A stretch of DNA of 64,000 bases from Phorcus lineatus. Taxonomy: Eukaryota; Mollusca; Gastropoda; Trochida; Trochidae. The DNA lies in assembly GCA_921293015.1 (NCBI GenBank), contig OV121085.1, positions 22,767,911-22,831,910 on the forward strand, in the 5' to 3' direction. A program made the position numbers and the translations under genes. Of this stretch, positions 1 to 64,000 are shown in pieces (the first letter of the stretch is position 1; the number at the start of each line of letters is the position of its first letter). The notes under the pieces were generated by a model. The model ran no database searches. It was given only the letters and a program-made list of their open reading frames with translations, and was not told where the DNA came from.

Positions 1-1992
1 GTAGGATCTCATTCCAGAGCAAGGAGAGGTGTAGGATCTCATTCCAGAGCAAGGAGAGGTGTAGGATCTCATTCCAGAGCAAGAAGAGGTGTAGGATCTC
101 AATCCAGAGCAAGGAGAGGTGTAGGATCTCAATCCAGAGCAAGGAGAGGTGTAGGATCTCAATCCAGAGCAAGGAGAGGTGTAGGATCTCAATCCAGAGC
201 AAGGAGAGGTGTAGGATCTCATTCCAGAGCAAGGAGAGGTGTAGGATCTCATTCCAGAGCAAGGAGAGGTGTAGGATCTCAATCCAGAGCAAGGAGAGGT
301 GTAGGATCTCAATCCAGAGCAAGAAGAGGTGTAGGATCTCAATCCAGAGCAAGGAGAGGTGTAGGATCTCAATCCAGAGCAAGGAGAGGTGTAGGATCTC
401 ATTCCAGAGCAAGGAGAGGTGTAGGATCTCATTCCAGAGCAAGGAGAGGTGTAGGATCTCAATCCAGAGCAAGGAGAGGTGTAGGATCTCAATCCAGAGC
501 AAGAAGAGGTATAGGATCTCAATCCAGAGCAAGGAGAGGTGTAGGATCTCATTCCAGAGCAAGGAGAGGTGTAGGATCTCAATCCAGAGCAAGGAGAGGT
601 GTAGGATCTCAATCCAGAGCAAGGAGAGGTGTACGATCTCAATCCAGAGCAAGGAGAGGTGTACGATCTCAATCCAGAGCAAGGAGAGGTGTAGGATCTC
701 ATTCCAGAGCAAGGAGAGGTGTAGGATCTCATTCCAGAGCAAGGAGAGGTGTAGGATCTCAATCCAGAGCAAGGAGAGGTGTACAATCTCAATCCAGAGC
801 AAGAAGAGGTGTACAATCTCAATCCAGAGCAAGGAGAGGTGTAGGATCTCAATCCAGAGCAAGAAGAGGTGTAGGATCTCAATCCAGAGCAAGGAGAGGT
901 GTAGGATCTCATTCCAGAGCAAGGAGAGGTGTAGGATCTCAATCCAGAGCAAGGAGAGGTGTAGGATCTCAATCCAGAGCAAGGAGAGGTGTATGATCTC
1001 AATCCAGAGCAAGGAGAGGTGTACGATCTCAATCCAGAGCAAGGAGAGGTGTACAATCTCAATCCAGAGCAAGGAGAGGTGTACAATCTCAATCCAGAGC
1101 AAGGAGAGGTGTAGGATCTCAATCCAGAGCAAGGAGAGGTGTAGGATCTCATTCCAGAGCAAGAAGAGGTGTAGGATCTCATTCCAGAGCAAGGAGAGGT
1201 GAAGGATCTCAATCCAGAGCAAGGAGAGGTGTAGGATCTCAATCCAGAGCAAGGAGAGGTGTACAATCTCAATCCAGAGCAAGGAGAGGTGTAGGATCTC
1301 AATCCAGAGCAAGGAGAGGTGTAGGATCTCAATCCAGAGCAAGGAGAGGTGTAGGATCTCAATCCAGAGCAAGGAGAGGTGTAGGATCTCATTCCAGAGC
1401 AAGGAGAGGTGTAGGATCTCATTCCAGAGCAAGGAGAGGTGTAGGATCTCATTCCAGAGCAAGGAGAGGTGTAGGATCTCAATCCAGAGCAAGGAGAGGT
1501 GTAGGATCTCATTCCAGAGCAAGGAGAGGTGTAGGATCTCATTCCAGAGCAAGGAGAGGTGTAGGATCTCATTCCAGAGCAAGGAGAGGTGTAGGATCTC
1601 AATCCAGAGCAAGGAGAGGTGTAGGATCTCATTCCAGAGCAAGGAGAGGTGTAGGATCTCATTCCAGAGCAAGGAGAGGTGTAGGATCTCAATCCAGAGC
1701 ACGAAGAGGTGTAGGTTCTCAATCCAGAGCAAGGAGAGGTGTAGGATCTCAATCCAGAGCAAGGAGAGGTGTAGGATCTCAATCCAGAGCAAGGAGAGGT
1801 GTAGGATCTCATTCCAGAGCAAGGAGAGGTGTAGGATCTCAATCCAGAGCACGAAGAGGTGTAGGTTCTCAATCCAGAGCAAGGAGAGGTGTACAATCTC
1901 AATCCAGAGCAAGGAGAGGTGTACAATCTCAATCCAGAGCAAGGAGGGGTGCACAATCTCAATCCAGAGCAAGGAGAGGTGTACAATCTCAA
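1..1992. repeat. 30-bp satellite array, cut by window start
   Basis: About 66 head-to-tail copies of a 30-bp unit (starts GTAGGATCTC, ends GCAAGGAGAGGT) run to the point where the sequence changes near 1993. Variants recur: T or A at unit position 12, AAGAAG for AAGGAG, and GTACAA or GTACG at the start. Copies 8-13 and 14-18 repeat a T-T-A-A-A-A pattern, so there is a local six-unit (180-bp) higher-order period. Because 30 is a multiple of 3, four of the six frames stay open for long stretches; I read this as a by-product, not a gene. Confidence 0.97.
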
Positions 1993-1993
1993 T

Positions 1994-3222
1994 GCAAGGG
2001 TTTAGCTTATAATTACTAACAATGAGTGAGTGTTCATACTGCATGTCTTCATAAGCATACCACACCTACAGGCAATTAGTGGTTATGTGCTTCAAAACTT
2101 GACGAGAAGACCTTCAAGACAGAAACTAAAAGGTTTAAGCCCCTGTCTATATGTCCCTGCTCAAACAGAGTAAAGAAACCGAAAAAGTCAATAAATCCAT
2201 AAAGAATAATTGCCCGCATCTCATATTCAAATGGCACCAATATATTGATCCTTACGCCATATATGGCAATTGGTTATCCTATCTTAAATGTATTCTTAGA
2301 TTACTACATTCTCTCCCTACAGAGGTAGCTCAAGTCATGGAGAAGAAATAGACCAGCCTGATTGGATGCAATCAAAGTTAGGTGTTCAATCTGACAGCAG
2401 TGCCATTTCAAAGTTATCTTTCAAAAAGCTTCAGTCCTGTCTGTGTGCCTGGGAAAACCAGAATTTATTCTACTGTGAACCTCACAATTTGAGTGTTCTT
2501 GACAGAACACTGTCATGACATCTTAGATAAAGCAACTGAATCATGGTATAGGCCTCAATGACAATGAGCAAGCTTGCAAGAACAAGAGTTTTCACAGGCT
2601 GAAATTTGGGCTACTAGGGGGAAACTTCCAGAAGCAAACAGAGGTGCGGTCGCGATGTTTAGAAATTAGCTACCTGTAGTTAGAGAATGAGATTACTTTG
2701 AAGATACCTCAAACAGAGAAATAAAAAAAAGAGTAATTGGCCCTTTAGCTCATCAGTCTTTTCATGATTGTTTTTGGCTGAAGACTTGCATATAATAATA
2801 CCAGAATTTTAACATGCAATGAGTCGTTACAAAACATACAACAATCATAACATTGTGGTAAATTTAATAAATAAATTGATTTTTTTTTAGTTTGAATATT
2901 ATTTGTGCTACAGACATGAACTTGAGCTTGTCTGAATCCTTACTACCACAACAATATCATTAAATAGAACTTCTATCAATGCTTTTTAAAAGATTAAGCT
3001 ATCATGCTAACTGCACCCCTGCCACAAGCTTATTTTTGGGGTAGGACAATAAAACTTACACATCTTAGGCTCCTTTTTACAAAGATATTTTAAAAATTGA
3101 GATTTCTAACATAAATGGTTTTTTTGAGAATAGACAAAAGTAGATTTAAGGATGGACACCCTTCCCTTTGAAAGGGGGGTCAAAATCAAATTTACATACT
3201 TTAGTCTCCATGGGGTCAGGGG
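1994..3222. other. unassigned non-coding stretch
   Basis: AT-rich single-copy-looking sequence between the 30-bp satellite and the first short retroposon. A 66-codon open frame at 2151-2351 has no splice context or recognisable motif. I see no gene here. Confidence 0.5.
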
Positions 3223-3238
3223 GTCAGTGCCAAATGTA

Positions 3239-3295
3239 GTGAGTGAGTGAGTTGTTGTTTAACGCCACTTGGGCAATATTACAGCCATTAGAGGC
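3239..3295 (-). mobile_element. 57-bp truncated retroposon with 16-bp target duplication
   Basis: The unit GTGAGTGAGTGAG...GAGGC is bracketed by perfect 16-bp direct repeats at 3223-3238 and 3296-3311. Read on the minus strand it ends in GGCGTTAAAC plus a (TCAC)n tail, as the SINE at 36677-36991 does. I therefore interpret it as an extreme 5'-truncated retroposon. Confidence 0.75.
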
Positions 3296-3555
3296 GTCAG
3301 TGCCAAATGTACAAAATTAGATCACAAGCAAGGTCCCTCCCCACAAAATTTAGCTTTCGTGGGAGAAGTTTATGGACAACGAGCCATGTCATAAGCCCAT
3401 CTAGGCTCAGGTCTAATGAGCTAAAACATGAACAAGGGCAATGATTTGGAAATAATAATTCTGCGTTTCCAGTCATCAGAATAATTTTTAAAATTGCATC
3501 GCATAGTATTTAATGAAATTTGATGGTTAAAAGATCTTTTTGCGATAATGGCTAA

Positions 3556-4213
3556 GATTGAGCTCATCAAACCTGAAAGGTCAGATAGGCTTAGGGCATG
3601 GCCCATTGTCAGGTGTCCAGCATCTGTTAACTTTTCATATTTTCAATATCTCAAAATATTGCTCGGTATCCTATTTGAAAATTCAACTCTTTCTTATATT
3701 TCACTAATTTTTTTAATTCTAAAAAAAATAGAGCCAATAACTCATCATCTATAATTTATTCTATAAAAAGTCACAGGATCACCAAATCCATTTATTATAG
3801 TCTGTACACAATATTCTAGCTTTGTTGGCCATTTATTTTTTGAAAAAAAGAGATGAAAACAGTTTATATAGTTTGGTTCCTGTGGCCCTTATTTGGATCT
3901 ATAAAAAAGAACCCACATTAGTTAAGGAATCTGTACACAAGTTTCAGTTTTTGAGGCCTATCGCTTCTGGAGAAGATGAAAATAGGTTTTTAGGATCTGA
4001 CCCCTGTGGCCCTTCTTAAGGGTCACAGGGTCATCAATTCTATACATTAAAAACCTCATTAGTCAAGGTGTACAGAAGATTTCAGATTTTCTGAGTCAAT
4101 GGTTCTGAAAAAGAAGATGAAAGAGTGACAAGTTTTGGGACGGACGGACAGACGCCGAATGCCATCCCATACCATAAGCCCATTGGAGATTTCAGGCCAG
4201 ATGAGCTAAAAAG
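3556..4213. repeat. decayed fold-back repeat, AGCTCATC family
   Basis: The left end reads GAGCTCATCAAACCTGAAAG followed by a GGCATGGC..GTGTCCAGC head. The right end is the inverted counterpart (GGACGGACGGACAGACG ... AGCCCATTGGAG ... CAGATGAGC). The interior has two or three decayed units. The same head begins the better preserved copy at 51541-52925. The small open frames here are shadows of this repeat. Confidence 0.6.
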
Positions 4214-4958
4214 AATGCATGAAAAAAGAATGCAAAAATTTTCATGTCCAAATTTAAATGTACACCTCAAAGGACTAAATGATATATATTCACACAACAC
4301 AATTGACAACTACCATAAGATATTGTTTATCTTTTTGGTCATTATTACGGTTATATCAAATATCATGATAACGCATCATGTTCTTGATGTTATTTCCTGC
4401 CTTTTTATATATCAATCTAAATAGGGTCACTGACTAGGTATGCTGTCACATGTTTGGTAAAGGAACACGATTACATTTACTGTAGCTTGTGTGAAGGTAA
4501 AATATTCCTCGCATTGTCCAGTATTGAACTAGAAACAGTAACACAGCCTAGCTGTCCCAACATCAACATCAAGTGAACGGTTTTTGTACAAATAGTGGAG
4601 GTTTTCACTGCAAGGTTTACACAAAGGGTCTTATCTTGCTGTAAAGAATGATGTCTGTCTGGAAGACCAATGTTATACTTGGGAAGTGATGATCACTGGC
4701 TAAAAGTATTGGTAGCTTTTCTAGTTCTACAGTTCAATTCGAGGGGCAATAGGCGGCTGCTGTACACAAGAGGATACTACATCAATGTGTGTAGAACACA
4801 GCTCACAGCAGCTTCACTTGGTGCCAGAAGCTGTGGAATGAACACAGTGTGGTTAGAGAGGATTCAATCCCCAGAATTTCAGAGTCTTCTTGTACAGATC
4901 ACCAGTGAAAGTGGTTAACCAACAAGACACTCGCTGGTCGTCCCGTCATTCCCAAGGG

Positions 4959-5092
4959 TCAGGTTGGCTCTGGGCGTCGGGTCTGCACGATACGAGGTCG
5001 GTTCGGGTCATTGTATCCCTCGGGATCCTCACATATGTGTACAACAATCCCTGGCTGAGAGTCGGTGGCAGGGTGTAACTCATGTGCTTCTC
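4959..5092 (-). CDS. RCAN: RCAN coding exon 4 (terminal)
   Basis: Acceptor TTTATTTTAG at the high end; TGA stop at 4961-4959. Encodes residues 146 (last two bases) to 189: EAHELHPATD, the docking-like PGIVVHICED, and the conserved IVQTRRPE before the stop. The C-terminus is shorter than in vertebrate RCAN1, which continues past TRRPE. The 3' UTR lies below 4959 and its end was not identified. Confidence 0.93.
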
Positions 5093-8000
5093 CTAAAATA
5101 AACAATCAGCAACATTAACAAAAAGTAATCCATATTGTCTCTTCAGGGTGTAATTTCTCAAAGCATTTGCTTTGCTGAACAGCTACTTATGTTTAACGTC
5201 TCTAGTTGATAAATGTCCTAAACCTACTTACCAGGAGCAAGCTGGGCAATGGCTGCCAAGAGGTCATAGTTGATGACTGGCTCGGACTCGTGCACCTGCT
5301 CCCAGCCTATAGGGGGCGAGGCCGGAGGAGAGATCAGGAACTGCTTTTCCAGAGGGGGTGGCTTTAGGTGGGGCGAATCTTCACTGCAGCTTGGCTTGGC
5401 CTAATGAAGGAGAAGAGACAGTTCATATGAAACAAGCTGCTAACATGGTCAAGCTATATCAAACTGTCATTATGTTTTTCACATCTCATCAATTTAAACA
5501 TGTTCTATTACTGTATAAATATCAAAGATTCGATAATATCAGTGTGCTGATATATATGTCAGATCAAAATGAACACATGAAACATGTTTGAAAAATATAT
5601 ATATATATAACTGAGGAAATTGGTTTAATCAAAGCAGAAAATGAAGTGAACATGAAGGCGCTCACTTTACCAAGCCAGCTCAAATATTTGGCTTAATTTG
5701 ACAATAACCAAGCTTATAGAAAAAAATCTGTAAAATATTCAAACATTCAAGAAATTTCTTGAAATTTTGCACTGAACCAGTCCTAATAGGTTCGAAGACA
5801 TGTGCAAAATTTAAAAAGTTTTTTTAAAATTTTGCAATTCCAAAACACGTCTTCAACGGAACGACAGACGCACAGAACCGTTGGAATTACTATATATATA
5901 CCCTCCACCTTTGCATTGAAGGGCAATCTCGGGGGTGTGATAATAAAGAATAGAGCCATGGGCTTTGTAGCTCATCAGCCATTGTATTGTTTATGTTCAA
6001 GACTAAGATATACACAGATTAGAACTCCATACATCCCCATAATTGTCCAGTCTCAGTGCATAAGAAAAGATGTCAATATTTAAAGAAAATCAATTGGACC
6101 ATATCATATTCCTCAAATCAAGATAAAAATAAGAAAACAGATTATTTAAAACAAAAAAATAATGTCTTTAATTCCATGTAAAATTTGCACATGCGCAAAA
6201 ATAAATAAAGAAAGGCAGCGCCGCACAAAAAGCTAATTTGGTGCTTTCATCCTTGTGAAATCAAAACATCTTCCTTCCTTTAGAACTTCATATCTTTTGA
6301 ACCATTTGGTGCATTTTCATAACAGTTACAAAACAATAAAGAAGAAAGGATTGTCTTCAATTACATATGAAATATTTACATTCAGTGAGTGAGTGAGTTA
6401 CTGTTTAACGCCGCTTGGGCAATATTTCAGCCATTAGCGGCGGGTATTTACATTCACAAGAATAGATAAAGACACAGTAAGCACAATATGGCATCTGTTG
6501 AACTTTATATATCCATAACAAAATGAATTCCAAAACCATTTATATCATTGTCACGAGAAAATAATTGTCTGCATTCTGATAGATAACATGTGTATGCACT
6601 AAATAACATAATGATACAGCAATTTTTCTGGTAATGGGGAAATTGTCCAACGAAAATTCTCTAGATCTTTTGTTGCACATCGCCAAGAGGTAAGGAGGAT
6701 GGTTCAAAGAAAATTGTCTTGGTCGAGGGATCTCATTTTTGCAAATAAAGTTTGGCGTTATTCTGGGGTGTAAAACATTTTGCTATATATGTCGGGAGAG
6801 CATGAGTTCCGTCCAGTGAACAAAAGGAGGGCCGGATTGTTCGTTTACTACAGGACATCCTGACGGATTGGTAAGTGCAACATATCATTTTTGGAAGAGA
6901 AGTCAAGAGTTGTACAACTCTATTAATCCACATGTGACAATCAGAACTTCCCTGATGTAGAAGGCAGTTGTTCGCGATTCGCCGTCTCGTTGCTAAGGAA
7001 GTAAGAAGACGGCACAAAGCTTTGCGGGGGATATAATAAATGGAAATCCAAAACATAAGCATATTATTCAACATTTGTTCATTATGTTCATGAACTTATA
7101 CGTTTAACAATAATTGAAAAGCTTATCTTGACAAACGTTACTGGTAACAAGTAGTATAACATTTCTAAAACAAAACTATTCACCGGTCACATTGTACCTC
7201 TGATTTTTTATATTGCACTCGCTGATTGGTCAACTTTAGCCAATGAAAAAATATATGACAAGTAACAGTAATGGTAGTTTGTTGATAGCGTCTTGCATGT
7301 ACTGAGAAGTACATGACATAAAATTCTTAAAAAAATAGAACAAACACCAGCACAAACGTATGTATTTTTTATTATGGTAAATTTACAACAATCCCTTATC
7401 AAACAAATGCTTATCACAAAACACTGACGTATTACATCTCACTTTGAAAATTAACGATACTTACCGTAACTCAATCTCTCAACATGCCGCGTGCTTCATG
7501 TCAACCTGCCTCCAAGACGTGCTAGTAGGCGGGGTCACCTTATATGTGAGGTATGTGATTTTGACAGCAACTTGGGTGGCTGAGAAAGGGGGTAGCCTTA
7601 TACATTGTAATATTCGCTAAATATATACTCTTTTCTTATTTGGTAAAAGAAACAGGTCAATGTGAGCTGTCACTGGACTTCAATGAACCTACCCCCGATC
7701 TTCCGCAATTCATATCTTTTTAATGGGGTGTAAACACTTCATAATTTTTACATCATCGTAAAGAGGAAAGATCTGGCTTTGATTTGACATGACATTTGCA
7801 TATGCGCATGAATCAGTAAAGAAGCAGCGAAATTTGTTCACAAATGTCTGAGAGTACCCCTCTTTCTTGTTAATAAATTTTTCAGCTTTATCAAGAGAAA
7901 AGAATTATCTTTAATCCCATGTACACTTTGCATATGTGCAGTTAAGAATAAAAATAAGGCGAGTGAAGCAAACGTGCAAATTGGAGAATTATCAAAATCA

Positions 8001-11000
8001 GTTTTCAAATAGTTGAGAGTACCCTTCTTTCGCGGTAGATATCTTCTGAACCATTTCATCTTCATCAAGAGAAAAAAATAATCTTAAATTCATGTATACA
8101 TAATTTTCGTATGCGCATTCACAGTTAAAGATGAGGTGAGTAATGCGACATATGTCACAAATAGGGCGATTATCAAAATCTGTTTTCAATTGGTTGAGGG
8201 TACTCCTCTTTCGCTTTTCTAGATCTCTGAAACCAGTTGGCTCTTTTTCATTATTTTTACACTATCATAAAGAGGAAAGATTTATCTTCAATTCCTTGTA
8301 TAATATGTATATCTGCAACAAAAAACAACGATGTGGTATATTGAGTTCCAGGTTTATAATGCTGGAATATTTGCCCGAACGTGAATTCACCCGCCGAGAG
8401 AATCGGTAATGCAGGAGTCAAGGCTGTTTAGAAGTTTGTGTAAATTGAAGGACAAAGAAATTTACACCTATTGTTCTCAATCCTATGAAGATGACATTCT
8501 CAAAATTTTAGATTCCTAGCATGATTAGTATCTGGAAAAACATGACAGAAGAATTGAGAGTGGGTATCCTGCCACGTCCATGTTTAAAGGAGGGTCAAGC
8601 ATTCTTAATCCTCATGCACACAATAATTCAGGTTTCTAGCTCCTTATATTGACGAGAAGATGAAAGTAGTTTTTTTAGGTTGTGACTATGCAGTGCAATA
8701 TTATCGGTATACACATGTCAGTATATACCATATACACTGTGCAATACAATAATCGCAATATGATTTTCATTTTTACAATATATCGACTTTAGTATCAACT
8801 TTTATTGAAATACACAGATAGAAATTAGATTATAACTTGTTCTAAGGTAAGGTATCAGGTTGCAGATGCAAGAAAATGTTCCTGGTGTATTCTGTAGTGT
8901 ATTAACCCTTACGTTGCTGAATATTATTTTGACCAGTTTTGCCCCCGTGGCTGAATTTTCCAGCACTCGCCTCGCTACGGTAATAACGCAATTAGCCCCT
9001 GTGGCTGAATTATTTCGCACCGCGAGTCGCGGCTGTTTTTTCGATAAATGGTGTATTCACATGGCGGATTACGGATGAAACTGACCGTTCGATACAAAAG
9101 TAGCCCGCCAATCCCGTACACAAATGAACGATCTTTATCCGACACTTTGAATGAAATTTTTATCTTACCTAGAACGGTTTCTACAACTGAAGTAAACTTG
9201 TTTTCAATTCGGGCGCCATAACTCAATAAATTCCAAGAGCGCATGCGCGAAATCAAAACGAAACTAAGGATGAATTGTTCCCCTTCACATCGATATAAAA
9301 ATTATTTTTATAATATGTCTGGAACGAATTTTACAAAATTTTAAAAATTGTCTTCATTTCAAACATTATAAAATCATTTAATCACTGAGTGCACACATGC
9401 AAATTATATACGGAATTGAAGCTAATTTTTTGCTCTATATTTCACGATAAATTTTATTACGATACGCCATCCTAAACGAAAGATATAAATTACGAAAACA
9501 GGGTAGTGATAAATCCCGATAACGCTCTGACCCCCACAGTAATATTACTAAGCTAATAGCCCCGGGCAAACGCACGCGCTCAGCGCGTGCAGGCGGGGTA
9601 TCCCCGTTGAAACATACACTCACACACAATATAAATTGTCTTTATTTCCAACTTTATAAATCATGTTATTCGCTTTGTATACATGCAAATTATATATGGA
9701 ATTGAAGGCAATTTATTCTTCTTTACGAAGAAATAAATCATAACAATCTTTTGCACTGTAATTAGAAGTTATTACCAACGAAACGTGGGTATAGCTAGTA
9801 ATAAATTCTTTGATAATCGCCTTACCGCAACATATGTCGCATCGTTTCCACACGTTTTATTTTGATGCAAATATGGGCAAATTACACATGAAAATGAAGG
9901 TATTTCTTTCTGCTTTACGATGATATGAAAATAATAAATATGTACCACTTGGTTTGGAATATATAAAGTTTGCAAAGATGGTACCCTCGGGTATTTTAGA
10001 ACAGATTTTGATAATTGCGACATCACTAACCGCTCCTTTATTGTCTAATTGTAATTTGCAAATTTTATATAGAATTGAAGACGATCCTTTCCTCTTTATT
10101 GTGATATAAAAATGTCGATAATGCGCTCTGCCGTTAAATGGATAGGAAGTGTAAAAAGCAGTTGAAAATAAATCGCTTCTCGGTAAACAAAATATGAATA
10201 GAGAAATTGCCTGTTTGTGCGATGCGCGCCGGGTCCTTTCTGATTTTCTTGTACATACCAATTTTACATGGCAATAAAGATTATCCTTTTCTCTATATTT
10301 TGATATATGAAATTGCAAAATTTACCGAGAAGTTTATGTGATATAAAGTGCGAGAAAATGGTAAAAACGTAAAGAATAAACAAAAGTCACAATTTTGCGG
10401 AACTTGCTGTATCTTTATTCTATATGGTGTATATAATTTTTTTATATCAAATCGAAGACAATTATTCCTTCTTTATCACGATGTAATCAATTTCAAAATA
10501 CGCCTAGCTGTTGAGAAGATATGAGCGAAAGAAAGGCACATGTCAAAATCGCCGTTCAGTTTACATGATTTGAATCGAGAAATTAGCTTTTTGTGCGGCG
10601 CTTGCTGTGTCTTTATTTATTATCGCGCATGTACACATTTTACATGGAAAGAAAGACAATCTTTCTCTCTGTCTTTCGATATAAAAATTGTCAAAATACG
10701 TTGAGCACATCATGTAAAAATTGGTGTGACAAAATGGTGTAAAACTAAAAATATGTAAAAATCACCTTTTTTGCGGCACATGCTGTATCTTCAATTCAGG
10801 TAGCGTAGTTACGTAATTATATTGAATTGAAGACAATTTTCTGCTCTTTCAAATGATCCAACCGGTATTGAAATCCGCCCAAGGGTTCAGAGCATAGGGC
10901 GTGCGATATAAGGTTGTACGTTTGGTGTGAGTGCAGGCTTGTAAGCAAACGATAGCACGCGCGGGGCGGTAAGCTCGTGCGAGAGGGTAGAAAGTGCCCA

Positions 11001-14000
11001 CAGGCTATTAGCACGTGCGGCGGGGAGTGGGGGAAAATTGAGTGATTTTAAAGCTTATTTTCGGTACGATAAACGTTATCAATCGTTGCATAATTTTCGG
11101 AACATGTACGCGCATTATTTAGAACACCAACGAAACAAAATTCGGTAGCTTAGCGACACACGGACGGAAAGTACTAGCGTTGAACTGACACTACTGCCGT
11201 GCAACAATTGCCCGTCCTTCGCTACTGTGAACCTCGGCGTTAATGAGCTAGCGTGAGAAAAATAGAGTTTGGATGTCGCATCTCGCCCAGAGGACATGCG
11301 GTCAAAGCAAATTTCAACCCGGACAGGCCCGGGACCCGCATCTTAAGGGTTAAAAGTGGCAGGGACTAGCTCTGAATCTGCATTTAACCAATTTATCATT
11401 TGAAATTTCCTTTCTTTGAGTACTACCGGGTATTTTACATTTTGAAAGCCTTAAAAGAAATTTTATATTAGCCGTTATTCTAAAAATTGAATGGAAATTG
11501 TAAAAACTTTAAAATCGAGTAAATTCCAAATAGTGCGATATCATTGCAAAACAGGGGCTAAACATAACAATATACTGCAATATATAAATATGTCCATTAT
11601 TTAGTCCTAGGCCTATGTGGCCGAAATAAGGTGTCACAGGTCGACTAAACCTACAATTAACCCTTAAGATGCGGGTCCCGGGCCTGTCCGGGTTGAAATT
11701 TGCTTTGACCGCATGTCCTCTGGGCGAGATGCGACATCCAAACTCTATTTTTCTCACGCTAGCTCATTAACGCCGAGGTTCACAGTAGCGAAGGACGGGC
11801 AATTGTTGCACGGCAGTAGTGTCAGTTCAACGCTAGTACTTTCCGTCCGTGTGTCGCTAAGCTACCGAATTTTGTTTCGTTGGTGTTCTAAATAATGCGC
11901 GTACATGTTCCGAAAATTATGCAACGATTGATAACGTTTATCGTACCGAAAATAAGCTTTAAAATCACTCAATTTTCCCCCACTCCCCGCCGCACGTGCT
12001 AATAGCCTGTGGGCACTTTCTACCCTCTCGCACGAGCTTACCGCCCCGCGCGTGCTATCATTTGCTTACAAGCCTGCACTCACACCAAACGTACAACCTT
12101 ATATCGCACGCCCTATGCTCTGAACCCTTGGGCGTATTTCAATACCGGTTGGATCATTTGAAAAAGCAGAAAATTGTCTTCAATTCAATATAAAATACAT
12201 AACTACGCTACCTGAATTGAAGATACAGCATGTGCCGCAAAAAAGGTGATTTTTACATATTTTTAGTTTTACACCATTTTGTCACACCAATTTTTACATG
12301 ATGTGCTCAACGTATTTTGACAATTTTTATATCAAAAGACAGAGAGAAAGATTGTCTTTCTTTCCATGTAAAATGTGTACATGCGCGATCATAAATAAAG
12401 ACACAGCAAGCGCCGCACAAATAGCTAATTTCTCGATTCAAATCATGTAAACTGAACGGCAATTTTGACATGTGCCTTTCTTTCGCTCATATCTTCTCAA
12501 CAGCTAGGCGTATTTTGAAATTGATTACATCGTGATAAAGAAGGAATAATTGTCTTCGATTTGATATAAAAAAATTATATACACCATATAGAATAAAGAT
12601 ACAGCAAGTTCCGCAAAATTGTGACTTTTGTTTATTCTTTACGTTTTTACCATTTTCTCGCAGTTTATATCACATAAACTTCTCGGTAAATTTTGCAATT
12701 TCATATATCAAAATATAGAGAAAAGGATAATCTTTATTGCCATGTAAAATTAGTATGTACAAAAAAATCAGAAAGGACCCGGCGCGCATCGCACAAACAG
12801 GCAATTTCTCTATTCATATTTTGTTTACCGAGAAGCGATTTATTTTCAACTGCTTTTTACACTTCCTATCCATTTAACGGCAGAGCGCATTATCGACATT
12901 TTTATATCACAATAAAGAGGAAAGGATCGTCTTCAATTCTATATAAAATTTGCAAATTACAATTAGACAATAAAGGAGCGGTTAGTGATACTAAAATACC
13001 CGAGGGTACCATCTTTGCAAACTTTATATATTCCAAACCAAGTGGTACATATTTATTATTTTCATATCATCGTAAAGCAGAAAGAAATACCTTCATTTTC
13101 ATGTGTAATTTGCCCATATTTGCATCAAAATAAAACGTGTGGAAACGATGCGACATATGTTGCGGTAAGGCGATTATCAAAGAATTTATTACTAGCTATA
13201 CCCACGTTTCGTTGGTAATAACTTCTAATTACAGTGCAAAAGATTGTTGTGATTTATTTCTTCGTAAAGAAGAATAAATTGCCTTCAATTCCATATATAA
13301 TTTGCATGTATACAAAGCGAATAACATGATTTATAAGTTGGAAATAAAGACAATTTATATTGTGTGTGAGTGTATGTTTCAACGGGGATATCCCGCCTGC
13401 ACGCGCTGAGCGCGTGCGTTTGCCCGGGGCTATTAGCTTAGTAATATTACTGTGGGGGTCAGAGCGTTATCGGGATGTATCACTACCCTGTTTTCGTAAT
13501 TTATATCTTTCGTTTAGGATGGCGTATCGTAATAAAATTTATCGTGAAATATAGAGCAAAAAATTAGCTTCAATTCCGTATATAATTTGCATGTGTGCAC
13601 TCAGTGATTAAATGATTTTATAATGTTTGAAATGAAGACAATTTTTAAAATTTTGTAAAATTCGTTCTAAACATATTATAAAAATAATTTTTATATCGAT
13701 GTGAAGAGGAACTATTCATCTTTAGTTTCGTTTTGATTTCGCGCATGCGCTCTTGGAATTTATTGAGTTACGGCGCCCGAATTGAAAACAAGTTTACTTC
13801 AGTTGTAGAAACCGTTCCAGGGGTGATAGAAATTTCATTCAAAATGTCAAGTAAGTATCATCCATTTGTAACACGGGATTCGCCGACTAGCTTTGTATAA
13901 AACGACGATAATGTCCGTATTTCGCCATGTAAACACGCCATATGTTGTTAAAACGGTCGCATCTGGCGGCGCTGGAAAATTCGGCCACAGGGGCTAATTG

Positions 14001-17000
14001 CGCTATAACGGTAGCGAGGCGAGTGCTGGAAAATTCAGCCACGGGGGCAAAACTGGTCAAAATAATATTCAGCAACGTAAGAGTTAATAATCCTTATCAG
14101 GTAAATGTCTACAAACAATAATTCAGCTTTCTAGGACTATTTTTTAGAAGAGGAGGTGAACCCATAATTTGGATTATTACAAATTATTATCTGTAATGGT
14201 ATAACTTGTAAGAATCAATAGAGCCAAAAATTGAGAAAATATACCCTTTAATTCGACTACAAGGAGATATTTTATACCCCTATTTGGATAACCGCCTAGT
14301 CAGACTGGCGAAAGCTGACAAAATCATTGAAGAATGACTCGAAGGCACACCCAGTGTGTGACGTGTTAGTGGTCAGCATAAACTAGGATTTTCTCTGTAT
14401 TTTTAATTCAACAGCTAAATAGAGGCAATAGCATGTGAAAGAATTCATAAATACGATATATTACTGCTTTAAGATTTCACATTTCATTCTCAGTTGTCAT
14501 ACCTGGCGCAAGCGTCAGGAACATCCTATATATATAATCCTAAAGAATTTTGGTGACCATTACTCATGATAAACTTTTCAAATGATTGTCATCGTTGGTA
14601 GAAATGCAAGAGCCAAATCTCCTCCTCTTATTTTATTAGTAGAATATATATATTCTACAAGTTCATTGGTTCAAATGATTGGATGTCGTGTCAATACACA
14701 AATTTCAGTCGAATGCCAAGAATTATGCCATTATGACAGGATGTTTGACATAAAACCAGCTTGACGGGAGCGAGGCGTGAAAAACCAATAGGTCTAATAA
14801 GAGACCATTAAATTAAGAATTGAACTTAAATGCGATTGTTTAACATTATAGGCACCTGCTTGTCATAAAATAGGAGTTCTTGGCTCTGTAGCTCAACAGG
14901 TATTGTATTATTTATCATATGAAAGGTTGAGAAATAAGATTTTTATCTCATCTGGCCTATAAAGCCATTGGTTTGTCATCAGCGTTGTCTGTATACTTTT
15001 CACTTTGTTTACTGCCCAATCTTCTGCGCCTCCTGAGCGGACATTTATGAGGAGGTACCTTACACCTAAAGGATCCAAGTTTGTGTCCACCCTCAAAGCT
15101 GCTTCTGATTATTCTCCACAATAAACAGTGTTTCCGCTGGCATTTTTGACAGCCGGTCATCATGTCCGACGGCTTTGATATATACCGGACATTAACATTT
15201 TTTACCGGTCAGATAAATGTAGCTAATAAATGTTTCATTTGCTGATTTTTTGCTAGTAATAATATTACCTGCGTCATCTTCTGATTTTCTCTTTCGTTCG
15301 TTTAATTTACTGTTTTTGCCACCAAAGTAGGAAGAAAGATTCGTCTGCTTTTTCATTGTCGAAAAACGTGTTTACATTCGTAAATGATCGGAATAAGTCG
15401 ATAATTTCCGTATACATTTCACGCATACATTGAAACTGAGGTCAATAAATTCAGCTGCAGTTATTCGAATGATTATGTCATGCGCACTTCGTTGCGTTCT
15501 ATTTCAAGCTACAGAAGCGAGTGGGATTTCCAGACAAATATGACCGGGGTATCGCATCACTAGATGTTACGAGTGTTTTTTTCAAATAAAGGTTTATGAA
15601 ATTAGTTTGACAGCTTGTTATTTAATCGGACATCATGTCCGACAGGTTTTTTAAATACCGGACAATCATATTTTTTATCGGACTATGACCGGTATTTACT
15701 GGACAACGGAAACACTGCAATAAAGTTGTGCTAGGAATCTCAAATTTGAAAATATCTTCTTTGTAGCATGGAGACAAGGCGTGAAAAGTTCATTGTCATA
15801 TCCCATGTAAGAATCTCAATACCTGTTTGGTCCATGTGATATAACTCTTTAGCCGAATGATTAATGTTTATACCCCTCCATGGCAAAAGCATGCCATGCA
15901 AAAAATGTGGAGAGTAAGTGTCTCCATCTTGTTACATAAAACCTAACACTGGACTATAGCCCTACGTCACCCATGACGGAATGTTATAACTAATATTGTT
16001 CTACCCCTGAAATAGAGATGACGCTTGGTTGCAAGTTTGGATTATTTAACCAAAACCAAATCCAGTTGCCTTAGGAAGGTAAGAGTTTGAGAGTCACATT
16101 TTTGTTCAATGGAGACTAAAGTTTGTAGATTTCGATGCATCTAGGTTCCTACATCTTTAGTGAAGGAGAATATCCTGATGCATCTAGGTTCCTACAGCTT
16201 TAGTGGGGGAGAATGTCCTGATGCATCTAGGTTCCTACAGATTTAGAGAGGGAGAATGTCCTGATGCACCTAGGTTCTTACAGATTTAGAGAGGGAGAAT
16301 GTCCTGATGCACCTAGGTTCTTACAGATTTAGAGAGGGAGAATATCCTGATGCATCTAGGTTCTTACAGATTTAGAGAGGGGTAATATCCTGATGCACCT
16401 AGGTTCCTACAGCTTTAGTGGGGGAGAATATCCTGATGCACCTAGGTTCTTACAGATTTAGAGAGGGAGAATATCCTGATGCACCTAGGTTCCTACAGCT
16501 TTAGTGGGGGAGAATATCCTGATGCACCTAGGTTCTTACAGATTTAGAGAGGGAGAATGTCCTGATGCACCTAGGTTCTTACAGATTTAGAGAGGGAGAA
16601 TATCCTGATGCATCTAGGTTCTTACAGATTTAGAGAGGGATAATATCCTGATGCACCTAGGTTCTTACTGATTTAGAGAGGGAGAATGTCCTGATGCACC
16701 TAGGTTCTTACAGATTTAGAGAGGGAGAATATCCTGATGCACCTAGGTTCTTACAGATTTAGAGAGGGAGAATATCCTGATGCATCTAGGTTCCTACAGC
16801 TTTAGTGAAGGAGAATGTCCTGATGTATCTAGGTTCTTACAGATTTAGAGAGGGATAATATCCTGATGCACCTAGGTTCTTACAGCTTTAGTGAAGGAGA
16901 ATATCCTGATGCATCTAGGTTCTTACAGATTTAGAGAGGGAGAATGTCCTGATGCACCTAGGTTCTTACAGATTTAGAGAGGGATAATATCCTGATGCAT

Positions 17001-20000
17001 CTAGGTTCCTACAGCTTTAGTGAAGGAGACTATCCTGATGCACCTAGGTTCTTACAGATTTAGAGAGGGAGAATATCCTGATGCACCTAGGTTCTTACAG
17101 ATTTAGAGAGGGAGAATATCCTGATGCACCTAGGTTCTTACAGATTTAGAGAGGGAGAATGTCCTAATGCACCTAGGTTCTTACAGATTTAGAGAGGGAT
17201 AATATCCTGATGCACCTAGGTTCTTACAGCTTTAGTGAAGGAGAATATCCTGATGCACCTAGGTTCTTACAGATTTAGAGAGGGAGAATATCCTGATGCA
17301 CCTAGGTTCTTACAGATTTAGAGAGGGAGAATATCCTGATGCATCTAGGTTCTTACAGATTTAGAGAGGGAGAATGTCCTGATGCACCTAGGTTCTTACA
17401 GATTTAGAGAGGGATAATATCCTGATGCACCTAGGTTCTTACAGCTTTAGTTAAGGAGAATATCCTGATGCACCTAGGTTCTTACAGATTTAGAGAGGGA
17501 GAATGTCCTGATGCACCTAGGTTCTTACAGATTTAGAGAGGGATAATATCCTGATGCATCTAGGTTCCTACAGCTTTAGTGAAGGAGAATATCCTGATGC
17601 ACCTAGGTTCTTACAGATTTAGAGAGGGAGAATGTCCTGATGCACCTAGGTTCTTACAGATTTAGAGAGGGATAATATCCTGATGCATCTAGGTTCCTAC
17701 AGCTTTAGTGAAGGAGAATGTCCTGATGCACCTAGGTTCCTACAGATTTAGAGAGGGAGAATATCCTGATGCATCTAGGTTCCTACAGCTTTAGTGAAGG
17801 AGAATATCCTGATGCATCTAGGTTCTTACAGATTTAGAGAGGGAGAATGTCCTGATGCACCTAGGTTCTTACAGATTTAGAGAGGGAGAATATCCTGATG
17901 CACCTAGGTTCTTACAGCTTTAGTGAAGGAGAATATCCTGATGCACCTAGGTTCTTACAGATTTAGAGAGGGAGAATGTCCTGATGCACCTAGGTTCTTA
18001 CAGATTTAGAGAGGGAGAATGTCCTGATGCATCTAGGTTCCTACAGCTTTAGTGAAGGAGAATGTCCTGATGCACCTAGGTTCCTACAGATTTAGAGAGG
18101 GAGAATATCCTGATGCACCTAGGTTCTTACAGCTTTAGTGAAGGAGAATATCCTGATGCACTTAGGTTCTTACAGATTTAGAGAGGGAGAATATCCTGAT
18201 GCACCTAGGTTCTTACAGATTTAGAGAGGGAGAATGTCCTGATGCATCTAGGTTCCTACAGCTTTAGTGAAGGAGAATGTCCTAATGTATCTAGGTTCTT
18301 ACAGATTTAGAGAGGGATAATATCCTGATGCACCTAGGTTCTTACAGCTTTAGTGAAGGAGAATATCCTGATGCACCTAGGTTCTTACAGATTTAGAGAG
18401 GGAGAATGTCCTGATGCACCTAGGTTCTTACAGATTTAGAGAGGGATAATATCCTGATGCATCTAGGTTCCTACAGCTTTAGTGAAGGAGAATATCCTGA
18501 TGCATCTAGGTTCTTACAGATTTAGAGAGGGAGAATATCCTGATGCACCTAGGTTCTTACAGATTTAGAGAGGGAGAATATCCTGATGCATCTAGGTTCC
18601 TACAGCTTTAGTGAAGGAGAATGTCCTGATGCATCTAGGTTCTTACAGATTTAGAGAGGGATAATATCCTGATGCACCTAGGTTCTTACAGCTTTAGTGA
18701 AGGAGAATATCCTGATGCACCTAGGTTCCTACAGCTTTAGTGAAGGAGAATATCCTGATGCATCTAGGTTCCTAAATCTTTAGTGGGGGAGAATATCCTG
18801 ATGCATCTAGGGTCTTACAGCTTTCGTGAAGGAGAATATCCTGATGCACCTAGGTTCTTACAGCTTTAGTGAAGAATATCCTGATGCACCTAGGTTCCTA
18901 CAGCTTTAGTGAAGGAGAATATCCTGATGCATCTAGGTTCCTACAGCTTTAGTGGGGGAGAATGTCCTGATGCACCTAGGTTCTTACAGATTTAGAGAGG
19001 GAGAATATCCTGATGCACCTAGGTTCCTACAGCTTTAGTGAAGGAGAATATCCTGATGCACCTAGGTTCTTACAGATTTAGAGAGGGAGAATATCCTGAT
19101 GCATCTAGGTTCCTACAGCTTTAGTGAAGGAGAATATCCTGATGCACCTAGGTTCTTACAGATTAGAGAGGGAGAATATCCTGATGCACCTAGGTTCTTA
19201 CAGATTTAGAGAGGGAGAATGTCCTGATGCACCTAGGTTCTTACAGATTTAGAGAGGGAGAATATCCTGATGCATCTAGGTTCTTACAGATTTAGAGAGG
19301 GATAATATCCTGATGCACCTAGGTTCTTACAGATTTAGAGAGGGAGAATGTCCTGATGCACCTAGGTTCTTACAGATTTAGAGAGGGAGAATATCCTGAT
19401 GCACCTAGGTTCTTACAGATTTAGAGAGGGAGAATATCCTGCTGCATCTAGGTTCCTACAGCTTTAGTGAAGGAGAATGTCCTGATGTATCTAGGTTCTT
19501 ACAGATTTATAGAGGGATAATATCCTGATGCACCTAGGTTCTTACAGATTTAGAGAGGGAGAATATCCTGATGCACCTAGGTTCTTACAGATTTAGAGAG
19601 GGAGAATGTCCTGATGCACCTAGGTTCTTACAGCTTTAGTGAAGGAGAATGTCCTGATGCACCTAGGTTCCTACAGCTTTAGTGAAGGAGAATATCCTGA
19701 TGCACCTAGGTTCCTACAGCTTTAGTGGGGGAGAATGTCCTGATGCACCTAGGTTCCTACAGATTTAGTGAGGAAGAATATCCTGATGCACCAAGGTTTG
19801 ATGCAACTAGGTTCTTCCTACAGTTTCAAGGCTGATATCATGAGACGTTCAGTTAAGTAACTTACCTGAGCAAAATAGCACTTGACAAGGGAGCCCAGAA
19901 ATTCTGCCTGATGAAGATGAATTCGAGCTTTTGCAGCTAATTCTGGAGATGTGAAGTTAATTCGTACTCTTCGGAAGCTCTTCAGGTATTGAAAAGTCAC

Positions 20001-23000
20001 TCTTGGGTCAAAGTGAATGAAAAGATTCTCAAACTGATCCTGAAATCATAAAAGGTTCACTGCATTGTATTGAACAATTACCAGGCCCGAGTGGTTATGA
20101 ACTAAAATCTCGCAAGTTTTTTGGCAATTTTTGGATTACGCTCACATGGAACAATCCTACAATGTTTTAAACCACACATCTCATTCTGTTTGTGGTATTA
20201 ATTAAGGCAACTTAATAATGTGTCACAGCATAAAGAGACCAAGAAGGTATTTACAATACAAACTTGACCAGTTCACCAAAAGAAAACAGATGACATGATT
20301 TCTAACGTAAAATATTAATAAACTATTTCCTATAAAAATTATTGAACAACTAAATGTCACAAAGGTGACCATGTCCCCAAACGCAATTAATAAATGAGCT
20401 AAAATGATTGACACACAGAGTTTCTACAGAGTAAAGAGTTTTTCATGTTTGATTTAATTGTTATTATCCTTAAAGAGGCGACTAAATGCATAATTTTGAT
20501 TATTACAAATTATTATATGTATTAGCTCCACTTATAAGAATCAATAGAGCCAAAAGATGAGAAAATATACGCTTTAATTCGACTATTAGACCTTTTATAT
20601 CCCTGTTTTGGATAACCGCATAATGACACTGGCAAACACTTAGACAAAATCATCGAAGCAGGTCTCGAAGCAACGTCCAGTGTGTGACGTGCTAGTCGTC
20701 AACAGCAAAATAGAGGCAATAGCATGACCGAAAGATTTCCTAAATACGGTATGTAACTGCTTCATGATATTAACTTTCCTTCTCAGTCGTCAAATCCATT
20801 TTGATTGGACTGTGACAATCCTTTGACGCGGTTTTCTTGGGGTTTACATCGAAAAAGTTAAGAACTTTGTCAGTGAGAGATCCATTACTATGGGATATAA
20901 CGTAGTGTTATATCATATATTTATCTATATGAAGTTCTAAATTGTCTGGAAAAATGAAAGTTTTAGTAATAAATGGGAGACAATGTAAATAAATTGTTTA
21001 ATGTTTACTGTAGAAAAAATTATTTTCTTTTCACTTTCATGACAACTTAGTACTTAGTGGATAATTTGTTTGTATATAACTAACATATATTATATTGTTA
21101 CTTAGTATAACATCTAACACCGTGTTGCAATATCTCTGTCTTTGGTTTCAACAATCAACGACATGAAAACATACCTGTCGCAAGCGTTAGAAACATCCTA
21201 TGTAATCCTAAAGAATGTTAATACCCGATATTAACGATATACTTTTTTAAATGAGTGTCATCGTCGGTAGAAGTGCATGAGCCAAAGCTTCTTCTCTTAA
21301 TCTATTGGTTGAATATATATTCTACATGTTCATTGGTTCATAATGACTGGTTGCCGTGACAATAAACTAAGTAGCATTCGAATGCCAAGAGTTACGCCAT
21401 TATGACAGGACACATATTCCGATTGGCGGGTCCAAGGCGTGAAAATTCAAAAGGTATAATTAGAAACCATTAAATCAAGAATTGAAATTAAACTCGATAG
21501 GATTACATAACGGCCACCTAGGTGTCATATAAGAATAAGACTACCAGTAGTTAAACCGTTCTGATTGTTGTGACAACATTTGGCATTAATTGGAATTAAT
21601 GTACACATGCTATGGGATAGTGCGCATAGCATCGTATTAAAACACTGTAATGAAAGCCGACAGTGACAATCACTTCAGATATGATATAGGTCGCTGTTTC
21701 TTTGTGCACCCCTTTAAACGCAAGCTCCAAACACTGTGGGCTTGATATATATCATGCTCGGTTGATGCATGGAGCTTTGTAACCGGAAATTGAAGTTATT
21801 GGAGGGAGGGTATAGTAACAGCATGTAAACAATGAGGACTTGCGATTTCCCGACAGTTTATTATTGTATCCTCTATGAAGATGAGATGACAGCTTTTTTA
21901 AAATTTAATTGTACAATTAATGACTTAATGCTTAATGAGAACTTTGCCAAAAAAAAAGTTTGCCGACTGTTAGATGAGTATCAAATATATACTATTATAC
22001 TTTGCCATCTCAGAAACAATGCGACAACTTATTTTCATTTTGTTTAATTGAATTATCCTAAACTTTTGCATCTCATATAACACCGTTTCTATTCAACTTC
22101 TCATTGGTCCACGTCACAAATGCTAGTCACTCACATTCAGGTCAAGTTATCGATCGATATTTGCCAGCTAACACGTGTTGCGTGTTGAATATTACCGGTA
22201 CATAAATAATTTATATATATTTTTTTTAACTTTCCATTCATATTTTTCTCAATATATTCATTATAAAACAACAATAAGACAAAGGTATATTTATTTCAAA
22301 CTTTTATTATTTAAATGACATCGATGATTATGCACTGTCTTCGATGTAAACATTGTCTCCCTGGACTCGCTCGGCTTGATGAACCGGGCTGGATACTTAC
22401 CTGGCCTCAGGAATTTTTGGTCTGAAACATAGACTTAGGGTATAGGCCGACCCCCCTCTTTGACCCCCCGATTTCTGGTATCAAATTCTCGGCTTATACC
22501 CGGTCATATACGGTAGTTAAACCGTTCTGATTGTTGTGACAACATTTGGCATTAATTGGAATTAATGTACACATGCTATGGGATAGTGCGCATAGCATCG
22601 TATTAAAACACTGTCTTTCGCTTGGAACAATACAAATAATTAGAAATATATTAAACATCAATTTATCGGAGGTTGGAGTTGTTTGGATGATTTTAAATAT
22701 GTTTGTTAAGACTGTGAGATATCCTGTTGTTTTTTCATTAAGGAGGTTATACTTCCGCCAACTAGCACGTCACGAGGCAGGCCACGCTTCAGTAATCACG
22801 GGCCAGTTCAGTTCTGTTCACTGGTGATAATTAGCTGGTGATTCGAAAAAGCCGTATTAAAGTTGCTTATCGGCCGATTACGAAAATTAAAATTCAAGTT
22901 ACTGGCAAATTAGAATTTTATGAATCACGAAAGTTGCCATGGGTCATTTCTGTCGATCTTTAATAGTAACAGCCTAAACTCAGGGACTTGGCTTTGTGAT

Positions 23001-26000
23001 CATTAAAAGACTAAATGTTAAGTTTAAATGTGACCACAAGATTGCAAAATATGCTGTCTTATTCTTAAAATATTTAACTAATAAGTTGTAGAAAACATAT
23101 TCCACATCAGTGTTACCAAAATACATGAAGTAAATGCTGTAGACAAGTAAACCTCCGCCCCAAAAATAACAAAACATATACAGAATGTAGAGAATTTAGC
23201 AAATTCAAGGGTTGAAGGGTTTAGATGCTCTTCACTGTATCACCCCTGAGTCTATCAGGAAAATCTGAACTGAAATTAACAGCCCTTTACTAGTCAGCCA
23301 AAAGAACTGCTATTTTAACTAATCTGTAAGCCTCTTAAAAGATGCGTTAAAACACGTTAGTTAGCCTAGCGTTGAGGAAAGTGGCTAGGAATTCCAGCTC
23401 TGAGCAGGAACACTTGTGTATTTGCAGCCAATCAGTAGGGTTTCCTTTCAGATTTCAAATTTAAGTATCCGAGCATGTGCTGTTTTGAACTAGACGTCAC
23501 CAAACACTATCTTCCATCTTCTTGAACAAGCCGTTTCATTGGGACGTTGGATCATAACAAGATCTAAGGATAAATATATCCCTGAAGAAACTTCCAGGGG
23601 TGATTTGTGAAGAGCGTTGGAACAATAAGGCCTGGATGACTGAGAAACACACTGGCATGGATCCTCGGTAACTTGTGAAGTAGGAATAAATAGGGGTTCT
23701 GGATCAGCTGCGAGTAAAAGGTATTTTGTCGTTATCGTTAACAGAGAAAGAAAAAGATATTTTTTGTGTTATGGATAATGAAAAATACACTTTGGTCTAC
23801 GTTGGTCCAGAACCCCTATTCATACCTGCCCTGGGTAGAGTATACCGGTAGATCCTTTTTCAGATGCTCATTTACACAAGACTTTGACCTCTTCAGCATA
23901 ACAACACCTGATTGTGGTGGAGACAAATCATGTACTGAGCTGGCTTGCAACGCAATTTTTTACTTATCCTCGGTATTATCAACTAATGATGTAAGTAAAT
24001 GATGGGCAGGGATTGAGATAGGTAGGGGCCGGGGGCTATTTTGCACATTGGATGAAACTATGGCCCATGGAAATTAGAAATGTTACCATTGCTACAAAGG
24101 AGAATGCCCCATTAAAAATTCTGAAAATGAGTAAAATCTCTTAAAATGGCTAATTGTCAAAGGTGACTTTCCCAATCCCTGAACGGGAGAATAGCATCTC
24201 TCAAATTTTTTAAATCAAACACTTTGAACTGATGGGCTGTCAACTAGAAGTTTATCTTGGAAGAAGGGATCATGCCTGTAAAACGGCGTAAATATTGAGA
24301 CATCAATACTAGTCTTTGAGGGCCCAGTTGATAGCAACTAGCAAAGTGATGTGGCATACATGTATACATCACCACAATGACCATTCCTGATATAGTAAAT
24401 ATATGTAATTTCATGAACCAGACAATTATTAAAGAGCCACTCCGTGAGTTGTTGGAGTCATATACGCCAAACTTACTCAATGGTGTCATTTGATCGCGAA
24501 GTATCGACTGTTACCAAAAAGACGCATTTTACAGCTTATTGCTTTTTTTTACAGTGACAATATGAAGGTAGAAAGTCGCAATTATGATCGAAAACCGGAC
24601 AGTGGCGCGCGTCAAATAGTCAAACGTAATTTTGGAGACTTTTCTAAAACAGCCAGGAGGGCAGTTAGGAGTTGATAGTGTTTGTTTGGTTATATAACTA
24701 GTATCCATGTATATTGGACGTGATATCTACACCTATGTGTAATTATAAGGCTGTTTTTAGATTTTCTTGGAAAACCAATATTTTTGTCATATATATATAT
24801 ATGTCTTTCGAACATGAAAAGTTAGGATGTTTTGATTTTATATCACCACATATGACATTTAGGTTCGTATAAAGAGTGGCTCTTTAAATAACAAAACTTT
24901 ATATTATACAAACTTTTATCTAAATTTCTTTGCATTTTTTTCAGACTGTTCCCTCAAGAATACTTCTTTATTGACAGTCAGGTATATCTCCCCTACCTAT
25001 ACCTACATACCCGGTAACCAATATTTGGCCAAGGGGATACATTTTTAACATGATTTTTTTTAAGTGTAATTTTATTTCATTTCAACATTGATAATTGGGG
25101 AGTTGCAATGTAAACATTTACAGAGACTTTAATCAATCAATAGAAATTGAAAGGAACTCATCGTTGAAAAATTATAGAATATAGAATGGCATGCAATATT
25201 TGATTGAAAATTATGGTATTTTAATTTTTGTCTTGTTATAGGATTAATGTTACTTATGAATGAGGTAACCCCCTTTCTTCCCTAGTTACAGTATGAGAAT
25301 ATAATATTTGTTAAATTTGTATTTTGATATTTACCCCATGGTAGTAGTTAAAATGTGATAAATATGACAAACTGATATTTGTTCCAATGTGTCAGAAATA
25401 AAATCAATCATGATTGTTCACAGGGTTTTTATGGGACTCAACTTTCCTGAGTATTTGAGGCAGAAAATGTCAGGAGGACCCCCCAAAAAATAATAATGTG
25501 GGTCCTCTGTGACTCAGTATTAATCTGATACAAATATCTAATCTTTCAATGAAAACCCATGTCAAGATGGTATTAAAACATCACCAATTAACAATCCCAT
25601 TATAGGCAATGCTTTATCAACCTTATAATCAAGTATGAAACTTCTTTAATTTTATTAAGGACTCCTGAAATAGTCGCCAGGACTCTCAGATTTCATTGAC
25701 TATGTAAAATCCTGTTGTTCATAATTAAAAAATGGACAAATGTTCCTAACTTTTTGTCTAGAATATAAATCTAATTCTTGCTAATACAAAGTAAATGATG
25801 TAATGAGAGAACAGTTCAGTTATTTCTCAAATAATTTCTTATATGAATTTATGATTAAGATTAGGTAAAACTACAACCGTAGCTCATGAATAGTAAAAGT
25901 GCATTGATAATGTTCCAATTTCAACTTCTTTAGAATTATTCTGAGTAAGGATGGGTATCGCCCCTCATTTCCGCATTGCAATATTTTACAAAGCAGAAAA

Positions 26001-29000
26001 GCATATTGCTTTATGTATCGCGATATATTGGTACTTTCCAAATTTAAGATTTTCCATGCTCTCTTGAAAATAAATAATAAATAAGGGACCAGTCATTTAA
26101 TACAGTTTTTTTTTCTCTTTGGATTGTATATAAAAATGTGGCCCTCCCCAACTCGTCGTAATTTTCTTCATGACCTTCCCATTTAAGCATATTTTTTTCA
26201 CGACCCTACCCCAAATCATATCTACGAAACTTCTTGAAATTGGTCTTTTGACATTCAAAATTGTTTCTTTGATAATTTCAAAGGAGAAACTTCTTTAAAG
26301 TAACACTTAAAAGACATCCTGTCTCAGCGAAAGACATATAGCTGACGCTCCACTCTTCTTACCCTGGATGTAAACCCCAGCATAAACTTCGCACCGTGAC
26401 CTATAAAGTACGAAATTTCTTATAAAAATCAACCGATGACTGAGTTTGAAAGGCAAGTCAGCAACTTAATAAAGCAGCGCCCATCCCTTCGAAGAGTTGA
26501 GTGAGTTGGGGATTAACGTGTTGTTAGCAATTTTTCAGTTATTAAACACGTAAATGACAAGCATCAAAAAGAGAGTGTACAGATCAGGGAGAAAGGGAAC
26601 GAAAGGATGAGGGAAAAGACAGAAAGAAAAGCATAGTGAGAGATATACAACAGGTTTTAGAACGACTCAAATTTGACCCTATCCAGCTTGGGTGCCCCTG
26701 CCAGGAGCATGTAAGCTCCGGCTGGTATAGCTCTAGGGGTCTCTGAAGCACAAGTGGTGGAAAATAAGCCGATCCCTAAAAATTGGACGTTTGATTTGAT
26801 ATAATAAACTAAACAGAATCGCAAAATTGGACTCAGACATTATCACCATCGTCGATCGATTAAAAAACTGTCGACTCCAGTTTATTTATCTATGGACTCA
26901 TAGTTCTGAAGCGCGAAAGAACGAAAGCCAACTGCAGGTTGACAGGCTTTGTTTGGTAGGCTGAAATGTTATCGCGCACCTTTGCGATAAAAGTATTTGA
27001 TTGGCTGAATCATAGGTCCAGGCGCGAAGTTTATGCTGGGGTTCACACCCAGGGTAAGAAGAGTGGAGCGTCAGCTATATGTCTTTCCATGAGACAGGAT
27101 GCTTAAAATACTGTTGAAAAGAAACAATTTTACCCTTCCATTGATGGGTTTAACATGATGTCTGATAATAAATGCATTTTAACTTTACTTTTAAAGGCTC
27201 ATTCTTTATTCATTTAAAAAATTCAAATTTCAATGTCTTATCTATGAATAACAAAATAGGTGAGCACTGCTCACTCATATATCCCCACTTTCAACAGTGA
27301 ACAAAAGAGCTTAAGATATTGCACTAGTTTAAAATTCCATCAATGATCAAAATAAATATGTCTTGCCCACATCACTCACAGAAAACTTGAAACAATGAAT
27401 TCATAACTTGATAAAACCATTGATGAACCATGGTTGACATGTATAAAGAGTAAAGGACCAAACAATGTAAAAAGGCAAATCTTCAAATCTAAGGGATTAA
27501 ATTATCAAATTTTCTTAACATTTAAACTATTAGCGTCTGAGTTTGATTTTAACAAATAAAACATCTTCATTAAGCCTGTTTCACAAGAAATTTACAGAAT
27601 TTTAAAGTTACATAACAAAAATATTATAAAGGCACATATTACTAGGGATCATAGAAATTATATATATATGTTACATTTGTTACATTTTTTTGCGCTATGA
27701 GAGGATAATTTATGGAAGCTGAGGTATGATTTTAGCAAATGTTCCCCAAGTTTAAATATCAAGATTGGAATTTATTTACCTAAATATGCATTTACATATT
27801 TTCAAAAGTATGGCTATATTAAGAAATTTGCACTAATCAAGCCCAATCTGCTAAAATGTTATGGTTTCATGAATTTTTATCATTGAGAAAGATTTATATA
27901 AGCATTCAAATATTAATAATTTGACTAGCTGTTTTAACTGTATGAGTATTTAGTATCAAATATGCATCTTTGTTGTATAAAAATATAGAAAACAGTAGCA
28001 AACGCCTTTGATCTGAGTTACGTGAAATTTAGAGTTATCTCCTTTAATAGCTGACAGACGCCATGGCCGACAACACTGATAAGCTGATAAGCTGCTTGGC
28101 GATGTTGCTGCATGCCTGAGCGAATTAGAGCACATTCTGGAGTCCGAAAATAAACCTGCTGATGTATATACCTCTCTAACCGAATATGCCTCCATTCCAA
28201 TTTGAATTTGCTTGATGACAATCTCGATACGGATTCATTTTTTAAGTGTTAGCTCAGGTTAGAATTTCCATGTTATCTATAATTCATATTTCATGAATTT
28301 GGAGGTAAGAAAAATTATCTTTCCATGTTAAAATACATGTATGGTCAGTAAATTCAAATTATTGAATGTCAAGACAATGTTTCCTAAAGAAAGATGGTTT
28401 TATAAATGTCGATTTTAAAATGACCCTTCCCAACCTTTCACAGGGCTCCAGATTAGATGCGTATCTGCGTAAAATACACACGGGTAATTCAGATAAACGC
28501 ATTAAAAATGAAATCAATGAGTGACAGATACGAACAACTTTCCCAGAATACGAGTCAGATATTTGTTAACAGGAGTAATCATGACTTGTCAAAATAAAAT
28601 TTCATTTCTAAATGTCTGATCTTTACATCTCAAATAGTATAGATAAACCTTGAAATACTCCTGGTGATTTTCATGTGGTAATTTTACTCCTTATTTTTTA
28701 TTTTGAGGAGTGAAATACCCCTGAGTCCGAATAATTATCTGGAGCCCTGCTTTCATATTTTTTTTCATGACTAGTAATTCTGTGTATGATTGTATGTATT
28801 ATTGTAAGCTCAATGTGTGATGTGTAAATATAAACTGTGTGTATTATTGTTACATTATGTATGATAGGAATACTTATGTGACATGTAGGTAAATACTACT
28901 GATTCTGTGTATGATTGTATGTATTTTTGTATGTATGATTGCATGCTCATGATGCGTGATATGTAAGTATGAACTGTGACATGTAGGTAAATACTACTGA

Positions 29001-32000
29001 TTCTGGGTATGATTATATGTATTTTTGTATGTATGATTGCATGCCCATGACGCGTGATATGTAAGTATGAACTGTGACAAGTAGGTAAATACTACTGATT
29101 CTGTGTATGATTATATGTATTTTTGTATGTATGATTGCATGCTCATGATGCGTGATATGTAAGTATGAACTGTGACATGTAGGTAAATACTACTGATTCT
29201 GTGTATGATTATATGTATTTTTGTATGTATGATTGCATGCTCATGATGCGTGATATGTAAGTATGAACTGTGACAAGTAGGTAAATACTACTGATTCTGT
29301 GTATGATTGTATGTATTTTTGTATGTATGATTGCATGCTCATGATGCGTGATATGTAAGTATGAACTGTGACATGTAGGTAAATACTACTGATTCTGTGT
29401 ATGATTGTATGTATTTTTGTATGTATGATTGCATGCCCATGATGCGTGATATGTAAGTATGAACTGTGACATGTAGGTAAATACTACTGATTCTGCGTAT
29501 GATTGTATGTATTTTAGTATGTATGATTGCATGCCCATGATGCGTGATATGTAAGTATGAACTGTGACAAGTAGGTAAATACTACTGATTCTGCATATGA
29601 TTGTATGTATTTTAGTATGTATGATTGCATGCTCATGATGCGTGACATGTAAGTATGAACTGTGACATGTAGGTAAATACTACTGATTCTGTGTATGATT
29701 GTATGTATTTTTGTATGTATGATTGCATGCCCATGATGCGTGATATGTAAGTATGAACTGTGACATGTAGGTAAATACTACTGATTCTGTGTATGATTGT
29801 ATGTATTTTTGTATGTATGATTGCATGCTCATGATGCGTGATATGTAAGTATGAACTGTGACATGTAGGTAAATACTACTGATTCTGTGTATGATTGTAT
29901 GTATTTTAGTATGTATGATTGCATGCTCATGATGCGTGATATGTTAGTATGAACTGTGACATGTAGGTAAATACTACTGATTCTGCGTATGATTGTATGT
30001 ATTTTAGTATGTATGATTGCATGCTCATGATGCGTGATATGTAAGTATGAACTGTGACAAGTAGGTAAATACTACTGATTCTGTGTATGATTGTATGTAT
30101 TTTAGTATGTATGATTGCATGCCCATGACGCGTGATATGTAAGTATGAACTGTGACATGTAGGTAAATACTACTGATTCTGTGTATGATTGTATGTATTT
30201 TTGTATGTATGATTGCATGCCCATGATGCGTGATATGTAAGTATGAACTGTGACATGTAGGTAAATACTACTGATTCTGTGTATGATTGTATGTATTTTT
30301 GTATGTATGATTGCATGCTCATGATGCGTGATATGTAAGTATGAACTGTGACATGTAGGTAAATACTACTGATTCTGTGTATGATTGTATATTTAAAGGG
30401 GGTCTGCAACCTTAATTTTTAACTTCCAGTGTATAATTAGCGAGGCCAAGCGAGAGTCGTAAATATCAATCAGCGAGCCCTCTACTCAGCGGTGTTTTGA
30501 CTGCGCTGCACCCTACTCGCGCGAATTACCCAACCGGAAACTTGTGTGAGAATGTCGTTGTAAACAAATCGTTCTACAACTGAACTGCCATATATATGAG
30601 ATATGAGATATGAGAAAAAAAATTATAAATCTTTGTAAAGTGAAATCTTTTTGAGTTTTTTTAGGTTTCCCTCACCTTTTACAAAATTAGATAAAAAATT
30701 CTGGTACTCTGGTATTATGCAGTTGTTTACATTTTACTTGTAAGCTTGGACACTACAAACTTCACAACGTTTCTTTCGATATTTTTTAAAGTTAGGTTTT
30801 GACTTGTGTGGATATTTTTTGGATTTTCGTCACTATTACTCAATTCCTAACTATTTGAAATTTCTTATCTATGGCAGATAGGGGTTTGAGGGTTTTTTTT
30901 AATATTTGGCAGTAAATTAAACCTTGATTAAACAACTGTAAAATAAATGCACTTTTAATAATGATACAATTCTCATATAATTATCCAACTTTTTACAAAC
31001 ATAATTGAACACCAAGTTGACATTTAACAAAGACACAATCATTTTTCAGAAATTTAAGACACGTTTGCCATAATTTGAAAATATCACTGATGATTCTAAA
31101 AAAATGAATATATGAAGGATATACTGGTGACTAGTTATAAAGTTTAACTAAAAGGGTTACCTTGATGATAGGGTGTTTTAAACTGTTATTTTGGGTCCAG
31201 TTTAGTATGTCTTACAACACTGTAAAAATCGCATTTGAGTTGACTATTCATCAGTAAAATTTTAAGGTATAATCTCATGATGATACAATCGAAAATTGAT
31301 TTAATATTTTTATTATTTCATAGTCATCGACAAGCGGTTCACCTCGTACATCATGCGTCCCGATAGTTCCGATATGGGATTTCTGATTACGAATGGATAA
31401 GAATAAGAATGACTTGAAACATGATGTATACAAACCTTGCAGTACATGTATTTACCATTCTTACAGAGAAAAGGGCACCAACAATCTGAGCCATTACAAA
31501 TGATAGATTCACTTTAGTAAATGACAATAAAAGTTATCTCGTCCTAATCACGGATTGACAAATAGTTACTTTGTTTTGATTTTTTTCGCCAATTCACAGT
31601 AAATGAACACATGCTTTTGACATTTAAAAGATAGTGAAAAATATGAAATATAGTTGGATTCATCTTGAACATAAAGAAAACCGCATAATTTACATTTTGT
31701 TATAGATATATCTTATTCGACGTAGTCTCTCAGACATTATACAATGCATAAACGGTAAAGCTTAAATCAACAATGATGTTATCTAATTTATCAACCAGCC
31801 AGCCAGGCATAGAGCAATAAAGCACAGCTGTCCTCGGAACAGGAAATGATAATAAGGATATTATGTAAGAGATCGATCACATACATTGTTTATAACACTT
31901 CAAGGAAGTTATATAGTACTTGGAAAGTCTGGTCTAAACAGTCACTGCAATCTCGCTCTACTCCCATGTTTTCAGTTGACGAGCTGGAATAAACATTGTC

Positions 32001-33414
32001 AATTCACTTCCTCCCTAATTCTGTTTTATTTGTATATGATTGTATGTGGGCGTAATTAGGCACCTTACTGAAATAAAAGAATTGAAATATTTATTCATAA
32101 CTAGTGAGACAATTTTAAAGTGACGCAGAGTATGCTTCAAAATTGTTTATGTCGCTTAATTTGTAACCAATATACCATGTATAAAGGTAGACAATGCTTA
32201 ATATGAATTTGAGTTTTGTAAGAGTAATTGCAAATATATATTTCTACAAATATATTTGATCTCTTAATCGTTATATATATTCTGAATGTTGTGTATTACA
32301 TGTTTTATGGAAATAAAATACTGTTTTAATCATATACAATGTGTCCTGCATAAAGTTCAAGTCATGTCGAAATAATTGCATTATCATCACTTAAATACCA
32401 AAATTATGATCTTTACTTATTTTCAATAATTATCGACAAAAGGCAATATACGGTTGTACGGCAAGGACATGCTCCCCTTTTAGTCGACCGATTGCAGGTG
32501 TTCTTACAGCGACATGTGATAGTAGAAAAGCTTGCCATTTTGGACTGCAGGTATCATGTTGTTGTTGGCTTGAAGTTTAACGTCTGCTTCCACCAATGGG
32601 CGATGTCGCCGACGTGGGGCCTATGCCATAGTTATTTGCAATGAATGGGGGAATAAGATTTAGAATAGGTCATAGACACCCAAATAAAGTTAATAAAAGT
32701 TTTAAAGTGGTAAAAAATAAAATCAATTTGGAATTTGGAATTCAGGCATCATGTCACACGACATTGTTTTTAAACAGAGGAACAAAAATGAATCAGCTAT
32801 TCAACGATCGTATGTCATAAAGGGGATTCCACTGTCACAATGACCGCACCTCGCTTGGCCATTTGAAATTACGAGAGCCACGCGTGGCACTTGTGAGTGT
32901 AACGGAGAGGGCCGAGGTGTTTCGATTGCTTGCTTGGCCGGCGCCCAGTCCGTGTCATGTGACCTCTTTCCCGGCTATGGCAATTACGTAACTGCTGGTC
33001 AATTTGGTCTGAAAGGCTAGGGTTGTTGGTCCCCTTAATGTGTGATGTGTAAATATAAACTGTGTGTATCAATGTAACATTATGTATGATAGGAATAATT
33101 TATGCAACAGGTGAGGTTTGCCAGTTCCTGAAGATTCTTACCTAGAAACATAGAAACACAAACATGGTTAAGTTCCGACACGATTACTCTCCATACAAAT
33201 TGTTTCCTGAAGAAACCCATGTCTACCATCATTGGCCCCAATTACGTAGGCTTCCAGGGTGTGACCCACAGAGGAGTTAGACACTACGAGATCATTTGGT
33301 CATTGCACTAGATCTAAATACCTTTTCCTCATGACAGTCAAACACTTTCTCCTCCACATTTGTTGCTATCAGTGCGTCCGGTAAGTCACTGACATCCGAA
33401 ACATCATCCGCCAT
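4959..33414 (-). CDS. RCAN: Regulator of calcineurin (RCAN/calcipressin), complete 4-exon CDS
   Basis: Joined exons 33414-33322, 20039-19866, 5400-5232 and 5092-4959 give 570 nt, 189 residues plus stop, the usual length of short RCAN isoforms. Family role: RCAN binds calcineurin and modulates dephosphorylation of its substrates, including NFAT. Visible motifs in order: an N-terminal LPDALIATNV strand opening the RRM-like fold, the RRM core FQYLKSFRRVRINF (about residues 47-60), HQAEFLG and CYFAQ at its end, the family signature FLISPPASPP at 110-119, VINYDLL at 131-137, a PxIxIT-type calcineurin-docking motif PGIVVH at 159-164, and a C-terminal QTRRPE. All three introns are GT-AG; exons 1/2 and 2/3 join in phase 0, exons 3/4 after the first base of Gly146. 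Introns are 13.3 kb, 14.5 kb and 139 bp. The UTRs are not defined. WDR77 lies divergently upstream. Confidence 0.95.
5232..5400 (-). CDS. RCAN: RCAN coding exon 3 (SP-motif exon)
   Basis: Acceptor CTTCATTAG before GCCAAG; donor GTAAGTAGGT after GCTCCTG. Codes residues 90-145 and the first base of 146. Contains LEKQFLISPPASPPIGW, the invariant RCAN signature whose SPxxSP serines are phosphorylated in studied homologues, then VINYDLLAAIAQLAPG. The following intron is only 139 bp, in contrast with the two giant upstream introns. Confidence 0.95.
6150..8400 (+). repeat. diverged ~185-bp tandem repeat family
   Basis: Diverged units repeat a core of the form AAAGAGGAAAGATT..TCTTCAATTCC, then a GCATATGCGC motif, ATAAATAAAGA, a GC-rich CGCCGCAC block, and CTCCTCTTTCGC. 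Clear instances lie near 6160-6360, 7690-7830, 7880-8000, 8040-8140 and 8190-8300. The same core fills the arms at 8906-14083, so this stretch is probably an older relative. The 113-codon minus frame at 6733-7074 lies within it and shows no domain. Confidence 0.65.
6385..6444 (-). mobile_element. 60-bp truncated retroposon with 12-bp target duplication
   Basis: Same unit as at 3239-3295 (GTGAGTGAGTGAG ... GCGGCG), flanked by TATTTACATTCA at 6373-6384 and again at 6445-6456. It sits within the 185-bp repeat family and is therefore younger than it. Confidence 0.75.
8906..11349 (-). mobile_element. 2.44-kb TTAA-flanked element, left copy of an inverted pair
   Basis: Ends are TTAA|CCCTTACGTTGC at 8902 and GCATCTTAAGGG|TTAA at 11353, giving 12-bp inverted termini with two mismatches and a TTAA duplication. 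This matches the piggyBac superfamily signature (TTAA target, CCC ends). The interior is diverged ~185-bp units with no transposase, so I call it a non-autonomous piggyBac-like element. Open frames such as the 153-codon one at 9857-10318 fall in the repeat units and are not credible genes. Nearly the same sequence recurs inverted at 11661-14083. Confidence 0.75.
11661..14083 (+). mobile_element. 2.42-kb TTAA-flanked element, right copy of an inverted pair
   Basis: Reverse-complement counterpart of 8906-11349 across a ~300-bp spacer (11354-11656). Its termini are TTAA|CCCTTAAGATGC at 11657 and CTTACG..GAG|TTAA ending 14087. Most of its length matches the left copy closely, with a ~21-bp deletion near 12990. 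The outer ~250 bp (13840-14083) is much more diverged. Two independent TTAA insertions or one inverted duplication would both explain the pair. Confidence 0.75.
14123..14830 (+). repeat. interspersed repeat family, copy 1 (internally deleted)
   Basis: Matches 20470-21490 in the same orientation and 63120-64000 in the opposite one. Shared blocks include GGATTATTACAAATTATTAT, GAATCAATAGAGCCAAAA, CAGTGTGTGACGTG, GCGCAAGCGTCAGGAACATC and GCCATTATGACAGGA. About 390 bp present in the other copies is missing near 14495. No coding potential is evident and the ends are not defined. Confidence 0.75.
15126..15717. mobile_element. hAT-like MITE with TSD CAATAAA
   Basis: The 592-bp element has inverted ends CAGTGTTTCCG / CGGAAACACTG and direct repeats CAATAAA at 15119-15125 and 15718-15724. 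Subterminal parts carry inverted copies of CATCATGTCCGAC and ACCGGACA. Termini beginning CAGTG with a 7-8 bp duplication suggest hAT. No transposase is present. Confidence 0.85.
16134..19830. repeat. 43-bp minisatellite, about 85 copies, beside RCAN exon 2
   Basis: The unit is GATGCACCTAGGTTCTTACA followed by GATTTAGAGAGGGAGAATATCCT. Two subtypes mix: ATTTAGAGAGGG and CTTTAGTGAAGG. The array ends about 35 bp from the RCAN exon 2 donor (19865/19864). In the RCAN transcript most units carry CTGTAAGAACC, which resembles a 5' splice site. Each unit also has an AvrII-type CCTAGG palindrome. Confidence 0.96.
19866..20039 (-). CDS. RCAN: RCAN coding exon 2 (RRM core)
   Basis: Acceptor TTATGATTTCAG at 20041-20040; donor GTAAGT at 19865. 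Exactly 58 codons in phase 0, residues 32-89. Reads DQFENLFIHFDPRVTFQYLK, then SFRRVRINFTSPELAAKARI, then HLHQAEFLGSLVKCYFAQ, matching the RRM-like domain of RCAN proteins block by block, including FKSF/KRVRINF-, LHxxEFLG- and YFAQ-type signatures. Confidence 0.95.
20470..21490 (+). repeat. interspersed repeat family, copy 2
   Basis: Fuller version of the family seen at 14123-14830. It keeps the central ~390 bp that copy 1 lacks and shares that part with the inverted copy at 63120-64000. It is non-coding, and its terminal structure could not be resolved by eye. Confidence 0.75.
21547..22614. repeat. 102-bp direct repeats flanking ~860 bp
   Basis: 21547-21648 and 22513-22614 appear identical (from GTAGTTAAACCGTTCTGATT to TATTAAAACACTGT). 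Between them lies an 864-bp segment that ends in a CGGCTTATACCCGG..ATACGGTA motif often seen in DNA-transposon termini. It could be a recent tandem duplication or a small element with terminal direct repeats. There are no clean TG..CA ends, so an LTR origin is unproven. Confidence 0.8.
24433..24883. mobile_element. 451-bp MITE with TTAA duplication
   Basis: Perfect 10-bp inverted ends AGAGCCACTC / GAGTGGCTCT are flanked on both sides by TTAA (24429-24432 and 24884-24887). This is a piggyBac-type target. The 61-codon frame at 24490-24675 lies inside and has no recognised homology. Confidence 0.8.
26315..27101. mobile_element. 787-bp element with ~85-bp inverted ends
   Basis: The left end CATCCTGTCTCAG...CCCAGCATAAACTTCG and the right end are inverted over roughly 85 bp with few mismatches. 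CTTAAAA occurs at 26306-26312 and 27102-27108 as a putative target duplication. The interior has no transposase. Confidence 0.85.
28441..28749. mobile_element. 309-bp hAT-like MITE
   Basis: Inverted ends CAGGGCTCCAGAT / ATCTGGAGCCCTG are flanked by CTTTCA at 28435-28440 and 28750-28755. CAGGG-type ends with a short duplication are typical of hAT. A truncated relative lies at 46093-46290. Confidence 0.88.
28783..30393. repeat. 98-bp tandem array, about 16 copies
   Basis: The unit contains GTATGATTGTATGTATTTTT, ATTGCATGCTCATGATGCG, TGATATGTAAGTATGAACTG and GACATGTAGGTAAATACTAC. The first unit (28783-28890) is diverged. A piece almost identical to it (AATGTGTGATGTGTAAATAT onward) reappears at 33037-33095, beyond the putative insertion at 30397-33034. 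Confidence 0.95.
30397..33034. mobile_element. putative 2.6-kb TTAA-flanked insertion in the edge of the 98-bp array
   Basis: Left boundary TTAA|AGGGGGTCTGCAACC and right boundary GGTTGTTGGTCCCC|TTAA form imperfect inverted ends. Array-type sequence lies on both outer sides. The interior is AT-rich and non-coding to my reading. Confidence 0.4.
33322..33414 (-). CDS. RCAN: RCAN coding exon 1 (initiator)
   Basis: ATG at 33414-33412 opens 31 codons: MADDVSDVSDLPDALIATNV, then EEKVFDCHEEK, ending at donor GTATTTAG. The LPxxLIxTNVxxxVF pattern is the conserved N-terminal strand of RCAN. Phase 0 agrees with exon 2, and the preceding bases (ACAAAT) give a usable initiation context. The 5' UTR and promoter should lie just above 33414. 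Confidence 0.92.
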
Positions 33415-33969
33415 ATTTGTTTCCTCATGCGTCTCTGCTGACAACGGCATTCGGGATAACTTATAATGTCTTCGCTGTTAAAATTTGCAGGTACTGAAGC
33501 TCTAGTGTCTTTATAACCTATGAAGTGTTGCCTAGGTAACACAAACCGTTAACAAATACATATATACATCAATTCGAAATAAGAGATAGGGATTTTGAAC
33601 ATCGCCGCTGTAAGCCACGTTTCTATTTTTAGCTGTGAGGGATTTCCTCAGATTTGCAGCGCCACCGCGAGGAAATTTTACTTTGGTTTAACTCACGAGT
33701 TTCGTGCCTGCATCTCAGGTTCAAATCTGTTTTGGGATTTTTCTTTCACATAAACTTCTTTCTCTCCTTTTTAATACTATGATTCAATTCACAAATAATG
33801 TGTAAGGCAATGCACATATCAGGTATCGCATTAGCTGCAGAGCTGTAGCTATATAACCTAGCTCTTCCCCCAGTATCATCGAGTTTATAAAAAGGCGACG
33901 TCAGGGTATCAAAGAGCCTATTTTGGCGAAGCAACTGTAGCTAGTATCGCATGTGTGTTTGAGATGCTT

Positions 33970-35200
33970 CAGGAAAATGTGGATTGTAATCACAAATGTG
34001 TAGAGGAAGTTAATAAGAAAATTGAACGGCTTTAAACTGAACTTGCAAAGCAAACCAACGTGAAACGGACCTACAGGCGAAATCGATGCGTGACAACCTG
34101 TTGTTTGTGGGTGTGAGTGAAGAACTTGGAGGTCCGGAGGTTATTATATCTCCTGTGGAAAACAGTTTTGGATGATAAATGTATATCTCACACAACTCAC
34201 TATAGGCCTACTGAGGGTTATAGCACTCATCATGATATCATGATAGGTAAGAGATGATGGAGTGAGTGAGCGAGTTATTGTTTAACGCCGCTTAATTGGG
34301 CAATATTCAGTCATTAGCGGCGATAAGAGATGATTGAACTAACCATATTTTATACTATAGCCGATATTACTACCAACTATGAAATGCATATAAATACACC
34401 ATCAAATATATACACAAGACTAAGATTACTAACCTTAGCTATATGAGTCATAAACACAATCCAGATCTCCTTGACCTCTTGGTCCAAGAATGGACTTTAC
34501 CAGGACACAATATAAAATCACATGTACCCAACGACGTGGCTGACAAAGCTTATGAGAGATTGAAATAACTTAACCTTTAAAAAAATACTTTGCTTGGGAG
34601 AGCCTAGAATAATAGGGCTTACATTGACCTAAGCATGGGAGCGCTTGGGGAGAGATTGCAGTGGGGAAAAGCAAGGAGTGCAAGTTACTAATGCTGACCT
34701 AAGATTAGATTGATGTTTAAGGAGATATTGTAATGATATAAAGTGTTGAATATAAAATAATGATTAAAATGGTTTAGAAATAGTTTATCTAATATGAATG
34801 AATTTCTCATCAAAATATGACAAAACAATAAAGTCAGTACATATGTTTATTTACAACTTAAAAATACTAACTCTGCCACATTACTATTGTCAAAAACATT
34901 TACGACACATTGATTTGGTCGACAAAGATGAGTTAAGTTTTGAACATGATGTTTACATTTGCATTGTGTGTATGTGGCAAGAAGTATCTGTCATGTATAA
35001 TGAATATTATGTTAATCTCTTTGATTTACTGCAGGAGTCATATGGTGAATGTAAAGGACGTGGCGAGGTGTCAATTATAGCTGATTTTAATGCTCGTGTC
35101 GGTGCTCGAGCTGATTTTGTTGTGGATGATATCTTCAAAAGAAATACAGATGATATAAGTTACAAGCCTGTTAATATACAGAGGAGAATAGAATTGATCC
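33970..35200 (+). pseudogene. decayed LINE: ORF1 and endonuclease remnants
   Basis: At about 34030-34160, across frame breaks, one can read LQAKSMRDNLLFVGVSEE, resembling the RRM part of L1-type ORF1 proteins after a Gln/Lys-rich helix. At 35020-35130 NLFDLLQESYGECKGRGEVS followed by ADFNARVGARADFV matches the GDFNAR motif of apurinic endonucleases, with Ala for Gly. Both parts are broken. They may belong to a different LINE family from the reverse transcriptase that follows. Confidence 0.65.
34262..34323 (-). mobile_element. ~62-bp truncated retroposon with 14-bp target duplication
   Basis: Third copy of the GTGAGTGAG..GCGGC unit. TAAGAGATGATNGA flanks it at 34248-34261 and 34324-34337 with one mismatch. 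It is inserted in the LINE remnant. Confidence 0.7.
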
Positions 35201-35204
35201 AAAT

Positions 35205-38185
35205 ATTGAACATATTAAGTCTGTTTATGGTATGACACAATTGATAAATGAAGCGACACGTATTACTCAACAATCGAAGACATTTCTTGACTTAATGTTT
35301 GTGTCTTGTCCTGATATTGTAAAATCCTCAGGTGTTGCTCCCCCATTCTGTAGTGACCATTGTTCAGTGTTCGTCACTCTTAAAAATACCAAACATCCTA
35401 AGAAATCCTTTTCAAGGCTGAAATATAATTATGAAAATATAAATGTTGATACTTTTCGGCAGAATGCGGCTGTTGTTGACTGGGATTTCATTTTACAAGG
35501 CAATGATGTTAATACTACTGCGCCGAAATTGGTGAATGTACTTAAAGACCTTTGTTTTTCTGATATCCCAAACAAAACCGTTATCCGATGCATTCGTCCT
35601 CATGATGCTCCATGGATGAATGGATTTATTAGAAAGCTCATGCGTAAAAAGAATAGAATTCACAGAAAGGCAAAGAAAAGTAATTCATCTACTGACTGAG
35701 ATAAGTTTAGTCGCAACACGTTAATATCTGAGATACGTAAAAGTAAGGCATTGTATGTTGAAAAACTTGATAATGTTGTTAATACAGAACATGGTAGCAA
35801 ATGTTGGTGGCATATTGTCAAAAACTACCTTAAGAACACAGACAAAACTAAGATATTTCCGCACACTGAACATGATGATGTTGTATATGAAGATGACACG
35901 GACAAAGCTAATATATTCAATGATTATTTCGTGAATATAGCGAGGGTTAATAATGATTCTGATGATATTGTTGATATAAGTCCAAATGTTGATGACAATC
36001 ACTGTCTGTATGATTTAGGATTACAAAGTGCTGAAGTTAGGGATATTTTATTGTCGCTTGATGTTACAAAAGCAACTGGTCCAGATCACCTGAGTAGTCG
36101 GGTCTTAAAATGTTTGGCTGAAGAGTTGTCTACTCCTCTTAGCAATCTATTCAATGTTTCCTTAACAAGGTCTCAATTTCCAGATGTATGGAAATGCTCA
36201 TCTGTAGTCCCTATATATAAAAAAAACAATGTCCATAATTGTACCAATTACCGACCTGTGTCACTTACTGGTTGTTTATCAAAAGTATTTGAAAAATGTG
36301 TCTTTAAACTTGTGTCTAATTACTTCCTAGATAATAAAACTATAAGTTCATTACAGTCAGGATTTACCACTGGCGATTCTACATCTTACCAACTCACACA
36401 TTTATATGATTATATAGCGAAGGCGATGGATAGTGGCAAGGAGGTACGCGCAGTATTTTGTGATATTAGTAAAGCGTTTGACAGGGTTTGGCGTAAGGGT
36501 CTCTTGCACAAGTTATTGGCAAATGGAGTACGTGGTTCTCTGTTATCATGGTTTGAAAGTTATCTACTTAATAGAACAAAATTCACAGTAATCAATGGGT
36601 ACAAATCAAATATTAAGCCAATTGAAGCGGGGGTTCCTCAAGGGTCAGTTTTAGGACCTTTACTCTTTCTTGTATAGGGCGGGATAGCGCTGTGGTTAGC
36701 GCGTTCGGCTTCGGATCAGGAGGTCCGTGGTTCGAATCCCGCCAGGGGCTCGGCAACTTTGTCTGCAGTAGAGAACTGTTCTACACGCAGTCAGGTTTGG
36801 GTGCAATGCTACACTGAAATTCAGCGCAGTACCACCCATGGTTCGCTAGTTCCAGCCGATGCTCGCAGGTTTCACCGCAATGCATAGCCACTATAGTGTT
36901 GCGGGCTTTCTCCCTGCAATAATACTAGCAGCCGCGATATAAGTGAAATAATCTTGAAACCGGCGTTAAACCCCAACTCACCTCACCTCACCTCTTTCTA
37001 TATTAACGACATTGTTGAAGATATTCAGTGTAATATCAAACTATTTGCTGATGATACATCGTTATATGTGATAATAGATGATCCTGTTTTATCCTCAAAT
37101 ATGATAAATGATGATTTAGAACTAATTAGTAAATGGGCCCACAAATGGAAGGTAGATTTTAATCCGCAAAAAAACAGAATCTATAATTTTTACAAGAAAG
37201 AAACTAGTTGCAGAAATGCCCAACCTTTTAATGAACGGGGTACCAATTGAATCAGTTGAATCACATAAACATGTGGGACTTACTTTGCAAAGCGATAGTA
37301 ACTGGAAAATACATATAGATGATATTATTTCTAAGGTTAGTCCTATGATCAACTGCTTGAGCAGTCTTAAATTTCGCCTTCAGAGAAAAACACTACATAC
37401 TCTATATGGTTCATTTATTTTACCGATATTTGATTATTGTGATTATATCTGGAACAATTGTATGCAAACTCAAGAGTTACTACTAGAAAAAATTCGTTTA
37501 GATGCCCTCAGAACCATATGTGGATCCGTTAGAGGAGTAAGTGATTCGAAAATTTATTTTGAGACCGGGTTTACATCTCTAAGCGAACGTCGCAAAAATC
37601 ATCAAATGTGTGTATTCCATAAAATGTTCTATGATAAAACTCCAAAATATTTATCAGATTTGATAACATTAAACATATCCTCTGTATCCACGTATGAATC
37701 AAGATCATCAAACATACTTCAAGTACCTCTTTGTCGCACTGAATCATATAAAAAATCATTTTTACCATCTTCTGTGTTGGGAGTGGAATAAGCTTGATGA
37801 TAAACTAATAAACATAGACTCAGTAAGGTTGTTTAAAAAACACCTTGATCGAAATGTAGCATGTAATGTACATCATATTGTAAGAAACTTTGGAAGTGGA
37901 TACAACCAAATTATTCACTAAGACTTGGCTGTAGCGATCTAAACGGACATAAATTGTATAGATTTTTACAAAATACGTCAAGCTGCTTGCGGTCACCAAT
38001 ATGAAGATGCCATTCACTTTCTCTTTATTTGTCCAAATTTTGCTCGTTTTCGATCAGAGTGTTTCTATTACGTTAATGGTTATGATATTCAAACTGTTTT
38101 ATTTGGTAATTATTCCTATTCTGACGAAATAAACGAAACGATTATTCATTTATATTTTACCCTTACTAAACGTTTTTCTGTTTAA
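35205..38185 (+). pseudogene. non-LTR retrotransposon (CR1/Jockey-like), disrupted RT gene
   Basis: Endonuclease end at 35220-35400 (QLINEATRIT, LDLMFV, CSDHCSVFV). Reverse transcriptase at 36060-36670 and 36992-37160: KATGPDHLSSRVLK, NYRPVSLT, AVFCDISKAFDRVW, GVPQGSVLGPLLF, and FADD in IKLFADDTSLYV. A thumb and C-terminal region follows (LHTLYGSFILPIFDYCDYIW, LDALRTICGS), then a Cys/His end near 37985-38050 (CGHQYEDAIHFLFICPNF). Catalytic Asp motifs are intact. The gene is broken by a stop at 35697, the SINE at 36677-36991, and frameshifts near 37215 and 37790. Clade assignment is tentative. Confidence 0.9.
36677..36991 (+). mobile_element. tRNA-derived SINE inserted in the RT gene
   Basis: The head has an A-box-like TAGCGCTGTGGTTAGCGCG and a B box GGTTCGAATCC, with GGCGGGA..TCCCGCC able to pair like an acceptor stem. 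The body ends in GGCGTTAAACCCCAACTCAC plus TCACC repeats. CTCTTTCT at 36663-36670 and 36992-36999 is the target duplication. Removing the insert restores PLLFLYINDI of the reverse transcriptase. Fragments recur at 46620-46718 and 57607-57772. Confidence 0.9.
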
Positions 38186-38994
38186 TCTATAAGTATTTAT
38201 CATAAAGTCTGCTAACTTCAATGATGATGAATTAAGATATGATGTATAAATGTATATATGTATGTATGGGAGAGGTATTCAGATAGGCTGCTAGCCTGTT
38301 TACCAATCCCTTTCTCTTTTCTGAAATAAGTATTGTTTAAACCATATACAGAGAAGACACTCAGTGGAGGAAGAGTAAGAGAAGTAATTCCTTTGGGACA
38401 CAGCTGTCGGATTTGTGTTGTGCCCCAGGTTTGAGAATAGACAACGGTCAAATAAATGGATGTTTAACAAAAGTGTTTACATTTCAAAACTATATGTATT
38501 GTATGAACAAGGTGGGGAATGTCTTGTAGAAGACTTCAATGTGCTTGGCGTTAACGTTCATGGTAAGACATCAAATTGGAACATTTTAGAAGACGAGTAC
38601 ATGATATCTTAAATGTGGCAGGAAAAGCCTGCGCAGTGTTTAAGAACCGACCTATTAGATTTTTTCAGGGTATATCTGAAGCAATCGAAACTTGTAACCA
38701 AGACAACTAACATGAAACTGTTGAAGGTCTCAGCAAGATATTGATTGATGACGCAAGGCCTTATATAGATAGAAAATATCACATTAAAGCTTCAACAGGT
38801 TTTTCTTCAGTGAAAGGTACATTTCGCATTTGGTTTAAACATATTTTTATTCAAGAAAGAATCTGGTTCGGCAAACAAGCAAAACTCTGCTTATGTGAAT
38901 GCCTCACCAGCACATACATCAGATAAATAAATACACAAGAACTACACACAAAATATGAAATATAAATCAAAATAAAGTATCTGTACAACAAGTG

Positions 38995-39020
<26 letters not shown>
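38186..39020. other. unassigned stretch with TA/TG microsatellite
   Basis: Only short open frames, with no motif I can name. A (TA)n(TG)n microsatellite lies at about 38996-39035. It is flanked by LINE remnants and is probably also old mobile DNA. Confidence 0.4.
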
Positions 39021-39029
<9 letters not shown>

Positions 39030-39035
<6 letters not shown>

Positions 39036-40060
39036 TCTTTGCAGCTTGACTTCATTTATAATAACACTATTAGCGGTACTGATAAAAAAAACATTTCAAA
39101 ATGGTTTGACTTTGAATGTAGATTTTCTAAAAACAGCTACGTGGACGCTCTTAATGCTTTTAACAAAGACATGAGTGTAAGAAATAGAAAAGTGTTGGGT
39201 GATCAATGACAACAGCTTGATAAATACTCATGAACTGGATGAGGGTATCAGTGTAGATGAAGTGAAGAGAGCTATCGACAAGCTGAAGACATATAGATCA
39301 GTTGTACTCGATGGTTTGAAGTATTCAATTGTGCTAGTGACATTATTCTTGAACCATTAACGACACAAGATGTTCTACGGTATCTTTACACGATGCTGGT
39401 TAGCAGGAGTGATTATCACACTAAACAAGAAAGGTCTCAAGGATGACGTCAATAAGTACTGAGGTATAACCTTAAACAGTTGCTTTTCTAAACTTTTAAC
39501 ATCTATTCTTACTGAGAGAATATCCAACTGGGCAGATAAATACGACACTATTTCCGATGCAAATTTGGATTTAGAAAGGGACTTTACACAGTTGATGCAA
39601 TATTCGTGTTACAATCAGCTATTCAAAAATATGTAAATCAGAAAGAAAAGCTATATTGTTGTTTCGTGGATCTGTCAAAGGCCTTTGATATTGTATACAG
39701 AAATGGACTTCTATGCAAGTTATAATAACATGGTATAAAAGGTAAAATGTGGTTAATTACAAAATCTGTATTTAAAGCCTGTGAAGTAAAGTCGTGTGTA
39801 ATGAAAGTCATGTCACCACTATTGTTCTCATTATTCCTGGAAGATCTGGAACATGAACTTTATGAAAGCGTATACGATGCAATCATGCTTCATTATGTAA
39901 ATCTGTTCTCAATCCTTTTTGTTGACAACATGGTCCTTTCATCACATTTCGCTGAAGGTTTACAAAATCTTATAAATAGATTGGACATATTTTGTTGAAA
40001 ATGGGGATTAAGTATCAATTTAAAGGCAACATTCGAGCGGGGTATTTTTTGTGGAAACGA
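39030..40060 (+). pseudogene. second decayed LINE reverse transcriptase
   Basis: Pieces in shifting frames: WFDFECRFSKNSYVDALNAF (linker after the endonuclease), TLNSCFSKLLTSILTERI, GLYTVDAIFVLQSAI, CFVDLSKAFDIVYRNGLL, SPLLFSLFLEDLEHEL and LLFVDNMVLSS, where the catalytic FADD has become FVDN. It clearly differs in sequence from the element at 35205-38185. Non-functional. Confidence 0.85.
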
Positions 40061-40489
40061 AATTCAGGAGGGAATTCCCTTTTGCACACGGCTTATAAGT
40101 GTATTTTTACAACTTTTTATCTTACTGTCTATTACTCAATAGTACTATAGTATAATTAAACTTAATCCCACTTTAAAAAACTAAAAGTAACAAAAGTAAC
40201 GGAAAAAAAAGAAGGCACAACTCTCAACTTAAGTAAGTACATACATCAGATAAATAATTATACGAGAACACAAAAGCAAATAACGGTGTATTACATGTGC
40301 TTATGGACATGTTATTTGCATTTTCACTTCGTTTATATATAACTTTATAAGAATTACAAAGCGTTGAGTTTTAATGATATATTGATGAACATGAAGGGAC
40401 TTGACAATATTCACATTGACATCATTAATTTCTTGAGGTGTCTGTTGCGAGACTGTTTTTCATCTATAGAAATTTATCAGTTTGATATC

Positions 40490-40730
40490 CTATCTTCGTT
40501 ATTTTAGTGGTTTAAACTGTGTTTCGAAGTAAAACTTGTGATGACTAGTACTTCGAATAGCGCCACATACTGTACGGAGTGCATCTAATAGTAATCGCTC
40601 AAGAAAGAGAGATTGATCGATTGTACAATTTTCCCAAATATGACAACAACAGTCATGTATCGGTAAAATAAACGATTCGATGGTAAATATTGAGTAGGAA
40701 CGTATTGTAAGAACATACATTTGGACAAAG
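40490..40730 (-). pseudogene. LINE C-terminal fragment, inverted
   Basis: The minus-strand frame reads ESFILPIHDCCCHIWENC, LFLERLLLDALRTVCGAI and HHKFYFETQFK. This aligns with SFILPIFDYCDYIWNNC, LLEKIRLDALRTICGSV and SKIYFETGF of the LINE at 35205-38185, so it is a diverged copy of the same family. Confidence 0.85.
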
Positions 40731-41565
40731 ACTCGTACGAAACTTGAACAATGAACATCTGTAAACTGTTATCAATTAATGCACAAGTCTAAAAAGCAAC
40801 AAGCTCTTGTGCCATTTACAAGTACATAATATTTTGAATGTCTGTATTGTATAAATGTACTAAATCATGTTGATTTTTGATGGAGACGAAATTCAAGGGG
40901 ACAATCCAGTTTATTTATAGCCTACACGACTGTTATTAGTAGGCCTATACATGCTTAGCCTATAACACACCCCAGTTGAAACAAGTTACTGAGGGTACAG
41001 TTGTTGTTTTTTTTATCTAGATTTGACAACTAGATAAATGAGGAAAACAACGATGAGTGAAGCCATTCATGGGCGCTACGAGTGTGTAAAGCTCCAGTTG
41101 CTACTGCATTACAAGGCACTGATGATCCTAATCCTAAATGTGAATATTGTTTACAATACGTAGCTAGGCCTATAGTTAATTTGTATATTGTTGTCAAATT
41201 AGTGAAACCACAGCGCCTTTTTCCATGTCATTTTCCTCAAAACGAAAAGGCGGACTGGTTACCAAAGGGTAAGCCAACGATCATACGTCGCGTTTCTAGA
41301 GTAAAACTAGATCTTTCAAGGGAGACAATTCTTCCTGTCTTATCAAAGCGAGATGTGGAAATCCCTTGCTCTCCCTTTCATCATGAGAGAGCATACTCGG
41401 GGAAAGTAATGGAACACGTTTGTGTGTGCATTCAATAATATGAAGCACACATAGCGTGACAGTCAATCATAAAGTATATATCTTGAGTCACTTTGTAAGG
41501 TTCAGGTTCACGCGAGCTGAAAATATTGCGACTGCGCATTGCATGTTTTCAACTTGGCGCGCATT

Positions 41566-41628
41566 TCCGGCATTGGTGCACATGGTCACTGAGTGTACGT
41601 ATGTGAGATAGGTTTCGGTTGAACAAGT
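41566..41628 (+). promoter_or_regulatory. WDR77: probable WDR77 5' UTR/core promoter vicinity
   Basis: GC-richer than its surroundings. It contains an ETS-type core TTCCGG at 41566-41571 and no TATA box near the start codon, as in many housekeeping genes. An in-frame TGA at 41620-41622 limits the coding start. The transcription start is not determined. Confidence 0.35.
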
Positions 41629-41686
41629 ATGGATCAAGTACCCGCCGCCATGGATAGGCAACTGGACGTGCTTCAGTGTCATAGAG
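41629..41686 (+). CDS. WDR77: WDR77 coding exon 1
   Basis: ATG at 41629 (A at -3, G at +4) gives MDQVPAAMDRQLDVLQCHR plus one base, ending at donor GTAAAA. An in-frame TGA lies three codons upstream. A second in-frame ATG at 41650 sits in a perfect Kozak context (GCCGCCATGG) and aligns with the MERQLE of human WDR77, so either codon could serve. The split Asp20 codon (G|AT) is completed by exon 2. Confidence 0.88.
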
Positions 41687-44600
41687 GTAAAATCTTCTTT
41701 CTCTTGAGAAATATTTCGTTCGCCATATCTGATACTTTCCAGTTGTAGACTGTTATTGCGTGAATGTATCGAAACAAACGTGAAGCCTCGAAGACAGTGA
41801 GAATAATTTATCACTGTGTGTGGAACACGAGGTTCGCGACAAAAGAGGGAATATGAATCTTAGTGAAGGTTGCATCTTAGTTTATTCCATCTAGTTAACA
41901 AGTCTACTTACTGTCTAGGTTGGGGGTGGGGAGGGGAGGGGAGGAGACTTTTCGGGATTGTGTAAGTAAGGCTAGTGACATTTGTGATCTAATGTGTAAC
42001 CTGGCCAAGTTTGACAGGTCAATCATGCTAATACATTCTGGACTTATCAGGCGTATATAAACAGTGCCTTGAGGGTCAAATTTTAATCAGAATGTAGATA
42101 GTAAATTCAATGTAATGTGAAGATATATTTCATTATAGTACGAGTTGTATGCTTCTCCAGAGGGGAATATGGTCTGATGTACCATCTTTGTTGCGGTGTC
42201 GCCCGACCGTATTACCCTCAGGAGAAGCATACAACGTTTTTATCTTACCGTTATGTTTCACGTATTCATAGTTCTCACATGACGTCACAAACCTCAGTAA
42301 CGTGGTCCGTCAGCCATTTGTGTGGACAACCAGCGCAGGCCAGCCACAGCGGCTAGTGCATTCTCACTATATTCTCCGTAGAATTAACGGACTATCTTAT
42401 GGCCGAATTAGCTCCATCTTAGCGAATCTTGCACACATTATAAAATAAACTGATTGCAAGACATGTTCATGTCGTGTCTATGTGAATATTTGTACTAGCG
42501 GAGAAATATTTCACACAATTTGAACTCGCTTCTGCCATCGATGTGACTTCCAACTTTCTCCAAAAAAACTTGAAATGAAAGGAATAATATCTATCCTACC
42601 CCTTACATGCTGTGTTTGATGGCTTGTAGACTAAACACCATTTACAGTGGACATGCTATTTTTTATTTTCTTTGTTAAAACATTTTACATCGGGTATTAT
42701 AGTTATTTTTCCAATTCTGATCACAGGAAATTAAATTTTAATATAGATGATAAAATATCCCCTCCCAAACAGCAATAGACTATTGACAAAGGAGAGGAAT
42801 ATTATTATCTTGGTTTCATTTCTTTTGAAAATGCATGATTAATTTCACTTTCCCGTGATTATGATTTTGGGTTACCCAAAAACATCCCACTTGTGAGACA
42901 CATGCGGTTTGTCTAAATGTCATTAAAAAATCTTCTTCATAATTTTTTCCGTATTCATAAAATATTAGCCACATTTTGAATTAAATTCGACGTCCAGATC
43001 ACAATGAACTTTATTTTTTGCTCTCTTTGTGAGCATGATCAAGCTATTGAAAAAAATGTCTTGACGTACGCTTATTGATATGTGATAAGACTATTATTTG
43101 TATCTAGTACAAATGTCATGTACCGTCACTCATAAATGATTGTGCGATTCATTATTTACAATTTCAATGCACTTGTATTGTATGTATTTGTTTTAACAAA
43201 AACGTGTATACAAGCAAGACGTTCATGAAACTAATATTCTTTACATTTAATTAATCCGTTTATAAATAAGTTTTCTCTCTTTCTCACTATTCTTGTGTTG
43301 TTTCGTCATTAGGTATTGAAGGTGAGAAGATTGATTATGTGTCAACTATGTCATATCAATGGCAAGAGATAGAAAATTTAAGCTGATACACATAGACAAA
43401 GGTTCTACAGGTCAATTAAAAACTTAATTGAGATATGCGATGAAAGGAAACTATTTGTTTTCATATTAGAGAGTATCGTTGACGCAAAGTTTTCAGTTAG
43501 TTATTATAATAACAAAAAGTGCATGTGTCAGACTCAAACAGTTAAATGTTCAATTGATTCCTTTTGAAAAAAATGATATACCATGTAGGAATTTACGTCT
43601 ATGAATCATTATGTTTTGATGGCAAGATTTGATGGCAGTTGAACGTCTTTAGAAACGAGTCTCTTACACAAGCACGGGAGACATCAAACTTGTGGTCTTT
43701 ACTAAGAGAAAGAAAGATTATCGTAGGTTTGAGAATTCTTTCAAAAGGTCCATATGTTCATATCTATTGTTTCTACATAAAATAAGTTGTGATCGGTTTA
43801 GCGATCAAGCGTCCAGCGACTGCACATCCACGACGAATGTCTAGGAATATCTTATACCATATGTATATGCCTTCTACTTACTAATCATAACATTCTTAAC
43901 TAAATATGATATCTCGTATAAAGAAAATATTAAGTAGGTTTATCCTTTTTCTCAGGAATTGTGCGGTAGTATGCTCACTGTCGTCGAAAACTTCGGTCGA
44001 TTCAGTCCGTGTTAAATGGAGTCAAAGTATATACTGAAGTGGGAATTATTTAAAAAACCCGACTCCCTGTTACTTTATTTTCCACCTCTGCATCTCCACC
44101 TGAAAGAAATAGCAAATATACAACCCTTTATTGTGTTTAGAGAGTCAGTTACACACGATCATTACTGAGCCGAGTGGCTTGCTTGTCCACACAAATGGCT
44201 GACTTCCGGTGACAGTCTCGCAGTGAAAGGTTTAGTGAAACCTATGAATTATTTACTTTGAAATAAAAATCCGCAATAAGTGACCTTATAGTTACGGGGC
44301 TGGTGATTTGCCGAACTCGCATAGGACAATAACAAAAATCAGCTAATAGATCAGCTGGTGTGTTTGCCGAACTTTGCGACTATGAGGGTTCATTTTCTTA
44401 CAATTACGTTGATTCACTGAATAGTACAGTTCTAAAACATTGACGATGTTTGGTTCATTTTCACATTTGCTTGATTGTTGAGAACTGAATAGTCACAAAA
44501 GAGGTCATTTATGTCCAGATCTTCTAAGAAAGCAAGCTGGTTTATATGTTGGAGTTTACTTGGAGTTATCAGCAGCAATGACGTCCCCCCTGACCTTGGA

Positions 44601-47600
44601 CTTGTGACGGCTTTAATGGTACTTTCGAGAGAAGTTGGTTTGAAAGATGGGTTAAAGCGTGGTTCATTTGCATTTTTTTCGGTTTGACACTCGTTGATAA
44701 ACGGCAAGTGAACTCACATTATCTTCGACATTGTCGACATCCTCAAAACTAGGATTTTGCCCCTTTTCCGTCAGTTACTCTTTCAGAATTTTGGCTGAGG
44801 ATAAGTTTGATTCTTCGTATTGTCAGGAATCACTTTTGAACGTTTTTCTAATATTTCTTTAAGAGAATGTGAAGCAAAACGTTAATTGGTCGCCATTGTG
44901 AACGCCAGCTGAGGAATGTTTACAAACAGACTCTTTACATCATTTGCATCCGCAATATTGTAAAGAAATTACGTAAACCGAAGCCAGCGTTGCTGTATAG
45001 AGCTTATATAACTGAGTTCGGCAAATAGCTGTTGTTATGGCAGCGGGTAATGTTTTTTCCATTTGTCACCCTCTTGGATGGTTGACACGGAATCTTCTAA
45101 TTACAATGTTGACCAATGAAATTAAAGTATTTTACATAAAGGTAAGATAAATATTTATTATCACATGCTCGAGTGAGTACCGTATTTCCCTAAACAGGCA
45201 TCCCCCGGCCTCTATTCGAGGAAATACAGTATTTGCTTGAAATAGTATGAATACTTCTAAATTTGTACTGACTTTTGTATAAGATTTGTTTGTTAAAAAC
45301 CTTTCGCTAATTAACAACTGCCTTGACATATATTGCTCAGAATTTTTTTTAACATAGACACAACTTTTTATCTCATTTGTTGAATCATTTTGCTTTCACA
45401 GATTTCAGATTCAATCTTAATTCAACATCATTTCAACATTGATAAACAATATCGTCTTCAATGTCAGATTGCCTGTTTAGTTATATCATTTTGATTATAT
45501 TTGCTGATTACAACAAAGTTTAACGTACGCAAACTTTAATACAAAATTGCATTTAGTATTTAGTAATTTCATTTGTTGTAAATTGTTAAGGCCATTTTAT
45601 ATATAAGAATCATCGTCAACAACAACATTATAACCTATTGTAAAGGACAATATGTAGAGCAAAGTCTGATCATTAAGCTAATTAGTAGTCCAAATGATTC
45701 ATTGTAAATGTCAAACTAAATGTTGATGCAGACTTTATTTGCAATACAGAATCAGTTGACTGTCTGATTAAACAGATGATTTGATTAAAGTAACATGAGT
45801 ATGTATCTTAAAAATCTGTGTGGCTTTGATATATTTTGATGTCTCTTCTTGGATTGGAACCAGAGTCTGCCATGAGAGACCTGCATGCTTACCACTACAC
45901 TACTGTGCTCAACAGGTTAACTGAAAACATAAGTTCCATTCTTAAAGTATAGTCAATCCTTGTTTACAATCTGAAAAATTTAACCGCTCAATTGTTAATT
46001 AAAAATCAGTTAAATCAGATTTTATGAAAAATGTACCATGGTAGTGAGTGTTACTGCAGGTATAAGCCAGTGTCAGCATTATGCTGCATTACAGTGCTCC
46101 AGATAAGATGCGTATCTGCGTAAAATACGCATGGATAATTCAGATTTACGCATTAAAAATAAAATTCATGAGTGACAGATACGCATAACATCCCCAGATT
46201 ACGAGTCACATTTTGTTTAATGCTTGAATGTGAGTTGTCAAAAAGTTTCAATTCTACATGTCTGATCTTTACATCTCGAATAGTAGCCTGTTTAATGGCA
46301 ACCTGTGTGGAAACGAAGATTACAGAGTATCTAAATGATCTCATTCTTATCATAATCCACGTTTTGGGGCACTTTTGTATGATTCAAGCCCTTATACACT
46401 ATACAGCATAAATATCAAGCCTATTATTGAGTGCCAGAAGTTTATATATAAGGGAAATTTGCAAATAATGTTGTGGCAGTGAAACTCCCATACGTTTTTA
46501 TTCTAACACTGACAACCAGAATTGTTCATTTTTACAACATACAACATTTCAAGGGGCATGTACATTGACAACCCCAGTAGCAAATCTCGTAAGAATATCC
46601 AATATTCAAGATATTCAAGATGCTCGAAGGTTTCATCACAATGCATAGCCACGATTGTGTTGCAGGCTTTCTCCCTGAAATAATACTAGCAGCGTTAAAC
46701 CCCAACTCACCTCACCTCAAGATATTCAAGTTCAACTTATATACTTATATGAAAAATATAATGTCAAAATCGAATATAAATTTTCAAGACTCCTTATCAT
46801 TTTGCATAAGCTTAGTGTGGTGGTTGATAAAAACAACTCAACAAAGCTAAACACCTGTCACTTTCACCGTCCAGGCCATAGCCTATGCCTAGAAAATTTA
46901 CTGCGATGCTTGGTAACATTTATTTATGTCTATTTCTGTAGAAATAGTATACCCTACAAACCTAGTTCATGCAACTTTTATCTTGACCATAATTAAAGAA
47001 AGTTTTGTACTAGTCAACAAATGAATTAGTAAGCTTATGAAATGATTATTGTAACATGACTTCGTTGTATCCTCGATTCTGATTGGTCGGTTTGAAAAAA
47101 ATGTTGAATGACAATGAATACCCGTAAATTAGCAAAGGCGAATCACCGCGAATTGATACAATATGTTCACTAGTGCCAGCCAGACTCAAGTTTTAATTTT
47201 CCAGTCTCTTCTTCGTGCTGTACTCCGATTTGACAGTTGTCTTTGTCCTTTTTTATATTGTGTCTACCGGTAGATATCACAAATACACTTTAATATGATT
47301 AATTTTTAAGAACAAAGATATTTTCAGCTGGCTTACTTAGTCCAAGTTTGCCACAAAGTTTCATGCGGCCGCCTTCTTTCGAATGCCGTTCTCATGGTAT
47401 GACGTCACAATGGCCAACCGTTTTGACGTCACAATGTTTGCGTCGCTGTCACAATGGTATTGGGCTAATTCAAGACTTTGTACTCAAGGTTTTACGATAT
47501 TTTTCTACGAGCTTTATAATTGTTGATTTCGGTCTCGAATTAAACAAGTATGTTGTAAGGTCTCGCTGTTACGAATGACGCTATTTGTTAATATCACAAC

Positions 47601-50600
47601 AATGTTTGTAATGTAAATAATGCCGTGAATTCACATCAGTTAGACCTTATCTCACCTCATACAGAAATAGAACAGTCACAAAGTCCTTTCCACACAAAAT
47701 TAAGTACGCAAAAACAGAGTTCGCTCTTAAACTTCTGATAACTAACGGCCATGTTACAATATCGATAAATAGTTGCGTTTGTAAAATTTCCAGGATTCAT
47801 TGTTATTCAACGCCCGCAAATTTAAGCGTTTAAAACCTGTTGAATAACAATGAATCCCGGAAATTTTACAAACACAACTATTTATCTTCTAAGTAATTAC
47901 ATCACATCTGTTTTTGCGATTTAGTAAGCTTACTAAATCATTACCAGTTTGTTGTAATCTCTGATATGAAGCAGAACTTGAACAGTTTGCATGTTGAGCC
48001 CATGAAGGCGCAAGCTTATTATGTTTTGAAAGTATTTTGAAAATAAAAATGATCCAAGTAAGAAATGATGTGTAAAGAATGAACGCTCGAGATTGACAGC
48101 AAAAGACTAAGTGTAATTTCCCTATTTTCGATCAGATTTGAATATTAATTTAAACATCAGTTTTCAATGGAATATTTTAGATATTTTCGCAATGTTCATT
48201 GTTCTCTCTACAGTTAAGTATGTCGTTCAAATTAACTTTTGATTCAGGGTAAGAGTAACTTTAGGGGAATATGTTTTAGAAAATGGATTTGTTGCATTAA
48301 GAGCATAAAAAAAACTAGCGACAACATTGATTATTCTTCCATTTTTTTTAGAAGAAATATTAATAGATAAGAACAAATAACTTTTGGCAATGCCCAAAAA
48401 AAACAATGTATCAATAAAAGTCCTGGAGTGGTCATAAAATATTTCATTTCATTTAAATTTAATGGTTAAATTCCAAATCAGGTCAAAATGTTGTATAGTC
48501 TACAATGCTGTTCATGAAAAAAGGTATTCAACGGTTTTCTTCTGCGATGTCTTTGTAATCTTGGAAATAGCACAGGGGAGATATTATGTGACAAAACTAG
48601 TAACCTTGTTAATGATAACTTCATTATGATGGTCTGTAGTGTGTTACTTTATGTAAATATTCATAAATGCCACTAAACATAGTATAGTTGCATTTCGAGC
48701 TACGTTCAATCGATATGCAGATAACAGTATTGCAAAATGGCATTGTAATTTGTTACTGCTACGAGGGGAAGTCAATAAGTTCATAGAAGTGAGTATTGAT
48801 ACACCCCAGAAGACATCATTGTTGATGTCATTATTGATATAGGCCATCTGACAACAGTTTACAGACATAAACAACCTTCCTGATCATTTACTTGAGATTT
48901 ACAGCCTGTTGATCATAAGTACTGTAATCATGGAAAGTTCTAAACCTAAGCATTGTGCGGTTATCAAGTTTGTCAGGAAAGAAGGGGTGAATGAGACAGA
49001 AATACATGCACGTTTGACCAATGTGTATAGGAAAGACGCCCCTCAATATTCTACTGTTGCAAAATGGTCAGCTGATTTTGAGTTGGTTGAAGCTCCTTGG
49101 ACGATCACCCACGGTCAGGAAGGCCTTTTGAAACTATTACAGATAATATGGTTGCAAGAGTCTCAGGCTTAATCATGTCTATCTTAAAATAAAGATTGGT
49201 GCGATATCTTGAGAGTGTGGCATTTCTCATGGAAGTGTTTGCACCATAATTCATGAGCACTTGCACAAGAAGAGGAGGCGTGGCGTGTTGACTGCTGGAG
49301 TTATGCTTCTTCATGACAACGCTCCAGTGCACAAGAGTCGTATTGCACATGCTGGACTTCAACAAGGATGCTTTCAACAACTTAACAATCCCCCTACAGT
49401 CCAGATCTGACTCCAAGCTACTTGTATCTGTTTTGCAATTTGAAATCACACTTGCGTGGTATGAGATTCAGCGATGATAATGAACTCAAGGCAGTCCAAT
49501 AGACTAAAGGGCAAAGTGCATCGAGGTCCAAGGAGATTATATTAAAAACAAAATCAATATCACAACCATTAGCTTTCGTTTTACATCAATTTTCATTTGA
49601 CCTTTTGTAGGTCATCTGGCATGAACTTAGGCCAAAGGGGCATGTGGCATGTCATCCATCTGTCAGTAAAATTTTCACTATTTCAACATCTTCTCCAGAA
49701 CCATTGACCCAAGAAATCTGAAATCTTGTGACCCTTCAATACATAGCTGCGACGCTGGGCATTAGTTTTGGATAGGAATACACAATACTAACAGATGTTC
49801 TTCAATCTTCACATGAGCAAGCTCTCTGCAAGATGGATGCCAAGAATGTTAACAGGTGACCAGAAACAGAAACATTTGGCTTGATTCAGGGGATGCAGGG
49901 ATAATTTCCTGAAACTGTTAGTGACCCAGGAGAAGATGTGGGTACATCACTTCCACCCTGAAACTGTTAGTGACCCAGGAGAAGATGTGGGTACATCATT
50001 TCCACCCTGAAACTGTTAGTGACCCAGGAGATGTGGGTACATCACTTCCACCCTGAAACTGTTAGTGACCCAGGAGAAGATGTGGGTACATCACTTCCAC
50101 CCTGAAACTGTTAGTGACCCAGGAGAAGATGTGGGTACATCACTTCCACCCTGAAACTGTTAGTGACCAAGGAGAAGATGTGGGTACATCACTTCCACCC
50201 TGAAACTGTTAGTGACCCAGGAGATGTGGGTACATCACTTCCACCCTGAAACTGTTAGTGACCCAGGAGATGTGGGTACATCACTTCCACCCTGAAACTG
50301 TTAGTGACCCAGGAGAAGATGTGGGTACATCACTTCCACCCTGAAACTGTTAGTGACCCAGGAGAACATGTGGGTACGTCACTTCCACCCTGAAACTGAT
50401 GTGGGTACATCACTTCCTCCCTGAAACAAAAGCTAACAATGGAAGCAGGCCAGTTCCCAACCCCAAAAAGGTTCAAGCAAGTTTCATCTGCTGGAAAGGT
50501 GATGGCCTTAGTGTTTTGGGATAGCTGAGTATCATCATGATAGATTACTAAGAGAAGGACCAAACTATCAACGGGCCATATTATGCTAATGAATTCAGGC

Positions 50601-53600
50601 AATTAAGGGCAGCCATCGAGGCCAAGCGGCAAGGGAAGCTCAGTGCAGGAGTGCTACTCCTTCAGGACAATGCTTTTGTCCACACAGCACATTTTTCTGT
50701 CACTTCCATGACCGAATATGGCTTTGAAATTCTTCCATATCAATCTTACTCCCCAGATTTGGCAACATCGAACTCCTCCTTCTCAAATCTGAAGAACCAT
50801 TTAGGTGGACATGTTTTTGCTGATAACAGCCTAATTGCTACCTTGGAGAGATTTCTTGAGACCCAGTATGCAGAGTTCTACAAGAATGGCACAATGAAGC
50901 TGGAACATTGCTGGTCGAAATGTGTTGATGTCAGAGGACACTATGTAGAAAAATATAATGCAAAAAGTGATGCTTTGGTCTTGTTTTCTATGTCACTCTA
51001 CAGACTTTTTTTATTCATTTTCGTGGGCCTACCATGGAAACCTTCATTCAATGCAATGATTTATAATTTACTTCTGTAGAGAGTATCCCACAGTAACATG
51101 ATACCCTTATAAGATAAAAAATCTGGATTATCAACCTTTATGAACTGTTTTTGCAAAAGATTGCTGCGAAACTTTATTAAGCAAAAGAGGAATATGAATG
51201 GCCGAGTTTTGACAGAAAAATCAATGGGCGTAAAATATCATGAATATTTTAAAAATGAACAATAGGAATTTGTTTTAGGATTGTTGTATTTCTTCCGACA
51301 TTTTCTTGTTTCTCCCCTTGAAAAATTATCAATAAAGTTGTATTCTTTGGATAACTGTCATACTTGTTAATTGCCACTCCAGTTAATAAAAAAGTTTGTC
51401 TTTAGTATTTTTACTGGTTCTATGGAAACATGACTGTAAAAGTGACTATGACAAAGTAATTTGTGTGCAGCATATGATATCCCTTTTTGCCAGCTTCACC
51501 AAACTTGATACACATATGAACCATTATTCTTAGATGTACTTTTTTAGCTCATCAGGTCTGAAAGACCCGATGGGCTTATGGCATGGCATGGTGTCCAGCG
51601 TCCGTCCGTCCATCCGTCCGTCCATCCATCCGTCAATCCGTAAACTTTTCACTTTTTCGACTTCTTCTCCAGAACCAATGACTCTAGAGAGCTGAAATTT
51701 TATGTGCATACTCCTTGGCAAATGGGGATTCTAAATTGTAGATTTCGTGACCCCATGACCCCAAATGGGGTCACAAGGGTCAAAACCTTAAAAATCTATT
51801 TTAATCTTCTTCTCCAGTTCCAAAAGGTCCAGAGAGCTGAAAAGTTGTGTGTAGACTTCTTGGCCAATGGGGATTCTAAATTGTAGATTTTGTGACCCCA
51901 TGACCCCAAATGAGGTCAGAGGGGTCAAAACATGAAAAACCTATTTTCATCTTCTTCTCCAGTTCCAAAAGGTCCAGAGAGCTGAATAGTTGTATGTAGA
52001 CTCCTTGGGCACTGGAGATTCTAAATTGTAGGTTTGGTGACCCCATGACCCCAAATGGGGTCACAGGGGTCAAAACCTGAAAAACCTATTTTCATCTTCT
52101 CCAGTTCCAAAAGGTCTAGAGAGCTGAAAAGGTGTGTGTAGACTCCTTGGCCAACGGGGATTCTAAATTGTAGGTTTGGTGACCCCATGACCCCAAATGG
52201 GGTCAGAGGGGTCAAAACATGAAAAACCTATTTTCATCTTCTTCCCCAGTTCCAAAAGGTCCAGAGAGCTGAATAGTTGTATGTAGACTCCTTGGGTACT
52301 GGAGATTCTAAATTGTAGGTTTGGTGACCCCATGACCCCAAGTGGGGTCACGGGTCAAAACCTAAAAAACCTAATTTCATCTTTTTCCCTAGTTCCAAAA
52401 GGCCTAGAGAGCTGAAAAATTGTGTGTAGACTCCTTGGACACTGGGGATCCTAAATTGTAGGTTTGGTGACCACTTGACCCCAAATGGGGTCACAGGGGT
52501 CAAAACCTAAAAAACCTAATTTCATCTTCTTCTCCAGTTCGAAAAGGTCTAGAGAGCTGTAAAGTTGTGTGTAGACTCCTTGGAGACTGGGGATCCTAAA
52601 TTGTAGGTTTGGTGACCACTTGACCCCAAATGGGGTCACAGGGGTCAAAACCTTAAAATCCTACTTTCATCTTCTTCTCCAGTTCCAAAAGGTCTTGATA
52701 GCTTAATAGTTGTGTGTAGACTCCTTGGACAATGGGGATTCTGAATTGTAGGTTTGGTGACCCCTTGACCCCAAATGGGCAATGGGCATTTTTAATTTGA
52801 TTGTGAATAACTCGGACGTTGGGACAGGCTATCTTTCCTACACTGCCCATGACCCCATGGTCTAAACCCAAACACCTATTTCTATCAAAAGTCTGATGAG
52901 CTACAGAGCCCATGGCTCTATTTTTATGAAATAAAAATATGTTTAAACCATTGGCAGGGTAAGAACGACCTCTTTAAAGAATAGTCTAAAAGAATAAACC
53001 ATGAAGGAATCTTTTAAAAATGATAGCAAATTGGAGGTTTACATTTATTTATTTCTTATTTCCAGATGGAAAATGAATCAGAAATGGATATGAACTATGC
53101 TATACAGTTTGAATAAAATAAGATGTTTCATAAAATATGTTTGGCCGTTATCTCGGAAATCAATGCCCATTTTCTCTTTAATTATGGCCGTTTTCTCTAG
53201 TTTGCTATTGGCCGTTTTCCCCGATGGCCGTTTTCACTAGGACCCTTTTGAGAGTGACAACAATAAAGGATTTTTGTTTGTTTTGCGGTTTCAGTGAAAA
53301 CATGACTAACGCAATGAAAATTCAAGGAAGCTATGTCGTCTTGAACATATCCTCTTTACTATACATGATAGTGACACCATAGAAACATTATAAAAGAAAA
53401 GAATGATGATATTTCACTATGACCTGCCTAAAGGACTGATAACTGATGTAAGTGTGACTTGTAAGTTTGTGATGTCGGAGATTACAGTGAGGCCAAGTAG
53501 TCGCACAATGAGGTTGGAGGTATTTACCAGTGAGTGAGAGGCTGAGAGTATGTGAGTGCTGAAGTGCTGACTGCTGCAGCAGGGATGAGTGACTCCAACC

Positions 53601-56600
53601 CTCTTATTATTTACTAGTTGTAGATATAGCCGGGTTGACAGGTTGGACAACTGCGTGACATTCCTATTAACCAGTTTGAGACGGCCCACCGACCAACCCT
53701 CACACACAGACACATGCATCACTACATTTTGTTTTGCTTTTCACTAAAGGGTTAACCAAAGTCAAAGAGAAAACCACCATTCCTCTTATTTAGGACGAAA
53801 TTATTAAAATCATGTTTCTGACACTGAAAGGAATGCACAGAGTTCTGAAGTTAAGGATAGTTATTTTTAAGATGTATTTATGTGTGAAATTATTAAGATT
53901 TAACTTGTAGAGGAGGAAACATAAACTTCCACAGCCTGCTTGTAGCCCTTACCTACACTTACACTGTAAGCAAGGCTCTAAAGTGCTTTGTGTACCATTA
54001 TGGGTGATTTCCATGCCATTTAGCGCACTCTGCAACTGTTTTTGGCTTCTTTTTAGTTCAGGTTTTAAGGCCAGACAGGCTTATGGCATGGCTCAGTGTC
54101 CTTTTACTTTCCTTCCGGCACTGCTGCATCTCCAAACCTAAATATTTGTGGTTATGTAACTTGCACTTTGGGGGTCTGAAAATTTACTTTTGGGCTGATC
54201 CCCCCTCTTCCTAAAAAATGGCTGCAGGCATTTTCCCTTAAACCAATTTATAGCAAAGGAGACCAAAATGTTGAGGGTACAACTTTGTGTCATGGAGGCT
54301 CAAATTTTCAATTTGGTGATGCACCCACTTATACTGTGATGGGCATGGCTGGGTGTCTACCCTTAAGTCTCAAGAAATAATTGATTCTGGAGAGCTCACA
54401 TTTTAAGAATATCTTTCATTGTCCCACCCCAACAAGAAAGGAGTGGCATGGTTGAAATATTTGGGATGAAACCCTGTAAACCTACTTGGTATAATCGGAA
54501 GCTTAAATTGATGAAATAACATCTTTGTTACTTGTATACTCAGGTTTGTAGACATATTCTTAACAATCAAAAGGTTATGATTATACCCCCGCCTTACAGC
54601 GTAAGCGGGGGTATATAGCGTTCATTCTGTCCGTCCGTCCGTCTGTCCGTCCGTCACAAATCTTTGTCCGGAGCATATCTCCTAAACTATACATGCTAGC
54701 TTCACCAAACTTCATACACTTGTCAACCATGATACCTAGATGTGCCTTTTGAGGGTTAGACCAACAAATGATTTTTATTTTTTGCAGTTTCCATGGAAAC
54801 ATGACTAAAACAGTGACTCTATGACCAAGTCCTTTGTCCGGAGCATATCTCCTAAACTATACATGCTAGCTTCACCAAACTTCATACACTTATCAACCAT
54901 GATCCCTAGATGTGCCTTTTGAGGGTTAGACCAACAAATGATTTTTATTTTTTGCGGTTTCCATGGAAACATGACTAAAACAGTGACTCTATGACCAAGT
55001 CCTTTGTCCGGAGCATATCTCCTAAACTATACATGCTAGCTCCACCAAACTTCATACACTTATCAACCATGATCCCTAGATGTGCCTTTTGAGAGTTAAA
55101 CCAACAAATACTTTTTATTTTTTGCGGTTTCCATGGAAACATGACTAAAACAGTGACTCTATGACTAAGTCCTTTGTCCGAAGCATATCTCCTAAACTAT
55201 ACATGCTAGCTCCACCAAACTTCATACACTTGTCAACCATGATCCCTAGATGTGCCTTTTGAGGGTTAGACCAACAAATGATTTTTATTTTTTTGCGGTT
55301 TCCATGGAAACATGACTAAAACAGTGACTCTATGACCAAGTCCTTTGTCCGGAGCATATCTCCTAAACTATACATGCTAGCTTCACCAAACTTCATACAC
55401 TTATCAACCATGATCCCTAGATGTGCCTTTTGAGGGTTAGACCAACAAATGATTTTTATTTTTTGCGGTTTCCATGGAAACATGACTAAAACAGTGACTC
55501 TATGACCAAGTCCTTTGTCCGGAGCATATCTCCTAAACTATACATGCTAGCTCCACCAAACTTCATACACTTATCAACCATGATCCCTAGATGTGCCTTT
55601 TGAGGGTTAGACCAACAAATACTTTTTATTTTTTGCGGTTTCCATGGAAACATGACTAAAACAGTGACTCTATGACCAAGTCCTTTGTCCGAAGCATATC
55701 TCCTAAACTATACATGCTAGCTCCACCAAACTTCATACACTTGTCAACCATGATACCTAGATGTGCCTTTTGAGGGTTAGACCAACAAATGATTTTTATT
55801 TTTTGCGGTTTCCATGGAAACATGACTAAAACAGTGACTCTATGACCAAGTCCTTTGTCCGGAGCATATCTCCTAAACTATACATGCTAGCTCCACCAAA
55901 CTTCATACACTTATCAACCATGATCCCTAGATGTGCCTTTTGAGGGTTAGACCAACAAATACTTTTTATTTTTTGCAGTTTCCATGGAAACATGACTAAA
56001 ACAGTGACTCTATGACCAAGTCCTTTGTCCGAAGCATATCTCCTAAACTATACATGCTAGCTCCACCAAACTTCATACACTTGTCAACCATGATCCCTAG
56101 ATGTGCCTTTTGAGGGTTAGACCAACAAATGATTTTTATTTTTTGCGGTTTCCATGGAAACATGACTTAAACAGTGAATTTATGACTAAGTCCTTTGTCC
56201 GGAGTATATCTTCTAAACCGTACATGCTATCATCACCAAACTTTATACACTTATCAAACATGATCCATATTGGTGCGCCTTTTGAGGGTAAGACCAAAAC
56301 ATTATTTTTATTTTTTGCGGTTTACATGGAAACGTTACTAAAACAATGACTATCTGACAAAGTGCTTTTTCCTGAGCATATCTCCTAAACTATACATGCT
56401 AGCTTCAACAAACTTAATACACTTATCAACCATGATCCCTAAGTGAGCTTTTTGAGGGTAAGACCAACAAAGAAAGCCAGACTATAGTTTGAAGCGGGGG
56501 TATGTGAGCTGTGCTCACTTCTTTACTTGTTATTGTTTGTTTTTTAACAATTCATTGCATGCTTTATGCTTCAACCTGTTTTATCTGACATTGTGAAACA

Positions 56601-59600
56601 ATTAGCATATAGATAAAAAATACTTATATGTCTTCAATGATAGATTAATGAACTTGTTAATTGTCACTGTTGGAAATGCTATTGCATGTTTATTATGCAA
56701 CATTTGGCCATGCTTACTGTACATGTACAATGTCTATACTTACTAACCGACTTCCAGACACAGTAACAAGCTCTGTGTATTGCGCAGTTACATCAGATGA
56801 TAGGGCGTACAATTCAACTTTAGGATAGTGTCAATTTTGTTAGCAACAGATATGATGAGTTCAAGGAGAGTAAATTTTTTTTGGAAGAAGATTTGAGATT
56901 AATGAAAGAACAGATTAGCTCCTTCTCTGATCAAACAGAAATCACATGAAATTCAAAGAGGCCCAATTAATCAAAGGTGCCAATTGAGGAGAGATAATCT
57001 TATTTTCACTAATTTCCTTGAACACACAACGACCACCTCTGAACCTTTTAAGATTGTGAACTGCGGTTGAAGGACTTCATAGCTACTGAACTAAAACATG
57101 ATAACCCAGGCATCCATAGGATAGGCCCCAAGAGATCAACAAGATCACCACATGAAACTACAAGACCGCGCCCTATTGGGATGGGATGCTGTTAAAAGGT
57201 GCGGGGAAAGAACTAAAAGGCAAGCCCCGTCATATCATTCATGGCCATTCAAAATATGGTAATTTTTCAAATGAACCAATCAGAATCGAGTATGTATACA
57301 ACGAAATCATGTTACAATATGTCATAGATTCTCCAATGTGTTTATCATTAATTGTTGATTTTAATGACTTAGACTTTTCATTTCTGACCTCTGATGTCCA
57401 CTGCCCTATCTCATTTGCATTGGCCTATACAACATATTACCCAGTTTTAGATGAGCAACATTCAACTTCCAACACAGATAGGGACTAAACAAAAACCATA
57501 TAAATAAGATCAATGACTAGAATATCGACAAAACATAGATATTGAACATATAAAAACACTTACAAACCAAGCCAGTGTGTCACTCGCAGGTCAGCATGAT
57601 CTCTCATCAGTGATGGTTTGCTAGTTCCAGCCGATGCTAGCAGGTTTCACCGCAATGCATAGCCACAATGGTGTTGTGGGCTTTCTCCCTGCAATAATAC
57701 TAACAGCCTCGATAAGGGTGAAATACTCTTGAAAGCGGCGTTAACCCCAGATCACCTCACCTAACCTCACTATCATCTGTAAGAAGAATAAACGATGGTT
57801 TGGAAAAGATTGTAGGAAAAGACGTAAACAATTTCACAAAGCAAGAAGACTCTTAAGAAAATACAAATCTGAACTCAACATAAAGAACTACTGTAGTGAA
57901 TCAAATGCATACAAATAGTGTACAGCACAACTACAGTCTTTGTGGTCTTTAAACATTGTCATGGAAAATAGAATTATTGCATAAGAAATTATGCCCATGT
58001 ATATATGTGTGTTTGAACGTTGCAGATGGCGGACTGCTGCTGGGAGCGTCAAGTCTAAGCGGACGATATTGGCTGGGTTCGCTTTGGTTCTACTGCAACC
58101 CCACGCTGGCCCCAGATGTAGAGAAGTGCACTGCAGGGGTGCAGCTGGAGGCTGGATTGCAGGACGCCATGTGGGTTGACTCCAACACTGTGATTGTGGG
58201 GCTTGATACAGGCGAGTAGGACCAACTCTAGTGGGCAGGTTCTTGTTAGATGACTCCAACACTGTGATTGTGGGGCTTGATACAGGCAAGTAGGACCAAC
58301 TCTAGTGAGCAGGTTCTTGTTAGATGACTCCAACACTGTGATTGTGGGGCTTGATACAGGCAAGTAGGACCAACTCTAGTGGGCAGGTTCTTGTTAGATG
58401 ACTCCAACACTGTGATTGTGGGGCTTGATACAGGCGAGTAGGACCAACTCTAGTGGGCAGGTTCTTGTTAGATGACTCCAACACTGTGATTGTGGGGCTT
58501 GATACAGGCAAGTAGGACCAACTCTAGTGAGCAGGTTCTTGTTAGATGACTCCAACACTGTGATTGTGGGGCTTGATACAGGCAAGTAGGACCAACTCTA
58601 GTGGGCAGGTTCTTGTTAGATGACTCCAACACTGTGATTGTGGGGCTTGATACAGGCAAGTAGGACCAACTCTAGTGAGCAGGTTCTTGTTAGATGACTC
58701 CAACACTGTGATTGTGGGGCTTGATACAGGCGAGTAGGACCAACTCTAGTGAGCAGGTTCTTGTTAGATGACTCCAACACTGTGATTGTGGGGCTTGATA
58801 TAGGCAAGTAGGACCAACTCTAGTGAGCAGGTTCTTGTTAGATGACTCCAACACTGTGATTGTGGGGCTTGATACAGGCAAGTAGGACCAACTCTAGTGG
58901 GCAGGTTCTTGTTAGATGACTCCAACACTGTGATTGTGGGGCTTGATACAGGCAAGTAGGACCAACTCTAGTGGGCAGGTTCTTGTTAGATGACTCCAAC
59001 ACTGTGATTGTGGGGCTTGATACAGGCAAGTAGGACCAACTCTAGTGGGCAGGTTCTTGTTAGATGACTCCAACACTGTGATTGTGGGGCTTGATACAGG
59101 CAAGTAGGACCAACTCTAGTGGGCAGGTTCTTGTTAGATGACTCCAACACTGTGATTGTGGGGCTTGATACAGGCAAGTAGGACCAACTCTAGTGGGCAG
59201 GTTCTTGTTAGATGACTCCAACACTGTGATTGTGGGGCTTGATACAGGCGAGTAGGACCAACTCTAGTGGGCAGGTTCTTGTTAGATGACTCCAACACTG
59301 TGATTGTGGGGCTTGATACAGGCGAGTAGGACCAACTCTAGTGGGCAGGTTCTTGTTAGATGACTCCAACACTGTGATTGTGGGGCTTGATACAGGCGAG
59401 TAGGACCAACTCTAGTGGGCAGGTTCTTGTTAGATGACTCCAACACTGTGATTGTGGGGCTTGATACAGGCGAGTAGGACCAACTCTAGTGGGCAGGTTC
59501 TTGTTAGATGACTCCAACACTGTGATTGTGGGGCTTGATACAGGCGAGTAAGACCAACTCTAGTGAGCAGGTTCTTGTTAGATGACTCCAACACTGTGAT

Positions 59601-60348
59601 TGTGGGGCTTGATACAGGCGAGTAGGACCAACTCTAGTGGGCAGGTTCTTGTTAGATGACTCCAACACTGTGATTGTGGGGCTTGATACAGGCGAGTAGG
59701 ACCAACTCTAGTGGGCAGGTTCTTGTTAGATGGACACCTCATTTAATTATTTTCATTGGCCTCCCAGACTTATGGGAATGGAAGTCTTTGGCATGGTTGT
59801 CTTTTAGATTAGTTTACCTGGTCCAGGCTATGATAAAATGTTGAATGTAATTAATTAGGTTTATTCTTGTAAGTTCTTGAGGGCAAGTGCAGGAGTTACT
59901 CATTGTGATAGGCTAGGCCACAAGGTTTTTGTTGAAACAGTCTTTTGCTTCACTTCATGCACAATTCATATAATCTCATGGCTTACTTCACTTGTCATTG
60001 TTTTGTAAGATGGTATTTTATTAGTTGAGCTCATTGACACTTGGTAACAATGAAAGTTTAGTACTCTTTTAGGATTTGAATTCCCAAATTTTTTTAACAA
60101 ATGATGCTAAAAACAGAACAACTGCTTTGTCACTTTAAGATGTAACAACCATATGTTCCCACATCTTTGTTAGCAAGTTATGAGGTTATTTATGTTTGCA
60201 TTTCAGGTGGTGTTGCAGTGTGGGGGTTGGTTGACGACTTCCACACATTTGTGCTGTCCCATTGTGCAGTAGAGCATGACAACATCGTCAGTTCTGTCAG
60301 TGTCAGCGCTGATGGGAAGAAGGCAGTGTCAGTCAGCTATGATGGCAG
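41629..60348 (+). CDS. WDR77: WDR77 / MEP50 methylosome protein, 5' part of gene
   Basis: Exons 41629-41686, 58026-58211 and 60207-60348 join in phase to about 128 residues and continue beyond the window. Family role: WDR77 is a WD40 beta-propeller that binds the arginine methyltransferase PRMT5 and helps present substrates such as Sm proteins and histones. Visible: an N-terminal AMDRQLDVLQ helix, DGGLLLGASSLSGRYW then GSLWFY (first blade, residues 20-41), VQLEAGLQDAMWVDSNTVIV, GGVAVWGLVDD (82-92), and EHDNIVSSVSVSADGKKAVS starting the next WD repeat. This matches human WDR77 block by block (DGALLLGASSLSGR, EHDDIVSTVSV). Intron 1 is 16.3 kb GT-AG; intron 2 is 2.0 kb with a GC donor. Full-length homologues have about 340 residues, so the C-terminal two thirds lie downstream. 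Confidence 0.93.
41922..41944 (+). promoter_or_regulatory. G-quadruplex motif in WDR77 intron 1
   Basis: Four runs of four or more G separated by single bases (GGGGGTGGGGAGGGGAGGGG), on the coding strand, 236 bp after the exon 1 donor. This fits the canonical G4 pattern with 1-nt loops. Confidence 0.7.
42144..42235 (+). ncRNA. pre-miRNA-like hairpin in WDR77 intron 1
   Basis: The arms 42144-42174 and 42205-42235 pair over 31 positions with three mismatches (GTTGTATGCTTCTCC / GGAGAAGCATACAAC at the base) around a 30-nt loop. Size and shape suit a miRNA precursor, but a tiny fold-back MITE would look the same. No expression evidence. Confidence 0.4.
42309..44203. mobile_element. possible 1.9-kb element with 21-bp inverted ends
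   Basis: GTCAGCCATTTGTGTGGACA(A) at 42309-42329 is matched perfectly in inverted form at 44183-44203. No convincing target duplication is visible and the interior is AT-rich and non-coding. It could be a non-autonomous DNA transposon. Confidence 0.45.
44306..45026 (-). mobile_element. 721-bp element with 13-bp inverted ends and gene-like remnant
   Basis: Perfect inverted ends ATTTGCCGAACTC / GAGTTCGGCAAAT. On the minus strand from about 44896, broken frames read MATN, RFASHSLKEILEKRSKVIPD, NTKNQTYPQPKF and then an open 91-codon stretch (44707-44432). The pattern RFA..ILEKR..IP.NTK recalls the N-terminus of DUF3504/Crypton-type proteins, but this is only a resemblance by eye. Confidence 0.4.
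45179..45232. mobile_element. tiny MITE-like palindrome
   Basis: ACCGTATTTCCCT at the left and AGGAAATACAGT at the right are inverted, about 54 bp in all. The central CCCCCGGCCTCTATTCG is typical of very short TACCGTATTT-type elements. A related ATACGGTA motif ends the segment before 22513. Confidence 0.5.
45843..45912 (-). repeat. tRNA-like relic
   Basis: The minus strand carries an A-box-like TAGTGTAGTGGTAAGCATG and a B box GGTTCCAATCC at tRNA spacing. The acceptor and T stems do not pair well, so I read it as a tRNA pseudogene or SINE head. Confidence 0.4.
46093..46290. mobile_element. truncated copy of the 309-bp hAT-like MITE
   Basis: GTGCTCCAGATAAGATGCGT, ATCTGCGTAAAATACGCA, ATGAGTGACAGATACG and CTGATCTTTACATCTC match the left two thirds of 28441-28749. 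The right terminus is missing. Confidence 0.8.
46620..46718 (+). mobile_element. 5'-truncated SINE copy with 12-bp TSD
   Basis: The 3' third of the SINE at 36677-36991 (CACAATGCATAGCCAC ... GCGTTAAACCCCAACTCACC) is flanked by AAGATATTCAAG at 46608-46619 and 46719-46730. 5' truncation with a clear duplication indicates LINE-driven retroposition. Confidence 0.88.
47764..47886. repeat. 48-bp-arm inverted repeat (fold-back)
   Basis: GATAAATAGTTGCGTTTGTA ... TTGTTATTCAAC at 47764-47811 is inverted at 47839-47886 with about three mismatches and a 27-nt loop. A palindrome GATTTAGTAAGCTTACTAAATC (47920-47941) follows, and GAATTAGTAAGCTTA lies at 47030, possibly the ends of a larger ~0.9-kb element. 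Two CRE-like TGACGTCA sites occur at about 47400 and 47434. Confidence 0.75.
48757..49550 (+). pseudogene. mariner transposase remnant 1 (internally deleted)
   Basis: A terminal-repeat-like TACGAGGGGAAGTCAATAAG lies near 48758. At 48936-49110 the N-terminal HTH reads ESSKPKHCAVIKFVRKEGVN, ETEIHARLTNVYRKDAPQYS and TVAKWSADF. Broken frames continue with ISHGSVCTIIHEHLHKK, then jump directly to VMLLHDNAPVHKSRIAHAGL (second catalytic Asp) at 49300-49360, LKSHLRGMRFSDDNELKAVQ, and CIEVQGDYI at the end. The segment with the first catalytic Asp is missing. Non-functional. Confidence 0.9.
49590..49745. repeat. decayed head of the AGCTCATC repeat family between mariner copies
   Basis: TGTAGGTCATCTGGCATGAA, GGGCATGTGGCATG, and then TTTTCACTATTTCAACATCT with TCTTCTCCAGAACCATTGAC correspond to the head of the 51541-52925 element. 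Strongly diverged. Confidence 0.45.
49750..51010 (+). pseudogene. mariner transposase remnant 2, expanded at the catalytic motif
   Basis: HMSKLSARWMPRMLTGDQKQ at about 49805-49865, then the tandem array at 49908-50430, then RFKQVSSAGKVMALVFWDS. From 50651 a long frame reads VLLLQDNAFVHTA, YGFEILPYQSYSPDLATSNS, LKNHLGGHVFADNSLIATLE, and finally EFYKNGTMKLEHCWSKCVDV. These are the second and third Asp regions of the DD34D mariner catalytic triad (LLxDNAxxH and SPDLAxSN, where the third Asp of SPDLAPSD is now Asn). Stops and frameshifts make it dead. Confidence 0.9.
49908..50430 (+). repeat. 49/46-bp minisatellite derived from the mariner catalytic motif
   Basis: Eleven copies plus a partial start at 49908, 49957, 50006, 50052, 50101, 50150, 50199, 50245, 50291, 50340 and 50389. 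In the transposase frame one unit reads LVTQEKMWVHHFHPET, equivalent to VTGDETWVHHFDPET around the first catalytic Asp. Three units lack 3 bp (46 bp). Since 49 is not a multiple of 3 the array is non-coding. Confidence 0.93.
51541..52925. repeat. AGCTCATCAG element with eight ~144-bp tandem units
   Basis: Head TTTTTAGCTCATCAGGTCTG with CGTCCGTCCGTCCATCC runs; tail GTCTGATGAGCTACAGAGCC inverted to the head. The core is eight units of about 143-145 bp (ACTCCTTGG..GGGATTCTAAATTG at ~51712, 51857, 52001, 52145, 52289, 52432, 52577, 52722). Most units hold TGACCCCATGACCCC ... GGGGTCACAGGGGTCA. The minus-strand 60-65 codon frames are shadows of the units. Related fragments: 3556-4213, 54050-54110, 60626-61760. 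Confidence 0.9.
52926..54575. other. unassigned part of WDR77 intron 1
   Basis: Contains short TGGCCGTTTTCTC repeats at 53143-53245, a decayed unit of the 168-bp family at 53250-53310, and a decayed AGCTCATC head at ~54050-54110. An exon-like AG|ATGGAAAATGAATCAG run with a TAA stop and AATAAA lies at 53064-53120; no homology is recognised. Confidence 0.4.
54582..56508. mobile_element. ATACCCCCGC element with eleven ~168-bp tandem units
   Basis: The left end ATACCCCCGC forms a hairpin with CGGGGGTAT at 54605-54614 around CTTACAGCGTAAG. The right end GCGGGGGTAT (near 56500) is inverted to the left. The core units contain CCGGAGCATATCTCCTAAAC, CTTCATACACTTATCAACC, and GGTTTCCATGGAAACATGAC. Variants (CCGAAGC, AATACTTTTT) recur every third unit in the first part, giving a ~505-bp higher-order period. 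Architecture resembles molluscan tandem-core elements such as pearl/HINE types; that link is my recollection. Confidence 0.85.
56850..57900 (+). pseudogene. decayed LINE: ORF1, endonuclease end and linker
   Basis: Broken frames read LRRDNLIFTNFLEHTTT (L1-type ORF1 RRM), LKDFIATELKHDNPGIHRIG and RPRPIG at 56980-57180. DLDFSFLTSDVHCPISFAL at 57367-57425 is the endonuclease SDH motif with V inserted. After the SINE, KNKRWFGKDCRKRRKQFHKA at about 57788-57850 is the linker before the RT. It probably belongs to the same family as 33970-35200 and 39030-40060. Confidence 0.75.
57607..57772 (+). mobile_element. 5'-truncated SINE in the LINE remnant
   Basis: GTTTGCTAGTTCCAGCCGAT ... GGCGTTAACCCCAGATCACC matches the 3' half of 36677-36991. 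It again interrupts a retrotransposon. Possible duplication TCTCATCAGT/TATCATCTGT with two mismatches. Confidence 0.8.
58026..58211 (+). CDS. WDR77: WDR77 coding exon 2, GC 5' splice site
   Basis: Acceptor GAACGTTGCAG; the exon encodes residues 20-81 plus one base of Gly82. Its last bases GATACAG are followed by GCGAGT, a GC rather than GT donor. The choice is forced by homology: CTT GAT ACA G joined to GT GGT GTT GCA gives LDTGGVAVW, while reading through gives GLDTGE and stop. The last 35 bases are the first part of the 74-bp array. Confidence 0.92.
58177..59730 (+). repeat. 74-bp array of WDR77 exon end plus splice donor, exactly 21 copies
   Basis: The span of 1554 bp equals 21 x 74. Each unit is TGACTCCAACACTGTGATTG..GATACAG (35 bp of exon), then a donor-like GCGAGTAGG or GCAAGTAGG and TTCTTGTTAGA. 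The first copy's first 35 bp are the real exon. Units 2, 3, 5-7 and 9-14 have GCAAGT; units 1, 4, 8 and 15-21 have GCGAGT. The minus-strand 63-codon frames are shadows. Confidence 0.97.
60207..60348 (+). CDS. WDR77: WDR77 coding exon 3
   Basis: Acceptor TTTGCATTTCAG, donor GTGATA after GATGGCAG. Codes GGVAVWGLVDDFHTFVLS and VEHDNIVSSVSVSADGKKAV, then SVSYDG with two bases of the next codon (Arg or Ser). This is the second propeller blade and the start of a canonical WD repeat. The next exon is not within the window. Confidence 0.93.
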
Positions 60349-60662
60349 GTGATACTGAATTGAAATGTCTGTTTGTAGAACTTTAAAGTTTTCATTGCCT
60401 GATTGTGAAATTTACTTGTGAATTTGAAGCTCATAGAACAAGATTTTGAGGCCATGATGAGCTTACTCCATTGAGTCTGGCATCCGTTTGTGTGTATTTG
60501 TAAAGTCCAGTGTTACTGAATGAAAACCTGGACTAAATTCAAGGCTCAAATTGTATACACAGTCATGGAGCTGAAAGCTAAAATCTTGTGTACAGACTCA
60601 CTGGCCAATTGGGATTATGATTTTTAGATCATCAAGCCTGAAACTCTCAATGGGCATGGCAT

Positions 60663-61542
60663 TTTATCTCGACTTGGACAGCAATGTCGGCTACTGATTG
60701 GCCAAAAGCGGTCACGTGCCGTAGGTATATCTTTCTATGTTAAACTGGGTCACGCGCAACCCTAGTAACGAGAGACAATGTCAAGAGTTATCTCCCTTGT
60801 CCCATTGTAAACAAAGGCTACGCTACGCTGGTTTGTTGAACACTACCTTTACACGCTCAGTGTATATTCCCATTTATTAAAGTCATATCTTATAATCACA
60901 CTGCTGGAACAAGAGTAAGCAATTCTACAAAAGACGCGCTGGTGCCGAGAAAAAAATTGTAACAAGTCAAAAGGCTTGCTAACGGCCTGTCGGTTCACTC
61001 GCTCGCAGCGGGGTTGTCCATCAGCGAGCTGGAGATTGGAAGGATGAATCAGAAAACCAATCTATACACATACCAGACGAGGTCATCACCGACTCTTCAT
61101 TCACAATCATTCATATTCAAACCAATCAGCGCATTATGCAGTGATGCCTGCATGTTCTGTGCGCCCGACACTTTCAAACTAACTCGCTCCTTTCACGACG
61201 GTCGGCCATGACAGTCACAAAACTACAGAGATTTTAGCGCCGCTTCAAATCGAACGTTTCCAAGGTGGAACGTGTACACAAGGTCACGTGACCAAACAAT
61301 CAAAATTAAATAAGCCCTGCAATACTCGTTATGTTTATTTAATTTTGTTAATCCGCATTTACCGTCTAGTACCGCTGCACGGTACTAGACTATACTTTTT
61401 GAGTTTTAAACGGTGATGTAAAAATCATTTTTGTAACTTGATAAATAAAAAAGTTATACTGACAAGATCAGCCGCCATTTTGACCCATCCAATCTTTCAA
61501 GCCATATTTAAAGCATACAATAAGGGTCCTCGTCGAGATAAA
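60663..61542. mobile_element. 880-bp candidate element with 11-bp inverted ends
   Basis: TTTATCTCGAC at 60663-60673 is inverted as GTCGAGATAAA at 61532-61542; a further GGAC match sits inside. Interior GC-richer than its surroundings, with GGTCACGTG boxes. No coding evidence. Confidence 0.45.
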
Positions 61543-61545
61543 TAC

Positions 61546-61684
61546 GTTACCATGTGTCCGCGAGTTTGATATGGAGATATATCATGTGTCCGAGTCAAAT
61601 ATCAAACTCGAACTTCGTTCTCGTTTGATATTTAACTCGAACACATGATATATCTCCATATCAAACTCGCGGACACATGGTAAC
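61546..61684. repeat. 139-bp near-perfect palindrome
   Basis: The left arm GTTACCATGTGTCCGCGAGT ... and right arm ... ACTCGCGGACACATGGTAAC pair over about 66 bases with few mismatches, leaving only a few nucleotides of loop around 61615. Internal GATATATC motifs are themselves palindromic. Confidence 0.95.
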
Positions 61685-61760
61685 TTATAGTGTCCAGCTG
61701 TCCAACAGTTAACTTTTCACATTTTTTACTTCTTCTCCAAATACATTGGCTCAAATCTTG

Positions 61761-63119
61761 TGTACAGGTATCTTAGAAAATATGGATAATGAATTCTTGA
61801 ATTGGTGACTCTGTGGCCAAAAACAAGCTTGAGGGACCATCCCCTAAAACCTATATTTTCTTGATTTTCAAAGTATCAACTTTGACCTCTATCAAAAAAT
61901 AATTGTCCACAGTCAATCTATCACAACATATATATTCTGAATCAGTGGATTCTCAGCTTTCAAATGATATATGATATAGGTATACCTCTCATTGTTATCA
62001 AATGATGCCCAAAATCATCACCTGTTTCCTTGGCTACCTTTACCATGACTTTGGAGTGACATCGAGCCGAGCCATTACAGTTTTCCAAGGATACTTATGT
62101 GCCAGAGGTTATGAATCTTGTTGCCTAAGTGAGGTAGACATAATGTCTGCGCATGCCAATGTCAGAGGCAATATTTCCAGCTCAGAAACTCATAAATTTG
62201 AAAAGACAAAGAAATTGATTCTCATTTATCTGGAGTCGTCAAACAAATGTTTGAATCAAATTTTTTAGGATACTGTGGTCACTTAGAAATGAGAGCCTTG
62301 TAATAGAGGGTTTATAAATGCCCTCCCATTTTGAGTCAATCCCACCCAATAATTTATGTACAATACCAACTTTTATCATTTTCTGATATACACTCAAAAA
62401 ACATCTTTAGAGTCTGACTAGCGATAGCACAGTTCAATCTCATTTAATCCCCTCATTACTAAAGATAAACTGATAGAACAACAGCCAAACTTCAGCATAC
62501 CATGTTACATCATGTTAGTTACCGTATTTATTCAATGATATTTCATAAAGTTGGTGACTTTGTGAAAGCTGAAATGTCTAATACTCCTTAGCCAAGTAGG
62601 GTTATAATACTATGGCCCCAGTGATATATCATAACTTGGTAGCCCGAAGTAAAATTTAACTTGTCCCGGGCGTCGGGCAATGGGATTTATGAACCCCTGT
62701 ATATGAGTACACACTGCACTGTAATAGGTTCTCACACCTTTTGAACAAAGTGTCTTCCTCTCTTGGAGTGATTTTCCCTTTCATCAGATTTTCTTCCAAA
62801 TGTTTTCTGGTCTAACTGCCAATCATAGGGTCTTGCCTATTTCTTTCTGGGTCATTACTGATGCATTAGCACATCCAAAGGCCACGCAGTTGTGCCAACT
62901 AATGTCTCAATCTGGCTTCTACATTTCCAGACTGGTAAATGCCAGTATTAGGACAGAGGTCATATAGGAATTAATGACAGAGCTACCTCTGTTGGGTGCA
63001 TGTAGGATATATGGTAGAATATGGATACTTATACTACTATTATGGGTAAGTAAAATGTTGATGAATATATCTAAGAATGGCTTTAAAGTATGGAAAATGA
63101 AGAATACTAATTTTGCCTT
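61761..63119. other. unassigned part of WDR77 intron 3
   Basis: No recognised exon, RNA gene or transposon ends. The 88-codon frame at 62002-62268 lacks splice or homology support. It may still hold decayed repeat material (CTTCTCCAAATACATTGGCT at its left edge). Confidence 0.4.
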
Positions 63120-64000
63120 TTTTGCCAAGCGGAATATATGTCCTGTCATAATGGCGTAACTCTTGGCATTCGACAGTTACTTCGTTTATTGTCACGGCGT
63201 CCAGTCATTATGAACCAATGAACTTATATATATATTCAACCATAAATTAAGAAAAGGAGATTTGGCTCATGCACTTCTACCCATGATGACGCTCATTTGA
63301 AAAAGTAGATCATGAATAACGGGTACCAACATTCTTTAGGATTACATAGGATGTTTCTAACGCTTGCGACAGGTATGTTTTAATGTCATTGATTGTTAAA
63401 TTCAAAGACACAGATATTGCCACACGGTGTGAGTTGTTATACAAGATAATAATATAATATATGTTAGTTGAATACAAACGAATCATTCACTTAAGTACTA
63501 AGTTGCCATGAAAGTGAAGTGAAAGAAAAGAATTTTTCTGCGAAATATGATACAAATGCCACTATGGTAAACATTAAACTCTTTTTCTGGAGACAATTTA
63601 AAACTTCATATCAATAAATATATGATATAACAATATGTGTAATCCCATAATGGTGGATCTCTCACTGACCAAGTTCTAAACTTTTTTGATATAAACCCAC
63701 CCAAAATGGATTTGACGACTGAGAAGGAAAGTTGATATCATAAAGCAGTATATTTAGTATTTAGGAATTCTTTCGGTCATGCTATTGCCTCTATTTGGCT
63801 GTTGAATTAGCGTAAAAATACAGAGAATATCAGGAGTTTCAGCTGACAACTAGCACGTCACACACCGGACATGGCTTCGAGTCATGCTTCGATGATTTTG
63901 TCTAAGCGTTCGTCAGTCTCATTATTCTCATCATTAGTCTCATCATCTATTATCCAAAACGGGTATAAAAGGTCTCATAGTAAGTGAATTAAAGCGTATA
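63120..64000 (-). repeat. interspersed repeat family, copy 3, cut by window end
   Basis: Reverse-complement match to 20470-21490: TCCTGTCATAATGGCGTAAC, GGATGTTTCTAACGCTTGCG, and AAATGGATTTGACGACTGAG are all shared. It includes the central segment missing from copy 1. Confidence 0.8.

Follow-up and report, generated by a model that had tools for sequence, protein, structure and literature searches.

The 64,000-bp stretch of Phorcus lineatus DNA analysed here (hereafter the window) carries exons 1-3 of a gene that its sequence identifies as WDR77, and these exons are intact and well conserved (Table 1). In a PDB sequence search, the 128-residue join of the three exons, fused via the first of the donors described below, aligned with WDR77/MEP50 over 124 residues without a gap. 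The best match reached 116.1 bits (E 1e-32), and a query of exons 2 and 3 alone, with one extra residue at either end, scored 99.2 bits. MEP50/WDR77 or MGC81050 accounted for all 13 PDB sequences at E up to 0.001 with the longer query and for 13 of the 14 listed with the shorter one, the remaining sequence being RACK1. Comparison with human WDR77 by tblastn gave 54.7% identity over 64 residues for exon 2 (E 1.4e-17) and 46.8% over 47 residues for exon 3. Exon 1 was found from a weaker lead, the match PAAMDRQLD at E 0.40 among several weak tblastn matches. This lead is in frame with an upstream ATG, has the correct phase and is followed by a GTAAAA donor, and adding it kept the PDB alignment gap-free across the exon 1-2 junction. 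A Pfam scan of exons 2 and 3 alone returned no family at E 0.01, and tblastn revealed no convincing exon 4 or later WDR77 exon up to the window end at 64000. The boundaries of intron 2 fit the GC-AG type (CAG/GCGAGT ... TTTCAG/G), and the first donor yields a gap-free predicted frame. The MEP50/WDR77 alignments of exons 1-3 thus bear out the original prediction that the gene is WDR77, and the predicted end of exon 2 and start of exon 3 both hold.

Table 1. Features of the WDR77 locus and large tandem arrays in the window (positions are those of the window; TRF, Tandem Repeats Finder).
Feature	Position	Strand	Remarks
Other large tandem arrays	1-1993, 16134-19798, 28877-30390		units of 30, 43 and 98 bp; TRF
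WDR77 exon 1, coding part (predicted)	41629..41686	+	MDQVPAAMDRQLDVLQCHR plus first base of next codon; then donor GTAAAA
WDR77 intron 1	41687..58025	+	16,339 nt, GT-AG; contains three other large tandem arrays
Large tandem arrays inside WDR77 intron 1	49908-50427, 51654-52779, 54662-56471		units of 49, 145 and 170 bp; TRF
WDR77 exon 2	58026..58211	+	186 nt, divisible by three; gap-free in the MEP50 alignments shown
Array of 21 x 74-bp units	58177..59730	+	unit: 35 bp of exon 2 end plus 39 bp starting with the GC donor
Authentic GC donor, copy 1	58212..58217	+	CAG/GCGAGT; only one of the 21 to keep the frame; gap-free protein junction
TAG stop	58217..58219	+	computed stop for each of donors 2-21 used singly
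Candidate donors, copies 2-21	58286..59697	+	one every 74 bp, first bases at 58286 through 59692
Example of candidate 36-nt cassette exon	58324..58359	+	after GTTAG, before GC donor; frame and peptide DDSNTVIVGLDT computed
WDR77 intron 2	58212..60206	+	1,995 nt, GC-AG; 1,519 nt of array plus 476 nt 3' of the array
WDR77 exon 3	60207..60348	+	142 nt; then donor GTGATA

The end of exon 2 forms the first part of a tandem array. Tandem Repeats Finder reported the array at 58177-59732 with a period of 74, 21.0 copies, 98% matches and 0% indels; two further matching bases, TG, carry the match to 59732, beyond the last whole unit. An in-register cut gave 21 copies without indels or gaps, all 21 with GC directly after the exon end. 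The unit has the predicted composition, the last 35 bp of exon 2 followed by 39 intronic bp that open with the GC donor. The original prediction of a unit repeated exactly 21 times stands for number and register; identity is less than exact, since 14 of the 21 copies differ from the consensus at one to three sites and only seven (copies 3, 6 and 10-14) are identical to it. Four unit positions vary: 33 (20 C, 1 T), 38 (10 G, 11 A), 43 (20 G, 1 A) and 58 (15 G, 6 A), of which one is exonic and three are intronic. The two common variants run G-G, A-A, A-G, G-G, A-A, A-G through copies 1-6, whereas copies 10-14 all carry A-G and six of the seven copies 15-21 carry G-G. This is the kind of order that recent unequal exchange or slippage would be expected to leave.

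A repeat so long and so uniform is far beyond what chance would yield. Its head-to-tail units, within the range of roughly 15-100 bp, and their high identity fit a minisatellite or VNTR. Elsewhere in the window the unit has a single 11-base match and nothing more, and an exact-pattern scan of a viral contig collection found no stretch. The window as a whole gave no Rfam match at gathering scores and no tRNA with ARAGORN under bacterial settings.

The array lies in repeat-rich surroundings. When we grouped the 27 rows of Tandem Repeats Finder output and counted arrays of over 500 bp as large, seven large arrays, that of exon 2 included, occupied 12,184 of the 64,000 bp (19%). Because arrays fill so much of the window, one on an exon edge is unsurprising: when all seven were placed at random 200,000 times, an array covered at least one of the four edges of exons 2 and 3 in 38% of placements and a donor edge in 35%. 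This rough base rate counts the array under study and takes no account of selection. An exon edge would probably tolerate an array most easily on its donor side, provided that the exon survives in the first copy.

Other repeats were also seen in the window. The array at its left end starts at base 1 and may extend outside. An inverted repeat (8900-11353 and 11657-14089) has 2.4-kb arms, 96% identical and about 300 bp apart, each with an open frame of 147 or 154 aa; the one scanned had no Pfam family at E 0.01. A reverse transcriptase open frame lies at 35700-36674 (Pfam RVT_1, E 3.7e-21), and by eye the neighbouring frames (34798 to 37791) resemble fragments of a LINE-type element, although the two that were scanned had no Pfam family. 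Within WDR77 intron 1, a weak Transposase_1 match at 50552-51076 (19.5 bits, with a cut-off of 24 bits) is perhaps a mariner-like remnant. A dispersed repeat pair (20840-21427 and 63124-63698) is in opposite orientation and 84% identical over 596 aligned positions, and a 147-bp palindrome 3' of WDR77 exon 3 (61542-61688) is 91% identical to its reverse complement.

Intron 2 thus opens with 21 candidate donors, and a scripted frame test covered all 21 of these GC sites. Only the first keeps the frame, as the original prediction held. For each of the other 20, used alone, translation stops at the same TAG at 58217, 66-1472 nt upstream of the exon junction. Translated for donor 2, the product ends after 83 residues, in line with the predicted figure of about 83, and the stop codon is common to the other donors. 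All of these distances exceed the roughly 50 nt of the NMD rule. Two outcomes had been left out of the original list. Skipping of exon 2 (186 nt) would preserve the frame, whereas skipping of exon 3 (142 nt) would shift it; the other, a cassette exon within the array, is considered below.

The candidate donors differ little in computed strength. Copies 2-21 comprise 11 GCAAGT and nine GCGAGT sites, the former count being the one predicted, and copy 9 reads TAG/GC. The claim that GCAAGT is the better donor is upheld by its letters, which agree with CAGGTAAGT at 8 of 9 positions as opposed to 7 of 9, but the computed U1 duplex, with pseudouridine taken as U, slightly favours GCGAGT (-9.9 kcal/mol, as opposed to -9.5 for GCAAGT). 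The duplex energies therefore do not bear out GCAAGT as a stronger distal driver of switching. The general donor consensus is reported to allow A or G at the position at which the two differ, and GC donors to keep closer to the consensus at the remaining positions (PMC2490688). In silico GT forms of the donor gave -14.2 and -14.3 kcal/mol, so that the GC forms are far weaker, and the 21 donors are weak because all of them are GC; that of copy 9 is weaker again, at -7.7. With donors so nearly equal in strength, position should decide the choice. Two GT donors internal to the unit were considered and set aside: GGCRA/GTAGGA (-7.1 to -7.5) is weaker and by reading breaks the frame, and GRGCAG/GTTCTT (-5.8) is weaker and by reading sits past the TAG. 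RNA structure as a regulator was also set aside, as the folds of three stretches around the first units were no better than those of shuffled sequences (z 0.51, 0.30 and -0.09).

The closest known counterpart is the VNTR of human ABCA7 intron 18, which has a 25-bp unit and begins at the exon 18 donor (PMC5954066). In both genes the array starts at the donor of an exon, so the intron opens with many donor copies, the authentic donor (in WDR77, 58212 in copy 1) belongs to the first unit, and use of a later-unit donor loses the frame and leads to a premature stop, as computed here for 20 of 20. The ABCA7 unit is described as starting at GT without exon sequence, whereas that of WDR77 has 74 bp, 35 of them exonic, and a GC donor. 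The WDR77 array is the same kind of object as the ABCA7 VNTR, from which the exon sequence in the unit and the GC donor set it apart. In ABCA7, the second-unit donor, with retention of 25 nt, is reported in 2 +/- 1% of transcripts on one reading of the text, and its use was unaffected by array length; transcripts with a premature stop rose with cycloheximide, and longer arrays went with more exon 19 skipping and lower expression (PMC5954066).

Other repeats show more distant likenesses. A duplication in a potato RdRp gene (PMC4974935) also crosses a splice boundary in tandem and copies the signals, but it is described as a single duplication at an acceptor boundary with a new spliced intron, while in WDR77 a donor boundary has gained 20 further copies and there is no evidence of a new intron. 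The polymorphic mucins of Schistosoma mansoni (PMC2576457) likewise contain head-to-tail repetition of exon and intron within a gene. Their units, as reported, are of about 1 kb, take in a whole 27-bp exon with flanking introns and give repeats in the protein; WDR77, in contrast, repeats only an exon end and its donor in units of 74 bp. The length of the MIR137HG VNTR is reported to correlate with nearby splicing, but there, as described, both donors lie within the pre-miR-137 sequence and not in the repeated element, unlike those of WDR77 (PMC6692358). A VNTR in TERT intron 6 is linked to splicing by the title of the paper (PMC11830802). An earthworm metallothionein gene with intronic repeats (PMC12783039), as described, has no bearing on a repeated donor. 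A literature search that took in few subscription papers gave no similar array of exon end and donor among the matches listed, which is a weak negative.

Taken together, these observations probably describe a young intronic minisatellite that lies across the end of exon 2 and is tolerated with slight unproductive leakage, and not a control switch. The repeat unit would simply happen to span the exon end and its GC donor. Growth outward from the exon edge would leave the coding exon complete, with its donor in copy 1, and make intron of the other 20 copies; with exon and donor thus undisturbed, the array would be tolerated. The introns on either side of exon 2 are long, both far above the limit of about 250 nt for intron definition, so recognition would be expected to span the exon and pair the acceptor at 58025 with the nearest good donor at 58212. 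Splicing would thus nearly always take donor 1. Now and then donor 2, and less often a later one, would yield mRNA with an immediate stop that is passed to NMD, a small and nearly neutral loss of output without control.

The expectation about donor choice draws on work in human cells, applied here to another animal. The downstream of two donors is reported to win under intron definition (introns under about 250 nt) and the upstream one under exon definition (PMC9225289). In minigenes whose introns had 365 nt, splicing used the upstream of two identical strong donors exclusively; when the identical donors were weakened, smaller exons kept the upstream preference, while two constructs with larger exons preferentially skipped the exon. 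In unfiltered human data the downstream donor was preferred in about 60% of events (PMC9225289). By these rules, donor 1 is expected in WDR77, given its long introns. Against the reading as a tolerated minisatellite, the weak GC donors and a skip of exon 2 that keeps the frame could make the losses larger or different, and some skipping is possible because the donor is GC. The ABCA7 array, if a fair analogue, also speaks against neutrality, since its longer versions have lower expression and skip the following exon more often.

An unlikely alternative is that the array harms the gene, so that this allele or gene copy makes much less WDR77, or that its length in the assembly is wrong. The array looks young, with its 98% matches, so decay of the frame in exons 1-3 would not yet show, and an intact reading frame is no proof of a well-working gene; the lower expression seen with longer ABCA7 arrays (PMC5954066) points the same way. 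Weighing on the other side are the conservation of exons 1-3 and the order of the copies, in which single-copy variants (copies 9 and 19) and a mixed variant order speak against a simple assembly loop, although a wrong count is possible. Moreover, WDR77 is considered an essential gene in animals. The array might instead be an optional source of protein sequence, if the GTTAG at the unit ends served as an acceptor and the array supplied 36-nt cassettes, each encoding 12 in-frame residues (DDSNTVIVGLDT), between exons 2 and 3. We regard this as barely credible. The arrangement recurs at 20 unit junctions when the copies are compared, the frame having been computed for the example in Table 1, where the cassette reads through without a stop in the phase set by exons 2 and 3, and tandem 27-bp exons with introns are known from the S. 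mansoni mucins (PMC2576457). In copy 2, however, four of the six AGs tested (the AG at the donor itself left out) yield in-frame, stop-free exons; this is an easy product of chance, and the frame alone thus means little. The pyrimidine stretch of the GTTAG acceptor is short, a further AG lies 11 nt upstream of it, and the acceptor looks weak by eye and shows no sign of use. An intron confined to a single unit would have 38 nt, less than splicing usually allows; a workable one would have to leap at least one unit. A doubled strand early in the WD40 propeller would probably harm the fold.

A further alternative, raised in the original prediction, is regulated unproductive splicing, in which the array would draw a set fraction of WDR77 transcripts away from donor 1 to distal splicing and destruction, with feedback through WDR77-PRMT5 Sm methylation and the quality of the spliceosome. 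The uniform fate of distal splicing, with every stop well upstream of the junction, is what such a switch would call for; all of the donors are of the weak GC class, which has been tied to alternative splicing (PMC7242645; PMC2490688), and WDR77 works with PRMT5 on Sm proteins, inhibition of PRMT5 having raised detained-intron inclusion in glioma cells (PMC8150589). Yet we found no signal besides the repeat itself, the likeness of the copies would come from youth with no visible maintenance, the long introns around exon 2 favour donor 1 (PMC9225289), and the second-unit donor of ABCA7 is used at about 2%, independently of array length (PMC5954066). No WDR77 switch of this kind appeared among the titles and abstract starts of the literature matches listed, again a weak negative. 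The switch with its feedback is therefore very unlikely and, with no sign of it here, is not supported. A related idea is highly improbable, namely that array length, varying between individuals, acts as a dose setter by determining how much WDR77 pre-mRNA goes to distal donors and is lost; because WDR77-PRMT5 sets Sm protein methylation, weaker spliceosomes would shift donor choice, and array length would thereby tune a feedback loop on the splicing machinery.

As a probable tolerated minisatellite, the array may still be informative about how splice sites are chosen. With 21 donors in their own exon context, nearly constant in strength and varying in position, it is a natural experiment on spliceosome choice, and junction counts would test the proximity rule of exon definition in an animal gene without a minigene. 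It also illustrates how a repeat can occupy the edge of a coding exon with the frame unbroken, as growth outward would keep the first copy intact.
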